A DNA stretch of 47,852 bases from Microcoleus sp. AS-A8. GTDB taxonomy: Bacteria > Cyanobacteriota > Cyanobacteriia > Cyanobacteriales > Coleofasciculaceae. The notes under the pieces were generated by a model, which worked only from the letters and a program-made list of their open reading frames with translations, had not been told where the DNA came from and ran no database searches. The position numbers and the translations under genes were made by a program. Numbering within the stretch: position 1 is the first letter of the stretch; every line of letters starts with the position of its first letter. Below are positions 1 through 47,852 of the stretch, in pieces. The stretch covers positions 1-47,852 of the forward strand of contig JAMPKV010000039.1 in assembly GCA_039962225.1 (NCBI GenBank), written 5' to 3'.

Positions 1-96
1 AAGATGGTTGATACTCTTATTGCTACGGCGCTTGATTTAGTCAATCCTAAACATTTACGAAACTGGTTTACAAACTGCTGCTATTGTACTTCATAA
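1..96 (+). CDS. IS630 transposase, C-terminal fragment
   Basis: Reading from base 1 gives 31 codons and a TAA stop at 94-96. The peptide ends in NWFTNCCYCTS, which closely follows the usual C-terminus of IS630 transposases (consensus like WFxHCGYxxS). The 5' part is outside the window. About 50 residues carrying the last catalytic glutamate would be needed to connect it to the fragment ending at 47852. It is a fragment here by truncation, and no internal decay is visible. Confidence 0.85.
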   Translation, partial: KMVDTLIATALDLVNPKHLRNWFTNCCYCTS

Positions 97-111
97 ACCT
101 GCAATCTGCTG
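1..111 (+). mobile_element. IS630-family insertion sequence, right (3') end
   Basis: This is the right end of an IS630-family element. It holds the last codons of the transposase and the right terminal inverted repeat. The repeat at 97-114 is the exact reverse complement of 47098-47115. The element itself ends at about 111, followed by a TA dinucleotide (112-113), which is the target these elements duplicate. The 5' part of an IS630 in the same orientation closes the window, so both ends may belong to one copy on a circle or to two direct copies. Confidence 0.9.
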
Positions 112-875
112 TAAGTCTTGCAACAGCGCTGGAAACAAAAAGACTTTCTGCACCTTTTTCCCTCTCCAGTGCTGCTAGTTATGTACCAGTCGATAAGGTC
201 CAAATGATTGTTGGAGAACTAAACAAACTCCACACAATGGGTGCAACACCCAATCACATCGCCTATACCTTGCGTCTCTTGGCTGCCGAACGGGAATCGT
301 CCCAGGAAATGCGCGATCGCATCGATTTAGTTTGGACGGGGCAGGAAGTCGTCGGCTCTGAAAGTCGCGATACCAGCATTGTAGTGCGCGAACTGTTCAG
401 CACTGCCAAGACGAGCGTGCTCATTTCCAGCTTTGCGATTGACAAGGGAAAGAAAGCGCGAGAATTGTTTGGGGTACTCGCAGATCGAATGGATGCCAAT
501 CCAAAACTTCAAGTCAGGATGTTTCTAAACGTGCAACGTCCTCACAGAAGCCAAGCTCCAGAGTCTACTCTACTCAGAGAGTTTGCCGACACCTTTCGCA
601 AGGCAATCTGGCCAGGGAAACGGTTGCCAGAGGTCTTCCACGATCCACGCTCCCTAGCAATGGGTACGGGAGAGAGAGCCAGCCTGCACGCCAAGTGTGT
701 TGTAGTGGATGAGGAGCGCTTGCTCGTTACATCGGCTAATTTTACGGAAGCGGCTCACGAGCGTAACATTGAAGCGGGTGTACTGCTAGCTGACCCCGTG
801 GCAGCTAGAGCGATGCGATCGCAATTTGAGACTTTGGTTTCTAGAAATATCTTACGCCGAGTTCCTGGCATTTGA
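84..875 (+). CDS. drmC: DrmC, DISARM phospholipase D-like protein (5' end remodelled by IS630)
   Basis: This is the phospholipase D-like component of DISARM. The PLD/HKD-type motif is visible as SLHAKCVVVD at about residues 203-212, followed by TSANFTEAAHERNIEAGVL, the usual pattern of one HxK(x)4D half-site with its S/N residues. The family is about 240-260 aa, so the protein is nearly complete. The only start for the full frame is TTG at 84, which lies inside the IS630 end. Residues 1-10 are therefore IS-derived and native sequence begins at about residue 11 (base 114). The next in-frame ATG is at 204 and would remove part of the N-terminal helical region. An EVE gene follows 69 bp downstream. 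In class 1 DISARM drmC follows drmB, and here drmB ends at 46026, so the pair would be adjacent only across the window junction. The family call is secure; expression from the TTG is uncertain. Confidence 0.85.
   Translation: MYFINLQSAVSLATALETKRLSAPFSLSSAASYVPVDKVQMIVGELNKLHTMGATPNHIAYTLRLLAAERESSQEMRDRIDLVWTGQEVVGSESRDTSIVVRELFSTAKTSVLISSFAIDKGKKARELFGVLADRMDANPKLQVRMFLNVQRPHRSQAPESTLLREFADTFRKAIWPGKRLPEVFHDPRSLAMGTGERASLHAKCVVVDEERLLVTSANFTEAAHERNIEAGVLLADPVAARAMRSQFETLVSRNILRRVPGI
97..114. repeat. IS630 right terminal inverted repeat plus TA target
   Basis: Bases 97-114 read ACCTGCAATCTGCTGTAA, a perfect 18-bp inverted match to 47098-47115 including the flanking TA. The match continues imperfectly inward for about 12 bp: both ends carry AGTACA at the same distance. 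Confidence 0.9.
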
Positions 876-944
876 TAATGAAACTTTTTAATCAACTCCT
901 GCCTGATAGTATGACTAACATTCACCCAGAACTCTTCCACTGAC

Positions 945-1376
945 ATGGCATATTGGCTGTTCCAAGGCAATCCCAAATACTACCGCGTCCTTGATGGCAT
1001 CCGAGACTTTGAACAGATGCCTTGGTTGGTGACTCGCTACGGGAAAGACATTGCTTCTGGTGATGGAGTTCTGGTTTGGGTGTCTGGGAAAGAGGCAGGG
1101 ATTTATGCGATCGCCACAGTCACAGAACCCGCTCAGGTTATCACCAAGCTACCAGACCGCCAATACTGGGGAGACCCCAACCGCGCTACAGGAAAACAGC
1201 AAGCCACCATCCGGTTTATCAGCAAACTGCTGGACAGCCCACTACTGAAAACAATTTTACTGAAAGACCCCCTACTAAAAAACTTATTGGTCATTCGCGC
1301 TCCCAACTCCACTAACTTCAAAATTACTCAAGAGGAGTGGCAACGAGTACATGAGCTATTAAAGGAGTCAACTTAG
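945..1376 (+). CDS. EVE-domain protein
   Basis: This 143-aa protein opens with MAYWLFQGNPKYY and has the compact EVE fold pattern of the PUA superfamily: a W/F-rich first strand, then GDGVLVWVSGKEAGIYAIATV at about residues 38-58. EVE domains bind modified bases in DNA or RNA and are frequent beside restriction and other defence genes. It follows drmC by 69 bp on the same strand and a terminator comes directly after it, so it is probably the last gene of that transcript. The ATG at 945 is the natural start because the conserved N-terminal strand begins there. No partner enzyme lies beside it. Whether it works with DISARM, for example in sensing methylation, is inference. Confidence 0.85.
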   Translation: MAYWLFQGNPKYYRVLDGIRDFEQMPWLVTRYGKDIASGDGVLVWVSGKEAGIYAIATVTEPAQVITKLPDRQYWGDPNRATGKQQATIRFISKLLDSPLLKTILLKDPLLKNLLVIRAPNSTNFKITQEEWQRVHELLKEST

Positions 1377-1400
1377 GGAGCGCATCCCTCGGAGTTTTTT
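1375..1400 (+). terminator. Probable intrinsic terminator after the EVE gene
   Basis: AGGGA (1375-1379) pairs with TCCCT (1385-1389) around a five-base loop. A run of six T lies at 1395-1400 after CGGAG. It overlaps the stop of the EVE gene. The stem is short, so strength is uncertain. Confidence 0.55.
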
Positions 1401-1621
1401 AATGGCACAAAAAGCTTAGATTCTGTTAGCCCTTACCACGCCTTCGCGAAAAAGGATGGAATAGATGTCGATTAACCGCACTTTGATGACACCCCACTAT
1501 ATTACAAAATAACTAAACTAAGGATAACGACATGCCAAAGGTAGGGGGTGCTTCTCAACGGTTCTTTTCCGTTGACAAAAGAGCTAGATTATGCGGCTAA
1601 TTAGGCGAGAAACGAAATTCG

Positions 1622-2551
1622 TTATCTTCTATAATCTTCTTCAATGATAAATTCTAGCTCTTCCAACAGTTCCTGAACCCGCTTCCATTTCTTAGGATTC
1701 TCCCAGGGCTTCGCCGCTCTCAGGCGACGGGTCGTGGCATCAAATTGAGAGGAGGGAGACTTGCTCTCAGAGCGGAATTGAATGGCTTTGATGCGTTGCC
1801 TGATTTGTCTAAGGGGTAGGTCTTGCTCAATTGCTTCCTCTAACAAGGATTGTCGCACCTCGTCGTCTTTGACTCGTGCGATTGCAATAGCCTTGGTGTA
1901 GGCAATTTTTCCCGTTTGGAGAGCCTCCAAGATTTCTGAGGGGAGGTTAAGTAAAGGAAGGCGATTAGACACAAAGGATTCCCAAGTAATTGACCCCAAC
2001 TCCTCAAAGACAGCTTGAATGGTTTGCCCAAGCGAGTTCCCCATAACGTTATGGGGAACTTTTCCTCGTTGTTCGTCACGCATCCGGTGTAGCAGTGAAG
2101 TGACTTCCACACTCGCCACATTGAGGCGGAGTGCTAGCAGTTGCAGGATGCCTTCTGTCTGTTCAACGGGGTTGAGGTCTTCTCGGATCAAGTTCTCCAC
2201 GAGGCTAATCTGAAGCGCTTGTTCATCCGATAGAGAGCGGATGGCGACAGGGACTTCTTTAAGCCCAGCCGATAAAGCAGCCCGATAGCGACGTTCTCCA
2301 GCGATTAATTCGTAGCTTGAGTCCTTGTCCGGAAGGGGTCGTATCAGTAGGTTTTCCAAAACGCCATGAGCCTTAACCGACGCAATGAGCTGCTCCATTT
2401 TAGTCGGGTCGAAGTAGCGGCGAGGTTGAGAAACGGGGAGAGTAATGGAATCTATAGGAACCGTTTGAGGAGCCGTTTGGGACTCCTCCTCTCCAAACAA
2501 AACATCGAGATTGGCTTTGGCTTTGTAGGGGCGATCGCTTTTACGGGGCAT
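1622..2551 (-). CDS. parB: ParB-family partition protein
   Basis: This 309-aa protein is the centromere-binding CTPase-fold partner of ParA in type Ia partition. Visible family motifs are the N-terminal VPIDSITLPVSQPRRYF, the ParB nuclease-like/CTPase block ELIAGERRYRAAL (about residues 80-92), and SLVENLIREDLNPVEQTEG (about 115-133). A helix-turn-helix region and a basic C-terminus follow. The ATG overlaps the 3' end of parA by 11 bp, so the two are translated as a unit. A perfect 24-bp palindrome lies within its coding sequence at 2036-2059 and could be a parS-like site. The length is normal for plasmid ParB proteins. Confidence 0.92.
   Translation of the reverse strand: MPRKSDRPYKAKANLDVLFGEEESQTAPQTVPIDSITLPVSQPRRYFDPTKMEQLIASVKAHGVLENLLIRPLPDKDSSYELIAGERRYRAALSAGLKEVPVAIRSLSDEQALQISLVENLIREDLNPVEQTEGILQLLALRLNVASVEVTSLLHRMRDEQRGKVPHNVMGNSLGQTIQAVFEELGSITWESFVSNRLPLLNLPSEILEALQTGKIAYTKAIAIARVKDDEVRQSLLEEAIEQDLPLRQIRQRIKAIQFRSESKSPSSQFDATTRRLRAAKPWENPKKWKRVQELLEELEFIIEEDYRR
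2036..2059. promoter_or_regulatory. 24-bp perfect palindrome inside parB (candidate parS)
   Basis: The sequence is a perfect dyad whose left half is GTTCCCCATAAC. It sits in the parB reading frame at the codons for V-P-H-N-V-M-G-N. A perfect 24-bp dyad is very unlikely by chance, and parS sites are palindromes commonly located in or beside parAB. Function is inferred. Its outer GTTCC/GGAAC arms resemble the repeat array at 16742-16898. Confidence 0.5.
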
Positions 2552-3302
2552 TGAGTTGCTCCATCTGTTGGGCTAACTGGTTTAAGATTTTGAGGACAGG
2601 GTGCTTAGGGTCATAGACGGCCAAGGGAACCTGTTCTTCGGAGGCGTCCACAAACGCCGTCAGTCGCGGAATCGGTTCATAGACTGTTGCTACCGTTGCC
2701 AACTGGGCTTGGATTGCCTTGAGAGTGCGCTTGTCTTGGGAGTTACTCGCGGCATAGCGAGAGGGAACGAACCCGGCTATTTGTAATTGAGGATTGCCTC
2801 TTTTTCTAACTTTAGCTACTGTTTGCAAGAGTAAGTTAGTTCCCTGGAAAGCTTTGTAGTGTGTCTCGATCGGAACGAGAACATGAGTGGCCCCAACCAA
2901 AGCGCTGTAGCTCAATAGACCTAAACTCGGTGGGCAGTCGATTAAGATAAAGTCATAATTGTCTCTGATGGGGTCGAGCGCTTCAGACAGGCGAACCTCG
3001 CGAAAATCCAGGTTGACTAGCTGGATTTCGGCGGCGCTGAGTGTGATATTGGTGGGAGCAAGAGCCATGCCGTGAAGGGAGGGCAGGATGAACAGTGGCT
3101 CCTCATTGACCAGGGTGTCGAACAGAGTCTTATCCAAACTGTCAGGGTCAATCCCCATGAAAGTCGTTAGGGAGGCTTGGGGGTCGAGGTCGATGAGAAG
3201 AACCTTGTGACCCCGTGCAGAGAGTTGGTAGCCCAGGTTCTGAGTAATCGTCGTTTTCCCGACCCCACCCGCTTGATTAAACAGTGCGATCGCTCGGCTC
3301 AT
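2541..3302 (-). CDS. parA: ParA-family partition ATPase
   Basis: This 253-aa Walker-type ATPase drives plasmid segregation along the nucleoid with ParB. The deviant Walker A motif is FNQAGGVGKTT (residues 7-17), Walker A' is VLLIDLDPQAS, and Walker B is DFILIDCPPSLG. The signature lysine normally in KGGxGKT is replaced by alanine (QAGG), a form I associate with cyanobacterial ParA proteins. There is no long N-terminal DNA-binding extension, so it is the short ParA type in which ParB usually regulates the operon. It is the first gene of the leftward parA-parB operon; about 200 bp separate it from the recombinase upstream. Confidence 0.93.
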   Translation of the reverse strand: MSRAIALFNQAGGVGKTTITQNLGYQLSARGHKVLLIDLDPQASLTTFMGIDPDSLDKTLFDTLVNEEPLFILPSLHGMALAPTNITLSAAEIQLVNLDFREVRLSEALDPIRDNYDFILIDCPPSLGLLSYSALVGATHVLVPIETHYKAFQGTNLLLQTVAKVRKRGNPQLQIAGFVPSRYAASNSQDKRTLKAIQAQLATVATVYEPIPRLTAFVDASEEQVPLAVYDPKHPVLKILNQLAQQMEQLNAP

Positions 3303-3500
3303 CTAGTTGATTGCGTGGCACATTTAGCTTGAGAGCCAGCATATCGTGAATGAGTGGCTTTCCTTCATCTTTATCTGTCACTAGCGATCGCACGTTTGAT
3401 ACCAACCCTTACGTCCCTCAACAGTCTCCGCTAGTAGCCGTTGGTAAAATTAGTCCTCACGCTTTTGCACTCGTGGAACAGAGAAGGCTGACGAGCTGGC

Positions 3501-4412
3501 TTAATCTTCTTGCCCAATCAAGTCCACAGCCTTAGCCAAGTCATTAGGGGAGGGCTGGCAATAGCGCCTGGTGGTCTCTAAATTTTCATGTCCTGCCAGC
3601 GCGGCAATTTTCTCTAAACTAACCCCGGCATCTACTAAATTTTTACAGAAGGTATGGCGCAAGGTGTGAACACTAAAATTACTGAGGTTACCCCTGTATT
3701 TTTTCAGCAACCAGCAGACTCCACGGGGAACCATTCCTCCCCGCTGCCCTTGCATCACTGACTTATCCATGCCCCGGTTTTTTTCGTAGCCCAATAGCAG
3801 CAAAGCAGAGCGAGCATCCTTATTTAGAGGAATAACCCGGCGCTTTGAGCCTTTGCCTGCCCGCACAACCAGCTCACAGCAGCGATCGCTAATCTCAACG
3901 TCTCCCCAGCGGAGGTCTGTCAGCTCAGCAACCCGCAGCCCTGTGTTCAGTAGCAACTTCACCATCCCCAAATCGCGGCAGCTGCCATCGCGTTCCACCC
4001 GCTGTAGCAAATCATGTTGTTGGTCGGGAGATAGCCAACGGATTCCTTGGCGCTGTTCCTTGACCATCCTGGGCATTTTAGGGACTGATTTAATCCGCTC
4101 TGTGTCCTGCGCCCAAGTGAGAAAAGCGCTCATGCTACAGATCTTTCGATTGATGGTTGCGGGCTTAGCGGTCTGCGCTAAAAAGCGCTTGTAGTCCCGC
4201 AAATCCAAATTAGTGATTAATTCCGGACTGAATGGGCCTTGGGTTTGTTCAAACCACTTTATAAAGCCGTTTATATCTTGCAAATAGGCTCTAATCGTGT
4301 GGGGACTGCGCTCGTCGGCCTCTAATTCCATCCTCCAATCTTTTTGCCAATCGTCAAAATCATCGGCTGAGTTTTTGGGTCGATAATCCGCCAACCGTGC
4401 TACTTTCCCCAT
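3501..4412 (-). CDS. XerC/D-like tyrosine recombinase
   Basis: This 303-aa protein has a SAM-like core-binding domain (about residues 20-105, beginning DDWQKDWRMELEADERSPHTIRAYLQDI) and a C-terminal catalytic domain. The catalytic set is visible: Arg in NTGLRVAELTDL, Lys in the GKGSKRRVIPL hairpin, HTLRHTF (H-x-L-R-H), and GHENLETTRRY with the nucleophilic tyrosine. It is probably a plasmid dimer resolvase or integrase. It is oriented like parA/parB and lies about 200 bp upstream of parA. It is full length with no decay visible. The core site was not identified. Confidence 0.9.
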   Translation of the reverse strand: MGKVARLADYRPKNSADDFDDWQKDWRMELEADERSPHTIRAYLQDINGFIKWFEQTQGPFSPELITNLDLRDYKRFLAQTAKPATINRKICSMSAFLTWAQDTERIKSVPKMPRMVKEQRQGIRWLSPDQQHDLLQRVERDGSCRDLGMVKLLLNTGLRVAELTDLRWGDVEISDRCCELVVRAGKGSKRRVIPLNKDARSALLLLGYEKNRGMDKSVMQGQRGGMVPRGVCWLLKKYRGNLSNFSVHTLRHTFCKNLVDAGVSLEKIAALAGHENLETTRRYCQPSPNDLAKAVDLIGQED

Positions 4413-4549
4413 AGTTTGCCCCTCAACTCAACAGATAAGCTTGATTATCAGGCACTGATGTAGCAAAAAAAAAGTAATTCTCGCGCCCAGATTAAGCTAG
4501 AAAAAAGGAGTAAACTGCTGGTAAAATAGCGAGTACAGTACTTAATTTA

Positions 4550-4898
4550 ATGGCGAGTGAGCATCCGAAAGTCACGGCGTACATTCCCCAGGAAATCCTT
4601 AAGGCGCTGGACGGCTGGAAGCAAGCTCACAGCCATTGAATCTCGCAGCGCCGCGATTGTAACCATCCATGCGGGCTATTTGGCAGTGTCGCACCCAGCA
4701 CCGCTCCAAGATACGGTACTGAACAACCTGTTAACTGAACTCAGCCAACCAAAGGAGCGAGTAGCCGCCCTAGAGCAGCACATGGGTACCGCACCACAAG
4801 CAACACCGAGTACGGTGACTGAACCAGACAAGCCCAGCCGCAGTGACATGCTCCATAAGGCACCGAGTACTGTTACTCACTCAGACGGCTCTGGCTAA
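4550..4898 (+). pseudogene. Ribbon-helix-helix plasmid protein, frameshifted
   Basis: From the ATG at 4550 the frame reads MASEHPKVTAYIPQEILKA and continues LDGWKQAHSH before a TGA at 4637. The next frame carries on the same protein (IESRSAAIVTI..., to 4898). Together they give a ribbon-helix-helix layout: strand VTAYIP, helix A QEILKALDGWKQ, helix B SRSAAIVTIHAGYL. A heptad-like C-terminal segment then ends in a short duplicated motif (APSTVT / TPSTVT). A single-base frameshift near 4630-4637 explains the break, unless it is a sequencing error or a recoding site. RHH proteins of this kind are DNA-binding regulators or partition accessories. Confidence 0.6.
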
Positions 4899-5057
4899 GC
4901 GCCTGGGCTGTTCTGATCAAGCGATCGAGAAGCACCGTTAGGGTGGCAGCAAAGAACAGTTCGCCACCTGGTCTGGCGATCGTGACCCGGATGGGGTGAG
5001 TTGGACTTAGGAGGGCAGTGGGGGCAGGAGCCAGCCTTAGGTTTGTGTCAGCAAGTA

Positions 5058-5297
5058 CTAAGGCAGAATAAGGCCGCCAATTTTTCTGGCCCAGCGCTCC
5101 AAGTACTCAGATATTGAGAGCTTGTTGAGCGCTGCCAGCTGCTTTATTCTCGATTTGGCAGTTGGGGTGAGAGCCACTTGAAGAGTTTCAGACTTTGGCT
5201 CGTCGTAAAACACTCCCTCGCCCCTCATACGCTTTATTGAGGTGCGCCACTGCTCCTCCTGTCCTTCTGGTTTCTGAATTCGCCGCCTTCTTGCCAT
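5058..5297 (-). CDS. Small ribbon-helix-helix-like protein
   Basis: This is a 79-aa basic protein with an Arg-rich N-terminus (MARRRRIQKPEG). The C-terminal segment LQVALTPTAKSRIKQLAALN then KLSISEYLERWARK matches the strand-helix-helix plan of ribbon-helix-helix DNA-binding proteins. It is the last leftward gene before a 679-bp AT-rich gap. It probably acts as a transcriptional or copy-control repressor, but no operator was assigned. The start is the only ATG consistent with the full domain. Confidence 0.6.
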   Translation of the reverse strand: MARRRRIQKPEGQEEQWRTSIKRMRGEGVFYDEPKSETLQVALTPTAKSRIKQLAALNKLSISEYLERWARKIGGLILP

Positions 5298-5976
5298 ATT
5301 GCCTTTTTAGAAATTGCACAATATCTGAATTTTACGATGGCTGTTCGACCTGCCCTTTTTGTAGAACGCATAGCGAAAAGCGGGATAGCTTTTAAATCAT
5401 AAGCTTAGTTTATAGTGGATAACTTGCGAAAATTTGGGTGTTCTGCCCCAATAGAACATTTTTATAGAACGCTTTTACAAATTTTTATCTCTGCAATATA
5501 CTTCCACTTGTTTTATTTTTACCTAAAAAACAGGTAGACTAACTATTTCTAGTGGCATAATCAAATCTATATAGTATGTTAGAAATTAGGTCATATATTA
5601 CTGGCATATTTTTCGATATTCAGACCAAAGCTGATAAGATGTAATTCTTACAGGGTCACGGATAGATGGCAGTTACAGCACTATAGGCTAAAGGAGTATT
5701 AACAATTAATAGTAATAGATTAGGAAAGTATACAGGAGATTTATCCTAGGTATTGATTGATAACCATCCTCTCCCAAAAGTTGTATATTTTATATAAAAT
5801 AAATACAAATGCATTATTAAATAAATGACAGTTAAGAATGAGTCGTAATTCATCGCTGGTATAAAAGATAAACTAAAATCGTAGTACAATTAGAAAAATC
5901 TAAGACTACCTATACATAAGTAAAATCAATAAGTTAGTTTTTAGCTAATTTCTAATCCGTGAGGAGAAAAAATCCG
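5298..5976. other. AT-rich intergenic region, possible origin or control region
   Basis: These 679 bp have no credible coding frame and are clearly richer in A+T than the rest of the window. The motif TAGAAC recurs near 5360, 5450 and 5465 (two copies continue as TAGAACGC). It lies between divergent genes, an RHH protein to the left and a large recombinase to the right. It could hold a replication origin, promoters or a recombinase site. No clear iteron series or terminator was found. Confidence 0.4.
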
Positions 5977-7818
5977 ATGAATAATAGAACGCTGCTGGAT
6001 GCCTGGGAAACCTTCGAGCTTTCCTGCTCCAAAGATGCCTCTTTATGCCAAAGTGCGCTATTTCGCTTCACGCTTCCGGGGTTAGGAGGAAGCCAGCCTT
6101 CGGGAGCTAGACTTACCTCAAAGGAAATCGCTGCTGCTCTCAAGACGCTCGCCTCAATAGACATCTCTACCGACATCGGAGAACGCCTTAGAGAGGCACA
6201 AAAACAAACTTTTACGCTACTGAACACTCCCAATAAACGACAACGCCAGCCGAGATATTACCTGAATCAGTTCATCAACTGGGGTATTGAAAATGAAACT
6301 TTTCCCTCTGCAAAATCACCCGAAGAGAAGCCGCATTACATCTTCTATCCTGAAAAACTAAAGCGAATCAAACTAACTAAGCGAGAACATGTCTATAAAA
6401 AATTCGTCTTTTCTTTCGATGTGATTGATTATGAATCTGAACCGCTCGATCCCGAACAGATACAGCAGCATCTTCAGCGAATAAGCCAGGAATGTACTAG
6501 CTTTAAAAAATACCAAACCAGCGAAAGATGTCGGCAAGTTACCGCAGACTCATACGAAAGGCATTTAAATCGAATTTTAGGATGGCTTTATCGAGAAAAA
6601 GGTATTTCTTTGGCTGAAATCAGCCTCAGTAAGATAGTTCCTTTTGTCCGGCTGAACTTTCAAATTAGAGAGTTTTCCTCTAAGGAGAATCGCTTATTAT
6701 CTCAATTGATTGCCAAGGCTGAAGCTTTAGAAAATATCAAGCACGAAGCCGAACAACTCGTCAATTTGCTAATAGAGTTTTTCGCGTGGCTCGAAAATCC
6801 TCCATCTCCTAAGACAAAAAAGACCTATATAGATAGTTTGATTGCTTACAGCAGGTACATCTACCGCAACGAAACAGATAAAACAATGGCTTTAAATTTT
6901 GAGGACATTCCGCTCATCAATCGCCTCAAGGTTTTTCAGAAAGAAGTTGAAAATGGCAAAAAAAACAATTTTAATTCCATCCAGAGATATCTTCTTCCTT
7001 GGCCAGACGCTCTAGAGGTGCTTGAAAAATTACGTTTTGAAACTGAGCTAGAAACAATAAAAGTTGGTAAAGGGACAAAGAAACGTCAATTGTCTGCCAA
7101 GGCAAAATCATTGCAAAATTTTGTTTTGCTGGGATTTTTTGTTCTGGTTCCACCCTCTCGCCAGCGTGTTATTCGCGAACTAGAGCTAGGCAGAACTCTT
7201 AAATATGGAATTTTCGAGAACGAGCGATTTACATCTGCCGAAAAAATGGCTAATCCTAGCGAAGCAAGATACTACATTCATTTGCAACCAGAGGACTACA
7301 AAACTGGGGATATCTACGGAGAATGGCTGGGTGAGTTTCCCAATACTGAATTTCCCGATGGCTCTAAGTTTTACGATTATTTGAATCGCTGGTTTTTTAG
7401 AGGTTATCAAGATGAAAGTGGTGAATGGCATGGGATGCGAGAGGCGATTGCTGTCCCTGGCGAAAAAACAGTTTTTGTTATGGCGTCTGCAGGAAAAGCT
7501 TTTAGCAGTGCAGGAATGACCAGCAAAATCAGACGTATTTTTATTCGTTGGACTGAACTTCCGATTACGCCTCATGACCTCAGACACAGCTTTCGCTCCT
7601 ACATTGAAGAACCAGACACTAAAGCAACAACAGAAGAGAAGGAAAGTGCAGCTTTCTGGATGCGACATTCCAGCACTACTGCAAAGAAAAAATATGCACA
7701 CTTGGATTGCGGGAAGAAGCTTCGCCTAGGAGCAGTTTTGTTGGGCAGAATTAATCAGCAGTTTTTGTCAGCGTCAGCACGTACAGAGGGGCAGGCGCTT
7801 AGATGTCAGAACGACTGA
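5977..7818 (+). CDS. Large tyrosine recombinase/integrase
   Basis: This 613-aa protein has the tyrosine-recombinase catalytic set in its C-terminal third. Arginine I is in PPSRQRVIRELELG (about residue 395). HDLRHSF follows at about 533-539 and MRHSSTTAKKKYAHLD carries the tyrosine near residue 573. The N-terminal ~380 residues are helical and much longer than in XerC/D, with a YLNQFINWGIEN-type core-binding segment. The start is ATG 5977, chosen because GAGGAG lies 10 bases upstream; an upstream GTG at 5959 is less likely. A perfect hairpin follows the gene. The length suggests an integrase of a large mobile element rather than a simple dimer resolvase. No direct-repeat att sites were recognised. 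Confidence 0.8.
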   Translation: MNNRTLLDAWETFELSCSKDASLCQSALFRFTLPGLGGSQPSGARLTSKEIAAALKTLASIDISTDIGERLREAQKQTFTLLNTPNKRQRQPRYYLNQFINWGIENETFPSAKSPEEKPHYIFYPEKLKRIKLTKREHVYKKFVFSFDVIDYESEPLDPEQIQQHLQRISQECTSFKKYQTSERCRQVTADSYERHLNRILGWLYREKGISLAEISLSKIVPFVRLNFQIREFSSKENRLLSQLIAKAEALENIKHEAEQLVNLLIEFFAWLENPPSPKTKKTYIDSLIAYSRYIYRNETDKTMALNFEDIPLINRLKVFQKEVENGKKNNFNSIQRYLLPWPDALEVLEKLRFETELETIKVGKGTKKRQLSAKAKSLQNFVLLGFFVLVPPSRQRVIRELELGRTLKYGIFENERFTSAEKMANPSEARYYIHLQPEDYKTGDIYGEWLGEFPNTEFPDGSKFYDYLNRWFFRGYQDESGEWHGMREAIAVPGEKTVFVMASAGKAFSSAGMTSKIRRIFIRWTELPITPHDLRHSFRSYIEEPDTKATTEEKESAAFWMRHSSTTAKKKYAHLDCGKKLRLGAVLLGRINQQFLSASARTEGQALRCQND

Positions 7819-7856
7819 ATCGGCAGTTGCTCAACGGCAAGAAATAGCCGAGGCGG

Positions 7857-7879
7857 GAACTGTGAATTTTTCACAGTTC
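7857..7879. terminator. Bidirectional hairpin terminator
   Basis: GAACTGTGAA (7857-7866) and TTCACAGTTC (7870-7879) form a perfect 10-bp stem with a TTT loop. It sits between the convergent recombinase and replication genes and overlaps the stop of the latter. There is no long T tract, so termination is inferred from position and symmetry. Confidence 0.55.
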
Positions 7880-9427
7880 ACTATCTAGCTCCCTGGCTCT
7901 GTCGCCAACCTCCTCTGCTACTTCAAAATCAATGATTTGTCCGGAGCCATCGCGCTGCACGATCAATAAATCTTCGTGAGCACGAACCCAAGCGCGACCC
8001 ATGCTTGCCTTCATCGCACTAGCAGAACGCAGATGCTCACGCATCTGTGCGGCCTGTGCCTTCACAGCAGAAACATCAATTTCTGGCTCCTTCTCTGGCT
8101 CCTCCTCCAGCTCTGGCTCTAAGGTGGCGGCAGGAAGCGCTTCGTTTGTCATGGCGGAGGGAAGCTCATGGAGCTGCACAGAATTGGTCGCCAAGGTTTG
8201 GATAGCCGCTGCGGCCTCCTCAATCGTTACCTGTTTTTCCGGTAAAACCTCAGCAGGAATATAAGCGTTACTTACGCCTAGAGCTTGTTGTTTTTTCCAT
8301 TCATCATTGAGGTTGGCTAAATGGCGCTTGTAGCCGTTCCAAAGTGTCCGAGCCTCATTCACATCCCTCATGGCCTTAAAGACAGCTTCAGTAGCCTGAG
8401 ATGCCGTCATGTAGTTAGCCTCAAACGTTCGCTTGAGGTAGGAAATAAAATTCGGGAACGGGCACCCCGGTTTCACCTCCCATTCCTGCTTTTCACAGGT
8501 GCCCACCGGCTCTCCCCGGCGATACTCATTCAAGTACTCACATGGCTCACCAACATTCACTGACTTGAGAATTTGGTTAGCCCATCCGAGGGGCGATCGC
8601 ACACCGGATTTATTCTTGCCCAGCTCCAGCAGCTCTTGGTAAAAACCGTCCCGTTCCTCTTGGGATTTGAAACCCTGGAGCGCATCGAATTGCGTCGGTT
8701 TAGAGTATTTTACGTTGCGCGGGGCGGCGGAAAACTGATCTTCTCCCGGATGTTGGTTGTCCTGAGTTATTTTCTTGTGACAATTTTCTACTTCATCCGG
8801 GTTGACAAAATCAGGAATTTTGGTATTTGCTTCTTCATTGATTAAATCCAAGCTCTTCTCTCGCTCTTGAGAGAGTTCTTTGGAAGTATTTTGGAATTCT
8901 TTGTATATAGAACAATCTGGATTATTCCAGATTGCTTTCTGGAAATATCCAGATTGCAATCTGGATAATTTCAGATTGGCTCTGCGAGAGCGTTTGGGCG
9001 GCTGACCCGAACGCGAATTTAGTAAATCCACGCCAGTATCATCAAGCAGCTTCTGGTAGTTAATCCTGTACCATTTGCGCTGGTTATCCTCCTGCATATG
9101 AGGCGCTGGAGTAGCGAAGCCAATGCTCCGTTTCAGCTCGTGAAACCTTGCACTTATAAGCCATCCCAGCTTTTCCAGCTGGCGAATATATCCTCCAATC
9201 TGATCGATGCTGAGCCAGGGAAACTGCTCTTGTATCTCCTTGTAACCGTTGTAGATCCACTTCGTTTCATCTTTAAGCAGATATCCCGAATGCTTATTTT
9301 GCAGCCAGTAATGAAACCGCTGAAGCAGCAGCGTAGGCCGTTCGCTACCCAGGTAAGTGGCGATCGCGTGGTGGCAGATCGAGAAAAAGTTAGCTTCGTG
9401 GCACCCTAAATTTAAAGACGTATTCAT
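7871..9427 (-). CDS. Probable plasmid replication initiator
   Basis: This 518-aa protein has an N-terminal winged-helix segment (about residues 30-105: LLLQRFHYWLQNK..., WIYNGYKEIQEQFPWLSIDQ, then a recognition-helix-like IGGYIRQLEKLGWLIS). That layout is seen in phage- and plasmid-type replication proteins. The middle is hydrophilic; the C-terminal third has an acidic stretch (LEPELEEEPEKEPEID) before a helical end. No helicase, primase or HUH nickase motif is visible. The role is inferred from the domain, the plasmid context, and the GCGTACC repeats 55-90 bp upstream of its ATG. GGAGG lies 4 bases before the start. A 68-codon frame upstream ends overlapping this ATG and might couple translation. 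Confidence 0.55.
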   Translation of the reverse strand: MNTSLNLGCHEANFFSICHHAIATYLGSERPTLLLQRFHYWLQNKHSGYLLKDETKWIYNGYKEIQEQFPWLSIDQIGGYIRQLEKLGWLISARFHELKRSIGFATPAPHMQEDNQRKWYRINYQKLLDDTGVDLLNSRSGQPPKRSRRANLKLSRLQSGYFQKAIWNNPDCSIYKEFQNTSKELSQEREKSLDLINEEANTKIPDFVNPDEVENCHKKITQDNQHPGEDQFSAAPRNVKYSKPTQFDALQGFKSQEERDGFYQELLELGKNKSGVRSPLGWANQILKSVNVGEPCEYLNEYRRGEPVGTCEKQEWEVKPGCPFPNFISYLKRTFEANYMTASQATEAVFKAMRDVNEARTLWNGYKRHLANLNDEWKKQQALGVSNAYIPAEVLPEKQVTIEEAAAAIQTLATNSVQLHELPSAMTNEALPAATLEPELEEEPEKEPEIDVSAVKAQAAQMREHLRSASAMKASMGRAWVRAHEDLLIVQRDGSGQIIDFEVAEEVGDRARELDSEL

Positions 9428-9481
9428 GCTTCCTCCAGGTTTGCGTGAAGGAGGCTAAATGCTAACCTTGAAGTAGACTTT

Positions 9482-9514
9482 CGCGTACCTGCGTACCCGC
9501 GTACCCAAGTACGC
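9482..9514. repeat. GCGTACC iteron-like repeats upstream of the replication gene
   Basis: Three contiguous 8-bp units, CGCGTACC, TGCGTACC and CGCGTACC (9482-9505), are followed by CAAGTACGC, which inverts the core (GTACGC against GCGTAC). Exact 8-bp periodicity directly upstream of a probable Rep gene suits initiator binding, autoregulation, or both. Confidence 0.55.
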
Positions 9515-9657
9515 AAAAGTTTGGTTCTTAGCTTAAAGCTAGCAGCCTCCAGGAGCCAGCTCAGAATTAATCCCGTCAAAGATATAGGTCTGGGCTGGTC
9601 ATCTTCTCTAGATTGAAATTTAGCGCTCAAGCTTCAGTATTTACAAGTTCAGAAAAG

Positions 9658-9687
9658 CCCTGGCAGCGTCATCTGTCGGGTTTTTTT
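9658..9687 (+). terminator. Strong intrinsic terminator facing away from rep
   Basis: CCCTGGCAG (9658-9666) pairs with CTGTCGGG (9673-9680) with one bulged T and a six-base loop, followed directly by TTTTTTT (9681-9687). It is a canonical terminator for a rightward transcript, yet no rightward gene precedes it. The minus strand carries only GGGCTTTT, so it may act weakly for the leftward gene at 9786. Confidence 0.65.
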
Positions 9688-9713
9688 CTTATTTGTTCAT
9701 GACTGTAGCGGAA

Positions 9714-9735
9714 GAACTATTTTCGGCAATAGTTC
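9714..9735. repeat. Inverted repeat downstream of the RHH gene
   Basis: GAACTATT (9714-9721) and AATAGTTC (9728-9735) form an 8-bp perfect stem with a 6-base loop, 50 bp beyond the stop of the leftward RHH gene. No T tract follows on either strand. It may protect the 3' end of a message or bind a regulator. Confidence 0.4.
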
Positions 9736-9785
9736 TGGGTTGTGGGAGCCAACAGCGGTGCGATTTCTCCTCACTCCTCGCCCCC

Positions 9786-10007
9786 TTACCCCCTGCCTTT
9801 GCCGCCACTGCTGGTGTCAGCAGTGGGGGGTTCGTTTTTACTCCTCTCCTCAAGCGCCCTAAGAATTACCGTTGCTGCCAAGTTACTTACTGGGCGGTTT
9901 TCTTGTTCTGCCCAGCTTTTTAGTTCCTCTATCTTCTCCTCCGTTAGATAAACCACTATTCGCGATCGCGATGGCATCGAAATTTTACAAATTAATTGTC
10001 TCTCCAT
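9786..10007 (-). CDS. CopG/Arc-like ribbon-helix-helix regulator
   Basis: This protein is 73 aa from ATG 10007, or 63 aa from ATG 9977. The domain itself begins MPSRSRIVVYLTEEKIEEL at the second ATG and has the RHH layout: strand SRIVVYL, helix A EEKIEELKSWAEQENR, helix B SNLAATVILRALEER. GAAGGA sits two bases before the upstream ATG, closer than usual, so either start is possible. It lies between the replication region and the parM operon, divergent from parM, and could repress either. A Gly/Ser-rich tail ends the protein. Confidence 0.65.
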   Translation of the reverse strand: MERQLICKISMPSRSRIVVYLTEEKIEELKSWAEQENRPVSNLAATVILRALEERSKNEPPTADTSSGGKGRG

Positions 10008-10063
10008 ATTCCTTCGAGGACTGTAGAGTTGTCAAAATTCCTCAGAGTGCCTCTTGACTCCTT

Positions 10064-10195
10064 GGAGCGGCTCCATTATCCTAACAGGTATCAGCCCAAG
10101 ATTGCCCAATGCAGGAAAGCGCGAGAGAAACGCGACAAGACTGGGCAAGAAGCTGTTTACTCTTCAAAAACGGCTCAAAAGTAGACATAGAGCCG
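10064..10195. promoter_or_regulatory. Inverted-repeat region upstream of parM (candidate parC/operator)
   Basis: Three dyads cluster here: GGAGCGGCTCC (10064-10074), TTGCCCA (10102-10108) with TGGGCAA (10142-10148), and CGGCTC (10171-10176) with GAGCCG (10190-10195). In ParM-type partition systems the centromere and operator lie directly upstream of the actin-like gene. The sequences show the symmetry; the partition role is inferred. Confidence 0.4.
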
Positions 10196-10233
10196 CTTAG
10201 AGATTTATTTTGCGAGTTTCAGGAGAAAAATTC

Positions 10234-11310
10234 ATGGTTACGACGCATCAGCCCCAATCGGCTGGAATGACCCGCCAGAACCCACCGATTGCGGGTGGGG
10301 TTGATAATGGGGCAGGATTGGTCAAGGTCTGCATGGGCAGCGGAGCGCAGCAAATGCGAATCCGCACCCCTGCCAAGGTCTATGAAGTGCGTGAAGAATT
10401 GGATGATATTCTCACGTCAAAAGAAGGCGGTCACTTTTTTTACCAGGACGGCGAACGCCAAGACCTCGTGGGACGTGAATTCTTGACTGGAGCATTGGCA
10501 GCATGGAAAGCCCCAGCGACCCACATCAAGCTGAGCGATGACCCAGTACTGAAGGTGGAGTACTGCTTGCACACATTGCTAGGTGCGTTGGGCACGCTAC
10601 CTCCGAAGCAGGAGTGGCACATGTTTCTGGTTCTTTCGATCCACGCGAAAGTGTTTCGTGATGCTCTAGCCGATAAGGTACGGGGAATGCACATCGTTTC
10701 GTTTAACGGTAAAAGCAACCCTACCTCGCGAGTCCACCTCAACATTTCATTGGTGGCACCAGAAGGGGCAGGCTCTTACGCTTATTGCAATGCCGCAAAA
10801 CCAGAACCACTTGTTGACCGCACAGCACACGTTATTGCAGTGGATTTTGGCACCTCAACAGTAATCCCGACTGTATTTGCGCCTGGTGGCAAAATCATCC
10901 ATCGCAAGGTGTTGGAGGTTGGCGGTTGTATCGATTTACTGGATGCTATTGCTGCTGACCCAGAACTAATCGCCTTCTTGGGTAAGGGCAAAGCAGGAAG
11001 TGTCGAAACGGTACGCCAGGGCATCGAAAATAAATCGTTCCAGTACGGCACGCGCCCATTTAACTTTCGTAACATTTATGCACGTCATCTAACGCCCTGG
11101 CTCAGCGATCGCCTACGCCTTGTGGAGAAGGAGGTTGAAGAATGGAAGGATGCGGCACAGAGTTTCGTGGCCTGGGGGGGCGGCGTGGAAATGCCTGGGG
11201 TCGCTCAGAAGTTAACTGACAGGGGAATCACTGCCGTTCCGGATGGCTGCTGGGCAAACGTGATCGGACTCCAGCGGATGGCAGAAGGTCGGTTAGCGAG
11301 AGGTAACTAA
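10234..11310 (+). CDS. parM: ParM-type actin-like plasmid segregation ATPase
   Basis: This 358-aa protein resembles plasmid actin-like ATPases, which form filaments that push plasmid copies apart. It has a phosphate-1-like element near the N-terminus (GGVDNGAGLVKV), a phosphate-2-like element VIAVDFGTSTVIPTVF (about residues 201-216), and a C-terminal adenosine-binding segment FVAWGGGVEMPGV. ATG 10234 is preferred because AGGAG lies 8 bases upstream; a TTG at 10210 is in frame but weaker. It opens a rightward operon. The next gene begins 2 bp after the stop and may be its ParR-like adaptor. The fold call is firm. The partition role fits, but some plasmid and phage actins do other jobs. Confidence 0.75.
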   Translation: MVTTHQPQSAGMTRQNPPIAGGVDNGAGLVKVCMGSGAQQMRIRTPAKVYEVREELDDILTSKEGGHFFYQDGERQDLVGREFLTGALAAWKAPATHIKLSDDPVLKVEYCLHTLLGALGTLPPKQEWHMFLVLSIHAKVFRDALADKVRGMHIVSFNGKSNPTSRVHLNISLVAPEGAGSYAYCNAAKPEPLVDRTAHVIAVDFGTSTVIPTVFAPGGKIIHRKVLEVGGCIDLLDAIAADPELIAFLGKGKAGSVETVRQGIENKSFQYGTRPFNFRNIYARHLTPWLSDRLRLVEKEVEEWKDAAQSFVAWGGGVEMPGVAQKLTDRGITAVPDGCWANVIGLQRMAEGRLARGN

Positions 11311-11312
11311 CA

Positions 11313-11669
11313 ATGGCATCGAATACACGAATTCGCATTGAGCCGGACATAGAAGACTACCTTCGCTCCCAATCCGAGAGAGTCATCGGAAAAGCTGGCG
11401 ACACCATAACAGGAGCCGAGGTGACCACGCTTGCCAACCGTTTACTTTACGAGCACAAACTCGCGCAGTCGATGGCGAAACAGGTTCCATTCGCACGGCT
11501 TTTCAACAGTTTTAATCGGCTTGTGGAATGGTTACCTGGAATCGCAAGGAACGTTATCGCAATGCCTCAATCCTCACCCTCCGTGTTGAAAGAAGAGGCA
11601 ATATCCGAACCCGACAACTTTGATTTCGATGCTGACTTCGCTGCTCAGTTTGAGGACGAAGCAGCGTGA
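11313..11669 (+). CDS. Possible ParR-like adaptor
   Basis: This 118-aa protein starts 2 bp after parM. The N-terminus, MASNTRIRIEPDIEDYLRSQ, followed by a helical segment (GAEVTTLANRLLYEHKLAQS), suits an RHH-type DNA-binding domain. The C-terminus is acidic and aromatic (DNFDFDADFAAQFEDEAA), like the filament-contacting tails of ParR proteins. There is no clear sequence match that I recognise, so the adaptor role rests on order, size and charge layout. Its stop overlaps the GTG of the next gene (GTGA), indicating translational coupling. Confidence 0.5.
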   Translation: MASNTRIRIEPDIEDYLRSQSERVIGKAGDTITGAEVTTLANRLLYEHKLAQSMAKQVPFARLFNSFNRLVEWLPGIARNVIAMPQSSPSVLKEEAISEPDNFDFDADFAAQFEDEAA

Positions 11670-11812
11670 CCGTAACGTACTTGAATCTCACCCCCGGCAA
11701 ACTTATCGAATGGCTTGCCTCCCAACCACCGCCAACGACACGAGAGGAAGCGCAACAGCTGAAACGAGTGAGGCGATTAATCAAAACGTCGAGAGACGAG
11801 GAGAACGAATAA
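11666..11812 (+). CDS. 48-aa protein of the parM operon
   Basis: A short frame starts at GTG 11666, overlapping the previous stop as GTGA, and ends at TAA 11810-11812, overlapping the next ATG as TAATG. The product (MTVTYLNLTPGKLIEWLASQ, then a Pro/Thr and Arg/Lys-rich helix ending DEENE) is basic and probably helical. The tight overlap on both sides is the main evidence that it is real. No family recognised. Confidence 0.5.
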   Translation: MTVTYLNLTPGKLIEWLASQPPPTTREEAQQLKRVRRLIKTSRDEENE

Positions 11813-12057
11813 TGTTTCAACTACCCGATATTCCTAACATTGATGCCAATTTCAGCGAAGCCATCCCAGACGCTCACCTTGAATCCATTCGCCAGGAACA
11901 CGAGCCGTTTCTCACGAAACTAGAGGCATTGGCGGTTCTCGCGATCGCAACCAACGACTGGAATGCATTTGATGCCCATCTTGTGGACTTCCAGAGTGAA
12001 AATGACCTTCATGGTGAAACCGGAATTGCTATTGGAGAGGAGCCTATAAACGAATGA
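11812..12057 (+). CDS. 81-aa acidic protein of the parM operon
   Basis: ATG 11812 overlaps the upstream stop, and the stop overlaps the next ATG (ATGA at 12054). The product is acidic (MFQLPDIPNIDANFSEAIPD, then helices with KLEALAVLAIATNDWNAFDAHLVDF). No signal peptide or membrane segment is seen. A longer in-frame extension upstream exists, but the overlap and the AGGAG at 11799-11803 favour this start. No family recognised. Confidence 0.6.
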   Translation: MFQLPDIPNIDANFSEAIPDAHLESIRQEHEPFLTKLEALAVLAIATNDWNAFDAHLVDFQSENDLHGETGIAIGEEPINE

Positions 12058-12290
12058 CCAACCCATTTGACAGATTTACCCCAGACGTAATCATTCACAT
12101 CCCCCGTACCGAGCAAGGAGAAGCCGCCCGAAGTATGGCACTGGCGATGACCGACGCCGAATTGAAGGACTGGTGTAACAACATATCGATTCGGGACTTT
12201 GACGAGCCGTTTGACCCGGAGAAGTACCCCTGGCTGGACGGGTCTAGGGACGGCATGATCGACTTCGTTGTAGGGAGTTTCTTGCCGTGA
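12054..12290 (+). CDS. 78-aa protein of the parM operon
   Basis: Start ATG 12054 overlaps the previous stop by 4 bp and the stop overlaps the next GTG by 4 bp (GTGA). The sequence MTNPFDRFTPDVIIHIPRTE continues with an acidic helix (ARSMALAMTDAELKDWCNNI) and ends PWLDGSRDGMIDFVVGSFLP. It is a small soluble protein with a conserved look, of unknown function. The unbroken chain of overlaps implies coordinated translation with its neighbours. Confidence 0.6.
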   Translation: MTNPFDRFTPDVIIHIPRTEQGEAARSMALAMTDAELKDWCNNISIRDFDEPFDPEKYPWLDGSRDGMIDFVVGSFLP

Positions 12291-12517
12291 CCTGCCCCAA
12301 CTGCGCCGACACAGGCATCAAACTAAATCCACGGGTGTACGTGGAGTGGGGCAACCCAGAATCAGGCACCCTACCGTTAACCACCACATGTGAATATCAG
12401 ACGACAACCGAAGGTCAGGGCGCTGACGAATTGCACAGTCCCAGCGCTCCGACCAAAACCCGACGACCCAAGCAAAAGAATCGTAAGGACTACCCGAATT
12501 ATGTCATCAAACATTGA
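12287..12517 (+). CDS. 76-aa protein with an N-terminal CPNC motif
   Basis: The GTG start overlaps the upstream stop. The protein begins MTCPNCADTGIKLNPRVYV; a third Cys occurs in TTTCEYQTT, so a small zinc-binding knuckle is possible. The C-terminal half is basic (TKTRRPKQKNRKDYPN) and may contact nucleic acid. It overlaps the next gene by 17 bp in another frame. No family recognised. Confidence 0.5.
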   Translation: MTCPNCADTGIKLNPRVYVEWGNPESGTLPLTTTCEYQTTTEGQGADELHSPSAPTKTRRPKQKNRKDYPNYVIKH

Positions 12518-12755
12518 TTATGTTGCAGATTATATCTGCCGCATTTCAGGAATCCACGCTGGTCACCCTGACCGCATTCTTAACTCAAAATGGCGCATCG
12601 CCTCAAACATTGACCTGTTCCCAAAAGGAACTCTGGCACCAAACGGAACGTTGACCTCCGACCAAATCGCTCAAGTTGATGCCTACATCGCCAAATTCAA
12701 AGCTACTCCGGCCGGACAGGAAGCTATCGCCCAATACCAACGGAGGGCCAACTAA
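12501..12755 (+). CDS. 84-aa protein of the parM operon
   Basis: ATG 12501 gives MSSNIDYVADYICRISGIHA, then a segment with WRIASNIDLFPKGTLAPNGTL and a C-terminal helix (SDQIAQVDAYIAKFKATPAGQEAIAQYQRR). It overlaps the previous gene by 17 bp, and its stop shares bases with the ATG of the next gene (TAATG). An in-frame upstream extension exists but lacks a ribosome-binding site. Unknown function. Confidence 0.55.
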   Translation: MSSNIDYVADYICRISGIHAGHPDRILNSKWRIASNIDLFPKGTLAPNGTLTSDQIAQVDAYIAKFKATPAGQEAIAQYQRRAN

Positions 12756-12970
12756 TGCAACCGCAACTCACTCCGGCACAACTTGCCTTGATGGATTTTC
12801 TCGATAAATTGGCGACTTCTCCCTACTCACCCCAACTCATGGAAGAAGGAAACCAAGTAATCGACGCCGCTGTTGAGGAAAATCAACGACTTCTTGATTC
12901 TATTCACTCAGCAGCAGGTGCGATGAGAAATGTGCAGCAGTGCGCTCAGTTAGATGGAGGGATTCAGTAA
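12755..12970 (+). CDS. 71-aa helical protein of the parM operon
   Basis: ATG 12755 overlaps the upstream stop and GGAGG lies about 9 bases before it (12742-12746). The product, beginning MQPQLTPAQLALMDFLDKLA, is almost entirely helical and ends in NVQQCAQLDGGIQ. No membrane segment is seen. The stop overlaps the next ATG (TAATG). Unknown function. Confidence 0.55.
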   Translation: MQPQLTPAQLALMDFLDKLATSPYSPQLMEEGNQVIDAAVEENQRLLDSIHSAAGAMRNVQQCAQLDGGIQ

Positions 12971-13347
12971 TGTCACAACCAATTGGATACTCCACCGGAT
13001 ACAACCCAATGACTCAACAACCAGATATCCTGCACCAGCTTCAAGAGCGCTTCGGTTCTCAACTTCAGGAGATGAGTTACGAGCAGAAAATTGTCTTCCG
13101 GGCAGCGCTGGCTGATTACATTGCTAATAAGCCAGTACACATTCCTAGCCCCCATCCCGACGAAGTAACTCTGATGCAGAGCTGTATTGAGTCGGCAGGC
13201 GTAAATTGGAACATCTGGGACGATGACGAAGAACTGTGCCAATACATTGAGTCTTGCGAAACGCTTCACGAATCTGACATGGAGGGATTAATTGAATCCC
13301 TAACCGCACAAATCCGAGGCAAAGTCTACGCTTCTCGCAGCGTTTAA
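12970..13347 (+). CDS. 125-aa acidic protein of the parM operon
   Basis: ATG 12970 overlaps the preceding stop; GGAGG lies at 12956-12960. The protein has a Tyr/Asn/Gln-rich start (MSQPIGYSTGYNPMTQQPD), a helical region (LHQLQERFGSQLQEMSYEQK, ...RAALADYIANKP) and an acidic Trp-containing segment (NWNIWDDDEELCQYIES). It is soluble, with no recognised family. It is the last of the overlapping small genes; a 49-bp gap follows before the membrane-protein genes. Confidence 0.55.
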   Translation: MSQPIGYSTGYNPMTQQPDILHQLQERFGSQLQEMSYEQKIVFRAALADYIANKPVHIPSPHPDEVTLMQSCIESAGVNWNIWDDDEELCQYIESCETLHESDMEGLIESLTAQIRGKVYASRSV

Positions 13348-13396
13348 TCAACTATTCAATGCCCCTGGCGCAGTGCTAGGGGCATGGAGGGAATTC

Positions 13397-13834
13397 ATGC
13401 AAATTACAAGCCGTCAGGCAACCACCTACCTAATTGGAGCGCAAGTAGCGGCCTTAGTAGCTGGTTACGTTATTCGCTCACCTTCCTTACAAGCTGAAGC
13501 CGAAAGAAAAGACGCTATTCGTACCGAAGAAACAGCAGCAGCTTACGAGCAACAGGAAGCCATGAATCGAGCCAAAAGGTGTCTCGTACTCATGACCGAA
13601 CTTCCGATTACAGACGGCTCAGCCGCTTACTTCTCCTCCATCGAAGGAGGAAAACTGGTTATCCACAAAACCCGCCCCATACCCAGCGGAACCACCGTTT
13701 GCGACCAGTTTGGCAATACCGGAATTATCGCCTTTAACAGCGAAGGTAAACCCATCATTAACGACATCAAACGTCTGCCCTCAGAAGAAATGAAAAAAAT
13801 CCTCATTGAACGAGGCGTAACCAAATCGGAGTAA
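13397..13834 (+). CDS. 145-aa protein with an N-terminal membrane anchor
   Basis: ATG 13397 has GGAGGG 5-6 bases upstream, which favours it over the in-frame GTG at 13373. Residues 8-24 (TYLIGAQVAALVAGYVI) form one transmembrane segment, followed by a charged helical linker (AERKDAIRTEETAAAYEQQEAMNRAKR). The rest is a small globular domain (PITDGSAAYFSSIEGGKLVIHKTRPIPSGTTVCDQFGN). It lies 4 bp before another membrane protein. The topology suggests an anchored bitopic protein of an envelope complex. No family recognised. Confidence 0.6.
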   Translation: MQITSRQATTYLIGAQVAALVAGYVIRSPSLQAEAERKDAIRTEETAAAYEQQEAMNRAKRCLVLMTELPITDGSAAYFSSIEGGKLVIHKTRPIPSGTTVCDQFGNTGIIAFNSEGKPIINDIKRLPSEEMKKILIERGVTKSE

Positions 13835-13838
13835 CTTT

Positions 13839-14639
13839 ATGGCACTTGGCAAAAAAGAACAATCCCCCCAAATCATCCTTCCACCCAGCGCCCGAAGTGC
13901 GCCCCTATACGATGATTTCGACGAAGATAACATTCCGTTAAATCAACGCTTAGGTGATTTAAGCGACAAAACTTTCGGTTTCATTTTCAGCCCCAATACC
14001 ATTAAGTTTGGAATCTTAATCTTTGCAGGGTTCTGTATCGCCATTAATTTGGCTGGCTACTACGACTTACTCAACCAAGTCTTTACCACCCGCCTTGATG
14101 AATTTGGTAGAACACTACCCGTAGAAGCTCCAGTTGGAGAGAGAGTAGTTAGTTCGATTGTTCGTTTTCCTATCCTGGGCACATTAATCAATTGGCTGGA
14201 CAAACTAACCGGTGGGGTTGTTGCCCTAATTGGGGCAGTGGCCATCTGGTTCGTCGTTCAAGGACTAGAACTTTCTGGACGGTTCCACCTTTATCTTCCA
14301 GATGCCGCCCAAAACCTGCTTTACCGGGAAAATCGCAAGCGGATTGAGAACCCCTCCAACAACCAACCGGCCACCAAAAAAGCTTACAAGCTGGCATCTG
14401 GGGAAACAATGGCAATCCTCCGCTGGCTGTCACTAGCAGGGATTTTGGCCTATCTGGTGGATGCTTACGCGATGCATATAGCACGTCCCTGGATTGACGG
14501 GCTGGGAAATCCACTTTGGATTAACTGCATTTGGAATGGTTTAGCCGTCCTGGGAGTTGAACTGTCTCTAGTTTTATATCGCGGTTACAAAGCCGTCACA
14601 CTGTCTGCGGCAGAGAAAGCCGATAAAGACCGGCACTAA
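13839..14639 (+). CDS. 266-aa polytopic membrane protein
   Basis: About four transmembrane segments are visible: IKFGILIFAGFCIAINLAGYY (about 52-72), GVVALIGAVAIWFVVQG (about 125-142), LRWLSLAGILAYLVDAYA (about 193-210) and WINCIWNGLAVLGVELSLVL (about 226-246). The N-terminus is hydrophilic and acidic (YDDFDEDNIPLNQRL). It begins 4 bp after the anchored protein and precedes the P-loop ATPase. Order and topology suggest a membrane partner of that ATPase. Function unknown. Confidence 0.65.
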   Translation: MALGKKEQSPQIILPPSARSAPLYDDFDEDNIPLNQRLGDLSDKTFGFIFSPNTIKFGILIFAGFCIAINLAGYYDLLNQVFTTRLDEFGRTLPVEAPVGERVVSSIVRFPILGTLINWLDKLTGGVVALIGAVAIWFVVQGLELSGRFHLYLPDAAQNLLYRENRKRIENPSNNQPATKKAYKLASGETMAILRWLSLAGILAYLVDAYAMHIARPWIDGLGNPLWINCIWNGLAVLGVELSLVLYRGYKAVTLSAAEKADKDRH

Positions 14640-14708
14640 TGCCTGTGACCAATCACTAAATTTATGGGGCGTCCTCAAGATGCCCCAATATTTCAGGAGG
14701 GATTGAAA

Positions 14709-16727
14709 ATGTATGATTTAAGACCCAACCTAGAACCAGGCAACCCGGATGGTCACACTGTTCTGCGTTACCTGGTGGAAACAAAGCAAATGCCAATCGA
14801 TGCGGCTATAGAGCGAGTTTATCAAGCCGTGTCAAAGTTCGCCCAGGAATATCGGTCAGACCAAAACAAGTTGATGACGGGAATGATAGTTTCTGGAGTT
14901 TTCGGCCTACCTATTCTCTTCCCCTTTGGCGTGCCATCCCTACTAATTGCAGGGGCTATAGCAGGCTCGGTTTTCCGGTGGCAAGAGTTGGGAAGTATGC
15001 GCGACCGCCTCAAGCCCGAATATTCAGTTTTAAAAGGTTCAGTACTCCTCGAACAGTTCATCAAATGGTTGGCAACATCTCTTCGAGAGCGTAGAGAACA
15101 AGCCGCGAGTACTGGACAGTTCCAGCCAGATGCACTAACCCCAGCAAATATTATCGCGGCTTACGAACATACGGTGGAAGCGGTGATGAATGGCGAACAC
15201 TTGGATAACAATGCCTCAGACCCCATACTGGCACTATTTATTCTCAAGCTGCGGCAGCACACCAACCATTTACCCAACTGGGTTATCGATGCATTCCGGC
15301 AGTTAGAGCAGGCCGAAGGGGAGAGAGCATTAGATGTAGCTAAAGCTAGTCTTTATATGTGGGGAAATCTAGAGGAGCGATACCCGCAGAGGGTGAAGGA
15401 GAATCCACAAACTCCCCCTCCACAAATCGGCTCTAACACGAAATTAGGAGCGGTTGATGTTCCCTCTTCAGAGGTGGAGGGTGAGCAGAGCCTGGGAAAG
15501 CTCCTACAGGTTGGGAAGGATGAAGTACCAATAACTCTATCCATCACGTTGGATGAGCTGACCTCTGTTGGGAATCGCGCCATATCAGACCTAGCCTATA
15601 CAAACTACACGATTATTTTCCTCGGCACACCTGGAGCCGGTAAGACGACGGCTAAGGGAGTCATCTTGGGCAGAATGCTCCAAAAGTTTGGTAAGTCGCT
15701 CAGGCTTTATGCCATCGCGATGAAGAATGATTTCTTCGGCGGTGCCAAAGTCGCTCTTCTCAATCAAGATTCTGATTCTTGTTGGGAGATTCTTGTCGAG
15801 GTCATTACCGAACTTCGCTACCGAGCTTCAATGTTTCAAGGAACTCGCAAAGCTTACTGTGATGCCAATCCAGTCCGCTTAATTCTGGATGATTACGTCT
15901 CGCAGCAAAAACAATTTGATACTGTCCTTAAAGATAAAAAGGTTGGGCTACCAGAAGCGTCGGGAAGGATAAACAGTGTCAAATTCGGGGATGCTGTAGA
16001 TGCGATTTTATCTGAGATTTCGTTCAACGGAAGAGAGTTAAACGTATCCGCTATCGTTGGCACGCAATCTGGAAATATAGCTGACCTCACATTTTTGTCT
16101 TCTAAAAGCGGTAGGGCTGCCATAACTCTAATGATATTAGCTTTGAGGAATACTGAGAAACGGCAGGGGAATTATGAAGTTATCAGCCAAAGTATCAATA
16201 ATGCTCAGTTGATTGCGGATGAAGACGAGAGGAGGCGGTTGAAAGACGTTTTTCCACAAGCCAAAGAACTTTCAATTCTCCATCAGCAGCCTATCGTTCT
16301 CACCTCAAATTCGGATGCGGGAGAATACACTCTGGGAATTCTCCCGAATATCGTAGGCGAGTATGAGGAGTATGCTAACACTCGCTTAACTGAACCCGAA
16401 AATTGCTCCAACCCAAAACCTAACCAGTCCACTACCAAAACTGAATCAAACCGTGAAGACTGGGAACAAGCAATAGAGCATTTAGAGAAGACTTGGCAAA
16501 TCCCTACTTCCCAACGTTCAGAAGCCAGCCTGACAGACGTTCAGAAAAAGCTTTTGGAAATTATCAGGTCAGCTACTAAGTATCCCATCTCTTTTGAATC
16601 CATTCGCAAGTCTCGCAAGTGGGAAGACACTTCTCCAGATAGGCATACTCTAAAAGCGGAATTGCGCGAACTGGAGAAGGAATGGATAAAAGGAAACGAC
16701 ATCACAGGTTACTATCTTCAAGACTGA
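14709..16727 (+). CDS. Membrane-associated P-loop ATPase, possibly coupling-protein/DNA-pump type
   Basis: This 672-aa protein starts at ATG 14709, with AGGAGG 8 bases upstream; an in-frame ATG at 14664 lacks this. A hydrophobic hairpin (GMIVSGVFGLPILFPF, then VPSLLIAGAIAGSVF) lies at about residues 57-93. The ATPase domain has Walker A GTPGAGKTT near residue 306, Walker B VRLILDD near 390, and a motif VSAIVGTQSGN like the glutamine sensor of VirD4/TraG/HerA-type ATPases. The C-terminal ~70 residues look like a winged helix (LTDVQKKLLEIIRSATKYPI...). A membrane hairpin followed by a hexameric-type ATPase resembles type IV coupling proteins, but no relaxase or secretion-channel genes are nearby. 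It ends the parM operon. Confidence 0.55.
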   Translation: MYDLRPNLEPGNPDGHTVLRYLVETKQMPIDAAIERVYQAVSKFAQEYRSDQNKLMTGMIVSGVFGLPILFPFGVPSLLIAGAIAGSVFRWQELGSMRDRLKPEYSVLKGSVLLEQFIKWLATSLRERREQAASTGQFQPDALTPANIIAAYEHTVEAVMNGEHLDNNASDPILALFILKLRQHTNHLPNWVIDAFRQLEQAEGERALDVAKASLYMWGNLEERYPQRVKENPQTPPPQIGSNTKLGAVDVPSSEVEGEQSLGKLLQVGKDEVPITLSITLDELTSVGNRAISDLAYTNYTIIFLGTPGAGKTTAKGVILGRMLQKFGKSLRLYAIAMKNDFFGGAKVALLNQDSDSCWEILVEVITELRYRASMFQGTRKAYCDANPVRLILDDYVSQQKQFDTVLKDKKVGLPEASGRINSVKFGDAVDAILSEISFNGRELNVSAIVGTQSGNIADLTFLSSKSGRAAITLMILALRNTEKRQGNYEVISQSINNAQLIADEDERRRLKDVFPQAKELSILHQQPIVLTSNSDAGEYTLGILPNIVGEYEEYANTRLTEPENCSNPKPNQSTTKTESNREDWEQAIEHLEKTWQIPTSQRSEASLTDVQKKLLEIIRSATKYPISFESIRKSRKWEDTSPDRHTLKAELRELEKEWIKGNDITGYYLQD

Positions 16728-16741
16728 TTTGAAGTCACGGC

Positions 16742-16898
16742 GGAACAGTTCCAGGAACAGGAGAGGTGCTCTAAAAAACCCTGTTTCGTGCTGTTCCGCC
16801 GTTTCTGTTCGGTGTTCCAGGAACGCTGGAACTGGCGCATTATCAATGTTCCTAGCGTTCCGCAGCCTGTTTTGCTGTTCCACAAGCGTTCCAAGAAC
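16742..16898. repeat. GTTCC/GGAAC repeat array
   Basis: Eleven copies of GTTCC or its complement GGAAC occur in about 150 bp (starts 16742, 16748, 16754, 16793, 16814, 16820, 16828, 16848, 16857, 16877, 16888), against fewer than one expected by chance. The 11-bp palindrome GTTCCAGGAAC is present twice exactly (16748-16758, 16814-16824), and once with one change as GTTCCAAGAAC (16888-16898). The array fills the gap between the convergent P-loop ATPase and GIY-YIG genes. It looks like a multi-site protein-binding region (centromere, origin or transfer site). Confidence 0.7.
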
Positions 16899-16954
16899 GT
16901 TATCACAGACAAAAGGTGGCAGGACAATGAATAAAATAAAGATACAGAGGATTC

Positions 16955-17641
16955 TTAGACCATCAACAAACTATCAGTTGACGGGATAATTTCAGCTTCT
17001 TTTCTATAACTATTCACCCAATAAAGGATGATTGGCATGACTGATGTAGGAATGTCCTTAAACCATTCAACACCACCTTTTGCTGCTTTTCCCGTACTAT
17101 CAGTTAGCCTCTTGCTACTGAGTTGCTGATGAATGGTTCGCTCACATAAAGCTACCTGCTTTGTCCAAAGCGCAGTTAGCAGAATCGGTGGTTCTGAAAC
17201 AGCAGTTCTAAGACCAAGTTGCTGTTCAACTCTGTTGAGAATATTTTGCCCAGTCTGTCCTACTTTCAGTTTCGTGTCATAGCGATCAACTGCCCACCAA
17301 AGCATACCCTGTCTATGTTTTCCAGCGAGAACGTTATCTTCAAAAGTATAAATATAAATAAAACCGCTTCCATCTCCCACTAATGGATCAGAATAGCCTG
17401 TATTCCTAAGCTTTTCAAAACTCAGAGCATCTGTTAATACAGTAGGAGACTCAAAATAGTCAGTATTAAATGTTCTTTTAAGGCGGTTACATTTCTCTAA
17501 ATAATTCATTGAAGGAAAACCCTTCCAAACATAGGCAAAATCAGAAAGACTAAATCGAAAAACTCCCGGTGGAAGAGAAAGGCTATCAGTAATCTTAACC
17601 GCTGGAACATCATGCCAAATGTCTTCGATATTAAATGTCAT
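16955..17641 (-). CDS. GIY-YIG (T5orf172-type) nuclease
   Basis: This 228-aa protein has a C-terminal GIY-YIG nuclease domain of the T5orf172/MUG113 kind: GFIYIYTF (about residue 92), then KLKVGQTGQNILNRVEQQLG (about 125-144) with the conserved KxG and Arg. A CERTIHQQL helix and GGVEWFKD complete the fold. Such domains occur in phage, mobile-element and restriction nucleases. The N-terminal 85 residues have no domain I recognise. It is transcribed alone, convergent with the parM operon. The start is the only ATG giving the full frame. Confidence 0.75.
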   Translation of the reverse strand: MTFNIEDIWHDVPAVKITDSLSLPPGVFRFSLSDFAYVWKGFPSMNYLEKCNRLKRTFNTDYFESPTVLTDALSFEKLRNTGYSDPLVGDGSGFIYIYTFEDNVLAGKHRQGMLWWAVDRYDTKLKVGQTGQNILNRVEQQLGLRTAVSEPPILLTALWTKQVALCERTIHQQLSSKRLTDSTGKAAKGGVEWFKDIPTSVMPIILYWVNSYRKEAEIIPSTDSLLMV

Positions 17642-18226
17642 TTAGTCTTCTATCCTGGAACTAATTTTCTGTTTTCAGTGTCGCATTCCCCTTTTTCGTT
17701 CACCACCGTAAAAACACGGATGTTTTTTTGATTCCGCTTTCTTTAAGTTGAAACCAATTACCCCATGTTTACCCTTTGACCAATGATCTATTACTGCGAC
17801 TGATTCATCAGGAGACTTATAGCTCGTGTCAAGGGGTTTTAAGGATTGGGCAAACCCAATATGGGACTGTCGGGATACCTTAAGAAATTATTTTGTTATC
17901 ACATTGCTATAAAATTTTAAGCATGTGTCGAAATTTGAGGCAAGGAGATTTTAGGGACATAGATAAAATGATGATTTTTGGTACACCCGCCAGGAGCTAA
18001 AAGACCAGTTGAAGGTATGTTGGGTCGATGTAGCATCTATCGGTCGTTTTTTGGTACGCAGTTTAACCCCTTTATGGAAAAAAGAGGCTTACGGTTCTTG
18101 AGCATCATTGATGCAACCTGCCGAATCGGGTGTTGCTGCCAAAACAATAGGAGCGCTATCATCGGGTAAGCAACACAACATATAAATTGTGTTGTCTTAA
18201 GAACGACACAATGTAATAATTGAGTT
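17642..18226. other. Intergenic region upstream of the nucleotidyltransferase-like gene
   Basis: This is a 585-bp gap between divergent genes. It holds T-rich stretches (near 17724) and short frames without ribosome-binding sites or a recognisable family. The dyad at 18171-18194 is the main structured element. Promoters for both flanking transcripts must lie here, but no confident -35/-10 pair was assigned. Confidence 0.4.
18171..18194. promoter_or_regulatory. Candidate operator dyad before the 18.2-25.6 kb cluster
   Basis: CAACACAA (18171-18178) and TTGTGTTG (18187-18194) form a perfect 8-bp inverted repeat around an AT-only-but-one loop (CATATAAA). A further ACACAA half-site lies about 12 bp on (GACACAATG). 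It is about 30 bp before the ATG at 18227, a normal place for a repressor such as the XRE protein encoded in the cluster. Confidence 0.5.
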
Positions 18227-18670
18227 ATGATTCCGCCATTCAATCAAAATGGTCTTCTACCGCCAGGGATACATTTGGCTAATTGGCAGAACTTTGCCGA
18301 CCGATTCGGTACAACGCTCCATCGACAACACCTCCTTCTGGGGATGAAGTCGGGTCTGGAGGTTCTGCGAAGGGCAGGTTGTGGAATGGCTTATGTTGAC
18401 GGCAGCTTTGTAACGGAAAAGGAGCACCCCAATGACTTTGATATCTGCTGGGACATCACAGGAGTGGACTCAGACCTACTTGATCCAGTACTGCTGAAAT
18501 TCGACAAAGGTCGCTTTGCCCAGAAGATTAAATACTTCGGTGAATTTTTCCCAGCACAAGTAACCGAAAGTAGCACGGGAGTCGTTTTTTTAGAGTTTTT
18601 TCAGATTGATAAGGCAACAGGAAACCCGAAAGGTATTGTTGCCCTGAACCTGCGGGAGATATGGTCATGA
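18227..18670 (+). CDS. Nucleotidyltransferase-fold protein (DUF6932-like)
   Basis: This 147-aa protein has the signature of the polymerase-beta nucleotidyltransferase fold: AYVDGSFVTEKEHPNDFDICW (residues 55-75), that is a GS motif followed by D-x-D. It resembles small DUF6932-type proteins often found next to XRE or toxin-antitoxin regulators. It overlaps the next gene, an XRE/ImmA-IrrE protein, by 4 bp (ATGA), so the two are co-translated. It may be a minimal nucleotidyltransferase that modifies or inhibits a partner, or an antitoxin-like component. The catalytic state cannot be judged from sequence alone. It opens the eight-gene cluster. Confidence 0.65.
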   Translation: MIPPFNQNGLLPPGIHLANWQNFADRFGTTLHRQHLLLGMKSGLEVLRRAGCGMAYVDGSFVTEKEHPNDFDICWDITGVDSDLLDPVLLKFDKGRFAQKIKYFGEFFPAQVTESSTGVVFLEFFQIDKATGNPKGIVALNLREIWS

Positions 18671-20130
18671 TTAAGAATGAGCGGCAATACCGCATAACGA
18701 AAGCCCAAGTCGAAAAATTCTCGGATGCTGTGGCGCAGCTATCTGAGCGGCCAGATCAACATTCGCAGATCAATCCCATCTTGCGAAAAGCGGAGAGAGA
18801 AGCTCTAGAAAGCCAACTAGCAGAGCTGCGGGTTCAGCTAGAAGAATATGACGCTTTGCGCTCTGGTCAGAATGCCGTGCTTGAACTGGAATCACTGGAA
18901 GAATTGCCACGCGCACTCATCAAAGCACGTATTGCAGCAGGATTGACCCAAAAGGATTTAGCAGAGCGCCTCGGGCTGAAGGAACAACAGATCCAACGCT
19001 ATGAAGACACGGAGTATGCTTCCGCAAGCTTTTCTCGATTGGTAGAAGTGAGCCGAGCACTCGGAATTCAGGTACGTGAAGACATTCTTTTACCTAAAAT
19101 CTCGTCTGCTTATTTGCTCGACCGATTGAATCAAGCAGGTCTCGCTCACGATCTGATTTTGAAAAGATTTTTGCCTTCACTGCACGCGACGGATTCACAG
19201 ATAGAAAATGAAGAATCTGCTGGGAGTTTTGTTCTTCGTACAGCGACAGCATTGAAACGAGTATTTGGTTGGTCATGGGCTGATATTTTTAGTTCAAAAC
19301 CGCTGCAATTGAACACAGCCGCACTAGGCTCGGCACGCTTCAAAGTCAACGCTAACGCTAATGAACGACGGCTCAGTGCTTACACCGTTTACGCACACTT
19401 TCTGGCACTCCTTGTCCTGGACGCTACATTAAATTTACCAAAGAAGCCAATTCCTACAGACCCAACGCAGGTTCGGGAGGAAATTCGCTCCAAGTATGGC
19501 TCTCTAACTTTTGAGAATGCACTGCGCTACGTCTGGAGCTTAGGCATACCAGTCTTACCATTAAAAGATTCAGGTGCTTTTCATGGTGCTTGTTGGCGAG
19601 TGGGGGGACGCGATGTGATTGTTCTCAAACAACAAACTGACTTTCCAGCCCGTTGGCTTTTCGATCTCTTGCATGAGTTATATCACGCAGCGCAAGACCC
19701 ATCGCTTGACGATCGTGCCGTGATTGAAGCTGATGTAATGTCTCCAGAGCGCCGAGAGTCCAACGAAGAATTAGACGCCAGTGAATTTCCTGCTGATGTT
19801 GTACTCGAAAGCCGTGCATACGAGCTGTTTGAAATGTGCCTAGAGGCAGCAGGAAACAATGTTGCACGCCTCAAAGGGGTTGTTCCAAAAATTGCCAAGC
19901 AAGAGAATGTTCCGGTTGATGCACTTGCCAATCACGTAGCTTTCTGCTTATCGCTTATGGATAACAAAAATATCAACAATTGGTGGGGAACAGCAAACAA
20001 TCTCCAAGTTCGGGGAGAGAATCCTTGGAAGATTGCGCGTGACGTTTTTCTGGAGTACGCCGACTTTGATCGGCTCAATGAGGTTGATCGAGATCTTCTG
20101 TTACGAGCACTATCTGATATCAACAATTGA
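18667..20130 (+). CDS. XRE-family regulator fused to ImmA/IrrE metallopeptidase
   Basis: This 487-aa protein has a coiled-coil N-terminus (EREALESQLAELRVQLEEYD), an XRE helix-turn-helix (about residues 78-135, AAGLTQKDLAERLGLKEQQI) and a C-terminal zinc peptidase domain with HELYH at 336-340. Proteins of this architecture cleave repressors in response to damage or invasion, as with ImmR/ImmA and DdrO/IrrE, or regulate their own operons. ATG 18667 is preferred: GGGAG lies 8 bases upstream and it overlaps the previous stop as ATGA; ATG 18661 is also possible. It is a natural switch for the downstream enzymes. The candidate operator at 18171-18194 may be its target. Confidence 0.85.
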   Translation: MIKNERQYRITKAQVEKFSDAVAQLSERPDQHSQINPILRKAEREALESQLAELRVQLEEYDALRSGQNAVLELESLEELPRALIKARIAAGLTQKDLAERLGLKEQQIQRYEDTEYASASFSRLVEVSRALGIQVREDILLPKISSAYLLDRLNQAGLAHDLILKRFLPSLHATDSQIENEESAGSFVLRTATALKRVFGWSWADIFSSKPLQLNTAALGSARFKVNANANERRLSAYTVYAHFLALLVLDATLNLPKKPIPTDPTQVREEIRSKYGSLTFENALRYVWSLGIPVLPLKDSGAFHGACWRVGGRDVIVLKQQTDFPARWLFDLLHELYHAAQDPSLDDRAVIEADVMSPERRESNEELDASEFPADVVLESRAYELFEMCLEAAGNNVARLKGVVPKIAKQENVPVDALANHVAFCLSLMDNKNINNWWGTANNLQVRGENPWKIARDVFLEYADFDRLNEVDRDLLLRALSDINN

Positions 20131-20138
20131 GAGGAGTT

Positions 20139-20792
20139 ATGCCAGCGAAGCAATCACTGAAAGACAAAGTTAAATCCCTTGAAAGCAAGGTTACTTGCAG
20201 AAGTACGGATTGTAAAAACGACTTGCACTGCTTTTTACAAGCAAACTCAAAAAAATCTACTGATAAATTTGGTAAATGCCGTGAATGTGAGACAGAGCTA
20301 GTTGATTGGGAGCGGGTTCATAAACGGGATATTGGCGATATAAAGCATACTTTTGAAGCTCTCAAGCATGAAAAGATTCGACACCATTTTTGGCACATTG
20401 ACATCAACCAAGACCAAGGGGCAGTAAATCATGCTCTCAACAAGGGTCGGATCGACCTTCGTAAAGCTGCAACCCACAGACTTAGAAAGTATGTCGGCGA
20501 AGTGCATGAAATGTTGGATGGCAAAAAGCGCCCATATCGAGATGGTCAGCAAACTCCATATTCCGGTAACAGCATCTACTATGCTCAGCACGCTACAGCC
20601 TCCTGCTGCCGTAAGTGCGTTGAGTATTGGCATAACATTCCTCAAGGTAGAGATTTAACTGAGGATGAAATCGCATACCTCACTGACTTGGTCATGTTGT
20701 ACATAGAAGAGAAGCTGCCGCAATTGACAGACCAAGCACAGAAGACTCCACGGATACGGCGTCAACCCAAAAAAAATTCGTCTACTGAGTAG
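20139..20792 (+). CDS. Zinc-ribbon protein with DUF4186-like C-terminus
   Basis: This 217-aa protein has a Cys-rich N-terminus (C20, C25, C31, then CREC at 47-50) that could bind zinc. The C-terminal segment has the pattern ATASCCRKCVEYWH...NIPQGRDLTEDEI, then a helix ending YIEEKLPQL. I associate that pattern with DUF4186, a family of unknown function. The middle is rich in His and charged residues (HEKIRHHFWHIDINQDQG). GAGGAG precedes ATG 20139. It starts 8 bp after the ImmA/IrrE gene and 20 bp before the radical SAM gene, so it belongs to the same transcript. No catalytic role can be assigned. Confidence 0.6.
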   Translation: MPAKQSLKDKVKSLESKVTCRSTDCKNDLHCFLQANSKKSTDKFGKCRECETELVDWERVHKRDIGDIKHTFEALKHEKIRHHFWHIDINQDQGAVNHALNKGRIDLRKAATHRLRKYVGEVHEMLDGKKRPYRDGQQTPYSGNSIYYAQHATASCCRKCVEYWHNIPQGRDLTEDEIAYLTDLVMLYIEEKLPQLTDQAQKTPRIRRQPKKNSSTE

Positions 20793-20812
20793 TAGGGTAG
20801 GTAATAGTTTCA

Positions 20813-21820
20813 ATGGCAATCAACACAGAAGCATTATCAACTCGCTATCGAGCAGCATCAGTTGATCTAAGTAGCAAGCGTCTCTTAATCACAAACTTTC
20901 GGAACACTGAGCAGGAGAAGGATTTGAGTGAATCTCCTAACTGTGGTGGCATTGGGCGTATCCGACACTTCCGGCGCAATTTTGGCGGGTCTGGCTGGCC
21001 ACCAAACCCCTTACCTATCGACCCAGCTTGCAAGGTGCTTGGTCTGCCATCAATAGATATGATTCGGGCGCAGGTTTTCCAAAATGCTGCTTGCAACTGG
21101 CGTTGCTGGTATTGTTATGTTCCCTTTGAGTTGCTCAACGCCAACCCTGATTACTCAGAGTGGTTGAGTCCTGTCACTCTTGTCGATCGCTATCTCGACC
21201 AGCCTGATCCACCACCCATAATCGATCTAACAGGTGGTCAGCCAGATCTCGTTCCTGAATGGGTGCCCTGGATGATGGCTGAGATAAAAAGCCGTGGGCT
21301 TGAGCGCCAAGTCTACCTTTGGTCAGACGACAATCTTAGTAACGATTACTTCTGGCAATTTCTCTCTGACACGGACATTGAACTCATAGCTACATATGCC
21401 AACTACGGTCGCGTTTGCTGCTTCAAGGGTTTTAACGCCGAGTCGTTTGCGTTTAATACTCGTGCTGAACCTGCTCTCTTTGACCAGCAATTTGAGCTGA
21501 TGAGAAAGCTTTTGACGTTAGGCATCGATTTATATGCCTACGCCACATTTACAGCGCCATCGGGAGTCGGAATAGCAGACGATATGCGTCGCTTCGTTGA
21601 CCGTCTCCAAATGCTTGATGAAAACTTGCCACTGCGGACAGTTCCGCTCCAGATTCAGGAGTTCACGCCAGTCAAGGAACGTCTGAACCATGCCACCTCT
21701 GAAGCATTACAGAATCAACAAATTGCAATTGAAACCTGGCTTCAAGAGCTAGAGCGCCGATATTCCAGTGAAGAACGAGCCTGTAACATTGCCGATATAC
21801 CTCTTTGTGGAGGCAGATAA
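20813..21820 (+). CDS. Radical SAM enzyme
   Basis: This 335-aa protein has the iron-sulfur motif CNWRCWYC (C94, C98, C101, CxxxCxxC) followed by a glycine-rich strand LTGGQPDLV (about 149-157), as in radical SAM enzymes that bind S-adenosylmethionine. Extra cysteines occur upstream (SPNCGG, PACKVLG) and at the extreme C-terminus (RACNIADIPLCGGR); these might ligate an auxiliary cluster or metal. The substrate is unknown. It does not match queuosine-pathway QueE by length or motif order. The neighbours (methyltransferase-like, ASCH, kinase, dGTPase) suggest a nucleotide or nucleic-acid base as substrate. The stop is 2 bp before the next ATG. Confidence 0.8.
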   Translation: MAINTEALSTRYRAASVDLSSKRLLITNFRNTEQEKDLSESPNCGGIGRIRHFRRNFGGSGWPPNPLPIDPACKVLGLPSIDMIRAQVFQNAACNWRCWYCYVPFELLNANPDYSEWLSPVTLVDRYLDQPDPPPIIDLTGGQPDLVPEWVPWMMAEIKSRGLERQVYLWSDDNLSNDYFWQFLSDTDIELIATYANYGRVCCFKGFNAESFAFNTRAEPALFDQQFELMRKLLTLGIDLYAYATFTAPSGVGIADDMRRFVDRLQMLDENLPLRTVPLQIQEFTPVKERLNHATSEALQNQQIAIETWLQELERRYSSEERACNIADIPLCGGR

Positions 21821-21822
21821 CT

Positions 21823-23124
21823 ATGAAAATAACTCAAACTGAAGCACAGATGTTTGAAGATTCTGTTGACAGCTGGGTGCTTGATGCGCTCGCGTCTGGT
21901 GTCACTACATTTGAGCAATTACTGACCTTGCTGCCTGGTGTATATCCATCTATCGCCCTTAGCTCTCTCCAACGACTTGCATCTGCACAGAGGATTTCCA
22001 CAGAAGTCATGAAAGAGCTGGTCAAACCAGCGAAGAGTAAATTAGAGCAGTCAACTCGTTCATATCACCAGATTTCCTTACCTGTTCCCCATCCCCTTGA
22101 CTACGATTGGCGGTTTAGTGATGCGGCCGTTGAAATTTTGTTGAATGAGTGCAAGGAACTGACTCCTTTATATAGTACGATTGTACTGCTCGGTACCCCT
22201 AGCTTACTTCAGATGGGCATTGAACAGTCTTACCCACGCCAGCTAGTATTGCTTGAAGCCAGCTCGACGATAACAGCGAGTCTTACTCAAGCCGTACCTA
22301 ACGTGCAGGTAGTGCGGTGCGACGTAATCAAGGAGCCACTACCAAAACTCTCAGCAGAAGCTGTTGTTCTCGATCCACCGTGGTATCCAGAGCATATTCA
22401 ATCTTTTCTCTGGGCAGCTTGCCAACTTTGCAAAATCGGTGGATATATCTTAATTAGTATGCCTCCCTTCGGTACCAGACCTGGTATTGAGCGGGAATGG
22501 ATAAATACGCTGGACTGGACACAGAAAATCGGTCTTACCCTGCTCCGTTTGGATAAGATGGCTTTGCCTTATGTCACACCTTTATTTGAACTCAACGGAC
22601 TCAAGGCAGAAGGGGTTCATACAGTTCCAAGAGAATGGCGACGTGGCAATCTAGCAGTGTTCTCGCGTACCCATCAGGCTGAAGTCCCACGCCCAGCAGC
22701 CGTGCCACAAGAAGACGAATGGATTGAGGAAGTGCTGCTTGGCGTAAGGGTGCGTATCCGGCAGCCAAATCTATCAGGCTTTGCAGACCCATCTCTGGTA
22801 TCCGTTGTACCCAGAGATGTGCTTCAATCAGTGAGCCGGAGAGATTCGCGCCGGAGGTTGGCTGATGTTTGGACTTCTGGGAACCGCATCTTTGCTTGTC
22901 AGGGGCGGGGTGTGCTTCAGCAAATTCTGCGGGCAGTCGCAGTGGGGCGATCGCCTTACGAAGCGGTAGCTTTGGCTCTGGAGCGCCCGTTAAGCTCTAG
23001 GGAAACCGAGCTTGTCTCCCACGCAACCAATCAGATCATAAACCTTGTTAGTACAGAGCAAAAGGAGAATTTACTCTTTGGGGAACAGCGGAACTATACA
23101 AACCTCTCTCTTGCCGCTGGTTGA
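21823..23124 (+). CDS. SAM-dependent methyltransferase-like protein with DPPWY motif
   Basis: This 433-aa protein has an N-terminal winged-helix-like region (1-70) and a Rossmann domain: DYDWRFSDAAVEIL (93-106), VLLGTPSLLQMG in place of the classical glycine-rich loop, and AVVLDPPWY at 180-188. DPPWY is the amino-methylase motif IV, and the fold also resembles aminopropyltransferases of the BpsA/DUF43 type (DWRF, GTPSL), so either base N-methylation or aminopropyl/amine transfer is possible. A helical C-terminal domain (about 330-433) has no known match. ATG 21823 is chosen because GGAGG lies 9 bases upstream. It overlaps the ASCH gene. Confidence 0.7.
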   Translation: MKITQTEAQMFEDSVDSWVLDALASGVTTFEQLLTLLPGVYPSIALSSLQRLASAQRISTEVMKELVKPAKSKLEQSTRSYHQISLPVPHPLDYDWRFSDAAVEILLNECKELTPLYSTIVLLGTPSLLQMGIEQSYPRQLVLLEASSTITASLTQAVPNVQVVRCDVIKEPLPKLSAEAVVLDPPWYPEHIQSFLWAACQLCKIGGYILISMPPFGTRPGIEREWINTLDWTQKIGLTLLRLDKMALPYVTPLFELNGLKAEGVHTVPREWRRGNLAVFSRTHQAEVPRPAAVPQEDEWIEEVLLGVRVRIRQPNLSGFADPSLVSVVPRDVLQSVSRRDSRRRLADVWTSGNRIFACQGRGVLQQILRAVAVGRSPYEAVALALERPLSSRETELVSHATNQIINLVSTEQKENLLFGEQRNYTNLSLAAG

Positions 23125-23629
23125 TCAACTACGGTCAGCTGTGCAGGGCGATCCTTTCTGGGAAAGTTATCTGAAGCAGTTGACATCACCTGCATCAGTT
23201 CCCTTCGCGCTTCACTTAGCCATTTTGGTAGAGCCATATCTCCAATTTATTTTGGATGGGAAGAAAACAGTGGAGTCAAGATTTTCCACACGTCGTTTTG
23301 CTCCCTACAACCGTGTAGATAAAGGTGACGTTGTGTTGTTGAAACAATCTAGTGGTCCCATTATTGGGGTATGTCAGGTTGCTTATGCTTGGTTTTATCA
23401 GTTAGATCCTGAATCGTGGCGAACTATTAGGGAAGATTTTGCGGTAGCTCTATGTGCACAAGATCCTATTTTTTGGGAGGAGCGTGAGGCAGCATCATTT
23501 GCTACCCTAATGCGAATCCGACACGTAAAGTCTATAGAACCTATCAAGTTTGCTAAACGCGATCGTCGAGGTTGGGTAGTTCTGCACGAAAGTTCTGGTC
23601 AACTACAACTTGATCTTGGGAATTTATGA
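23078..23629 (+). CDS. ASCH-domain protein
   Basis: The ASCH core is clear: FALHLAILVEPYLQFILDGKKTVESR (a K-T-x-E-x-R motif), then GDVVLLKQSSGPIIGVCQV, and RRGWVVL at the end. ASCH folds belong to the PUA superfamily, bind RNA or modified nucleotides, and some hydrolyse acetylated cytidine. TTG 23078 has AAAGGAG 9 bases upstream and gives 183 aa; an upstream TTG at 23045 would give 194. The gene overlaps the methyltransferase-like gene by 47 bp and its stop overlaps the kinase ATG (ATGA). This tight coupling argues that it acts with those enzymes, perhaps as the substrate-recognition component. Confidence 0.8.
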   Translation: MGNSGTIQTSLLPLVDQLRSAVQGDPFWESYLKQLTSPASVPFALHLAILVEPYLQFILDGKKTVESRFSTRRFAPYNRVDKGDVVLLKQSSGPIIGVCQVAYAWFYQLDPESWRTIREDFAVALCAQDPIFWEEREAASFATLMRIRHVKSIEPIKFAKRDRRGWVVLHESSGQLQLDLGNL

Positions 23630-24177
23630 AACCAATTGTTCTCGCCTTTGCTGGCAGTATCGCCAGTGGCAAGTCAACACTTTCCACTAAAGTAGCTGAA
23701 ACTCTTCACTGGCCCCGTGTCAGTTTTGGAGATTATGTTAGGTCTGTTGCTCGGCTTAGAGGATTTCCGGAGTTGCGGGAAGTCTTACAGACTGTTGGTG
23801 CTGAACTGGTGGAGAATGATGTGAAGCAATTCTGCCGTGCAGTATTGGCTCAAGTCAATTGGCAACCGGGACAACGACTGGTAATCGATGGCATCCGTCA
23901 TGTAGAAGTTCTCACGACATTACGTCAACTGGTTGCCCCGATGGATCTGTATCTCATTTTCATAGTGGTTGATGAATCTGTACGAGCAGTTCGGTTACTT
24001 GAGAGAGAAAAGAGTAATCCTACGAGTTATCAGCTTCTAGAACTGAATTCTACTGAACAGCAGGTGAAAGGTTACTTGGAAAATATGGCTGACTTGGTTG
24101 TTGATAGCACTTGCTCAATCGAAGAGGTAACGAAAGAAGTTACTAGCTGGCTTCAATCACAATGTGTTAAAAACTAA
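23626..24177 (+). CDS. Small P-loop kinase (nucleotide/nucleoside kinase-like)
   Basis: This 183-aa protein has a Walker A GSIASGKST (residues 10-18) and a DYVRSVARLRGFPELREVLQ lid-like segment. A conserved RLVIDGIRHVEVLTTLR follows, then an arginine-bearing VRAVRLLEREK. The layout is that of AAA_18/dephospho-CoA-kinase-like and dNMP-kinase-like enzymes. Kinases of this size also phosphorylate modified deoxynucleotides in phage hypermodification pathways. Substrate specificity cannot be read from the sequence. It starts 4 bp inside the ASCH stop and ends 35 bp before the dGTPase gene. Its place in the cluster suggests nucleotide chemistry. Confidence 0.75.
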   Translation: MKPIVLAFAGSIASGKSTLSTKVAETLHWPRVSFGDYVRSVARLRGFPELREVLQTVGAELVENDVKQFCRAVLAQVNWQPGQRLVIDGIRHVEVLTTLRQLVAPMDLYLIFIVVDESVRAVRLLEREKSNPTSYQLLELNSTEQQVKGYLENMADLVVDSTCSIEEVTKEVTSWLQSQCVKN

Positions 24178-24212
24178 GAAACCACGTTTTTCACTGGAAG
24201 CAGGGATTAATC

Positions 24213-25637
24213 ATGGGTCATCAGAAGATGCGATGGGATCAATTGCTCTGTGAGGAGCGTCAAGGACATGAGCAACATCCTGATGAAACGCGACAAGAGC
24301 GTAGTCAATTTGAGCGCGATTTTGACAGAATTATTTTTTCGGAATCTTTGAGAAGGCTCAAAGATAAAACACAAGTTTTTCCAGTTACAGATAACGACCA
24401 CGTTCATAATCGCTTGACACATAGTTTAGAAGTTTCTTGCATAGGCAGATCCTTGGGCCGAATTGTGGGAGATAAAATTATTAAAAAATATAGAGATGGG
24501 CATCTAAAAGAATTGATAGAAAAAGGTTTAAATGAAGCAAGCTTTGGCGCACTTGTTCAAACGGCTTGCCTTGCTCATGATATAGGTAATCCTCCTTTTG
24601 GTCACTCTGGTGAAAATGCTATACAATCCTGGTTTTATTCAGAAACAGGAAAACAGCATTTGGAGACAATGAGTGAAGGAGAAAAAGAGGATTTAGAATG
24701 GTTTGAAGGGAATGCTCAAGGATTTAGAATTCTCACAACATCTGAACGACAAACTAAACGTAAGAGCTTACAGCTAACTTTTGCTACTCTTGCCACTTTT
24801 ACTAAGTACCCCAGAGAATCTCTGGTTAAGGATAAAGATTTATTAAAAAATCAAGAAAGAGAAAGTGTTAAATATGAAGAATCTAAACGTAACAAATACG
24901 GATTTTTCCAATCTGAGAAAGAGATTTTTAAAGAAGTTGCAGAAAAAACAGGACTTATCCCGCTTGGAAACAATGACACAGCTTGGTGGTGCAGACATCC
25001 GCTAGCTTTCCTGGTAGAAGCAGCTGATGATATCTGCTATCGAATCATGGATCTTGAGGATGGCTTTAATATGGGCTATATCGATTATCAAATGACAAAA
25101 GAACTGTTGCTTAATATTGCCGGGAGCAAATACGAAAAAGATTTAAAAAATGGGAATAGCCAATCTGAGAGGCGAGAAGATATAAGATTTCTACGTGGAA
25201 AAGCTATTAATAAGCTGATAGATGTATCTACAAACACGTTTATTGAAAATGAAGAAGGGTTACTTACTGGTGAATTTGATAAGCCTTTACTACACACCGT
25301 TGAGGATAAAATTAAGGAAATTAAAAAAGAAATAAAAGCAAAAGTTTATAACTGTCAGGAAGTTCTCTCAATAGAAATAGCAGGATATGATGTCATTTCC
25401 GCTTTGTTAGATGAATTTATGACAGCAATTAATGATGATATCAGTTCAAGAGACCCAAGAAATAAGAAAGGTGAAAAAGTTAATAAATTATTGTCTGAGA
25501 GCTTCTTTGAAGGACAGCTTGGTAGTAGGAGATATTTGAACGCCTTGAAGGTTATTGATTATATCGCCGGAATGACAGATTCTTATGCTGTAACATTATT
25601 TAGGCAAATTAAAGGTATTTCTTTACCTCGCAGATAA
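24213..25637 (+). CDS. dgt: dGTP triphosphohydrolase (dGTPase), HD family
   Basis: This 474-aa HD-domain enzyme hydrolyses dGTP, or dNTPs more widely, to nucleoside and triphosphate. Metal-binding residues are visible: RLTHSLEV (H70), ACLAHDIGNPPFGHSGE (H122-D123, GH 130-131) and AADDICYRIMDLEDG near residue 271. An N-terminal RDFDRIIFSESLRRLKDKTQVF matches the family start. dGTPases act in dNTP balance and, in several bacteria, in anti-phage defence by draining dNTP pools. The gene is markedly more AT-rich than its upstream neighbours, which suggests separate acquisition. It ends the co-directional cluster. Confidence 0.9.
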   Translation: MGHQKMRWDQLLCEERQGHEQHPDETRQERSQFERDFDRIIFSESLRRLKDKTQVFPVTDNDHVHNRLTHSLEVSCIGRSLGRIVGDKIIKKYRDGHLKELIEKGLNEASFGALVQTACLAHDIGNPPFGHSGENAIQSWFYSETGKQHLETMSEGEKEDLEWFEGNAQGFRILTTSERQTKRKSLQLTFATLATFTKYPRESLVKDKDLLKNQERESVKYEESKRNKYGFFQSEKEIFKEVAEKTGLIPLGNNDTAWWCRHPLAFLVEAADDICYRIMDLEDGFNMGYIDYQMTKELLLNIAGSKYEKDLKNGNSQSERREDIRFLRGKAINKLIDVSTNTFIENEEGLLTGEFDKPLLHTVEDKIKEIKKEIKAKVYNCQEVLSIEIAGYDVISALLDEFMTAINDDISSRDPRNKKGEKVNKLLSESFFEGQLGSRRYLNALKVIDYIAGMTDSYAVTLFRQIKGISLPRR

Positions 25638-26102
25638 AGATGCAAAGGGTGATTGGAGGGGTTTCCTCTAAGCATGAGTATAATTTTGATTCAAGTTATG
25701 GGAAAGGTAGCAAAGCTGAAACGAAATGCCATATTGCTCTCAGAGTAGGCAGATGTCGTATTCCCGTAAAAACCCGACAGGGGGAGAGGCAAAACCCACG
25801 CTCCTTACAGGACTGCAAGCAATTTTTTAGGGTGGTCACAACTGATGTTACTCAGATGACCACCCTACCCAGTGCCTTTAAAGGCTTCTCTTCCTATGCT
25901 ATCGCTCCGCTCACTCAAGCGTGGGCAAATGCAGAGATATTTCCAAAAGCGTTGTTTTTGGGACGTTTACTACACAAACGCCTAATAACGCCTGAACGAG
26001 AAAGAACTCTCTACGGGCGAACGCTACTTTTTTCGTCGAGGTTGGTACGTTAACGAAGTAACGCTCCCTACAAGATTGGTGATCACACTGCGAAAAAAAA
26101 TG
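25638..26102. other. Intergenic region between dGTPase and DUF4157 genes
   Basis: The 465-bp convergent gap holds an inverted repeat, AGGGTGGTCA (25829-25838) with TGACCACCCT (25857-25866). It is preceded by TTTTTT on the plus strand, so it is not a standard terminator. A 137-codon frame here (25640-26053) has no ribosome-binding site, odd composition and no family. I see no supported gene. Confidence 0.45.
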
Positions 26103-28058
26103 TTACACAGTGTCCATCGCGTCTGTGGAAATTCCTTTAAGCGGCTCTTTCAATGTCACATGATTCTTAAGTGTGTCGTCTAGCTCCTTACATACCGTCT
26201 CGAAAGATTTGGTGGCTGGCTTCTCGTGGGATTGGGTATCAAATTCTACAATAACGGGGGGCGTATAGGTGTTGGAACCTGTCTCAAAATAAAAATGATA
26301 GGAAATACGGGTTGCCACCGGGATACTGATGGTGTTGACTGTAAAGTCTGTCTTACTAGCAATCGCAACTAAATTCAGTTTCCACGCTTGGTTTTTAGTT
26401 AACAGCCGCTTTATCTTTGTCTCATAACTGAGCATCTCTGTATTTGCCGCTGCTGTTCCTAGTACCAAGTTTTCACGGATTTGTTGAGGCTGGTTGGTTC
26501 TTTGAATTAGGTCTTGTGATGTTTGGGATAGATCGCCAACGTGCGTCTGCCCAATGCTGAAAGCTACCAAGTGAAGCCATTCCCACGATAACGGGGTGGG
26601 GCATTTAAACCCTAATTTGTTTGCTGCCTCATTCGGGCTAATGTTATCCATCACCTTGGTTTGCGTGATGTTGCGCTTGCTGCCGGTGGGAAGATCACCA
26701 TAGCCATGCCCAACAGCAAAAGACATCTGGTTGTTTGTGTCTTCTGTATGAGGAATACCCTCAGATGGATACTGAACTAATCCACCCATCCCGCTTGTGA
26801 CCATTTCCATAGTAGTGCCACCGTTTGGGTTATACCGGAAGGGGAAGGGAGGGACATAAGAAGTGTCTGTACTTGTATCCAGAGGTGCTGCTCCAACCAA
26901 CTGCCGCGCTTCATTGATAGTGTAGGTTTTTGAAGAGTCATCATGAAGGTTTTGGATGTTATCCATCTGCTGTTGGTTCAAGCCAGCCATCACCTTGTAG
27001 TTGCTTCTCAGCTTACCCGGTTGATAGCTTTCTATTAAACGCTGAATGGGGGGTGCCGAACTCAGATGCCCTTTCTGCTGCACTACATGAGTCAGCTCAT
27101 GGGCAATCAACTCCTGCCCCCCGCGACTCCCCGGCTCATACGCCCCCTGCCGGAAGAACACATCCTGCCCCGTCGTAAACGCTTTCGCTTGAATCGATTG
27201 ATTCAACTGGTCAGACTGAGCATCTGTATGTACCCTCACCTCACTAAAATCCGCCCCCATCGCCTGCCCCATTGACTCTTGCAGACTTGCTTCTAAAGGC
27301 TTTCCACTTCCTTTTGCACTATTTATGGCAGATTCTAAATCCGTTGATGCTTCCCCTCCCGCGCTCACTTCTCGACGTTGAAGGATTGGCTTAGTCTGAA
27401 ATCCCTCTGGCTTTTCTTCCTGCCGTTGGAGAGCGGTAATCTCTGGTTTCGCCTGTACTTCCTCTTGATTTTCTTCCTGACGCTGTACCGACTGTCCTTG
27501 ATTTGACTGGGCGGTTGTGGGGGCATGAATCTGTTCTACCACCTGGGAGGCAACCCGATCTGCTTCCTGTTCGTACTCGTCTCCTGGCTGCCCAATGGTC
27601 AACTTGGCCTGGAGCGGCGATGCTAACGACTGTTGCTCAAAGTTAAAGAGCGATCGCTGTTCCAGAAGCGGCACCCTTGGTGTCCCAGTCCTCCACATGA
27701 GCTGTAGTTGTGGGGCATCATGTTCCCCATGCGGATTAACCGGAATATTGGCAAAGTTATGACCAAACCGCTTTCCCTGTTCCCTTTTCTGCCCCCAGAG
27801 CTCTGCCATCTCCGCGTTCACCCCCCCCAACCGCTCTTGCTCCTCCGGCGTGATGGTGCCATACTTCTCCTTGAGTTCCAGCTTGTGCTCCTCAAACTTA
27901 TTCTGCTCAAACGGCTCATTCTCAATGTCTTCTGGCGTGGGCTGTCCCAACGGCCTCAACTGTACCGGGGTCTCAAACGGGCGAACGCCAAACCGAGTTG
28001 TCGGCTTTGGGGGGCGAGAACTCTGATCTTGAAATGAGTGCGCTCTTTGGAATCCCAT
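26103..28058 (-). CDS. DUF4157 protein, candidate injection-system cargo with nuclease-like C-terminus
   Basis: This 651-aa protein has three parts. The N-terminus (1-150) is Pro/Gln-rich and polar. KLTIGQPGDEYEQEADRVA (152-170) and a DUF4157 domain (about 253-330) follow, the latter with FSEVRVHTDAQSDQLNQ and HELTHVVQQ (H320-E321, H324), the zinc-peptidase-like signature. DUF4157 is a recurrent domain of cargo proteins loaded into extracellular contractile injection systems, where it may self-cleave. The C-terminal ~300 residues have no domain I know. The stretch WEWLHLVAFSIG... (about 492-503) with RENLVLGTAAANTEML (528-543) recalls the His/Asn motifs of beta-beta-alpha-metal nucleases. No sheath, tube or baseplate gene is in the window, and no immunity gene was identified beside it. 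Confidence 0.75.
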   Translation of the reverse strand: MGFQRAHSFQDQSSRPPKPTTRFGVRPFETPVQLRPLGQPTPEDIENEPFEQNKFEEHKLELKEKYGTITPEEQERLGGVNAEMAELWGQKREQGKRFGHNFANIPVNPHGEHDAPQLQLMWRTGTPRVPLLEQRSLFNFEQQSLASPLQAKLTIGQPGDEYEQEADRVASQVVEQIHAPTTAQSNQGQSVQRQEENQEEVQAKPEITALQRQEEKPEGFQTKPILQRREVSAGGEASTDLESAINSAKGSGKPLEASLQESMGQAMGADFSEVRVHTDAQSDQLNQSIQAKAFTTGQDVFFRQGAYEPGSRGGQELIAHELTHVVQQKGHLSSAPPIQRLIESYQPGKLRSNYKVMAGLNQQQMDNIQNLHDDSSKTYTINEARQLVGAAPLDTSTDTSYVPPFPFRYNPNGGTTMEMVTSGMGGLVQYPSEGIPHTEDTNNQMSFAVGHGYGDLPTGSKRNITQTKVMDNISPNEAANKLGFKCPTPLSWEWLHLVAFSIGQTHVGDLSQTSQDLIQRTNQPQQIRENLVLGTAAANTEMLSYETKIKRLLTKNQAWKLNLVAIASKTDFTVNTISIPVATRISYHFYFETGSNTYTPPVIVEFDTQSHEKPATKSFETVCKELDDTLKNHVTLKEPLKGISTDAMDTV

Positions 28059-28786
28059 ATTAACCCCCTGCCTCTGCTAGTGTAAGTCGAGTGGTATCAG
28101 ATGCCCCAGAAAATCTAGTGGCGTCACGACTCCCGCTCATCAGGCTTGCCACAAAATGCGCTGTGAGCGGAAGACTCGATTGCAATGAATTAACTATTGA
28201 TATAACTGAGTCAGCTTTGACTCAATTGTATGTTCACAACATCCAATAAGTATTAACACTCTTACAAATGACATCGATAAATAGAAATAACGAAAACGTC
28301 AGGGACATGAGCTTTCCTTATCATTTTTGACCTCCTAACGTCAGCCTAATACCGATAATTCACACTACTGGAAGTAGGGAATAGCCTGAATAGACGCTAT
28401 ATCGTTGATTGGGCTAATTCCAAAAAATTACGCTCAATCACAAACTGAAATCATCGGCTTATTGAGAATTACCCTGATTTGTTGCGAATCATTCATAAGG
28501 TGGGGTGATGGAATTAGGGGTGTGAGTAACAGTCTTTTAGGGACAAACCGACTTCCCCTCTCAAGGCGATCGCACACTCACCCTTCATCAACACTTCACA
28601 AATAGGGGGTGACACCCCTCACCCCTAAGCGTAATAATTAGGTTAGTAGATGCACCCTGATAACCGAGAGAGCCGCAAAACGTGACTCTCTTATTTTTTT
28701 TTGGCAAAGTTCCGTGAATATACCATGTGCGAGGCGGTGTTTCTAGAGTTAACTTCAATTAGAAGAACCTATGAGGCATCTTTGCC
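28059..28786. other. Intergenic region upstream of the DISARM locus
   Basis: This 728-bp gap lies between the divergent DUF4157 gene and the XRE/DISARM operon. It contains several GGGGTG motifs (near 28500, 28518, 28606), including the perfect dyad GGGGTGACACCCC (28606-28618), and a terminator-like hairpin at 28667-28702. No convincing gene: the frame at 28405-28605 lacks a ribosome-binding site and a family. The dyad is a plausible XRE operator. Confidence 0.45.
28667..28702 (+). terminator. Terminator-like hairpin 85 bp before the XRE gene
   Basis: AGAGAG (28667-28672) pairs with CTCTCT (28686-28691), with more pairing inside (one mismatch). A T-rich tract with nine consecutive T (28691-28702) follows. 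No gene precedes it on the plus strand, so it could end a small RNA or act as an attenuator in the DISARM leader. Confidence 0.55.
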
Positions 28787-29038
28787 ATGCCCGTAACCGA
28801 ACCGTTATCAACTGCCGTACTCGTGAAGGAAATCCGGAAGCGCCTGGGGCTGACTCAAGTAGAGTTTGCCCAAGTTCTGGGGGTGTCGTTTCAGTCTGTG
28901 AATCGCTGGGAGCGGGGTAAGACAAAGCCTTTGCCGATCATACTGAAGCAGATTAAGGTGATGGTGAAGGAGATGGGAGAGAGCGGTTCAGATTTGCTGG
29001 AACGCTATGAAAGCGAGAGAGGAGGTAGCGCAAGGTGA
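28787..29038 (+). CDS. XRE-family helix-turn-helix regulator of the DISARM operon
   Basis: This 83-aa protein is a compact HTH: VLVKEIRKRLGLTQVEFAQV then LGVSFQSVNRWERGKTKP (residues 12-49), followed by a helix. Its stop overlaps the GTG of drmD (GTGA at 29035), so it is translated with the defence genes. Small XRE proteins often repress defence operons until phage infection; that role is inferred. The likely operator is in the preceding 730 bp, where GGGGTG dyads occur. Confidence 0.85.
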   Translation: MPVTEPLSTAVLVKEIRKRLGLTQVEFAQVLGVSFQSVNRWERGKTKPLPIILKQIKVMVKEMGESGSDLLERYESERGGSAR

Positions 29039-32000
29039 CAAACGTTGAAGCCGGACAAATTGTTCGTGTTCGCTCGCGCCAGTATCTCGTGGAAGACGTG
29101 GTGCCTAAACCCTCTCCAACCGAAGATACCTTGGTACGTCTTTCCTGTCTCGATGACGATGCTCTGGGAGAAGCACTGGAGGTTCTCTGGGAGAGGGAAG
29201 TTGATGCTCAGTATATAGGCGCAACCTCATGGGAGTCCATTGCTAATCGGGGTTTTGACCAGCCACGCCTCTTTTCCGCCTACCTTCATACACTGCGCTG
29301 GAACTGCGTCACTTCAACTGAGCCGAAGCTTTTCCAGGCTCCCTACCGCGCTGGTATTGAAGTAAAAGCCTATCAGCTTGAACCGCTTCGCAAGGCACTG
29401 CTCATGCCTAGAGTCGGTCTTTTCATTGCTGACGATGTAGGTTTGGGGAAAACCATTGAGGCGGGACTCATCCTGCGCGAGATGCTGATGCGGCAAAAAG
29501 TCAGGCGCGTTGTTATCTCCTGTCCACCATCAGTAGTTCGACAGTGGCAAGAGGAAATGGAGAGCCGCTTCGGACTCACCTTCATGATTTTTGATCGCGA
29601 ATTTGTCGCTGCCCGTCGTCAAGAACGCGGTTATGGGATTAACCCTTGGACAACTCACACTCGCTTTATTATTTCTCATGCCCTGCTGCGGGATGAGACT
29701 TATGCGGCCCCCTTACGGGATTGGCTTGGGGACTTTTCCGCTGGGTCTATGTTAATCCTCGACGAGGCTCACAACGCGGCTCCGGCAAGTGGTGCTAAGT
29801 ATGCCATTGATTCGCAGCTCACGCGAACGGTTCGAGAGATAGCGCCTCGCTTTGAACACAAGCTGTTTCTCTCTGCCACTCCCCACAACGGTCATTCCAA
29901 CAGCTTTGCCGCCCTACTGGAAATCCTCGACCCTCAGCGCTTTTGCCGAGGCGTGCCCGTGCGCGATCGCAAACTTCTCGATACAGTCATGGTGCGCCGC
30001 TTGAAGCGAGATTTGCGGGAGATTGGCGATGACTTTCCCGAACGTCAAGTCATTCCCATTGTTATTGATGACCTTCCAGACGATGCACCAGAGCTAAAGT
30101 TATCTCGACTGTTGCAAGAGTACCGCGATGAGCGTGAAGAGCGTCTGAGGGACGAATCTCGGTCAAAACAGGCGGCAGCAATGCTTGTTATCACCTCACT
30201 CCAGAAGCGTCTGCTTTCTTCGATTGAGGCATTTGCTCGTACCTTAAAAGTACATCGCACGGCTTTAGAACGGCAAGCCACAAAGCGTTCTAAAATTCGT
30301 CTTGAGAATCTGCCCTTACTTTCAGAGTCGCCAGGTTCTGATGACGATCGCGCCGCACTCTCTGAAGAGGAAGTACAGGCAGAAGAAGACGCTCAAATGG
30401 AAGCTGCCAGTGGGTATGCTACCGCAGATGGTCTTACGGAGCGCGAATTGAAAATTCTGGAAGAGATGACCGAAGTGGCTAATGGGGTTCGCAACCAGAA
30501 AGACCCCCGCGTTGCAAGGCTCATAAAATGGATTCGTGAAAATCTGTGTCCTAATCTGGGTCAACCCGATGCGGCGTGGACAGAACGGCGGGTACTGATT
30601 TTTACCGAATATACTGATACTAAGCGATATCTTCAGCAGCAGCTTCAGTCTGCGATCGCAAATTCCAACCGAGAACGCGATCGCATCGATGTCTTCCACG
30701 GTGGCATCAGCGAAGACCGCCGTGAGGAAATCAAACGAGCCTTTAACGCTGACCCCTCTCGGCATCCCCTCCGCATTCTGATTGCGACTGACGCGGCACG
30801 GGAAGGGGTGAATCTACAAAACCACTGTGCCGATTTGTTTCACTTTGATGTACCCTGGAATCCCAGCCGCATGGAGCAGCGTAACGGGCGCATCGACCGC
30901 AAACTCCAGCGATCGCCTATCGTTCGCTGCCATTATTTTGTTTTCCCGCAACGGGCTGAAGACCGCGTACTGGATGTGTTGGTCAAAAAGACGGCAACCA
31001 TTCAAAAAGAATTGGGCACTCTTTCGCCAGTAGTGCAGAAAAACCTAACGAGGTTGCTCGACAAAGGCATCCGTCACAATGAAATCGAGGGAGTGACGGC
31101 TTCTATCGAGCAGGTTAACCAACTCGATCTTGCAGCCACATCCAAGACTAAAGTCATCAATGAAGAATTGGAAGACACTCGACTGGGCAAACAGGAACTC
31201 GTCCAGCAGACCGAACAGCTTCAAGAGATGCTGAAATCTTCGCGGGACTGGTTGGGACTCGACGATCGCCATTTTCGGGATGCAGTATCGGCTTCGCTAG
31301 AAATCCTGGGAGCTAATCAGCTCAAGGCGATTGATGCCAATGAAGCGGCTAAAGACCCGACTACAGCTCAGTGGGAGATTCCAGCACTCGACCAGCGCTT
31401 AGGAGCAGACCCGACTTGGACTGCTACCCTTGATACGCTGAGAAAACCCAGACAAAGGGGGCAAAAGCCTTGGGAATGGCGGAGGGAAGCTCCCATTCGT
31501 CCGGTTATTTTTCGCGACCCCGGTACTCTCGATAGCGATGCGGTACACCTGCATTTGGAACACCGGGTCGTGCAACGCCTGTTGGGACGCTTTCTCGCTC
31601 AGGGGTTTTTGCACGACGAATTAACCCGTGCTTGCGTATGTCTGACCGATGACCCAGTTCCCAAAGTAATCGCTTTAGGTCGCCTGTCCCTGTATGGAGA
31701 GAGGGCTTCGCGGTTGCATGATGAAGTAATTGCCGTCGCCGCTGAGTGGATCGACCCCATAAACCGAGGGCGGAAAAAACTGCGACCTTTGGGTGAAGGG
31801 GAAAAAGAGAACGTTTTGGAATTGCTGGAAAAATCCCTGGCTTCTCCCCGTTTGCGAGAGGTTGCGGATACGATTAGGAATCGTCTTAAGCAAGCGGCGG
31901 CTCAGGATATTGAGGAACTCATTCCCCATCTGAATCATCGCGCTGAAGTGTTGGCAGAACGGGCGAAAAAGAAACTGACCGCACGAGGAGAGAAGGAAGC

Positions 32001-32262
32001 GGTTGAGATGAGGAAAATTTTGGAGACACAGCGCGATCGCATTCTTCAACGTCAAGAGGAAACGAAAGCTGTCCAGTTGTCTTTATTCCCCGAAGAGGAA
32101 CAACGTCAGTTATCTGCGGATCAACGGTATTGGCACAAACGTCTTGAGGCATTGGCTATTGAGTTGGTGCAAGAACCTGCACGCATTGAAGCGACGTATC
32201 AAGTTAAGGCAATACGAGTTGAGCCAGTGGGATTGATGTATCTATATCCGGTTTCCGGTTAG
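29035..32262 (+). CDS. drmD: DrmD, SNF2-type helicase of class 1 DISARM
   Basis: This 1075-aa SF2 helicase carries GQIVRVRSRQYLVEDV at the N-terminus. The ATPase core has DDVGLGKTIEAG (Walker A, about residues 132-143), LILDEAHNAAP (DEAH, about 242), LSATPHNG, and the second RecA domain with IATDAAREGVNLQNHCADL, PWNPSRMEQRNGRIDR. The C-terminal ~400 residues are helical and charged. DrmD marks class 1 DISARM and works with the methylase and DrmA/B to restrict incoming phage DNA. The start is GTG 29035, overlapping the XRE stop. A stable hairpin (32268-32286) separates it from the methylase gene. Confidence 0.9.
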   Translation: MTNVEAGQIVRVRSRQYLVEDVVPKPSPTEDTLVRLSCLDDDALGEALEVLWEREVDAQYIGATSWESIANRGFDQPRLFSAYLHTLRWNCVTSTEPKLFQAPYRAGIEVKAYQLEPLRKALLMPRVGLFIADDVGLGKTIEAGLILREMLMRQKVRRVVISCPPSVVRQWQEEMESRFGLTFMIFDREFVAARRQERGYGINPWTTHTRFIISHALLRDETYAAPLRDWLGDFSAGSMLILDEAHNAAPASGAKYAIDSQLTRTVREIAPRFEHKLFLSATPHNGHSNSFAALLEILDPQRFCRGVPVRDRKLLDTVMVRRLKRDLREIGDDFPERQVIPIVIDDLPDDAPELKLSRLLQEYRDEREERLRDESRSKQAAAMLVITSLQKRLLSSIEAFARTLKVHRTALERQATKRSKIRLENLPLLSESPGSDDDRAALSEEEVQAEEDAQMEAASGYATADGLTERELKILEEMTEVANGVRNQKDPRVARLIKWIRENLCPNLGQPDAAWTERRVLIFTEYTDTKRYLQQQLQSAIANSNRERDRIDVFHGGISEDRREEIKRAFNADPSRHPLRILIATDAAREGVNLQNHCADLFHFDVPWNPSRMEQRNGRIDRKLQRSPIVRCHYFVFPQRAEDRVLDVLVKKTATIQKELGTLSPVVQKNLTRLLDKGIRHNEIEGVTASIEQVNQLDLAATSKTKVINEELEDTRLGKQELVQQTEQLQEMLKSSRDWLGLDDRHFRDAVSASLEILGANQLKAIDANEAAKDPTTAQWEIPALDQRLGADPTWTATLDTLRKPRQRGQKPWEWRREAPIRPVIFRDPGTLDSDAVHLHLEHRVVQRLLGRFLAQGFLHDELTRACVCLTDDPVPKVIALGRLSLYGERASRLHDEVIAVAAEWIDPINRGRKKLRPLGEGEKENVLELLEKSLASPRLREVADTIRNRLKQAAAQDIEELIPHLNHRAEVLAERAKKKLTARGEKEAVEMRKILETQRDRILQRQEETKAVQLSLFPEEEQRQLSADQRYWHKRLEALAIELVQEPARIEATYQVKAIRVEPVGLMYLYPVSG

Positions 32263-32267
32263 TAGGC

Positions 32268-32286
32268 GCAAGGGTAATACCCTTGC
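32268..32286. repeat. Intergenic hairpin between drmD and drmMI
   Basis: GCAAGGGT (32268-32275) and ACCCTTGC (32279-32286) form a perfect 8-bp stem with an AAT loop directly after the drmD stop. No T tract follows, so it is more likely a message-stabilising or processing hairpin than a terminator. Confidence 0.55.
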
Positions 32287-32348
32287 CCTTACAAAAACCT
32301 GTATTGCATCCAAAATCGAACCGCTATAATCCTAAACTCTGACATCAC

Positions 32349-35300
32349 ATGGCTGATCCAGAAATCCTCAGACATAAAGAATGGTTGGGCTTCCTTCAAC
32401 CTGTTGGTCTAGTCGTATCTCCTCCGGCGTTAGTTAAGGCGCAGGCGGTGGTGAACCGTAATGTCATCGACCTGCAACAAACCCTACAAGATATTGTTAG
32501 TGAAGGAGATAATCAGACCAAGGAACGCTCTTGGATTCCTGATTTCTCAGAGTTTGCCGTTGAAGTTCTGGAATGGGAACCGGATGATTTAGAGTCTGAC
32601 CCGGAACGGCTGACCCAATTAGAGGTAGTACTGCCGGAGTACGGGGAAGTTTTGACTCCCAACTATGCTGTCTCTAACCCCGATGGGGATGGCTGGTTAA
32701 TGTTAGTGCAGGTGATTCCTCCTGGTAGTGACTTCGATGAGGTTGAGCCTGCTGTTGCTCACTCGACAACTCGTTGGCACGCCAGTCCCCAAGCGAAATT
32801 TGAGCGGCTGCTGCGGGAAAAAGAGATTCCCATCGGACTACTTGACAACGGGACAGATTTACGCTTAGTCTATGCTCCACGGGGGGAGTCATCGGGACAC
32901 CTAACTTTTCCCATTCAGGCGATGTGCGAGGTATCGGGTCGCCTTATTCTTGGTGCGATGCATATGCTGCTCTCGGCTGATCGCATCTTTAATATGCCGA
33001 GCGATCGCACTCTCTGGGCCTTATTACGCGAAAGCCGCAAGTATCAAGCAGAAGTTTCGACTAAGTTATCCGAGCAGGTACTCGATGCGCTTTGGGAATT
33101 GCTGCGCGGGTTCCAGACGGCAGATGAGGCGAGTTGTGGACGGTTGCTGGGTGAGATTGCCAAGGAAGACCCCCAGCACATCTACGGTGGACTGATTACC
33201 ACCCTGCTGCGATTGGTGTTCCTGCTTTACGCGGAAGATGAGGGGTTGATGCCCCAGGATACCGTTTACACCCGAAATTACTCGGTTACTGGACTTTACG
33301 ATCGCTTGCGGGAGGATGCCGGGAATTATCCCGACACGATGGATCAGCGCTATGGCGCTTGGGCGTGGTTGCTGAGTCTGTTCCGCGTCGTCTACGACGG
33401 CGGGGGTCACGCTCAGATGTATTTGCCAGCGCGTCACGGGCAGTTATTTGACCCGAATGAGTACTCGTTTCTGGAAGGTCGTCCTCCCAAGACAAACTAT
33501 CAAGAAATTGAGCGCATCGAACCGCCTCGCGTGTCGGATGGTGTGATTCATCGGGTACTGCAAGGGTTACTCGTCCTCGACGGAGAGCGTCTTTCTTACC
33601 GTTCTCTGGATGTGGAGCAGATTGGCTCGGTCTACGAGGCGATTATGGGCTATGAGGTAGAACGGGCAACTGTACCTTCTATCGGGGTTTGGAGCAAACC
33701 CAAAAGTTCTAAGTCCTCAGTCACGGTTGTGGTGAATGTGGATGAGGTGCTGGCGACGAAACCAAGCGATCGCGCCAAGCTTCTGAAGGACATCGCTGGC
33801 TGTGAGATTGCAGGCAAGGCGCTATCTGAATTGAAGGACGCGAAGACAACAGATGATGTGGTTGCCGCGTTGGGTCGCAAGGTGTCGCCCCGCACGCCCA
33901 CTTTAATGCCTCTTGGTTCGTTGTACCTGCAACCCGGAGAGGAGCGCAGGCGATCGGGTTCTCATTATACGCCCCGTGCGCTGACGGAACCGATTGTTCG
34001 CACCACTCTCCGACCTGTGCTGGAAGCTTTAGGAGAGCGTCCTACGGCAGAACAGATTCTCAATCTTAAGGTGTGCGACCCAGCAATGGGTTCGGGTGCG
34101 TTTTTGGTGGAAGCGTGTCGTCAGTTGGCAGAGGAGTTAGTCGCGGCTTGGGATAGAGAGGGAAGGCTACTGGAAATTCCTTCGGATGAAGAACCGTTAC
34201 TCCATGCGCGGCGGTTGGTGGCACAGCGCTGTCTGTACGGGGTGGATAAAAACCCGTTTGCGGTGAATTTGGCGAAGTTGTCGCTGTGGTTGGTGACGCT
34301 GGCGAAAGCTCATCCTTTTACGTTTTTAGACCATGCTCTCAAGACGGGTGATTCGCTGGTGGGGTTGACTCGCGCTGAAATTGGCAAGTTTGTTCAGGCA
34401 TCCAATATCTCGAATGCACCTGTGTTTTCGCTGTTCAAGGAGCAGGTAAATCAAGCCAAGATATACCGGGATGAGATTGGTAAGTTAGGGGATGGTGATG
34501 ATAACGAAAAGCGCGATCGCTTTGAAAAGGCAGAGCAGGAATTAGAGGAGGCACGACTGACCGGAAATGTTGCCATTGCTTCGTTCTTTGCTGCTGATAA
34601 GGATAAGGCACGAAAGGAAAAAAGAGAAGAGTTTTCCACGAAGGTAAATTATTGGAAATCAGGCATTGTCAACAAATTGGAACTAGAAGGCATTGCTCAG
34701 AGTTTGCAGAATTTAGAAAAACCTGTAATCCCGTTTAATTGGGAGATTGAATTTCCAGAGGTGTTTGAGCGGGAAAATCCGGGGTTTGATGCGATTGTAG
34801 GAAATCCACCATTTCTAACAGGAAGTAGGATTTCAACGAACTTTGGTGCTGGTTACCTTGCTTGGCTTTTAGAAATCCACCCTGAATCACACGGAAATGG
34901 GGATTTAGTTGCACATTTTTTCCGGCGAGCATTCACTATCTTACGCAAGGGAGGATGTTTTGGGTTAATTGCCACAAATACAATTGCACAAGGTGATACT
35001 CGAACAACTGGATTACGCTGGATTTGTCTTAATGGTGGGACAATCTATCATGCAGTAAAGAGGCTCAAGTGGACTGGAGTAGCTGCGGTTCTAGTGAGCT
35101 TAATTCATGTAGTCAAGGGTCAACATTCTAAGGTTTACCTACTTGATGGACGTGAAGTACATACTATTTCTGCCTTCCTTTTTCACACGGGTGGAAGTGA
35201 GAACCCCATGCCCCTCATGAATAATGCTAGTAAAAGTTTTTTGGGTTCAAAAATTTATGGTCAAGGATTCGTCTTTGATGATGATGATAGTAGAGCCAAT

Positions 35301-36317
35301 TCTATTTCAGAGATGTATCGTCTAATCGAAAAAGACCCAAAGAATGCTGATTTTATATTTCCTTATATAGGGGGAGAGGAGGTGAATTCTAGTTCAAGCC
35401 ATGCTCATCAGCGTTACGTGATTAGCTTTGGTGAAATGAGTGAAGATGAAGCACGCATCTGGACTGATTTGATGCAAATTGTAGAGAAAAAAGTTAAGCC
35501 AGAAAGAATGGTCTTGAGAGACAATTCTGATGGAAGAAGACTCAAAACAAAATGGTGGCAGTTTGGGCGAACAAGACCTGAACTTTATGAGGCAATTCGT
35601 GGCATTAATTCAGTATTAGTTCGACCAAGAACCAGTAAGTATCATACTTTTACTTTTCTCCCTAATCGACAAATTTATAGCGAAAATTTAGTAATTTTTT
35701 CGCTTCCAGAAATTTTCTTTCCAATTCTTCAGGGTCGAGTTCATGAAGTTTGGGTAAGTTTTACAGCATCCACACTGAAGGATGATCAAGGGTATCGTTC
35801 CTCTGATTGTTTTGAAACCTTCCCCTTCCCGGAAAACTGGGAAACCAACCCCACCCTGGAAGCTGTTGGCAAAACCTACTACGAATACCGTGCCGAGTTA
35901 ATGGTACGCAACAATCAGGGACTTACCGCCACTTACAACCGCTTCCACGACCCCGACGAACGCGACCCGGACATCCTGAGACTGCGCGAACTTCACGTCG
36001 AAATGGATCGCGCTGTTCTCGATGCTTACGGTTGGACAGACATCCCCACCGACTGCGAATTTCTACTCGATTACGAGGAGGAAGAAGATGATGAAGATAG
36101 CAGCAAACGGCAGAAGAAAAAGCCCTGGCGCTACCGCTGGTCTGAAGAAGTCCACGATGAAGTCTTAGCGCGTTTGCTCGACCTCAACCAGAAACGCCAT
36201 GAACAGGAAATTTTCGGCGGGAAAACTGCTGAGAAGAAACCGAAAAATCAACGCCAGAAAAAAAGCGCTAAATCTCAGGGAAAAATAGCCAATCAACCCA
36301 CCTTATTCGATTTGTAG
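32349..36317 (+). CDS. drmMI: DrmMI, DISARM adenine-specific DNA methyltransferase
   Basis: This 1322-aa protein is the class 1 DISARM modification enzyme that marks host DNA. The SAM-binding motif I is VCDPAMGSGAFLVEA (about residues 575-589) and the catalytic motif IV is IVGNPPFLTG (about 815-824). NPPF is typical of N6-adenine amino-methylases. The layout (long N-terminal region, central methylase, C-terminal recognition region with ETFPFPENW) resembles BREX PglX and type IIG enzymes, but no PD-(D/E)xK nuclease is evident at the N-terminus. The C-terminal tail is Lys/Gln-rich. The section from about 34800 to 35800 is noticeably AT-richer, consistent with a swapped target-recognition region. 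Confidence 0.9.
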   Translation: MADPEILRHKEWLGFLQPVGLVVSPPALVKAQAVVNRNVIDLQQTLQDIVSEGDNQTKERSWIPDFSEFAVEVLEWEPDDLESDPERLTQLEVVLPEYGEVLTPNYAVSNPDGDGWLMLVQVIPPGSDFDEVEPAVAHSTTRWHASPQAKFERLLREKEIPIGLLDNGTDLRLVYAPRGESSGHLTFPIQAMCEVSGRLILGAMHMLLSADRIFNMPSDRTLWALLRESRKYQAEVSTKLSEQVLDALWELLRGFQTADEASCGRLLGEIAKEDPQHIYGGLITTLLRLVFLLYAEDEGLMPQDTVYTRNYSVTGLYDRLREDAGNYPDTMDQRYGAWAWLLSLFRVVYDGGGHAQMYLPARHGQLFDPNEYSFLEGRPPKTNYQEIERIEPPRVSDGVIHRVLQGLLVLDGERLSYRSLDVEQIGSVYEAIMGYEVERATVPSIGVWSKPKSSKSSVTVVVNVDEVLATKPSDRAKLLKDIAGCEIAGKALSELKDAKTTDDVVAALGRKVSPRTPTLMPLGSLYLQPGEERRRSGSHYTPRALTEPIVRTTLRPVLEALGERPTAEQILNLKVCDPAMGSGAFLVEACRQLAEELVAAWDREGRLLEIPSDEEPLLHARRLVAQRCLYGVDKNPFAVNLAKLSLWLVTLAKAHPFTFLDHALKTGDSLVGLTRAEIGKFVQASNISNAPVFSLFKEQVNQAKIYRDEIGKLGDGDDNEKRDRFEKAEQELEEARLTGNVAIASFFAADKDKARKEKREEFSTKVNYWKSGIVNKLELEGIAQSLQNLEKPVIPFNWEIEFPEVFERENPGFDAIVGNPPFLTGSRISTNFGAGYLAWLLEIHPESHGNGDLVAHFFRRAFTILRKGGCFGLIATNTIAQGDTRTTGLRWICLNGGTIYHAVKRLKWTGVAAVLVSLIHVVKGQHSKVYLLDGREVHTISAFLFHTGGSENPMPLMNNASKSFLGSKIYGQGFVFDDDDSRANSISEMYRLIEKDPKNADFIFPYIGGEEVNSSSSHAHQRYVISFGEMSEDEARIWTDLMQIVEKKVKPERMVLRDNSDGRRLKTKWWQFGRTRPELYEAIRGINSVLVRPRTSKYHTFTFLPNRQIYSENLVIFSLPEIFFPILQGRVHEVWVSFTASTLKDDQGYRSSDCFETFPFPENWETNPTLEAVGKTYYEYRAELMVRNNQGLTATYNRFHDPDERDPDILRLRELHVEMDRAVLDAYGWTDIPTDCEFLLDYEEEEDDEDSSKRQKKKPWRYRWSEEVHDEVLARLLDLNQKRHEQEIFGGKTAEKKPKNQRQKKSAKSQGKIANQPTLFDL

Positions 36318-36394
36318 CATTACTGGGGAACACATCGACTAATAACATTATCAATTTTTATATCAATTACTGCTTAACTTAGAGGATAAACCCC

Positions 36395-36901
36395 ATGTCT
36401 GAGAGTGAAAAAGAACTCATAAACATCCAGAAACGCGCTAACAAAAAAATCTGGATTACAGCCTTACTTACCCTCTTTATTCACTGGGCTGGTTATCTCT
36501 ATACAGTCCGTTACAAAGCCGCCCTTATTGCCTTTTTTGCCATGTTTTTCCTAATTTCTGCGAAAGAGACTATGGGTGAAGATACTGGCGACAGCATATA
36601 CGGTTTTTTGGCACTTGGAGTTGCTGTTGAAAATTCCATTTCTGTCCGCAAAGCTAGAGAACTTGCTCAACAGAAAGGATTGCCGTCGGGTTCTGATAGT
36701 TATGCTCGCCTTCCCGATGCCAAGGTGCAAATCTTAAAGATTGGGAAAAAACACGGTGAAGTAACGCTAGCCGATTTAGTCATTGAAACAGGACTACCGC
36801 CAGAGAAAGTGCGAGAGGTTGTAATAGAGTTAGAGCGCCAAGACTTAATGCGTTCCTACAACCGCGAACACGATGGTGCTGTTGTGTATCGGGTTATTTA
36901 G
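36395..36901 (+). CDS. Membrane protein with C-terminal winged helix
   Basis: This 168-aa protein has two transmembrane segments (KIWITALLTLFIHWAGYLY and ALIAFFAMFFLIS, about residues 18-56). The soluble C-terminus follows with VQILKIGKKHGEVTLADLVI then ETGLPPEKVREVVIELERQDL (about 108-150), a winged-helix pattern. It lies 77 bp after drmMI on the same strand. A membrane-tethered wHTH suggests a sensor-regulator, but the family is not recognised. It begins the block that separates drmMI from drmA. Confidence 0.55.
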   Translation: MSESEKELINIQKRANKKIWITALLTLFIHWAGYLYTVRYKAALIAFFAMFFLISAKETMGEDTGDSIYGFLALGVAVENSISVRKARELAQQKGLPSGSDSYARLPDAKVQILKIGKKHGEVTLADLVIETGLPPEKVREVVIELERQDLMRSYNREHDGAVVYRVI

Positions 36902-36934
36902 TTCGTTAAATTAAACCTTCATCTCCCTCACCGA

Positions 36935-37270
36935 TTAACTCACCGCAAACTCGGTAAATTTCCGCAAATGGGGCGGATGAAATCCAAGCACGATATCTTC
37001 TCTAGGTACTCCTAGCTCCATCAAATCGTCAGCCACCTGCTCCTCTGTCCCATTCCACTGAATCCAAACCTTACCCTCTTTAATATCGATATGGATAACT
37101 GGACCCAAGACCCGTTGCTTATTTTCCCACCCCATATACATTAGTTGGTAATGGTCTCGCTCCACATCAAAAATAGTTTGAATTTCCACCTCACCTTTGG
37201 TTGAACGACGCTTGGCATATTCACTCAGCAATTGCTGAATCCATGTCCGATAGTTCTCTAAGTCTGCCAT
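36935..37270 (-). CDS. xisI: XisI-family protein
   Basis: This 111-aa protein is of the XisI family, named for the fdxN-element excision controlling factor of Anabaena. Typical features are the start DLENYRTWIQQLLSEYAKRR, DHYQLMYMGWENKQRVLGPV, HIDIKEGKVWIQWNGTEEQV, and LGVPREDIVLGFHPPHLRKFTEFAV at the end. XisI genes are multicopy in filamentous cyanobacteria and pair with XisH, with which this one overlaps by 13 bp. The pair runs antisense to the DISARM genes around it. Full length. Confidence 0.92.
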   Translation of the reverse strand: MADLENYRTWIQQLLSEYAKRRSTKGEVEIQTIFDVERDHYQLMYMGWENKQRVLGPVIHIDIKEGKVWIQWNGTEEQVADDLMELGVPREDIVLGFHPPHLRKFTEFAVS

Positions 37271-37677
37271 CGCACAATTTCCTCATTTTCTACGTCATAA
37301 ACAATCAGACTAACCTGACCGCGCTGAATCACGGATTGAATAAAAGGTCGAGTAAAAAATTCATTGTAGGCATTTAAGGGAATCGCCAAATATAAAACCC
37401 GCTCCGGCTCAGAATCTGCCAACGCATAGCGATAGTTAGTAAACTGCCCCATTGCCATATGAAAGTCAGTGACTGCCGATTGCCCCAAAAACGTTTTAAT
37501 TTCAACTGCTATTTTCTGCCCTTCTTTCTCAGCCGCTAGCAGCTTTTGGGCACCCAAGTCAATAAACAAATCGGTAAACGCATCAACTCGGAGCGTCAGC
37601 GGATCGTCCGTGATGAGCCATCCATCCTTTTGCAGTGCTGTTTTAACAACATTGTGAAAAACATCTTTTGCCGCCAT
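37258..37677 (-). CDS. xisH: XisH-family protein (endonuclease-like fold)
   Basis: This 139-aa protein starts at the ATG that gives MAAKDVFHNVVKTALQKDGW, the usual XisH N-terminus; an upstream ATG at 37692 adds five residues. The core LFIDLGAQKLLAAEKEGQKI then AVEIKTFLGQSAVTDFHMAMGQ has the D...E-x-K layout of PD-(D/E)xK nuclease folds. XisH/XisI pairs are required for fdxN-element excision in Anabaena, and their wide spread suggests a more general, possibly toxin-antitoxin-like, role. That last point is inference. The promoter would lie just upstream, beside the drmA remnant. Confidence 0.9.
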   Translation of the reverse strand: MAAKDVFHNVVKTALQKDGWLITDDPLTLRVDAFTDLFIDLGAQKLLAAEKEGQKIAVEIKTFLGQSAVTDFHMAMGQFTNYRYALADSEPERVLYLAIPLNAYNEFFTRPFIQSVIQRGQVSLIVYDVENEEIVRWQT

Positions 37678-37742
37678 GTTCAAATGCTCCATCCGATTTG
37701 GGCATTCTATCTATAGCGTACTCATTTCAATCACCGCACATG

Positions 37743-37936
37743 ATGTCGCCAACCATCCCTGCTGAAGTTCACCAACACCTTGTTAACCGCTCTAGCAGAC
37801 CTCATGGGACTGCCTCCCGACGATACTGCCCATATCCAGGGAATTCTGTCCAAATCCCTCCAAGTGATACCTCATCGGCTTTCTCGTTCCTTACCAAGCC
37901 GCCCCTGAAGATTGTTCAGAGGACATGGGGAACTAG
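37743..37936 (+). pseudogene. Decayed duplicate of the drmA 5' end
   Basis: Bases from ATG 37743 align with the start of drmA at 40652: the first 12 bases are identical, and 34 of the first 37 match. The peptide continues in shifted frames as ADLMGLPPDDTAHIQGIL (drmA: LDLVGPTPDDAAHAEEVL), then YLIGFLVPYQA (drmA: YLTGFLVPYEA). A TGA at 37865 replaces the drmA Trp codon. Two frameshifts and the stop show it is dead. It covers only the first ~65 codons, so it is a remnant left by duplication or by insertion of the following module. Confidence 0.85.
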
Positions 37937-38027
37937 GAGATGAGGAATGAGAGGGAAATATGCGATCGCATTTCTCAGTACGAGCAGGTTGATAACGCAC
38001 TTTCAACAAAACAGCGCAAACTACATC

Positions 38028-38609
38028 ATGCAAATTCTCGCAAACGTTCCCAATTTAATCGACCGATGGCTTCGCTATCGATTCCAAACCATCCTAGTCG
38101 TCTGTTTTTTACTTTGGACGCCCTTTCTAGTCGCGAAAACTTTGCAGGTTCAACACTCTTGCCATCCCATGATTCATGGGTCTAGTCCCCTCCCAGCCGA
38201 GTGCCAACCTAAAGTGTCGCAAACTAATTCTAGTTCATCTAAAAAACCTGAGCGTCTGCGCGATCGCTCCCCAGAACAAATAGCACAGCACGATCGCAGT
38301 CCATCATCTAAACCTTCGTCCACTTCTCAAGAAAAAAACCAAATAGCACGTAGCGATCGCACTCCATCACCTACACCCTCACCCACTCCTCAACCTCAAA
38401 TATCTGACGAATCTCCACCCCCTCAACAGACAGAGAAACCCAAGGCAATAGAAGAAGCTATTAAGACAGCAAAAGACCACCCTGACATCACAGGAGGTGT
38501 TATTGGAATTGGAATTGCAGTTGGTGTGGCTGCTGTTGCCAGTGCCCCTCTAATTCTCGCCGCAGGAATTGGTGCAGCCGTGTGGTTTGCGATTAGGACA
38601 GTGCTTTAG
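38028..38609 (+). CDS. Small membrane protein with proline/serine-rich linker
   Basis: From ATG 38028 the product is 193 aa: a short amphipathic start, one transmembrane segment (FQTILVVCFLLWTPFLVA, about residues 18-35), a Ser/Pro/Arg-rich linker of about 80 residues, and a glycine/alanine-rich hydrophobic C-terminus (GGVIGIGIAVGVAAVASAPL, then ILAAGIGAAVWFAI). HIP1 sites fall in the linker and encode repeated D-R-S/T, so the repeat is driven partly by DNA. An in-frame GTG or ATG further upstream is possible. The Gly-rich hydrophobic end resembles pore-forming or leaderless bacteriocin-like segments, but this is speculative. Confidence 0.5.
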   Translation: MQILANVPNLIDRWLRYRFQTILVVCFLLWTPFLVAKTLQVQHSCHPMIHGSSPLPAECQPKVSQTNSSSSKKPERLRDRSPEQIAQHDRSPSSKPSSTSQEKNQIARSDRTPSPTPSPTPQPQISDESPPPQQTEKPKAIEEAIKTAKDHPDITGGVIGIGIAVGVAAVASAPLILAAGIGAAVWFAIRTVL

Positions 38610-38673
38610 TAACACTATCTTCATTTTCAACTTTGTCCAATTATTTCACAAAATCAAGGAGTAATCAACCAAA

Positions 38674-39102
38674 ATGCAACCTTCTAACAACTCTCAACAA
38701 TCTTCAAACCTTGTGCAATCCTCTTCCAACAATCCCCAAATCGTTCCAGATTCAGACGGGCAAATACAATCTACTTCCAATCCTATAGAAACTCCAGCCG
38801 TTTCCTTAAAACTTCCTGGTTCAGGATTTTCATTACACCTAAATAAATGGGTGGTTTTAGGAGTTTTTGCCGTTGCAATGGTAGCCACATTCTTTCTTTT
38901 AACCAAAGGAAGTGAATTTTGCTTCTTCAGCACTTGTCTGCCACCCATTGATTCCACTGGCTCACTTGCTATGAATTTTTGGGCATTTGCCGGAGGAACA
39001 GCCGCACTTGTAGTTTTAACCACTTTGTTCGGCATCCCCTTAGTGCCTGCTGTTGCCGCTTCTTTTGGGGTTTGGTTTCTAATGCAAATGACACTTCATT
39101 AA
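38674..39102 (+). CDS. Small membrane protein with two C-terminal transmembrane segments
   Basis: This 142-aa protein has an Asn/Ser/Gln-rich N-terminus (MQPSNNSQQSSNLVQSSSNN), then WVVLGVFAVAMVATFFLL and FAGGTAALVVLTTLFGIPLV (about residues 60-78 and 103-123). A Cys pair (CFFSTC) lies between the segments. It follows the other small membrane protein by 64 bp and precedes the ABC transporter by 37 bp. The same overall plan in both (polar low-complexity N-terminus, hydrophobic C-terminus) suggests related roles, possibly as substrates or partners of the transporter. No family recognised. Confidence 0.55.
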   Translation: MQPSNNSQQSSNLVQSSSNNPQIVPDSDGQIQSTSNPIETPAVSLKLPGSGFSLHLNKWVVLGVFAVAMVATFFLLTKGSEFCFFSTCLPPIDSTGSLAMNFWAFAGGTAALVVLTTLFGIPLVPAVAASFGVWFLMQMTLH

Positions 39103-39139
39103 GTCTAAATCTTATCTACAATTTCCCCTCACACAAGCC

Positions 39140-40618
39140 ATGAACATTATCGAACTCAAGCAAGTTTTTAAGGTATTTCGCAAGGGATTCCAGCGAAATC
39201 CTATCCTACAGGATATTAATCTTACTGTGCAGCGAGGCGAATTCGTCGTACTGCGTGGGGAAAATGGGGCTGGCAAGACTACTCTATTGAATCTGATTTT
39301 AGGGTTACTCAAACCCAGCGGTGGAGAAGTTGAGCTAATGGGGTTTTCACCCCAGAGTGCTGATTCAAAAATCCATGTTGGAGTAGTTTTACAAGATACA
39401 CAAGTTCCCAGAAATGTCAAGGTAAAGGAACTTGTTGAACTGTTGAGAAGCTACTACCCCCAGCCCCTTTCAACAGAAGAAATTTTGAACAAAGTTAAAC
39501 TTAAGGATAAAGAAGGTGCTTGGGCAACTGACTTATCTGGCGGACAAAAACAGCGGCTCTATTTTGCCCTTGCTCTAGCAGGCAATCCTGAACTGCTCAT
39601 CCTTGATGAGCCAACCCGAAATCTAGATGACAAAGGATACGAAGAATTCTGGCAGCAAATTAAACTCTGCCGTCAACGAGGAATCACCATTTTAATGGTG
39701 ACAAACAATAAATCCGACTGGGACGAATTAAATGCTTTAGCAACTCGCTGTGTCACTCTCCATAAAATTACTGAAAGACCGCCCGAAGGACAGCTAACCC
39801 AGGAGCTAATAAATTTAGAAAATAAAGCTTTATTAGAGCAGCCTGAACCTATTAGACAAACTGAGAGTCTACCTAAACCTTCTTCTCAGAACATCCAACG
39901 CATTTTTCAGAAACAATTTTGGTTTGAAACCCTTCAACTGCTTCGTACCCCAGTCTTCTTAATCGGAACGCTTGCGATGGTGGGATTCGTCCCTTTGTTA
40001 AAATTTCAAGGATTGAAAGGAGAAAAGGCAACCGAAATGGTTGTTTACCTGTGTGGCATTATACTTTTCACGATTGTCATTGACCGACTGGGTAAACGAA
40101 TTGCAGTCGAGCGATCGGAAAAATGGCTCAAGCTTTTGAGAGCCACACCTTTACCACCAGCAGCCTACATGGCGGCTAAGATTGCCACTTCACTTCTCAT
40201 CTGTACTGTGAGTCTTTTGTTAATCTTCGGATTAGGACGCTGGCAGCTTGAGATGAGAATGGATTTGACTCAAGGGTTAGCTCTTCTATCGAGCCTAATT
40301 TTGGGAATTGTACCTTTTGCCATTCTTGGTATTGCATTGGGGTATTTACTAGACCCCAAAAGTGCCGATTCCATTCTGAGCCTATCGCTAATCGTTGTTC
40401 CTGTTGCTTGCGGTTCAATTCCACTTCCGGGACCACAAATCGTACAAGATTTAATTGCCTTCTCGCCGTTCTACCACTATCGGGAATTAGTTCTAGCGGC
40501 GGTTCACTTGAACCACGATAACCAACTATTTCTACATTTACTTTGGCTTCTTTGGGCTTGGGGTGCTTTTGGTTTATTCGCGGCTTGGTCTTATCAGCGC
40601 GATCGCATCGTTCAGTAG
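39140..40618 (+). CDS. ABC transporter, ATPase fused to ABC-2-like permease
   Basis: This is a 492-aa fusion. The N-terminal ATPase (1-215) has Walker A GENGAGKTT (residues 38-46), the signature DLSGGQKQR (about 135-143) and Walker B LLILDEPTRN (about 152-161). The His-switch position is Asn (MVTNNK) rather than His. The C-terminal half (about 255-492) has about six hydrophobic segments (VFLIGTLAMVGFVPLL, VVYLCGIILFTIVI, and so on), like CcmB/ABC-2 permeases. It resembles exporters of small molecules or peptides. It sits between the decayed and intact drmA copies with two small membrane proteins, an apparent inserted module. The missing switch histidine may lower ATPase activity. Confidence 0.75.
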   Translation: MNIIELKQVFKVFRKGFQRNPILQDINLTVQRGEFVVLRGENGAGKTTLLNLILGLLKPSGGEVELMGFSPQSADSKIHVGVVLQDTQVPRNVKVKELVELLRSYYPQPLSTEEILNKVKLKDKEGAWATDLSGGQKQRLYFALALAGNPELLILDEPTRNLDDKGYEEFWQQIKLCRQRGITILMVTNNKSDWDELNALATRCVTLHKITERPPEGQLTQELINLENKALLEQPEPIRQTESLPKPSSQNIQRIFQKQFWFETLQLLRTPVFLIGTLAMVGFVPLLKFQGLKGEKATEMVVYLCGIILFTIVIDRLGKRIAVERSEKWLKLLRATPLPPAAYMAAKIATSLLICTVSLLLIFGLGRWQLEMRMDLTQGLALLSSLILGIVPFAILGIALGYLLDPKSADSILSLSLIVVPVACGSIPLPGPQIVQDLIAFSPFYHYRELVLAAVHLNHDNQLFLHLLWLLWAWGAFGLFAAWSYQRDRIVQ

Positions 40619-40651
40619 CTTCTTCCTGCCACTAAAGTTTTTAACCTTCCT

Positions 40652-43600
40652 ATGTCGCCAACCGCCCCTGCTGAAGTTCGCCAACACCTCATCGATGCCT
40701 TGCAGCTCGATCTCGTCGGACCAACTCCCGACGATGCTGCCCACGCCGAGGAAGTTCTCCCCCAAGCCCCCTCCAAGTGGTATCTCACAGGATTCCTAGT
40801 TCCTTACGAAGCCTCATCCGCTCAACGCTCAGATGATACGGGGGACGAAGAACTCGACCAACTCGATCGCACTAGCCCAGGCGACGATGAAGCCACTCCA
40901 GAACCCGCCTCCGCCCGGAAAGCTTTTTTTCCCTCTTCAATGGGCTTAAGCCTCCTCGTCCCCCAAGATGCCACTCAGCTTGATGTCACCGTAGAGTGGG
41001 GCGATTACATCCCGCTCGAAAAAGAACGGGACGAGAATAAAGCCGAAACCGGACTGCAAAGCTTGCTCTCTGGCTCCTGGCAGAGAATACCTCGACAGGC
41101 ACAAGTTAGTGTTCCCCTGACTACAAACGGCAAGTCCAGCCAGATGAGTTTGCCCCTTGACCTTCCTATAGATTCAGGGGATACGCCCACTCAAATGAAA
41201 CTCCCACTCGATACTGTGGGTACAACAAAACAAGTAGACCTCCCTAGCAGCGGTGGCTTAAAACTGGTCATCTCCATCCGTTCCATTCTCTACCATGCGC
41301 TGGTGCCGATGGGAACCCGTTCCGTTTCCGTGTTCTTAGTCAACTACCGCTCTCCTGCCCCTGACAAAGAACGGGACAGCGCTTACATTTTTCAAACGAC
41401 GCTGACCATCCGCACTCCCGAACCCCTCGTTCCTCGTCCCGACCTGCGCGGACAAAGTGGTGACGACTGGGATGAGAGCGTTGCTGACCTGCAATACCGG
41501 GATGACTACGAATATGCTGTCGGTCATAACGTCTCTGCAATCGCTATTCCCAACTCCAATGGCAGTTGTCGGGAAATCTCCACCGCTTGGATGCCCAGCG
41601 CCGACGTAGAAAAGGTCGTTCCCACTCAAGTAGACCAGGTGGAATTGAGCATGGAAGCGCTAGCCACTGCTTCTACCGCCGATGCAGTACGCAGCATGGT
41701 CAGTCCAATGGTTACAGCTTACACCCAATGGATTGCCGAGCAGGGTGCAAAAGCTCCAAAACAGCCAAAACATCGAGTTGATGTCGCCAATGACCTTTTG
41801 AATCGGGCAGGTATTGCCAACGAGCGCATCGCCGCTGGACTCCAATCCCTCGATGACCCAGAGGTACTAGAGGCATTTTGCATCGCCAATCGAGCGATCG
41901 CTACTGCCATCCGCCAACGGTCTGTACACGGCACGGAAAAAAGCCCTAGCGACCTCAAGCCTCCAAAATGGCGACCCTTTCAGCTTGCCTTTCTGTTGAT
42001 GAATCTAGTGGGACTCGCCAATCCCGAACATAGCGATCGCGAATTGGTAGACCTGCTCTTCTTCCCTACAGGTGGTGGTAAAACCGAGGCATATCTGGGA
42101 CTTGCCGCCTTTACCCTAGTCCTGCGACGACTGCGGAATCCAGGCTTCAATGGTGCTGGAGTTAGCGTCATCATGCGCTACACACTCAGACTGCTCACCT
42201 TAGACCAGCTCGGTCGAGCTGCCACCTTGATTTGTGCCTTGGAGTTAGAGCGACAGCAGGACGTGGAAAAACTAGGAACCTGGCCCTTTGAGATAGGGCT
42301 GTGGGTCGGACAGACTGCCACGCCTAACATCATGGGACAGAGAGGAGACAACAATCAATACTCTGCCCGTGCCCGTACTATCGCCTTTTTAAACGACAGT
42401 CGGAACAAACCGTCACCAATTCCCCTAGAAAACTGCCCGTGGTGCGGTGCCGAGTTTACCACCAATTCGTTCCAACTGCTGCCCAATGCAGATCGACCCA
42501 CCAATCTCCAAGTTATTTGTAACAATCGGAAAAAGCGGCAAGATGGCAAACCCCAATGCGGCGTGTTTAGAAGCAACCAATCCCTTCCCATTGTTGCGGT
42601 AGATGAGCCAATTTACCGACGACTCCCCTGCTTCATCATCGCCACTGTCGATAAATTCGCTAACCTGCCGTGGGTGGGGCAAACTGGGGCATTGTTTGGA
42701 CACGTAGACCACTATGACCAAGAAGGCTTCTATGGTCCTGCCACTCCCAGTCAGGGTCGCCCTCTTGATCAACCTTTGCCGCCGCCCGATTTGATTATTC
42801 AAGACGAACTGCACCTAATTTCGGGACCATTGGGGACGATGGTAGGACTGTATGAAACGGCGATCGATGCCCTGTGCAGCAGGAATGGCAACCAAAAAAC
42901 CATCCGACCCAAAATCGTAGCATCCACCGCAACGGTTCGGCGTGCCACCCGTCAAATCCAAGCACTGTTTTGTCGCAATCAGGTGGATGTATTTCCCCCA
43001 CCGGGACCAGACCGCCGCGACTCGTTTTTTGCCAAGACAGTCCCGATTACCCAAAAGCACGGTCGCACCTATGTTGGTATTGCGGCTCAGGGACGCAGTC
43101 TCAAGGTTGTACTGCTGCGAACTTATCTAGCGCTGTTAGGCGCAGCCCAAAAAGACTGGGAAGCAGCCGGTGGGGCAAAGAACCCCGATAACCCGGCAGA
43201 CCCCTACATGACGCTATTGGGCTACTTTAACTCCTTGCGCGAACTCGGCGGCAGTCGCCGGATTGTCGAAGACGAGGTGAAATCCCGCGTTGAGCGATAC
43301 AGCCAGCGTCACCGAGAAAATGAAAGTTTGGGGTCATTTAGCGATCGCCAAATTGCTAATGAACCTTCCGAGCTAACTTCTCGCGAGAGTACCAATAAAG
43401 TGGCGGAGACTAAACGCCGTTTGGCGCTGTCCTTCCACGAAAAAGAACGGGTTGATGTAGCATTAGCCACCAACATGATTTCAGTAGGTCTTGACATCAC
43501 CCGACTAGGATTAATGGTGGTGCTGGGTCAGCCAAAAACAGCGGCGGAATATATTCAAGCCACCAGTCGTGTCGGACGGGATGAAAACCGACCGGGGTTG

Positions 43601-44173
43601 GTTGTGACACTGCTGAACGTGCATCGACCCCGCGATCGCTCCCATTACGAACGCTTTCAAGCGTGGCACACCACATTCTACCGTGCCGTGGAAGCCACGA
43701 GCGTCACTCCTTTCTCGCCGCGTGCCGTGGATCGAGGACTCGCTGCTGTCACCGTTGCCCTAGCTCGTCTGGGAAATTCTGACATGACAGCGCCCTTGAA
43801 TGCCGTCGGTATTGTTCAACAGCGCCTAAATCTGGACTTTGTAACAGACATCATTGCCCAACGGGTAGAGATGCACGACAAGGAACTGGAAGCTAAGGAG
43901 GCAGGAGAACTCCGTCAGAAGATCAGAGGACGGGTTGTGGATTTACTCGATACCTGGAAACGCATTGCTGCTGAAAAGGGCAGCCTTCAATACCAGCAGG
44001 AAGTGGGTAAGGCTCCCCCTTTATTACGTGACCCGCTCGATCCGGAACTCGAAAGGATACCGCTAGCAGAACGAAAGTTCAAAGCTCAACGCAGCCTTCG
44101 TGATGTTGAGCCAACAGTAAATTTGTGGGTACGAAACCCCGATGGATTTGAGGTAGAGGAAGAAGACTCATGA
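40652..44173 (+). CDS. drmA: DrmA, DISARM helicase-domain protein
   Basis: This 1173-aa protein is the core DISARM helicase-like protein that forms the DrmAB complex engaging phage DNA. The Walker A region is FFPTGGGKTEAYLGLA (about residues 469-484), motif II is IIQDELHLISGPLG (DELH, near 717), and the second RecA domain has ATNMISVGLDITRLGLMVVLGQP, then EYIQATSRVGRD (about 938-975). A 250-residue N-terminal region with a degenerate 8-12-residue repeat (MSLPLDLP / MKLPLD / VDLPS, about 165-190) precedes the core. The stop overlaps the drmB start by 4 bp (ATGA). Its first ~65 codons are duplicated in decayed form at 37743. Confidence 0.93.
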   Translation: MSPTAPAEVRQHLIDALQLDLVGPTPDDAAHAEEVLPQAPSKWYLTGFLVPYEASSAQRSDDTGDEELDQLDRTSPGDDEATPEPASARKAFFPSSMGLSLLVPQDATQLDVTVEWGDYIPLEKERDENKAETGLQSLLSGSWQRIPRQAQVSVPLTTNGKSSQMSLPLDLPIDSGDTPTQMKLPLDTVGTTKQVDLPSSGGLKLVISIRSILYHALVPMGTRSVSVFLVNYRSPAPDKERDSAYIFQTTLTIRTPEPLVPRPDLRGQSGDDWDESVADLQYRDDYEYAVGHNVSAIAIPNSNGSCREISTAWMPSADVEKVVPTQVDQVELSMEALATASTADAVRSMVSPMVTAYTQWIAEQGAKAPKQPKHRVDVANDLLNRAGIANERIAAGLQSLDDPEVLEAFCIANRAIATAIRQRSVHGTEKSPSDLKPPKWRPFQLAFLLMNLVGLANPEHSDRELVDLLFFPTGGGKTEAYLGLAAFTLVLRRLRNPGFNGAGVSVIMRYTLRLLTLDQLGRAATLICALELERQQDVEKLGTWPFEIGLWVGQTATPNIMGQRGDNNQYSARARTIAFLNDSRNKPSPIPLENCPWCGAEFTTNSFQLLPNADRPTNLQVICNNRKKRQDGKPQCGVFRSNQSLPIVAVDEPIYRRLPCFIIATVDKFANLPWVGQTGALFGHVDHYDQEGFYGPATPSQGRPLDQPLPPPDLIIQDELHLISGPLGTMVGLYETAIDALCSRNGNQKTIRPKIVASTATVRRATRQIQALFCRNQVDVFPPPGPDRRDSFFAKTVPITQKHGRTYVGIAAQGRSLKVVLLRTYLALLGAAQKDWEAAGGAKNPDNPADPYMTLLGYFNSLRELGGSRRIVEDEVKSRVERYSQRHRENESLGSFSDRQIANEPSELTSRESTNKVAETKRRLALSFHEKERVDVALATNMISVGLDITRLGLMVVLGQPKTAAEYIQATSRVGRDENRPGLVVTLLNVHRPRDRSHYERFQAWHTTFYRAVEATSVTPFSPRAVDRGLAAVTVALARLGNSDMTAPLNAVGIVQQRLNLDFVTDIIAQRVEMHDKELEAKEAGELRQKIRGRVVDLLDTWKRIAAEKGSLQYQQEVGKAPPLLRDPLDPELERIPLAERKFKAQRSLRDVEPTVNLWVRNPDGFEVEEEDS

Positions 44174-46026
44174 AATCAAAAGCAAAGCGACCTCCCTCCG
44201 GAGAAATTCGGCAGAGTCAAATTTTATCCACCTTCGGTCCAGGGGCAATGGTGGATTTACCCGATTATTCTGTTCTAATTGGAGGACTGAACCACTGGAA
44301 AGGCGATCGCCGACGGATTTATGAAGACCGTCTGGCTGGAAGAGTTAGCGAGATTCTCAGTGTCAATAGTATTGCCATGTACGCCCCCCCTGTGGACGCA
44401 CCCGACCCAGCCGCACCGCGTACAGGGATAACGGCGTTCACCTTCCCAGCTTGGTTTGTGGCGCAGGTCGAAGAGACTTGGACGGCACCAAGCGGCAAAG
44501 AATATCGGACACGACCTCTAATTCCGTGGGGTCGCCTAGTGAAAGGGAAATATCTCGACTCCGAGAAAAAGAAAAAACCTGTTGTTCCCGTGCGCTTTGT
44601 TCAAGCCTGTCTTAACGGGCACATCAGCGACGTTGATTGGTATCTCTTCGCCAACCCCAAGTGCCAGAGCAACTGCCCAGCTCAGCTTTGGTTGGATGAG
44701 GGAGGCTCTGGAAATGACTTTGCCGACATCTTTGTCCGGTGCGAGCAATGTAAAGAGCGCCGTCCGCTCTCGGATGCCACGTTGCCTGGAAGAAAGGCGT
44801 TAGGTTCATGCAAGGGAGAACGCCCGTGGCTCGGTCCCAATGCGGCTGACTCCTGTGTTTCGACAACTACAGGTAAACAGGAAGCCAATCGGTTGCTGGT
44901 ACGTTCAGCTAGCAACGCCTACTTTGCACAAACCCTGAGTGTTATTTCTCTCCCAGACTCCGATGAAGCCTTACGGCAGGCTGTTAACTTGGTCTATGAA
45001 GACTACCTTCAGGATGCCGAAAACATCAGCGATGTCATTCGAGATCGCAGGAGACAAAGGGTTTCTAACGCCCTAGAAGGATTTAGTGACGAAGCGGTGT
45101 GGGCAGAAATCCAACGCCGTCAGGGTGGGCAGTCTGACAAACCCAAGAGCATCAAGCAGGTAGAGATTGAAACCTTACTATCCAGCCCTGAAGAGGTAGG
45201 AGAAGATGCCCCTGAAGGTGATTTCTATGCCCGTGCCCGTAAATTGGATAACTTGACTCCCACATGGCAGTCCCGTATAGAACGCATTGTCCTGGTTCAC
45301 CGCCTCCGGGAAGTCATCGCCCAAGTCGGGTTTACTCGCTTTGAAGCCGCGATGCCTGATATTGATGGTGAACTTTCTCTAGAAGTTCGCAGGGCAGCTC
45401 TGGATATCGAACCGACTTGGGTACCTGCTGTGGAGAATAAGGGCGAGGGCGTGTTTATCGCTTTCCGCAAGCAAGCCATTGAAGACTGGCGCAAGCAGGA
45501 ATCTGTCCAGAATCGAGGACGGGAACTGTTTAGCGGCTTCAATCAATGGTGCAAGCAACGGGGGATTCCAGACGACAAAGCGAATTTCCCCGGCTTACCC
45601 TACATCATGCTGCACTCCCTATCCCACCTGCTAATTACAGCGGTGTCCCTCGAATGCGGTTACGCCGCCAGTTCCATCCGCGAACGCATTTATGCGGGGG
45701 AATCGGGTTACGGCATCCTGTTATACACGGGAACATCAGGGTCAGAAGGGACGCTGGGGGGACTGGTACAGGTTGGCAAACAGATTGAGTCTCACCTAGC
45801 TACCGCCTTGGAACTGGGACGACTGTGTTCTAACGATCCAGTCTGCGCTCAGCACAAGCCAGACAATGTTCAAGAAGAGCGTTTTCTTCACGGCTTTGCC
45901 TGTCATGGATGCTTACTAATCGCTGAAACCTCCTGCGAACGACGCAACGAGTTCCTCGACCGGGCGCTTGTTGTCAACACGGTTGACGGACCAGGAGCAG
46001 CGTTTTTCCCTGATGAGACTTTGTGA
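44170..46026 (+). CDS. drmB: DrmB, DISARM DUF1998 protein
   Basis: This 618-aa protein opens with GEIRQSQILSTFGPGAMVDL, the characteristic DrmB start. Its DUF1998 domain contains LHSLSHLLITAVSLECGYAA (about 481-500), ESGYGILLYTGTSGSEGTLG, and the cysteine cluster CSNDPVC...ACHGCLLIAETSCERRNEFLDR, likely a metal site. Other Cys pairs (NPKCQSNC, RCEQCK) occur in the first half. DrmB partners DrmA and is present in all DISARM systems. It overlaps drmA by 4 bp. In class 1 loci drmC follows; here a hairpin, a truncated gene and an IS630 intervene. Confidence 0.93.
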   Translation: MKSKAKRPPSGEIRQSQILSTFGPGAMVDLPDYSVLIGGLNHWKGDRRRIYEDRLAGRVSEILSVNSIAMYAPPVDAPDPAAPRTGITAFTFPAWFVAQVEETWTAPSGKEYRTRPLIPWGRLVKGKYLDSEKKKKPVVPVRFVQACLNGHISDVDWYLFANPKCQSNCPAQLWLDEGGSGNDFADIFVRCEQCKERRPLSDATLPGRKALGSCKGERPWLGPNAADSCVSTTTGKQEANRLLVRSASNAYFAQTLSVISLPDSDEALRQAVNLVYEDYLQDAENISDVIRDRRRQRVSNALEGFSDEAVWAEIQRRQGGQSDKPKSIKQVEIETLLSSPEEVGEDAPEGDFYARARKLDNLTPTWQSRIERIVLVHRLREVIAQVGFTRFEAAMPDIDGELSLEVRRAALDIEPTWVPAVENKGEGVFIAFRKQAIEDWRKQESVQNRGRELFSGFNQWCKQRGIPDDKANFPGLPYIMLHSLSHLLITAVSLECGYAASSIRERIYAGESGYGILLYTGTSGSEGTLGGLVQVGKQIESHLATALELGRLCSNDPVCAQHKPDNVQEERFLHGFACHGCLLIAETSCERRNEFLDRALVVNTVDGPGAAFFPDETL

Positions 46027-46124
46027 TGTCTCCATTCATCCGTCTGAACCGACCAGCGTTTGTGAATCTTGCTGTACTAGAACACCAGTCCAGTAATAAT
46101 CGGTAAAGGTTTTTTGTCCCTTGA

Positions 46125-46188
46125 GGACGCAGCATTCGGGGGAGAATTCTAGCTAAAACCAAAGATTTTACGTCCGAATGCTTTGTCC
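46125..46188. repeat. Long inverted repeat downstream of drmB
   Basis: GGACGCAGCATTCGG (46125-46139) pairs with CCGAATGCTTTGTCC (46174-46188): a 9-bp stem, two unpaired bases, then 4 bp, around a 34-base AT-rich loop. It lies in the 237-bp gap between drmB and the pentapeptide gene. It may be a terminator, a small palindromic mobile repeat, or the scar of one. Confidence 0.55.
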
Positions 46189-46263
46189 CTGTATGTAGGG
46201 GAATAAGAATCATCAATAAAAGCCTGCGAAAATACAAAGATTATAAAAGTTGTGGAGTATTAC

Positions 46264-47121
46264 ATGGCGAATCTGGAACATATTGATATCCTTTATGAGG
46301 GAGCGGATGCCTGGAATAATTGGAGGAAAGAAAGTCCTCAAATAAAGCCTGATATTAGTAAATGTGATTTATATAAAGTTTCTAGATACTGGATGTTTGC
46401 ACATATTTCTATAACATCTAAAGAATTAAATTTTAGCGAGACAGATATGAGGGAAGTAAGGTTCAAAGGCATGAATGAATTCATCTTTGATTTCACTCAT
46501 TCTAACCTAAGTAATGTTGATTTAAGCCAGAGAAAATTGAGATGGGCAAATCTGAACAATGCAGATTTAAGTTATGCACAACTAAGAGGTACAAATTTAT
46601 TTAGAGCAAAATTAATTGATGCAAAACTAACTAATACCAATCTAACCCATGCCAATTTAATTGAGGCTGAACTAAACAATGCTGAGCTACATTATGCAAA
46701 CTTGAATAAAGCTAAATTGTGCAGAGCTAAACTAATTAAGTCCAATCTGTATAAGGCAAATCTGTCTGGCGCTAAATTGGGTAATTCTGATATGAGGAAT
46801 GCAGATTTGCGGGGAGCAGATCTCAGTAATACTAACTTATATAGTGTTAATATACAAAAAGCTTACTTTGATGAAGAAACCATTTTCCCTCAAGATTTTA
46901 ATCCCCTCAATGCAGGAATGATATATTTAAGTGTAGATTATGAAAATTCTAACTTGATAGAAAAATTATTAATTAATAAGAAAGAAAAAAAATATATTAA
47001 TCCTCCACCCCGACCAGGTCAAGTTGAATTTAGAGAGAATGTGCGTAAAGCCTATGATAACAAGTGCGCTATTTCAGGATGTGGCATAGAAGAGGTTTTA
47101 CAGCAGATTGCAGGTAACTAG
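46264..47121 (+). CDS. Pentapeptide-repeat protein with HNH domain, truncated by IS630
   Basis: The 285-aa remnant has an N-terminal region of about 60 residues, then about 25 pentapeptide repeats (A[D/N]LxxA pattern, about residues 60-195) that form a right-handed quadrilateral helix. It ends with the start of an HNH nuclease domain: RPGQVEFRENVRKAY, then DNKCAISGCGIEEVL. The usual next residues of this family (LEAAHI, with the catalytic His) are absent, because the IS630 left inverted repeat begins in the codon for that Leu, and the last residues are IS-encoded. The nuclease should be inactive. GGAG precedes ATG 46264. It is AT-rich relative to DISARM, suggesting separate origin. Confidence 0.8.
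   Translation: MANLEHIDILYEGADAWNNWRKESPQIKPDISKCDLYKVSRYWMFAHISITSKELNFSETDMREVRFKGMNEFIFDFTHSNLSNVDLSQRKLRWANLNNADLSYAQLRGTNLFRAKLIDAKLTNTNLTHANLIEAELNNAELHYANLNKAKLCRAKLIKSNLYKANLSGAKLGNSDMRNADLRGADLSNTNLYSVNIQKAYFDEETIFPQDFNPLNAGMIYLSVDYENSNLIEKLLINKKEKKYINPPPRPGQVEFRENVRKAYDNKCAISGCGIEEVLQQIAGN
47098..47115. repeat. IS630 left terminal inverted repeat plus TA target
   Basis: Bases 47098-47115 read TTACAGCAGATTGCAGGT, a perfect inverted match to 97-114. The TA at 47099-47100 is the expected target dinucleotide, so the element starts at 47101. Confidence 0.9.
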
Positions 47122-47154
47122 AGTACAGTCAAGTCAGTGCATCAAAGCGTAAAG

Positions 47155-47547
47155 ATGAAACCTTACTCCATCGACTTTAGAGAAAAAGTAGTCAAAGCCT
47201 ACGAGCAAGGAAACACCTCGATTAGAAAACTAGCAGCCCGGTTTGATGTCAGCAAAGCTTTTGTGCAGAGAATGCTCAAACAAAAGAAAATAGAAGGTCA
47301 TGTAAAACCAGGAAAACAGGGCGGAAGCATCAAGAGTGAGTTACAAGGACAGGAAACTCAACTAAGTTTGATGGTGGAAAAATACCCAGACGCCACTTTG
47401 TCAGAATATTGTGAGTACTGGGGAGAAACCCACAATCAATGGGTCAGCACCAGTACTATGTGCCGTGCCTTGCAAAGAGAGCAACTGACACGAAAAAAAA
47501 GACGTTACGTAGCACTCAAGGGGCGACAGAAAGAGTACAAAAGCTAA
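47155..47547 (+). CDS. IS630 transposase, frame 1 (helix-turn-helix part)
   Basis: This 130-aa part starts at ATG 47155 (MKPYSIDFREKVVKAYEQGN). It contains the helix-turn-helix NTSIRKLAARFDVSKAFVQR and a second DNA-binding domain (DATLSEYCEYWGETHNQWVS...). The frame ends at 47547. The protein continues in the -1 frame through a run of eight A at 47493-47500, a typical slippage site for two-frame IS630 transposases. An in-frame GTG at 47137 is a less likely start. Confidence 0.88.
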   Translation: MKPYSIDFREKVVKAYEQGNTSIRKLAARFDVSKAFVQRMLKQKKIEGHVKPGKQGGSIKSELQGQETQLSLMVEKYPDATLSEYCEYWGETHNQWVSTSTMCRALQREQLTRKKRRYVALKGRQKEYKS

Positions 47548-47852
47548 GAGGTGAATATTGGGAGCAAGTAAAACAAATAGAGCCTGAAAATCTAGTATTT
47601 TTGGATGAAATGGGCGTTTTACTGGGTTTGACTAGAACCCATGCTCGCAGCCCTTATGGAACTCGAGTATATGACCTAAAACCGTTTTACCGAGGGGCGA
47701 AAGTCACAGTGATCGGAGCGGTAAGCCTAAAACAAGTTTTAGCAGTAATGACCTTAAATGGCTCAATGGATGGAGATGCCTTTGAAATTTTTATCGAAAA
47801 ATGCTTAGTGCCTCAGTTATGGTCAGGCGCTGTGGTTGTTATGGATAATCTT
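47493..47852 (+). CDS. IS630 transposase, frame 2 (DDE catalytic part, incomplete)
   Basis: In the -1 frame from the A8 tract the protein continues KKTLRSTQGATERVQKLRGE and reaches the catalytic segment NLVFLDEMGVLLGL with the first Asp. GAVVVMDNL with the second Asp stands at the window end. The third acidic residue (in the DFNPIE-type motif) is not in the window. No independent start codon is needed if it is made by -1 frameshifting. Confidence 0.82.

Follow-up and report, generated by a model that had tools for sequence, protein, structure and literature searches.

Operons of the PIN-GNAT-EVE and GNAT-EVE types have been described as defence-like and are thought to touch modified bases (PMC7641849). 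BpsA is described as positioning dcSAM through its GDDD motif, which is needed for aminopropyl transfer (PMC12979288). The window analyzed here, a stretch of 47,852 nucleotides from Microcoleus sp. AS-A8, carries a gene cluster that resembles each of these in part. An earlier sequence-only reading had reported eight tightly packed plus-strand genes at 18227-25637 and knew of no named defence or modification system with this set. The packing was confirmed, every junction being an overlap or a gap of at most 35 bp (Table 1), and the gene set indeed appears distinct: PADLOC-DB 2.0 returns single-gene or generic-domain matches only (dGTPase 6.7e-76, PDC-M63A 1.1e-11, RmrA HTH, mad2, VakA and dCTPase). 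No published description of the seven-gene system was found in the literature searched. Seven of the genes form a conserved system whose grouping goes beyond chance, and the eighth, encoding a dGTPase, is a cyanobacterial add-on. The reading we favor, held tentatively at a little less than an even chance, is that of a self-contained, horizontally mobile seven-gene system for inducible nucleotide modification, most likely directed against invaders.

Table 1. Features of the cluster and its upstream region, in window coordinates.
Feature	Position	Strand	Evidence and remarks
Operator 1	18171..18194	.	fits ACACAAC-N6-GTTGTGT with one mismatch; core 18173-18192
Second, weaker palindrome	18203..18227	.	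extends to the first gene's start codon; spotted by eye
Nucleotidyltransferase-like DUF6932 protein (NT), switch module gene 1	18227..18670	+	Pfam PF22014 2.9e-36
XRE helix-turn-helix and ImmA/IrrE-like metalloprotease fusion (XRE-ImmA), predicted operator-binding repressor	18661..20130	+	HTH_3, HExxH, recognition helix
Zinc ribbon and DUF4186 core	20139..20792	+	PF13811 1.1e-26
Radical SAM enzyme, distinct subfamily	20813..21820	+	CxxxCxxC, DDNLS, CxKG
DPPWY protein, class I transferase of BpsA fold without GDDD motif	21823..23124	+	
ASCH (PUA-like) protein	23078..23629	+	PF04266 0.0013; ORF open from 23045
P-loop nucleotide-kinase-like protein	23626..24177	+	PF13238 (AAA_18) 2.1e-11
dGTPase, accessory in some cyanobacterial copies, outside the conserved core	24213..25637	+	NF002205 1.4e-147

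Conservation and mobility of the gene set

NT and XRE-ImmA share 10 bp (18661-18670), the latter gene ends at 20130 with the DUF4186 ATG at 20139, 20 bp lie between DUF4186 and the radical SAM gene, and the DPPWY ATG (21823) follows 2 bp after the end of the radical SAM gene. The 3' end of the DPPWY gene contains the ASCH start, ASCH and kinase share 4 bp, and 35 bp separate kinase and dGTPase. Scanning with the radical SAM gene as query left 80 loci, of which 79 have a named phylum; they represent 15 phyla in total, one of which is archaeal. Genes were counted in the 66 loci with enough flank, including the window and five plasmid loci. The conserved co-occurrence that the sequence-only reading had proposed to look for was found, the set recurring across many bacterial phyla and in a single archaeal draft genome. 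Kinase is present in 65 of the 66 loci, ASCH in 64, XRE-ImmA in 62, DUF4186 in 61, DPPWY in 60 and NT in 50, and all 21 gene pairs co-vary, with r of 0.57-0.87 against a permutation maximum of 0.23. Several loci encode fused ORFs: ASCH-kinase (L023, L026), DPPWY-ASCH (L053, L060), XRE-ImmA-kinase (L046) and ASCH-DUF4186 (L021).

The system is present on mobile elements. Of 72,556 plasmid records, exactly 7 are matched by the radical SAM query, the ASCH query and the kinase query match the same 7, and the DPPWY query matches those 7 plus 4 distant ones; 6 of the 7 cassette plasmids are typed as conjugative. An 18,401-bp insertion reported for Tolypothrix PCC 7712 versus PCC 7601 (PMC9679502) was also counted toward cassette mobility. 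The 136 nearest flank proteins include five phage integrases, three IS110-type transposases and two TniQ proteins, together with two AbiEi proteins, one class II pAgo and one type IIG RM protein, and DISARM lies downstream within the window. The association with defence that these neighbors would suggest is a matter of raw counts of a few proteins, taken without a control set.

The restriction genes in a few flanks would also suit a self-marking role, in which DNA bases of the mobile element or host are hypermodified and ASCH serves as the reader, giving protection from restriction rather than killing of invaders. We consider this unlikely. Nuclease families are all infrequent next to the core, HNH domains occurring in no more than 3 of the 136 nearest flank proteins, and the presence of an operon repressor would suggest induction over constant marking. 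Phages are the best-known source of hypermodified DNA, and no radical SAM relatives were found by scanning 50,697 phage records and IMG/VR. The self-marking reading draws on the recognition of modified bases by PUA/ASCH-superfamily domains, predicted in some cases and shown in others (PMC7641849), and on accessory dNTP-removing enzymes, which would fit the replacement of a normal base.

A predicted repressor-protease switch with a conserved operator

In the nucleotidyltransferase-like protein, G59-S60 and D70-x-D72 are invariant in 39 of 39 members. XRE-ImmA has the HTH (HTH_3 2.2e-9, above the Pfam cut-off) and the HExxH metalloprotease motif (kept in 76 of 78 related ORFs) of an XRE-ImmA/IrrE regulator, the assignment being by sequence, with the Peptidase_M78 model itself matching weakly and under its Pfam cut-off (0.009). 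Of 53 NT-type loci, the window counted, 52 have the palindrome ACACAAC-N6-GTTGTGT 5' of their first gene, and only three further sites occur across 1.195 Mb, two of these likewise at NT starts. Eight of the 17 loci without NT have another palindrome, TTAACAT-N2-ATGTTAA. The XRE recognition helix reads KEQQIQRYE where NT is present, whereas it is mostly TPQTISRIE where NT is absent. The locus thus shows the arrangement of an autorepressor, a palindromic operator before the first gene that covaries with the recognition helix, and the proposal of an XRE-ImmA switch is backed by an operator changing in step with its helix. The weaker second palindrome aligns with second sites of cyanobacterial relatives.

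The operator search found no regulon outside the operon in the bacterium's own genome. In L034 and L040, which are split loci, no operator of this kind was found away from the NT/DUF4160 end, so that their radical SAM half is not visibly operator-controlled. Pairs of DUF6932 NT and XRE genes on other plasmids (L095-L098) match the first two genes of the cassette; the enzyme cassette is absent from the stretches examined. Two of the four have a related palindrome, TTACAAC-N6-GTTGTAA, and the helix KAQQxQRYE, the other two lack such a palindrome, and in two of the four the second gene encodes a short XRE protein. The first two genes would constitute the switch: the XRE domain is predicted to repress the operon via the ACACAAC-N6-GTTGTGT operator, with repression probably lifted by the ImmA-like protease domain upon stress or invasion.

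Enzymes of the core and their accessory genes

The zinc-ribbon DUF4186 protein has C19, C24, H29, C46, C49 and CCRxC invariant among 58 aligned members; its AlphaFold model (pLDDT 90.6) was compared with the PDB and no close fold was found. E. coli YneG belongs to the same family. The radical SAM protein of the window matches Radical_SAM at 3.5e-5, under the Pfam cut-off, and the features of the superfamily, CxxxCxxC (C94, C98, C101) and GG (G141, G142), are present in 67 of 67 members. Matches to the viperin, ArsS, HxsB, QueE and MoaA models are weak and far under their cut-offs. Identity as a prokaryotic viperin was rejected, the window protein scoring 14.5 bits against the NF038283 cut-off of 180.

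A viperin-like system, in which the radical SAM product would be a damaged nucleotide, toxic or chain-terminating, that the kinase charges and that ASCH or DPPWY detoxifies in the host, is distinctly improbable. As many as 49 of 67 radical SAM members match the viperin model weakly (best 2e-5), and the kinase matches VakA, the viperin-associated kinase, at 7.5e-5 and a dCTPase defence model at 1.5e-5, but all scores are far under the family cut-offs, and the comparably weak radical SAM matches to ArsS, HxsB, QueE and MoaA indicate superfamily kinship only.

The ASCH protein of the window falls just under the Pfam cut-off. Its residues K63, R68, K160, D162 and W166 are conserved in 48 of 48 members and position 66 is E or D; the protein could act as a reader of a modified base or as a hydrolase of the N4-acetylcytidine type. 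The kinase has its Walker GK in 32 of 32 members, and its profile matches adenylate-kinase-type chains in the PDB, namely adenylate/UMP-CMP kinases and AdkA-like proteins, with nucleoside monophosphate kinases among the 60 chains listed.

The BpsA-like fold suspected for the DPPWY protein is borne out by structure comparison, which recovers the two-domain fold of BpsA, with METTL5 and PH1948 ranking directly below. At the sequence level the BpsA family was rejected, PF01861 reaching E<=0.1 for just 2 of the 50 members, the better of them at 0.0046. A GDD[DE] string is absent from all 50 members; at the presumed place of the motif (124-127, mapped by eye), the most frequent sequence is G-[TAM]-P-[TS], and positions 125-127 contain no Asp and a single Glu, at 126. 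Because the GDDD motif is absent, aminopropyl transfer, which the sequence-only reading had entertained, is not supported and is less probable than one would expect from the fold. DPPWY was not detected in 6 of 66 loci (L022, L032, L036, L042, L051, L056) and in L019, the thaumarchaeal locus, is divided between two ORFs, so this step may not always be needed.

The same fold list bears on two further explanations. Modification or repair of RNA (tRNA) under a toxin-antitoxin-like module is rather improbable: METTL5 and PH1948 stand next below BpsA, the NT/XRE pairs without the cassette have a toxin-antitoxin-like look, and PUA/ASCH domains are generally RNA-binding according to PMC7641849, but the accessory proteins belong to dNTP metabolism and, in the 60 PDB chains listed, the kinase matches are to nucleoside monophosphate kinases. 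Biosynthesis of a small molecule, such as a nucleoside antibiotic or a polyamine-like compound, is the least probable alternative and very unlikely. The 25 most frequent of the 134 flank families include no transporter family, one operator over 15 phyla would be unlike secondary metabolism, and DPPWY lacks the GDDD motif, even though its BpsA fold would suit such a cluster. Natural product clusters do contain radical SAM plus kinase sets.

The dGTPase is above the NF002205 cut-off and scores 196.6 bits against the cut-off of 400 of the anti-phage dGTPase model NF041026. It had been counted as part of the set and is not core, lying close to the system in 5 of 66 loci (the window, L003, L014, L015 and L016), on the opposite strand in L003. 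The dropped near-copy L011 also has one, and all dGTPase-bearing loci are cyanobacterial. A dCTP-deaminase-like gene occurs in 7 loci, confirmed by Pfam in 4 of 4 checked. Together with a kinase-adenylosuccinate synthetase fusion in related loci, these accessories point to nucleotide chemistry.

Computation establishes the gene set with its conservation and co-variation, its occurrence on mobile elements, the operator that covaries with the helix, and the DPPWY fold; for the inducible anti-invader system that we favor, we infer the substrate, the order of reactions, the release of the switch and the role in defence. The products of genes 3-7 would most likely synthesize a modified (deoxy)nucleotide and handle it further: the radical SAM and DPPWY enzymes would introduce the change, in the nucleotide or in its base, the kinase would phosphorylate the altered nucleotide for use, and ASCH would bind or hydrolyze the product, while the accessory dGTPase or dCTP-deaminase-like proteins may reduce or sense the normal dNTP that competes with it. 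The operon is notable for being compact and repeatedly transferred and for its components: a radical SAM enzyme of a distinct subfamily, a BpsA-like enzyme whose context is unlike polyamine synthesis, and DUF4186, a family without known function. Its sharp operator offers a direct handle for derepression and detection of the product, and a new nucleotide, if found, would add to the chemistry for immunity or DNA marking.

Comparison with related and known systems

The cousin loci L007-L010, on plasmids of Rhizobiales and Rhodobacterales, carry homologues of DPPWY (28-30% identity; tblastn E values between 9e-19 and 2e-15). Adjoining these is a fusion of PUA-like and metallophosphoesterase domains, confirmed by Pfam in 2 of 2 checked. 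In three of the four, an ORF of 533-542 aa matches the kinase profile, which was built without these loci, at 1e-14 to 1e-16; in L007 no kinase match was found within the stretch examined. This ORF is an adenylosuccinate synthetase fusion by Pfam in the one checked and is annotated so in two. The cousin loci resemble the cassette in their homologous DPPWY and kinase domains and their PUA-like domain, but an adenylosuccinate-synthetase-like ligase and a phosphoesterase replace its radical SAM and DUF4186 proteins, and DUF7002 is present. They suggest a modular class.

A broader claim, which we hold more tentatively still, is that the cassette represents a phylum-crossing immune or modification system not described before, in which a radical SAM enzyme and a BpsA-fold transferase would build a new modified nucleotide under a single-protein repressor-protease acting on a near-invariant operator that cyanobacteria and proteobacteria share with a thaumarchaeal MAG. 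It would be one member of a wider class sharing DPPWY, kinase and PUA domains, with exchangeable chemistry of radical SAM or adenylosuccinate-synthetase type.

Among known systems, BpsA (PF01861; 6j27, 5xnc) has its fold in common with DPPWY and differs in the GDDD motif, the PF01861 match and the genomic context. Prokaryotic viperins, too, pair a CxxxCxxC radical SAM enzyme with a nucleotide kinase, there of the VakA type, whereas the cassette has extra conserved N-terminal and CxKG motifs in its radical SAM protein and five more genes. The PIN-GNAT-EVE and GNAT-EVE operons, as described in PMC7641849, resemble the cassette in having ASCH, often a small AAA_17 ATPase that may be related to the kinase, and sometimes an XRE domain; their chemistry is that of GNAT acetylation, EVE and PIN, whereas that of the cassette comprises radical SAM, DUF4186, BpsA-fold and XRE-ImmA proteins.

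Gene content and distribution

The sequence-only reading had placed eight tightly packed genes on the plus strand, and these were confirmed at the positions claimed; neighbouring genes overlap or stand at most 35 bp apart. Their families are DUF6932 (a nucleotidyltransferase-like protein, NT), XRE HTH with an ImmA-like protease (XRE-ImmA), DUF4186, radical SAM, DPPWY (a BpsA-fold class I transferase-like protein named for its motif, with a weak family-search match to N6-adenine methyltransferase), ASCH, AAA_18 kinase and dGTPase. The window appears plasmid-like, judging by eye from its ParA/ParB-like ORFs.

Features of the window around the operon
Feature	Position	Strand	Remark
ParA/ParB-like ORFs	1622-3302		presumed, by eye from motifs
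T5orf172-domain protein	16955-17641	minus	immediately upstream of operon
Operon	18227-25637	plus	eight genes
Large ORF	26103-28058	minus	downstream of dGTPase; contains HELTHVVQQ, which we take to resemble DUF4157
DISARM-type defence genes DrmD, DrmMI, DrmA, DrmB	28787-46026		downstream of operon; small XRE gene precedes DrmD; other ORFs between DrmMI and DrmA presumably XisH/XisI-like
Outlying operator-like site	36868		

Searching plasmids with radical SAM, ASCH or the kinase returned the identical 7 of 72,556 records every time (four cyanobacterial, one Rhizobium and two Roseovarius), six of which were typed as conjugative. The DPPWY query found these seven and four more distant records; DUF4186 gave matches in 48 records, in 7 of which the match covers 80% or more of the query, and the seven system records rank first. 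Scanning genome contigs with a radical SAM alignment gave 88 relatives, and the 80 best were retained. No radical SAM relatives were found among 50,697 phage records or in the scan of viral contigs.

The locus set has 85 members: the window, 79 loci from the scan and five from plasmids, a near-copy and the cousin loci described below being left out. Gene counts use the 66 loci with more than 3 kb of flank on each side. When every ORF was searched with the profiles, the usual order was NT, XRE-ImmA, DUF4186, radical SAM, DPPWY, ASCH, kinase, with the set divided between both strands in some loci. The kinase is present in 65 loci, ASCH in 64, XRE-ImmA in 62, DUF4186 in 61, DPPWY in 60 (not found in 6) and NT in 50. 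The co-occurrence expected across genomes thus holds for the seven core genes, complete in 45 of the 66 loci, but not for the dGTPase (5 of 66). Anchored on radical SAM, these counts show how closely the other genes are linked to it; the reverse test comes from the plasmid searches. Pairwise distances correlate for all 21 gene pairs (r 0.57-0.87; permutation maximum 0.23), with a contribution from shared host descent. Of the 86 rows in the radical SAM tree, 79 have a named phylum; the tree covers 15 phyla including one Nitrososphaerota MAG, although it includes draft genomes and some labels may be binning errors. Phylum labels require 29 changes versus 54.8 when shuffled, which indicates a spread that is vertical in part and mixed in part.

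Variation among loci

In all 12 NT-less loci inspected by eye, NT is replaced by a small DUF4160-like gene, confirmed by Pfam in 4 of 4 tested. Seven loci encode a dCTP-deaminase-like protein, whose gene sits between DUF4186 and radical SAM in five of them and at another place in two; its identity was confirmed in all 4 tested. In several, what we take to be the catalytic glutamate seems to be replaced by arginine, which suggests a possible sensor. The proteins of L045, L049, L061, L063, L077, L030 and L021 have a C-terminal hydrophobic stretch. In four loci from alphaproteobacteria (L004, L059, L071, L078) the gene after the kinase is DUF763, with a Pfam match for one locus; DUF763 accounts for 3 of 136 flank proteins. 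Fused ORFs include ASCH-kinase, DPPWY-ASCH, XRE-ImmA-kinase and ASCH-DUF4186. The thaumarchaeal locus (L019) has DPPWY split into two ORFs and the kinase on the opposite strand.

Operator and recognition helix

Tandem palindromes were seen upstream of cyanobacterial operons. Across 72 loci, the arm of the best palindrome averaged 8.0, versus 5.4 in shuffles. ACACAAC-N6-GTTGTGT (at most 2 of 14 mismatches, -200 to +40 of the first gene) is present in 52 of 53 NT-type loci, the window included; as it was derived from these same loci, this tests placement and not an independent motif. Elsewhere in 1,195,100 bases it occurs three times: at the NT starts of L034 and L073, which our rule sorted into the other class, and once in the window (see table). 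Other-class loci carry TTAACAT-N2-ATGTTAA in 8 of 17.

The XRE recognition helix is KEQQIQRYE where NT is present, with Q109, Q110 and Q112 each found in 60 of 61. In 17 loci without NT, a set not quite identical to the 17 of the palindrome test, it is mostly TPQTISRIE. Four plasmid pairs (L095-L098) share the DUF6932 nucleotidyltransferase and XRE with the system but lack the enzyme cassette. L096 and L097 have the helix KAQQxQRYE and the palindrome TTACAAC-N6-GTTGTAA; no such palindrome was found in L095 and L098. Because operator and helix change in step, also in L096 and L097, the XRE domain very likely binds ACACAAC-N6-GTTGTGT, and the XRE-ImmA switch predicted in the sequence-only reading gains support. 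The enzyme half of L034 and L040 lies on the other strand with no operator site detected there, so operator control of the full gene set does not hold in every locus.

Cousin loci and known systems

Four distant DPPWY homologues lie on alphaproteobacterial plasmids (L007-L010; tblastn E 9e-19 to 2e-15). The next gene encodes a PUA-like-metallophosphoesterase fusion in both loci tested. An ORF of 533-542 aa in three of the four matches the system kinase profile, built without any cousin locus, at 1e-14 to 1e-16; it is annotated as adenylosuccinate synthetase in two loci and is an AAA_18-adenylosuccinate-synthetase fusion by Pfam in the one tested. DUF7002 follows in 2 of 2 tested. DPPWY, the kinase and a PUA-like domain therefore recur with other chemistry.

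The nucleotide kinase, ASCH, DPP-motif transferase and dNTP accessories point to nucleotides. Tentatively, at a little short of an even chance, we read the set as a mobile system for nucleotide modification that can be induced and probably acts against invaders. Much more certain is the existence of a discrete conserved system.

PADLOC-DB 2.0 gave no gene-set match for the window operon, only single-gene or generic matches, in agreement with the initial statement that no named defence or modification system is known to have this set. The literature searched yielded no description of the seven-gene system. By these two sources, the system looks undescribed. The parts seen of a Tolypothrix paper name some of the genes inside an 18,401-bp insertion and leave them uninterpreted (PMC9679502). 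A comparison by description is with PIN-GNAT-EVE operons, which are reported to carry ASCH and often AAA_17 ATPases (PMC7641849).
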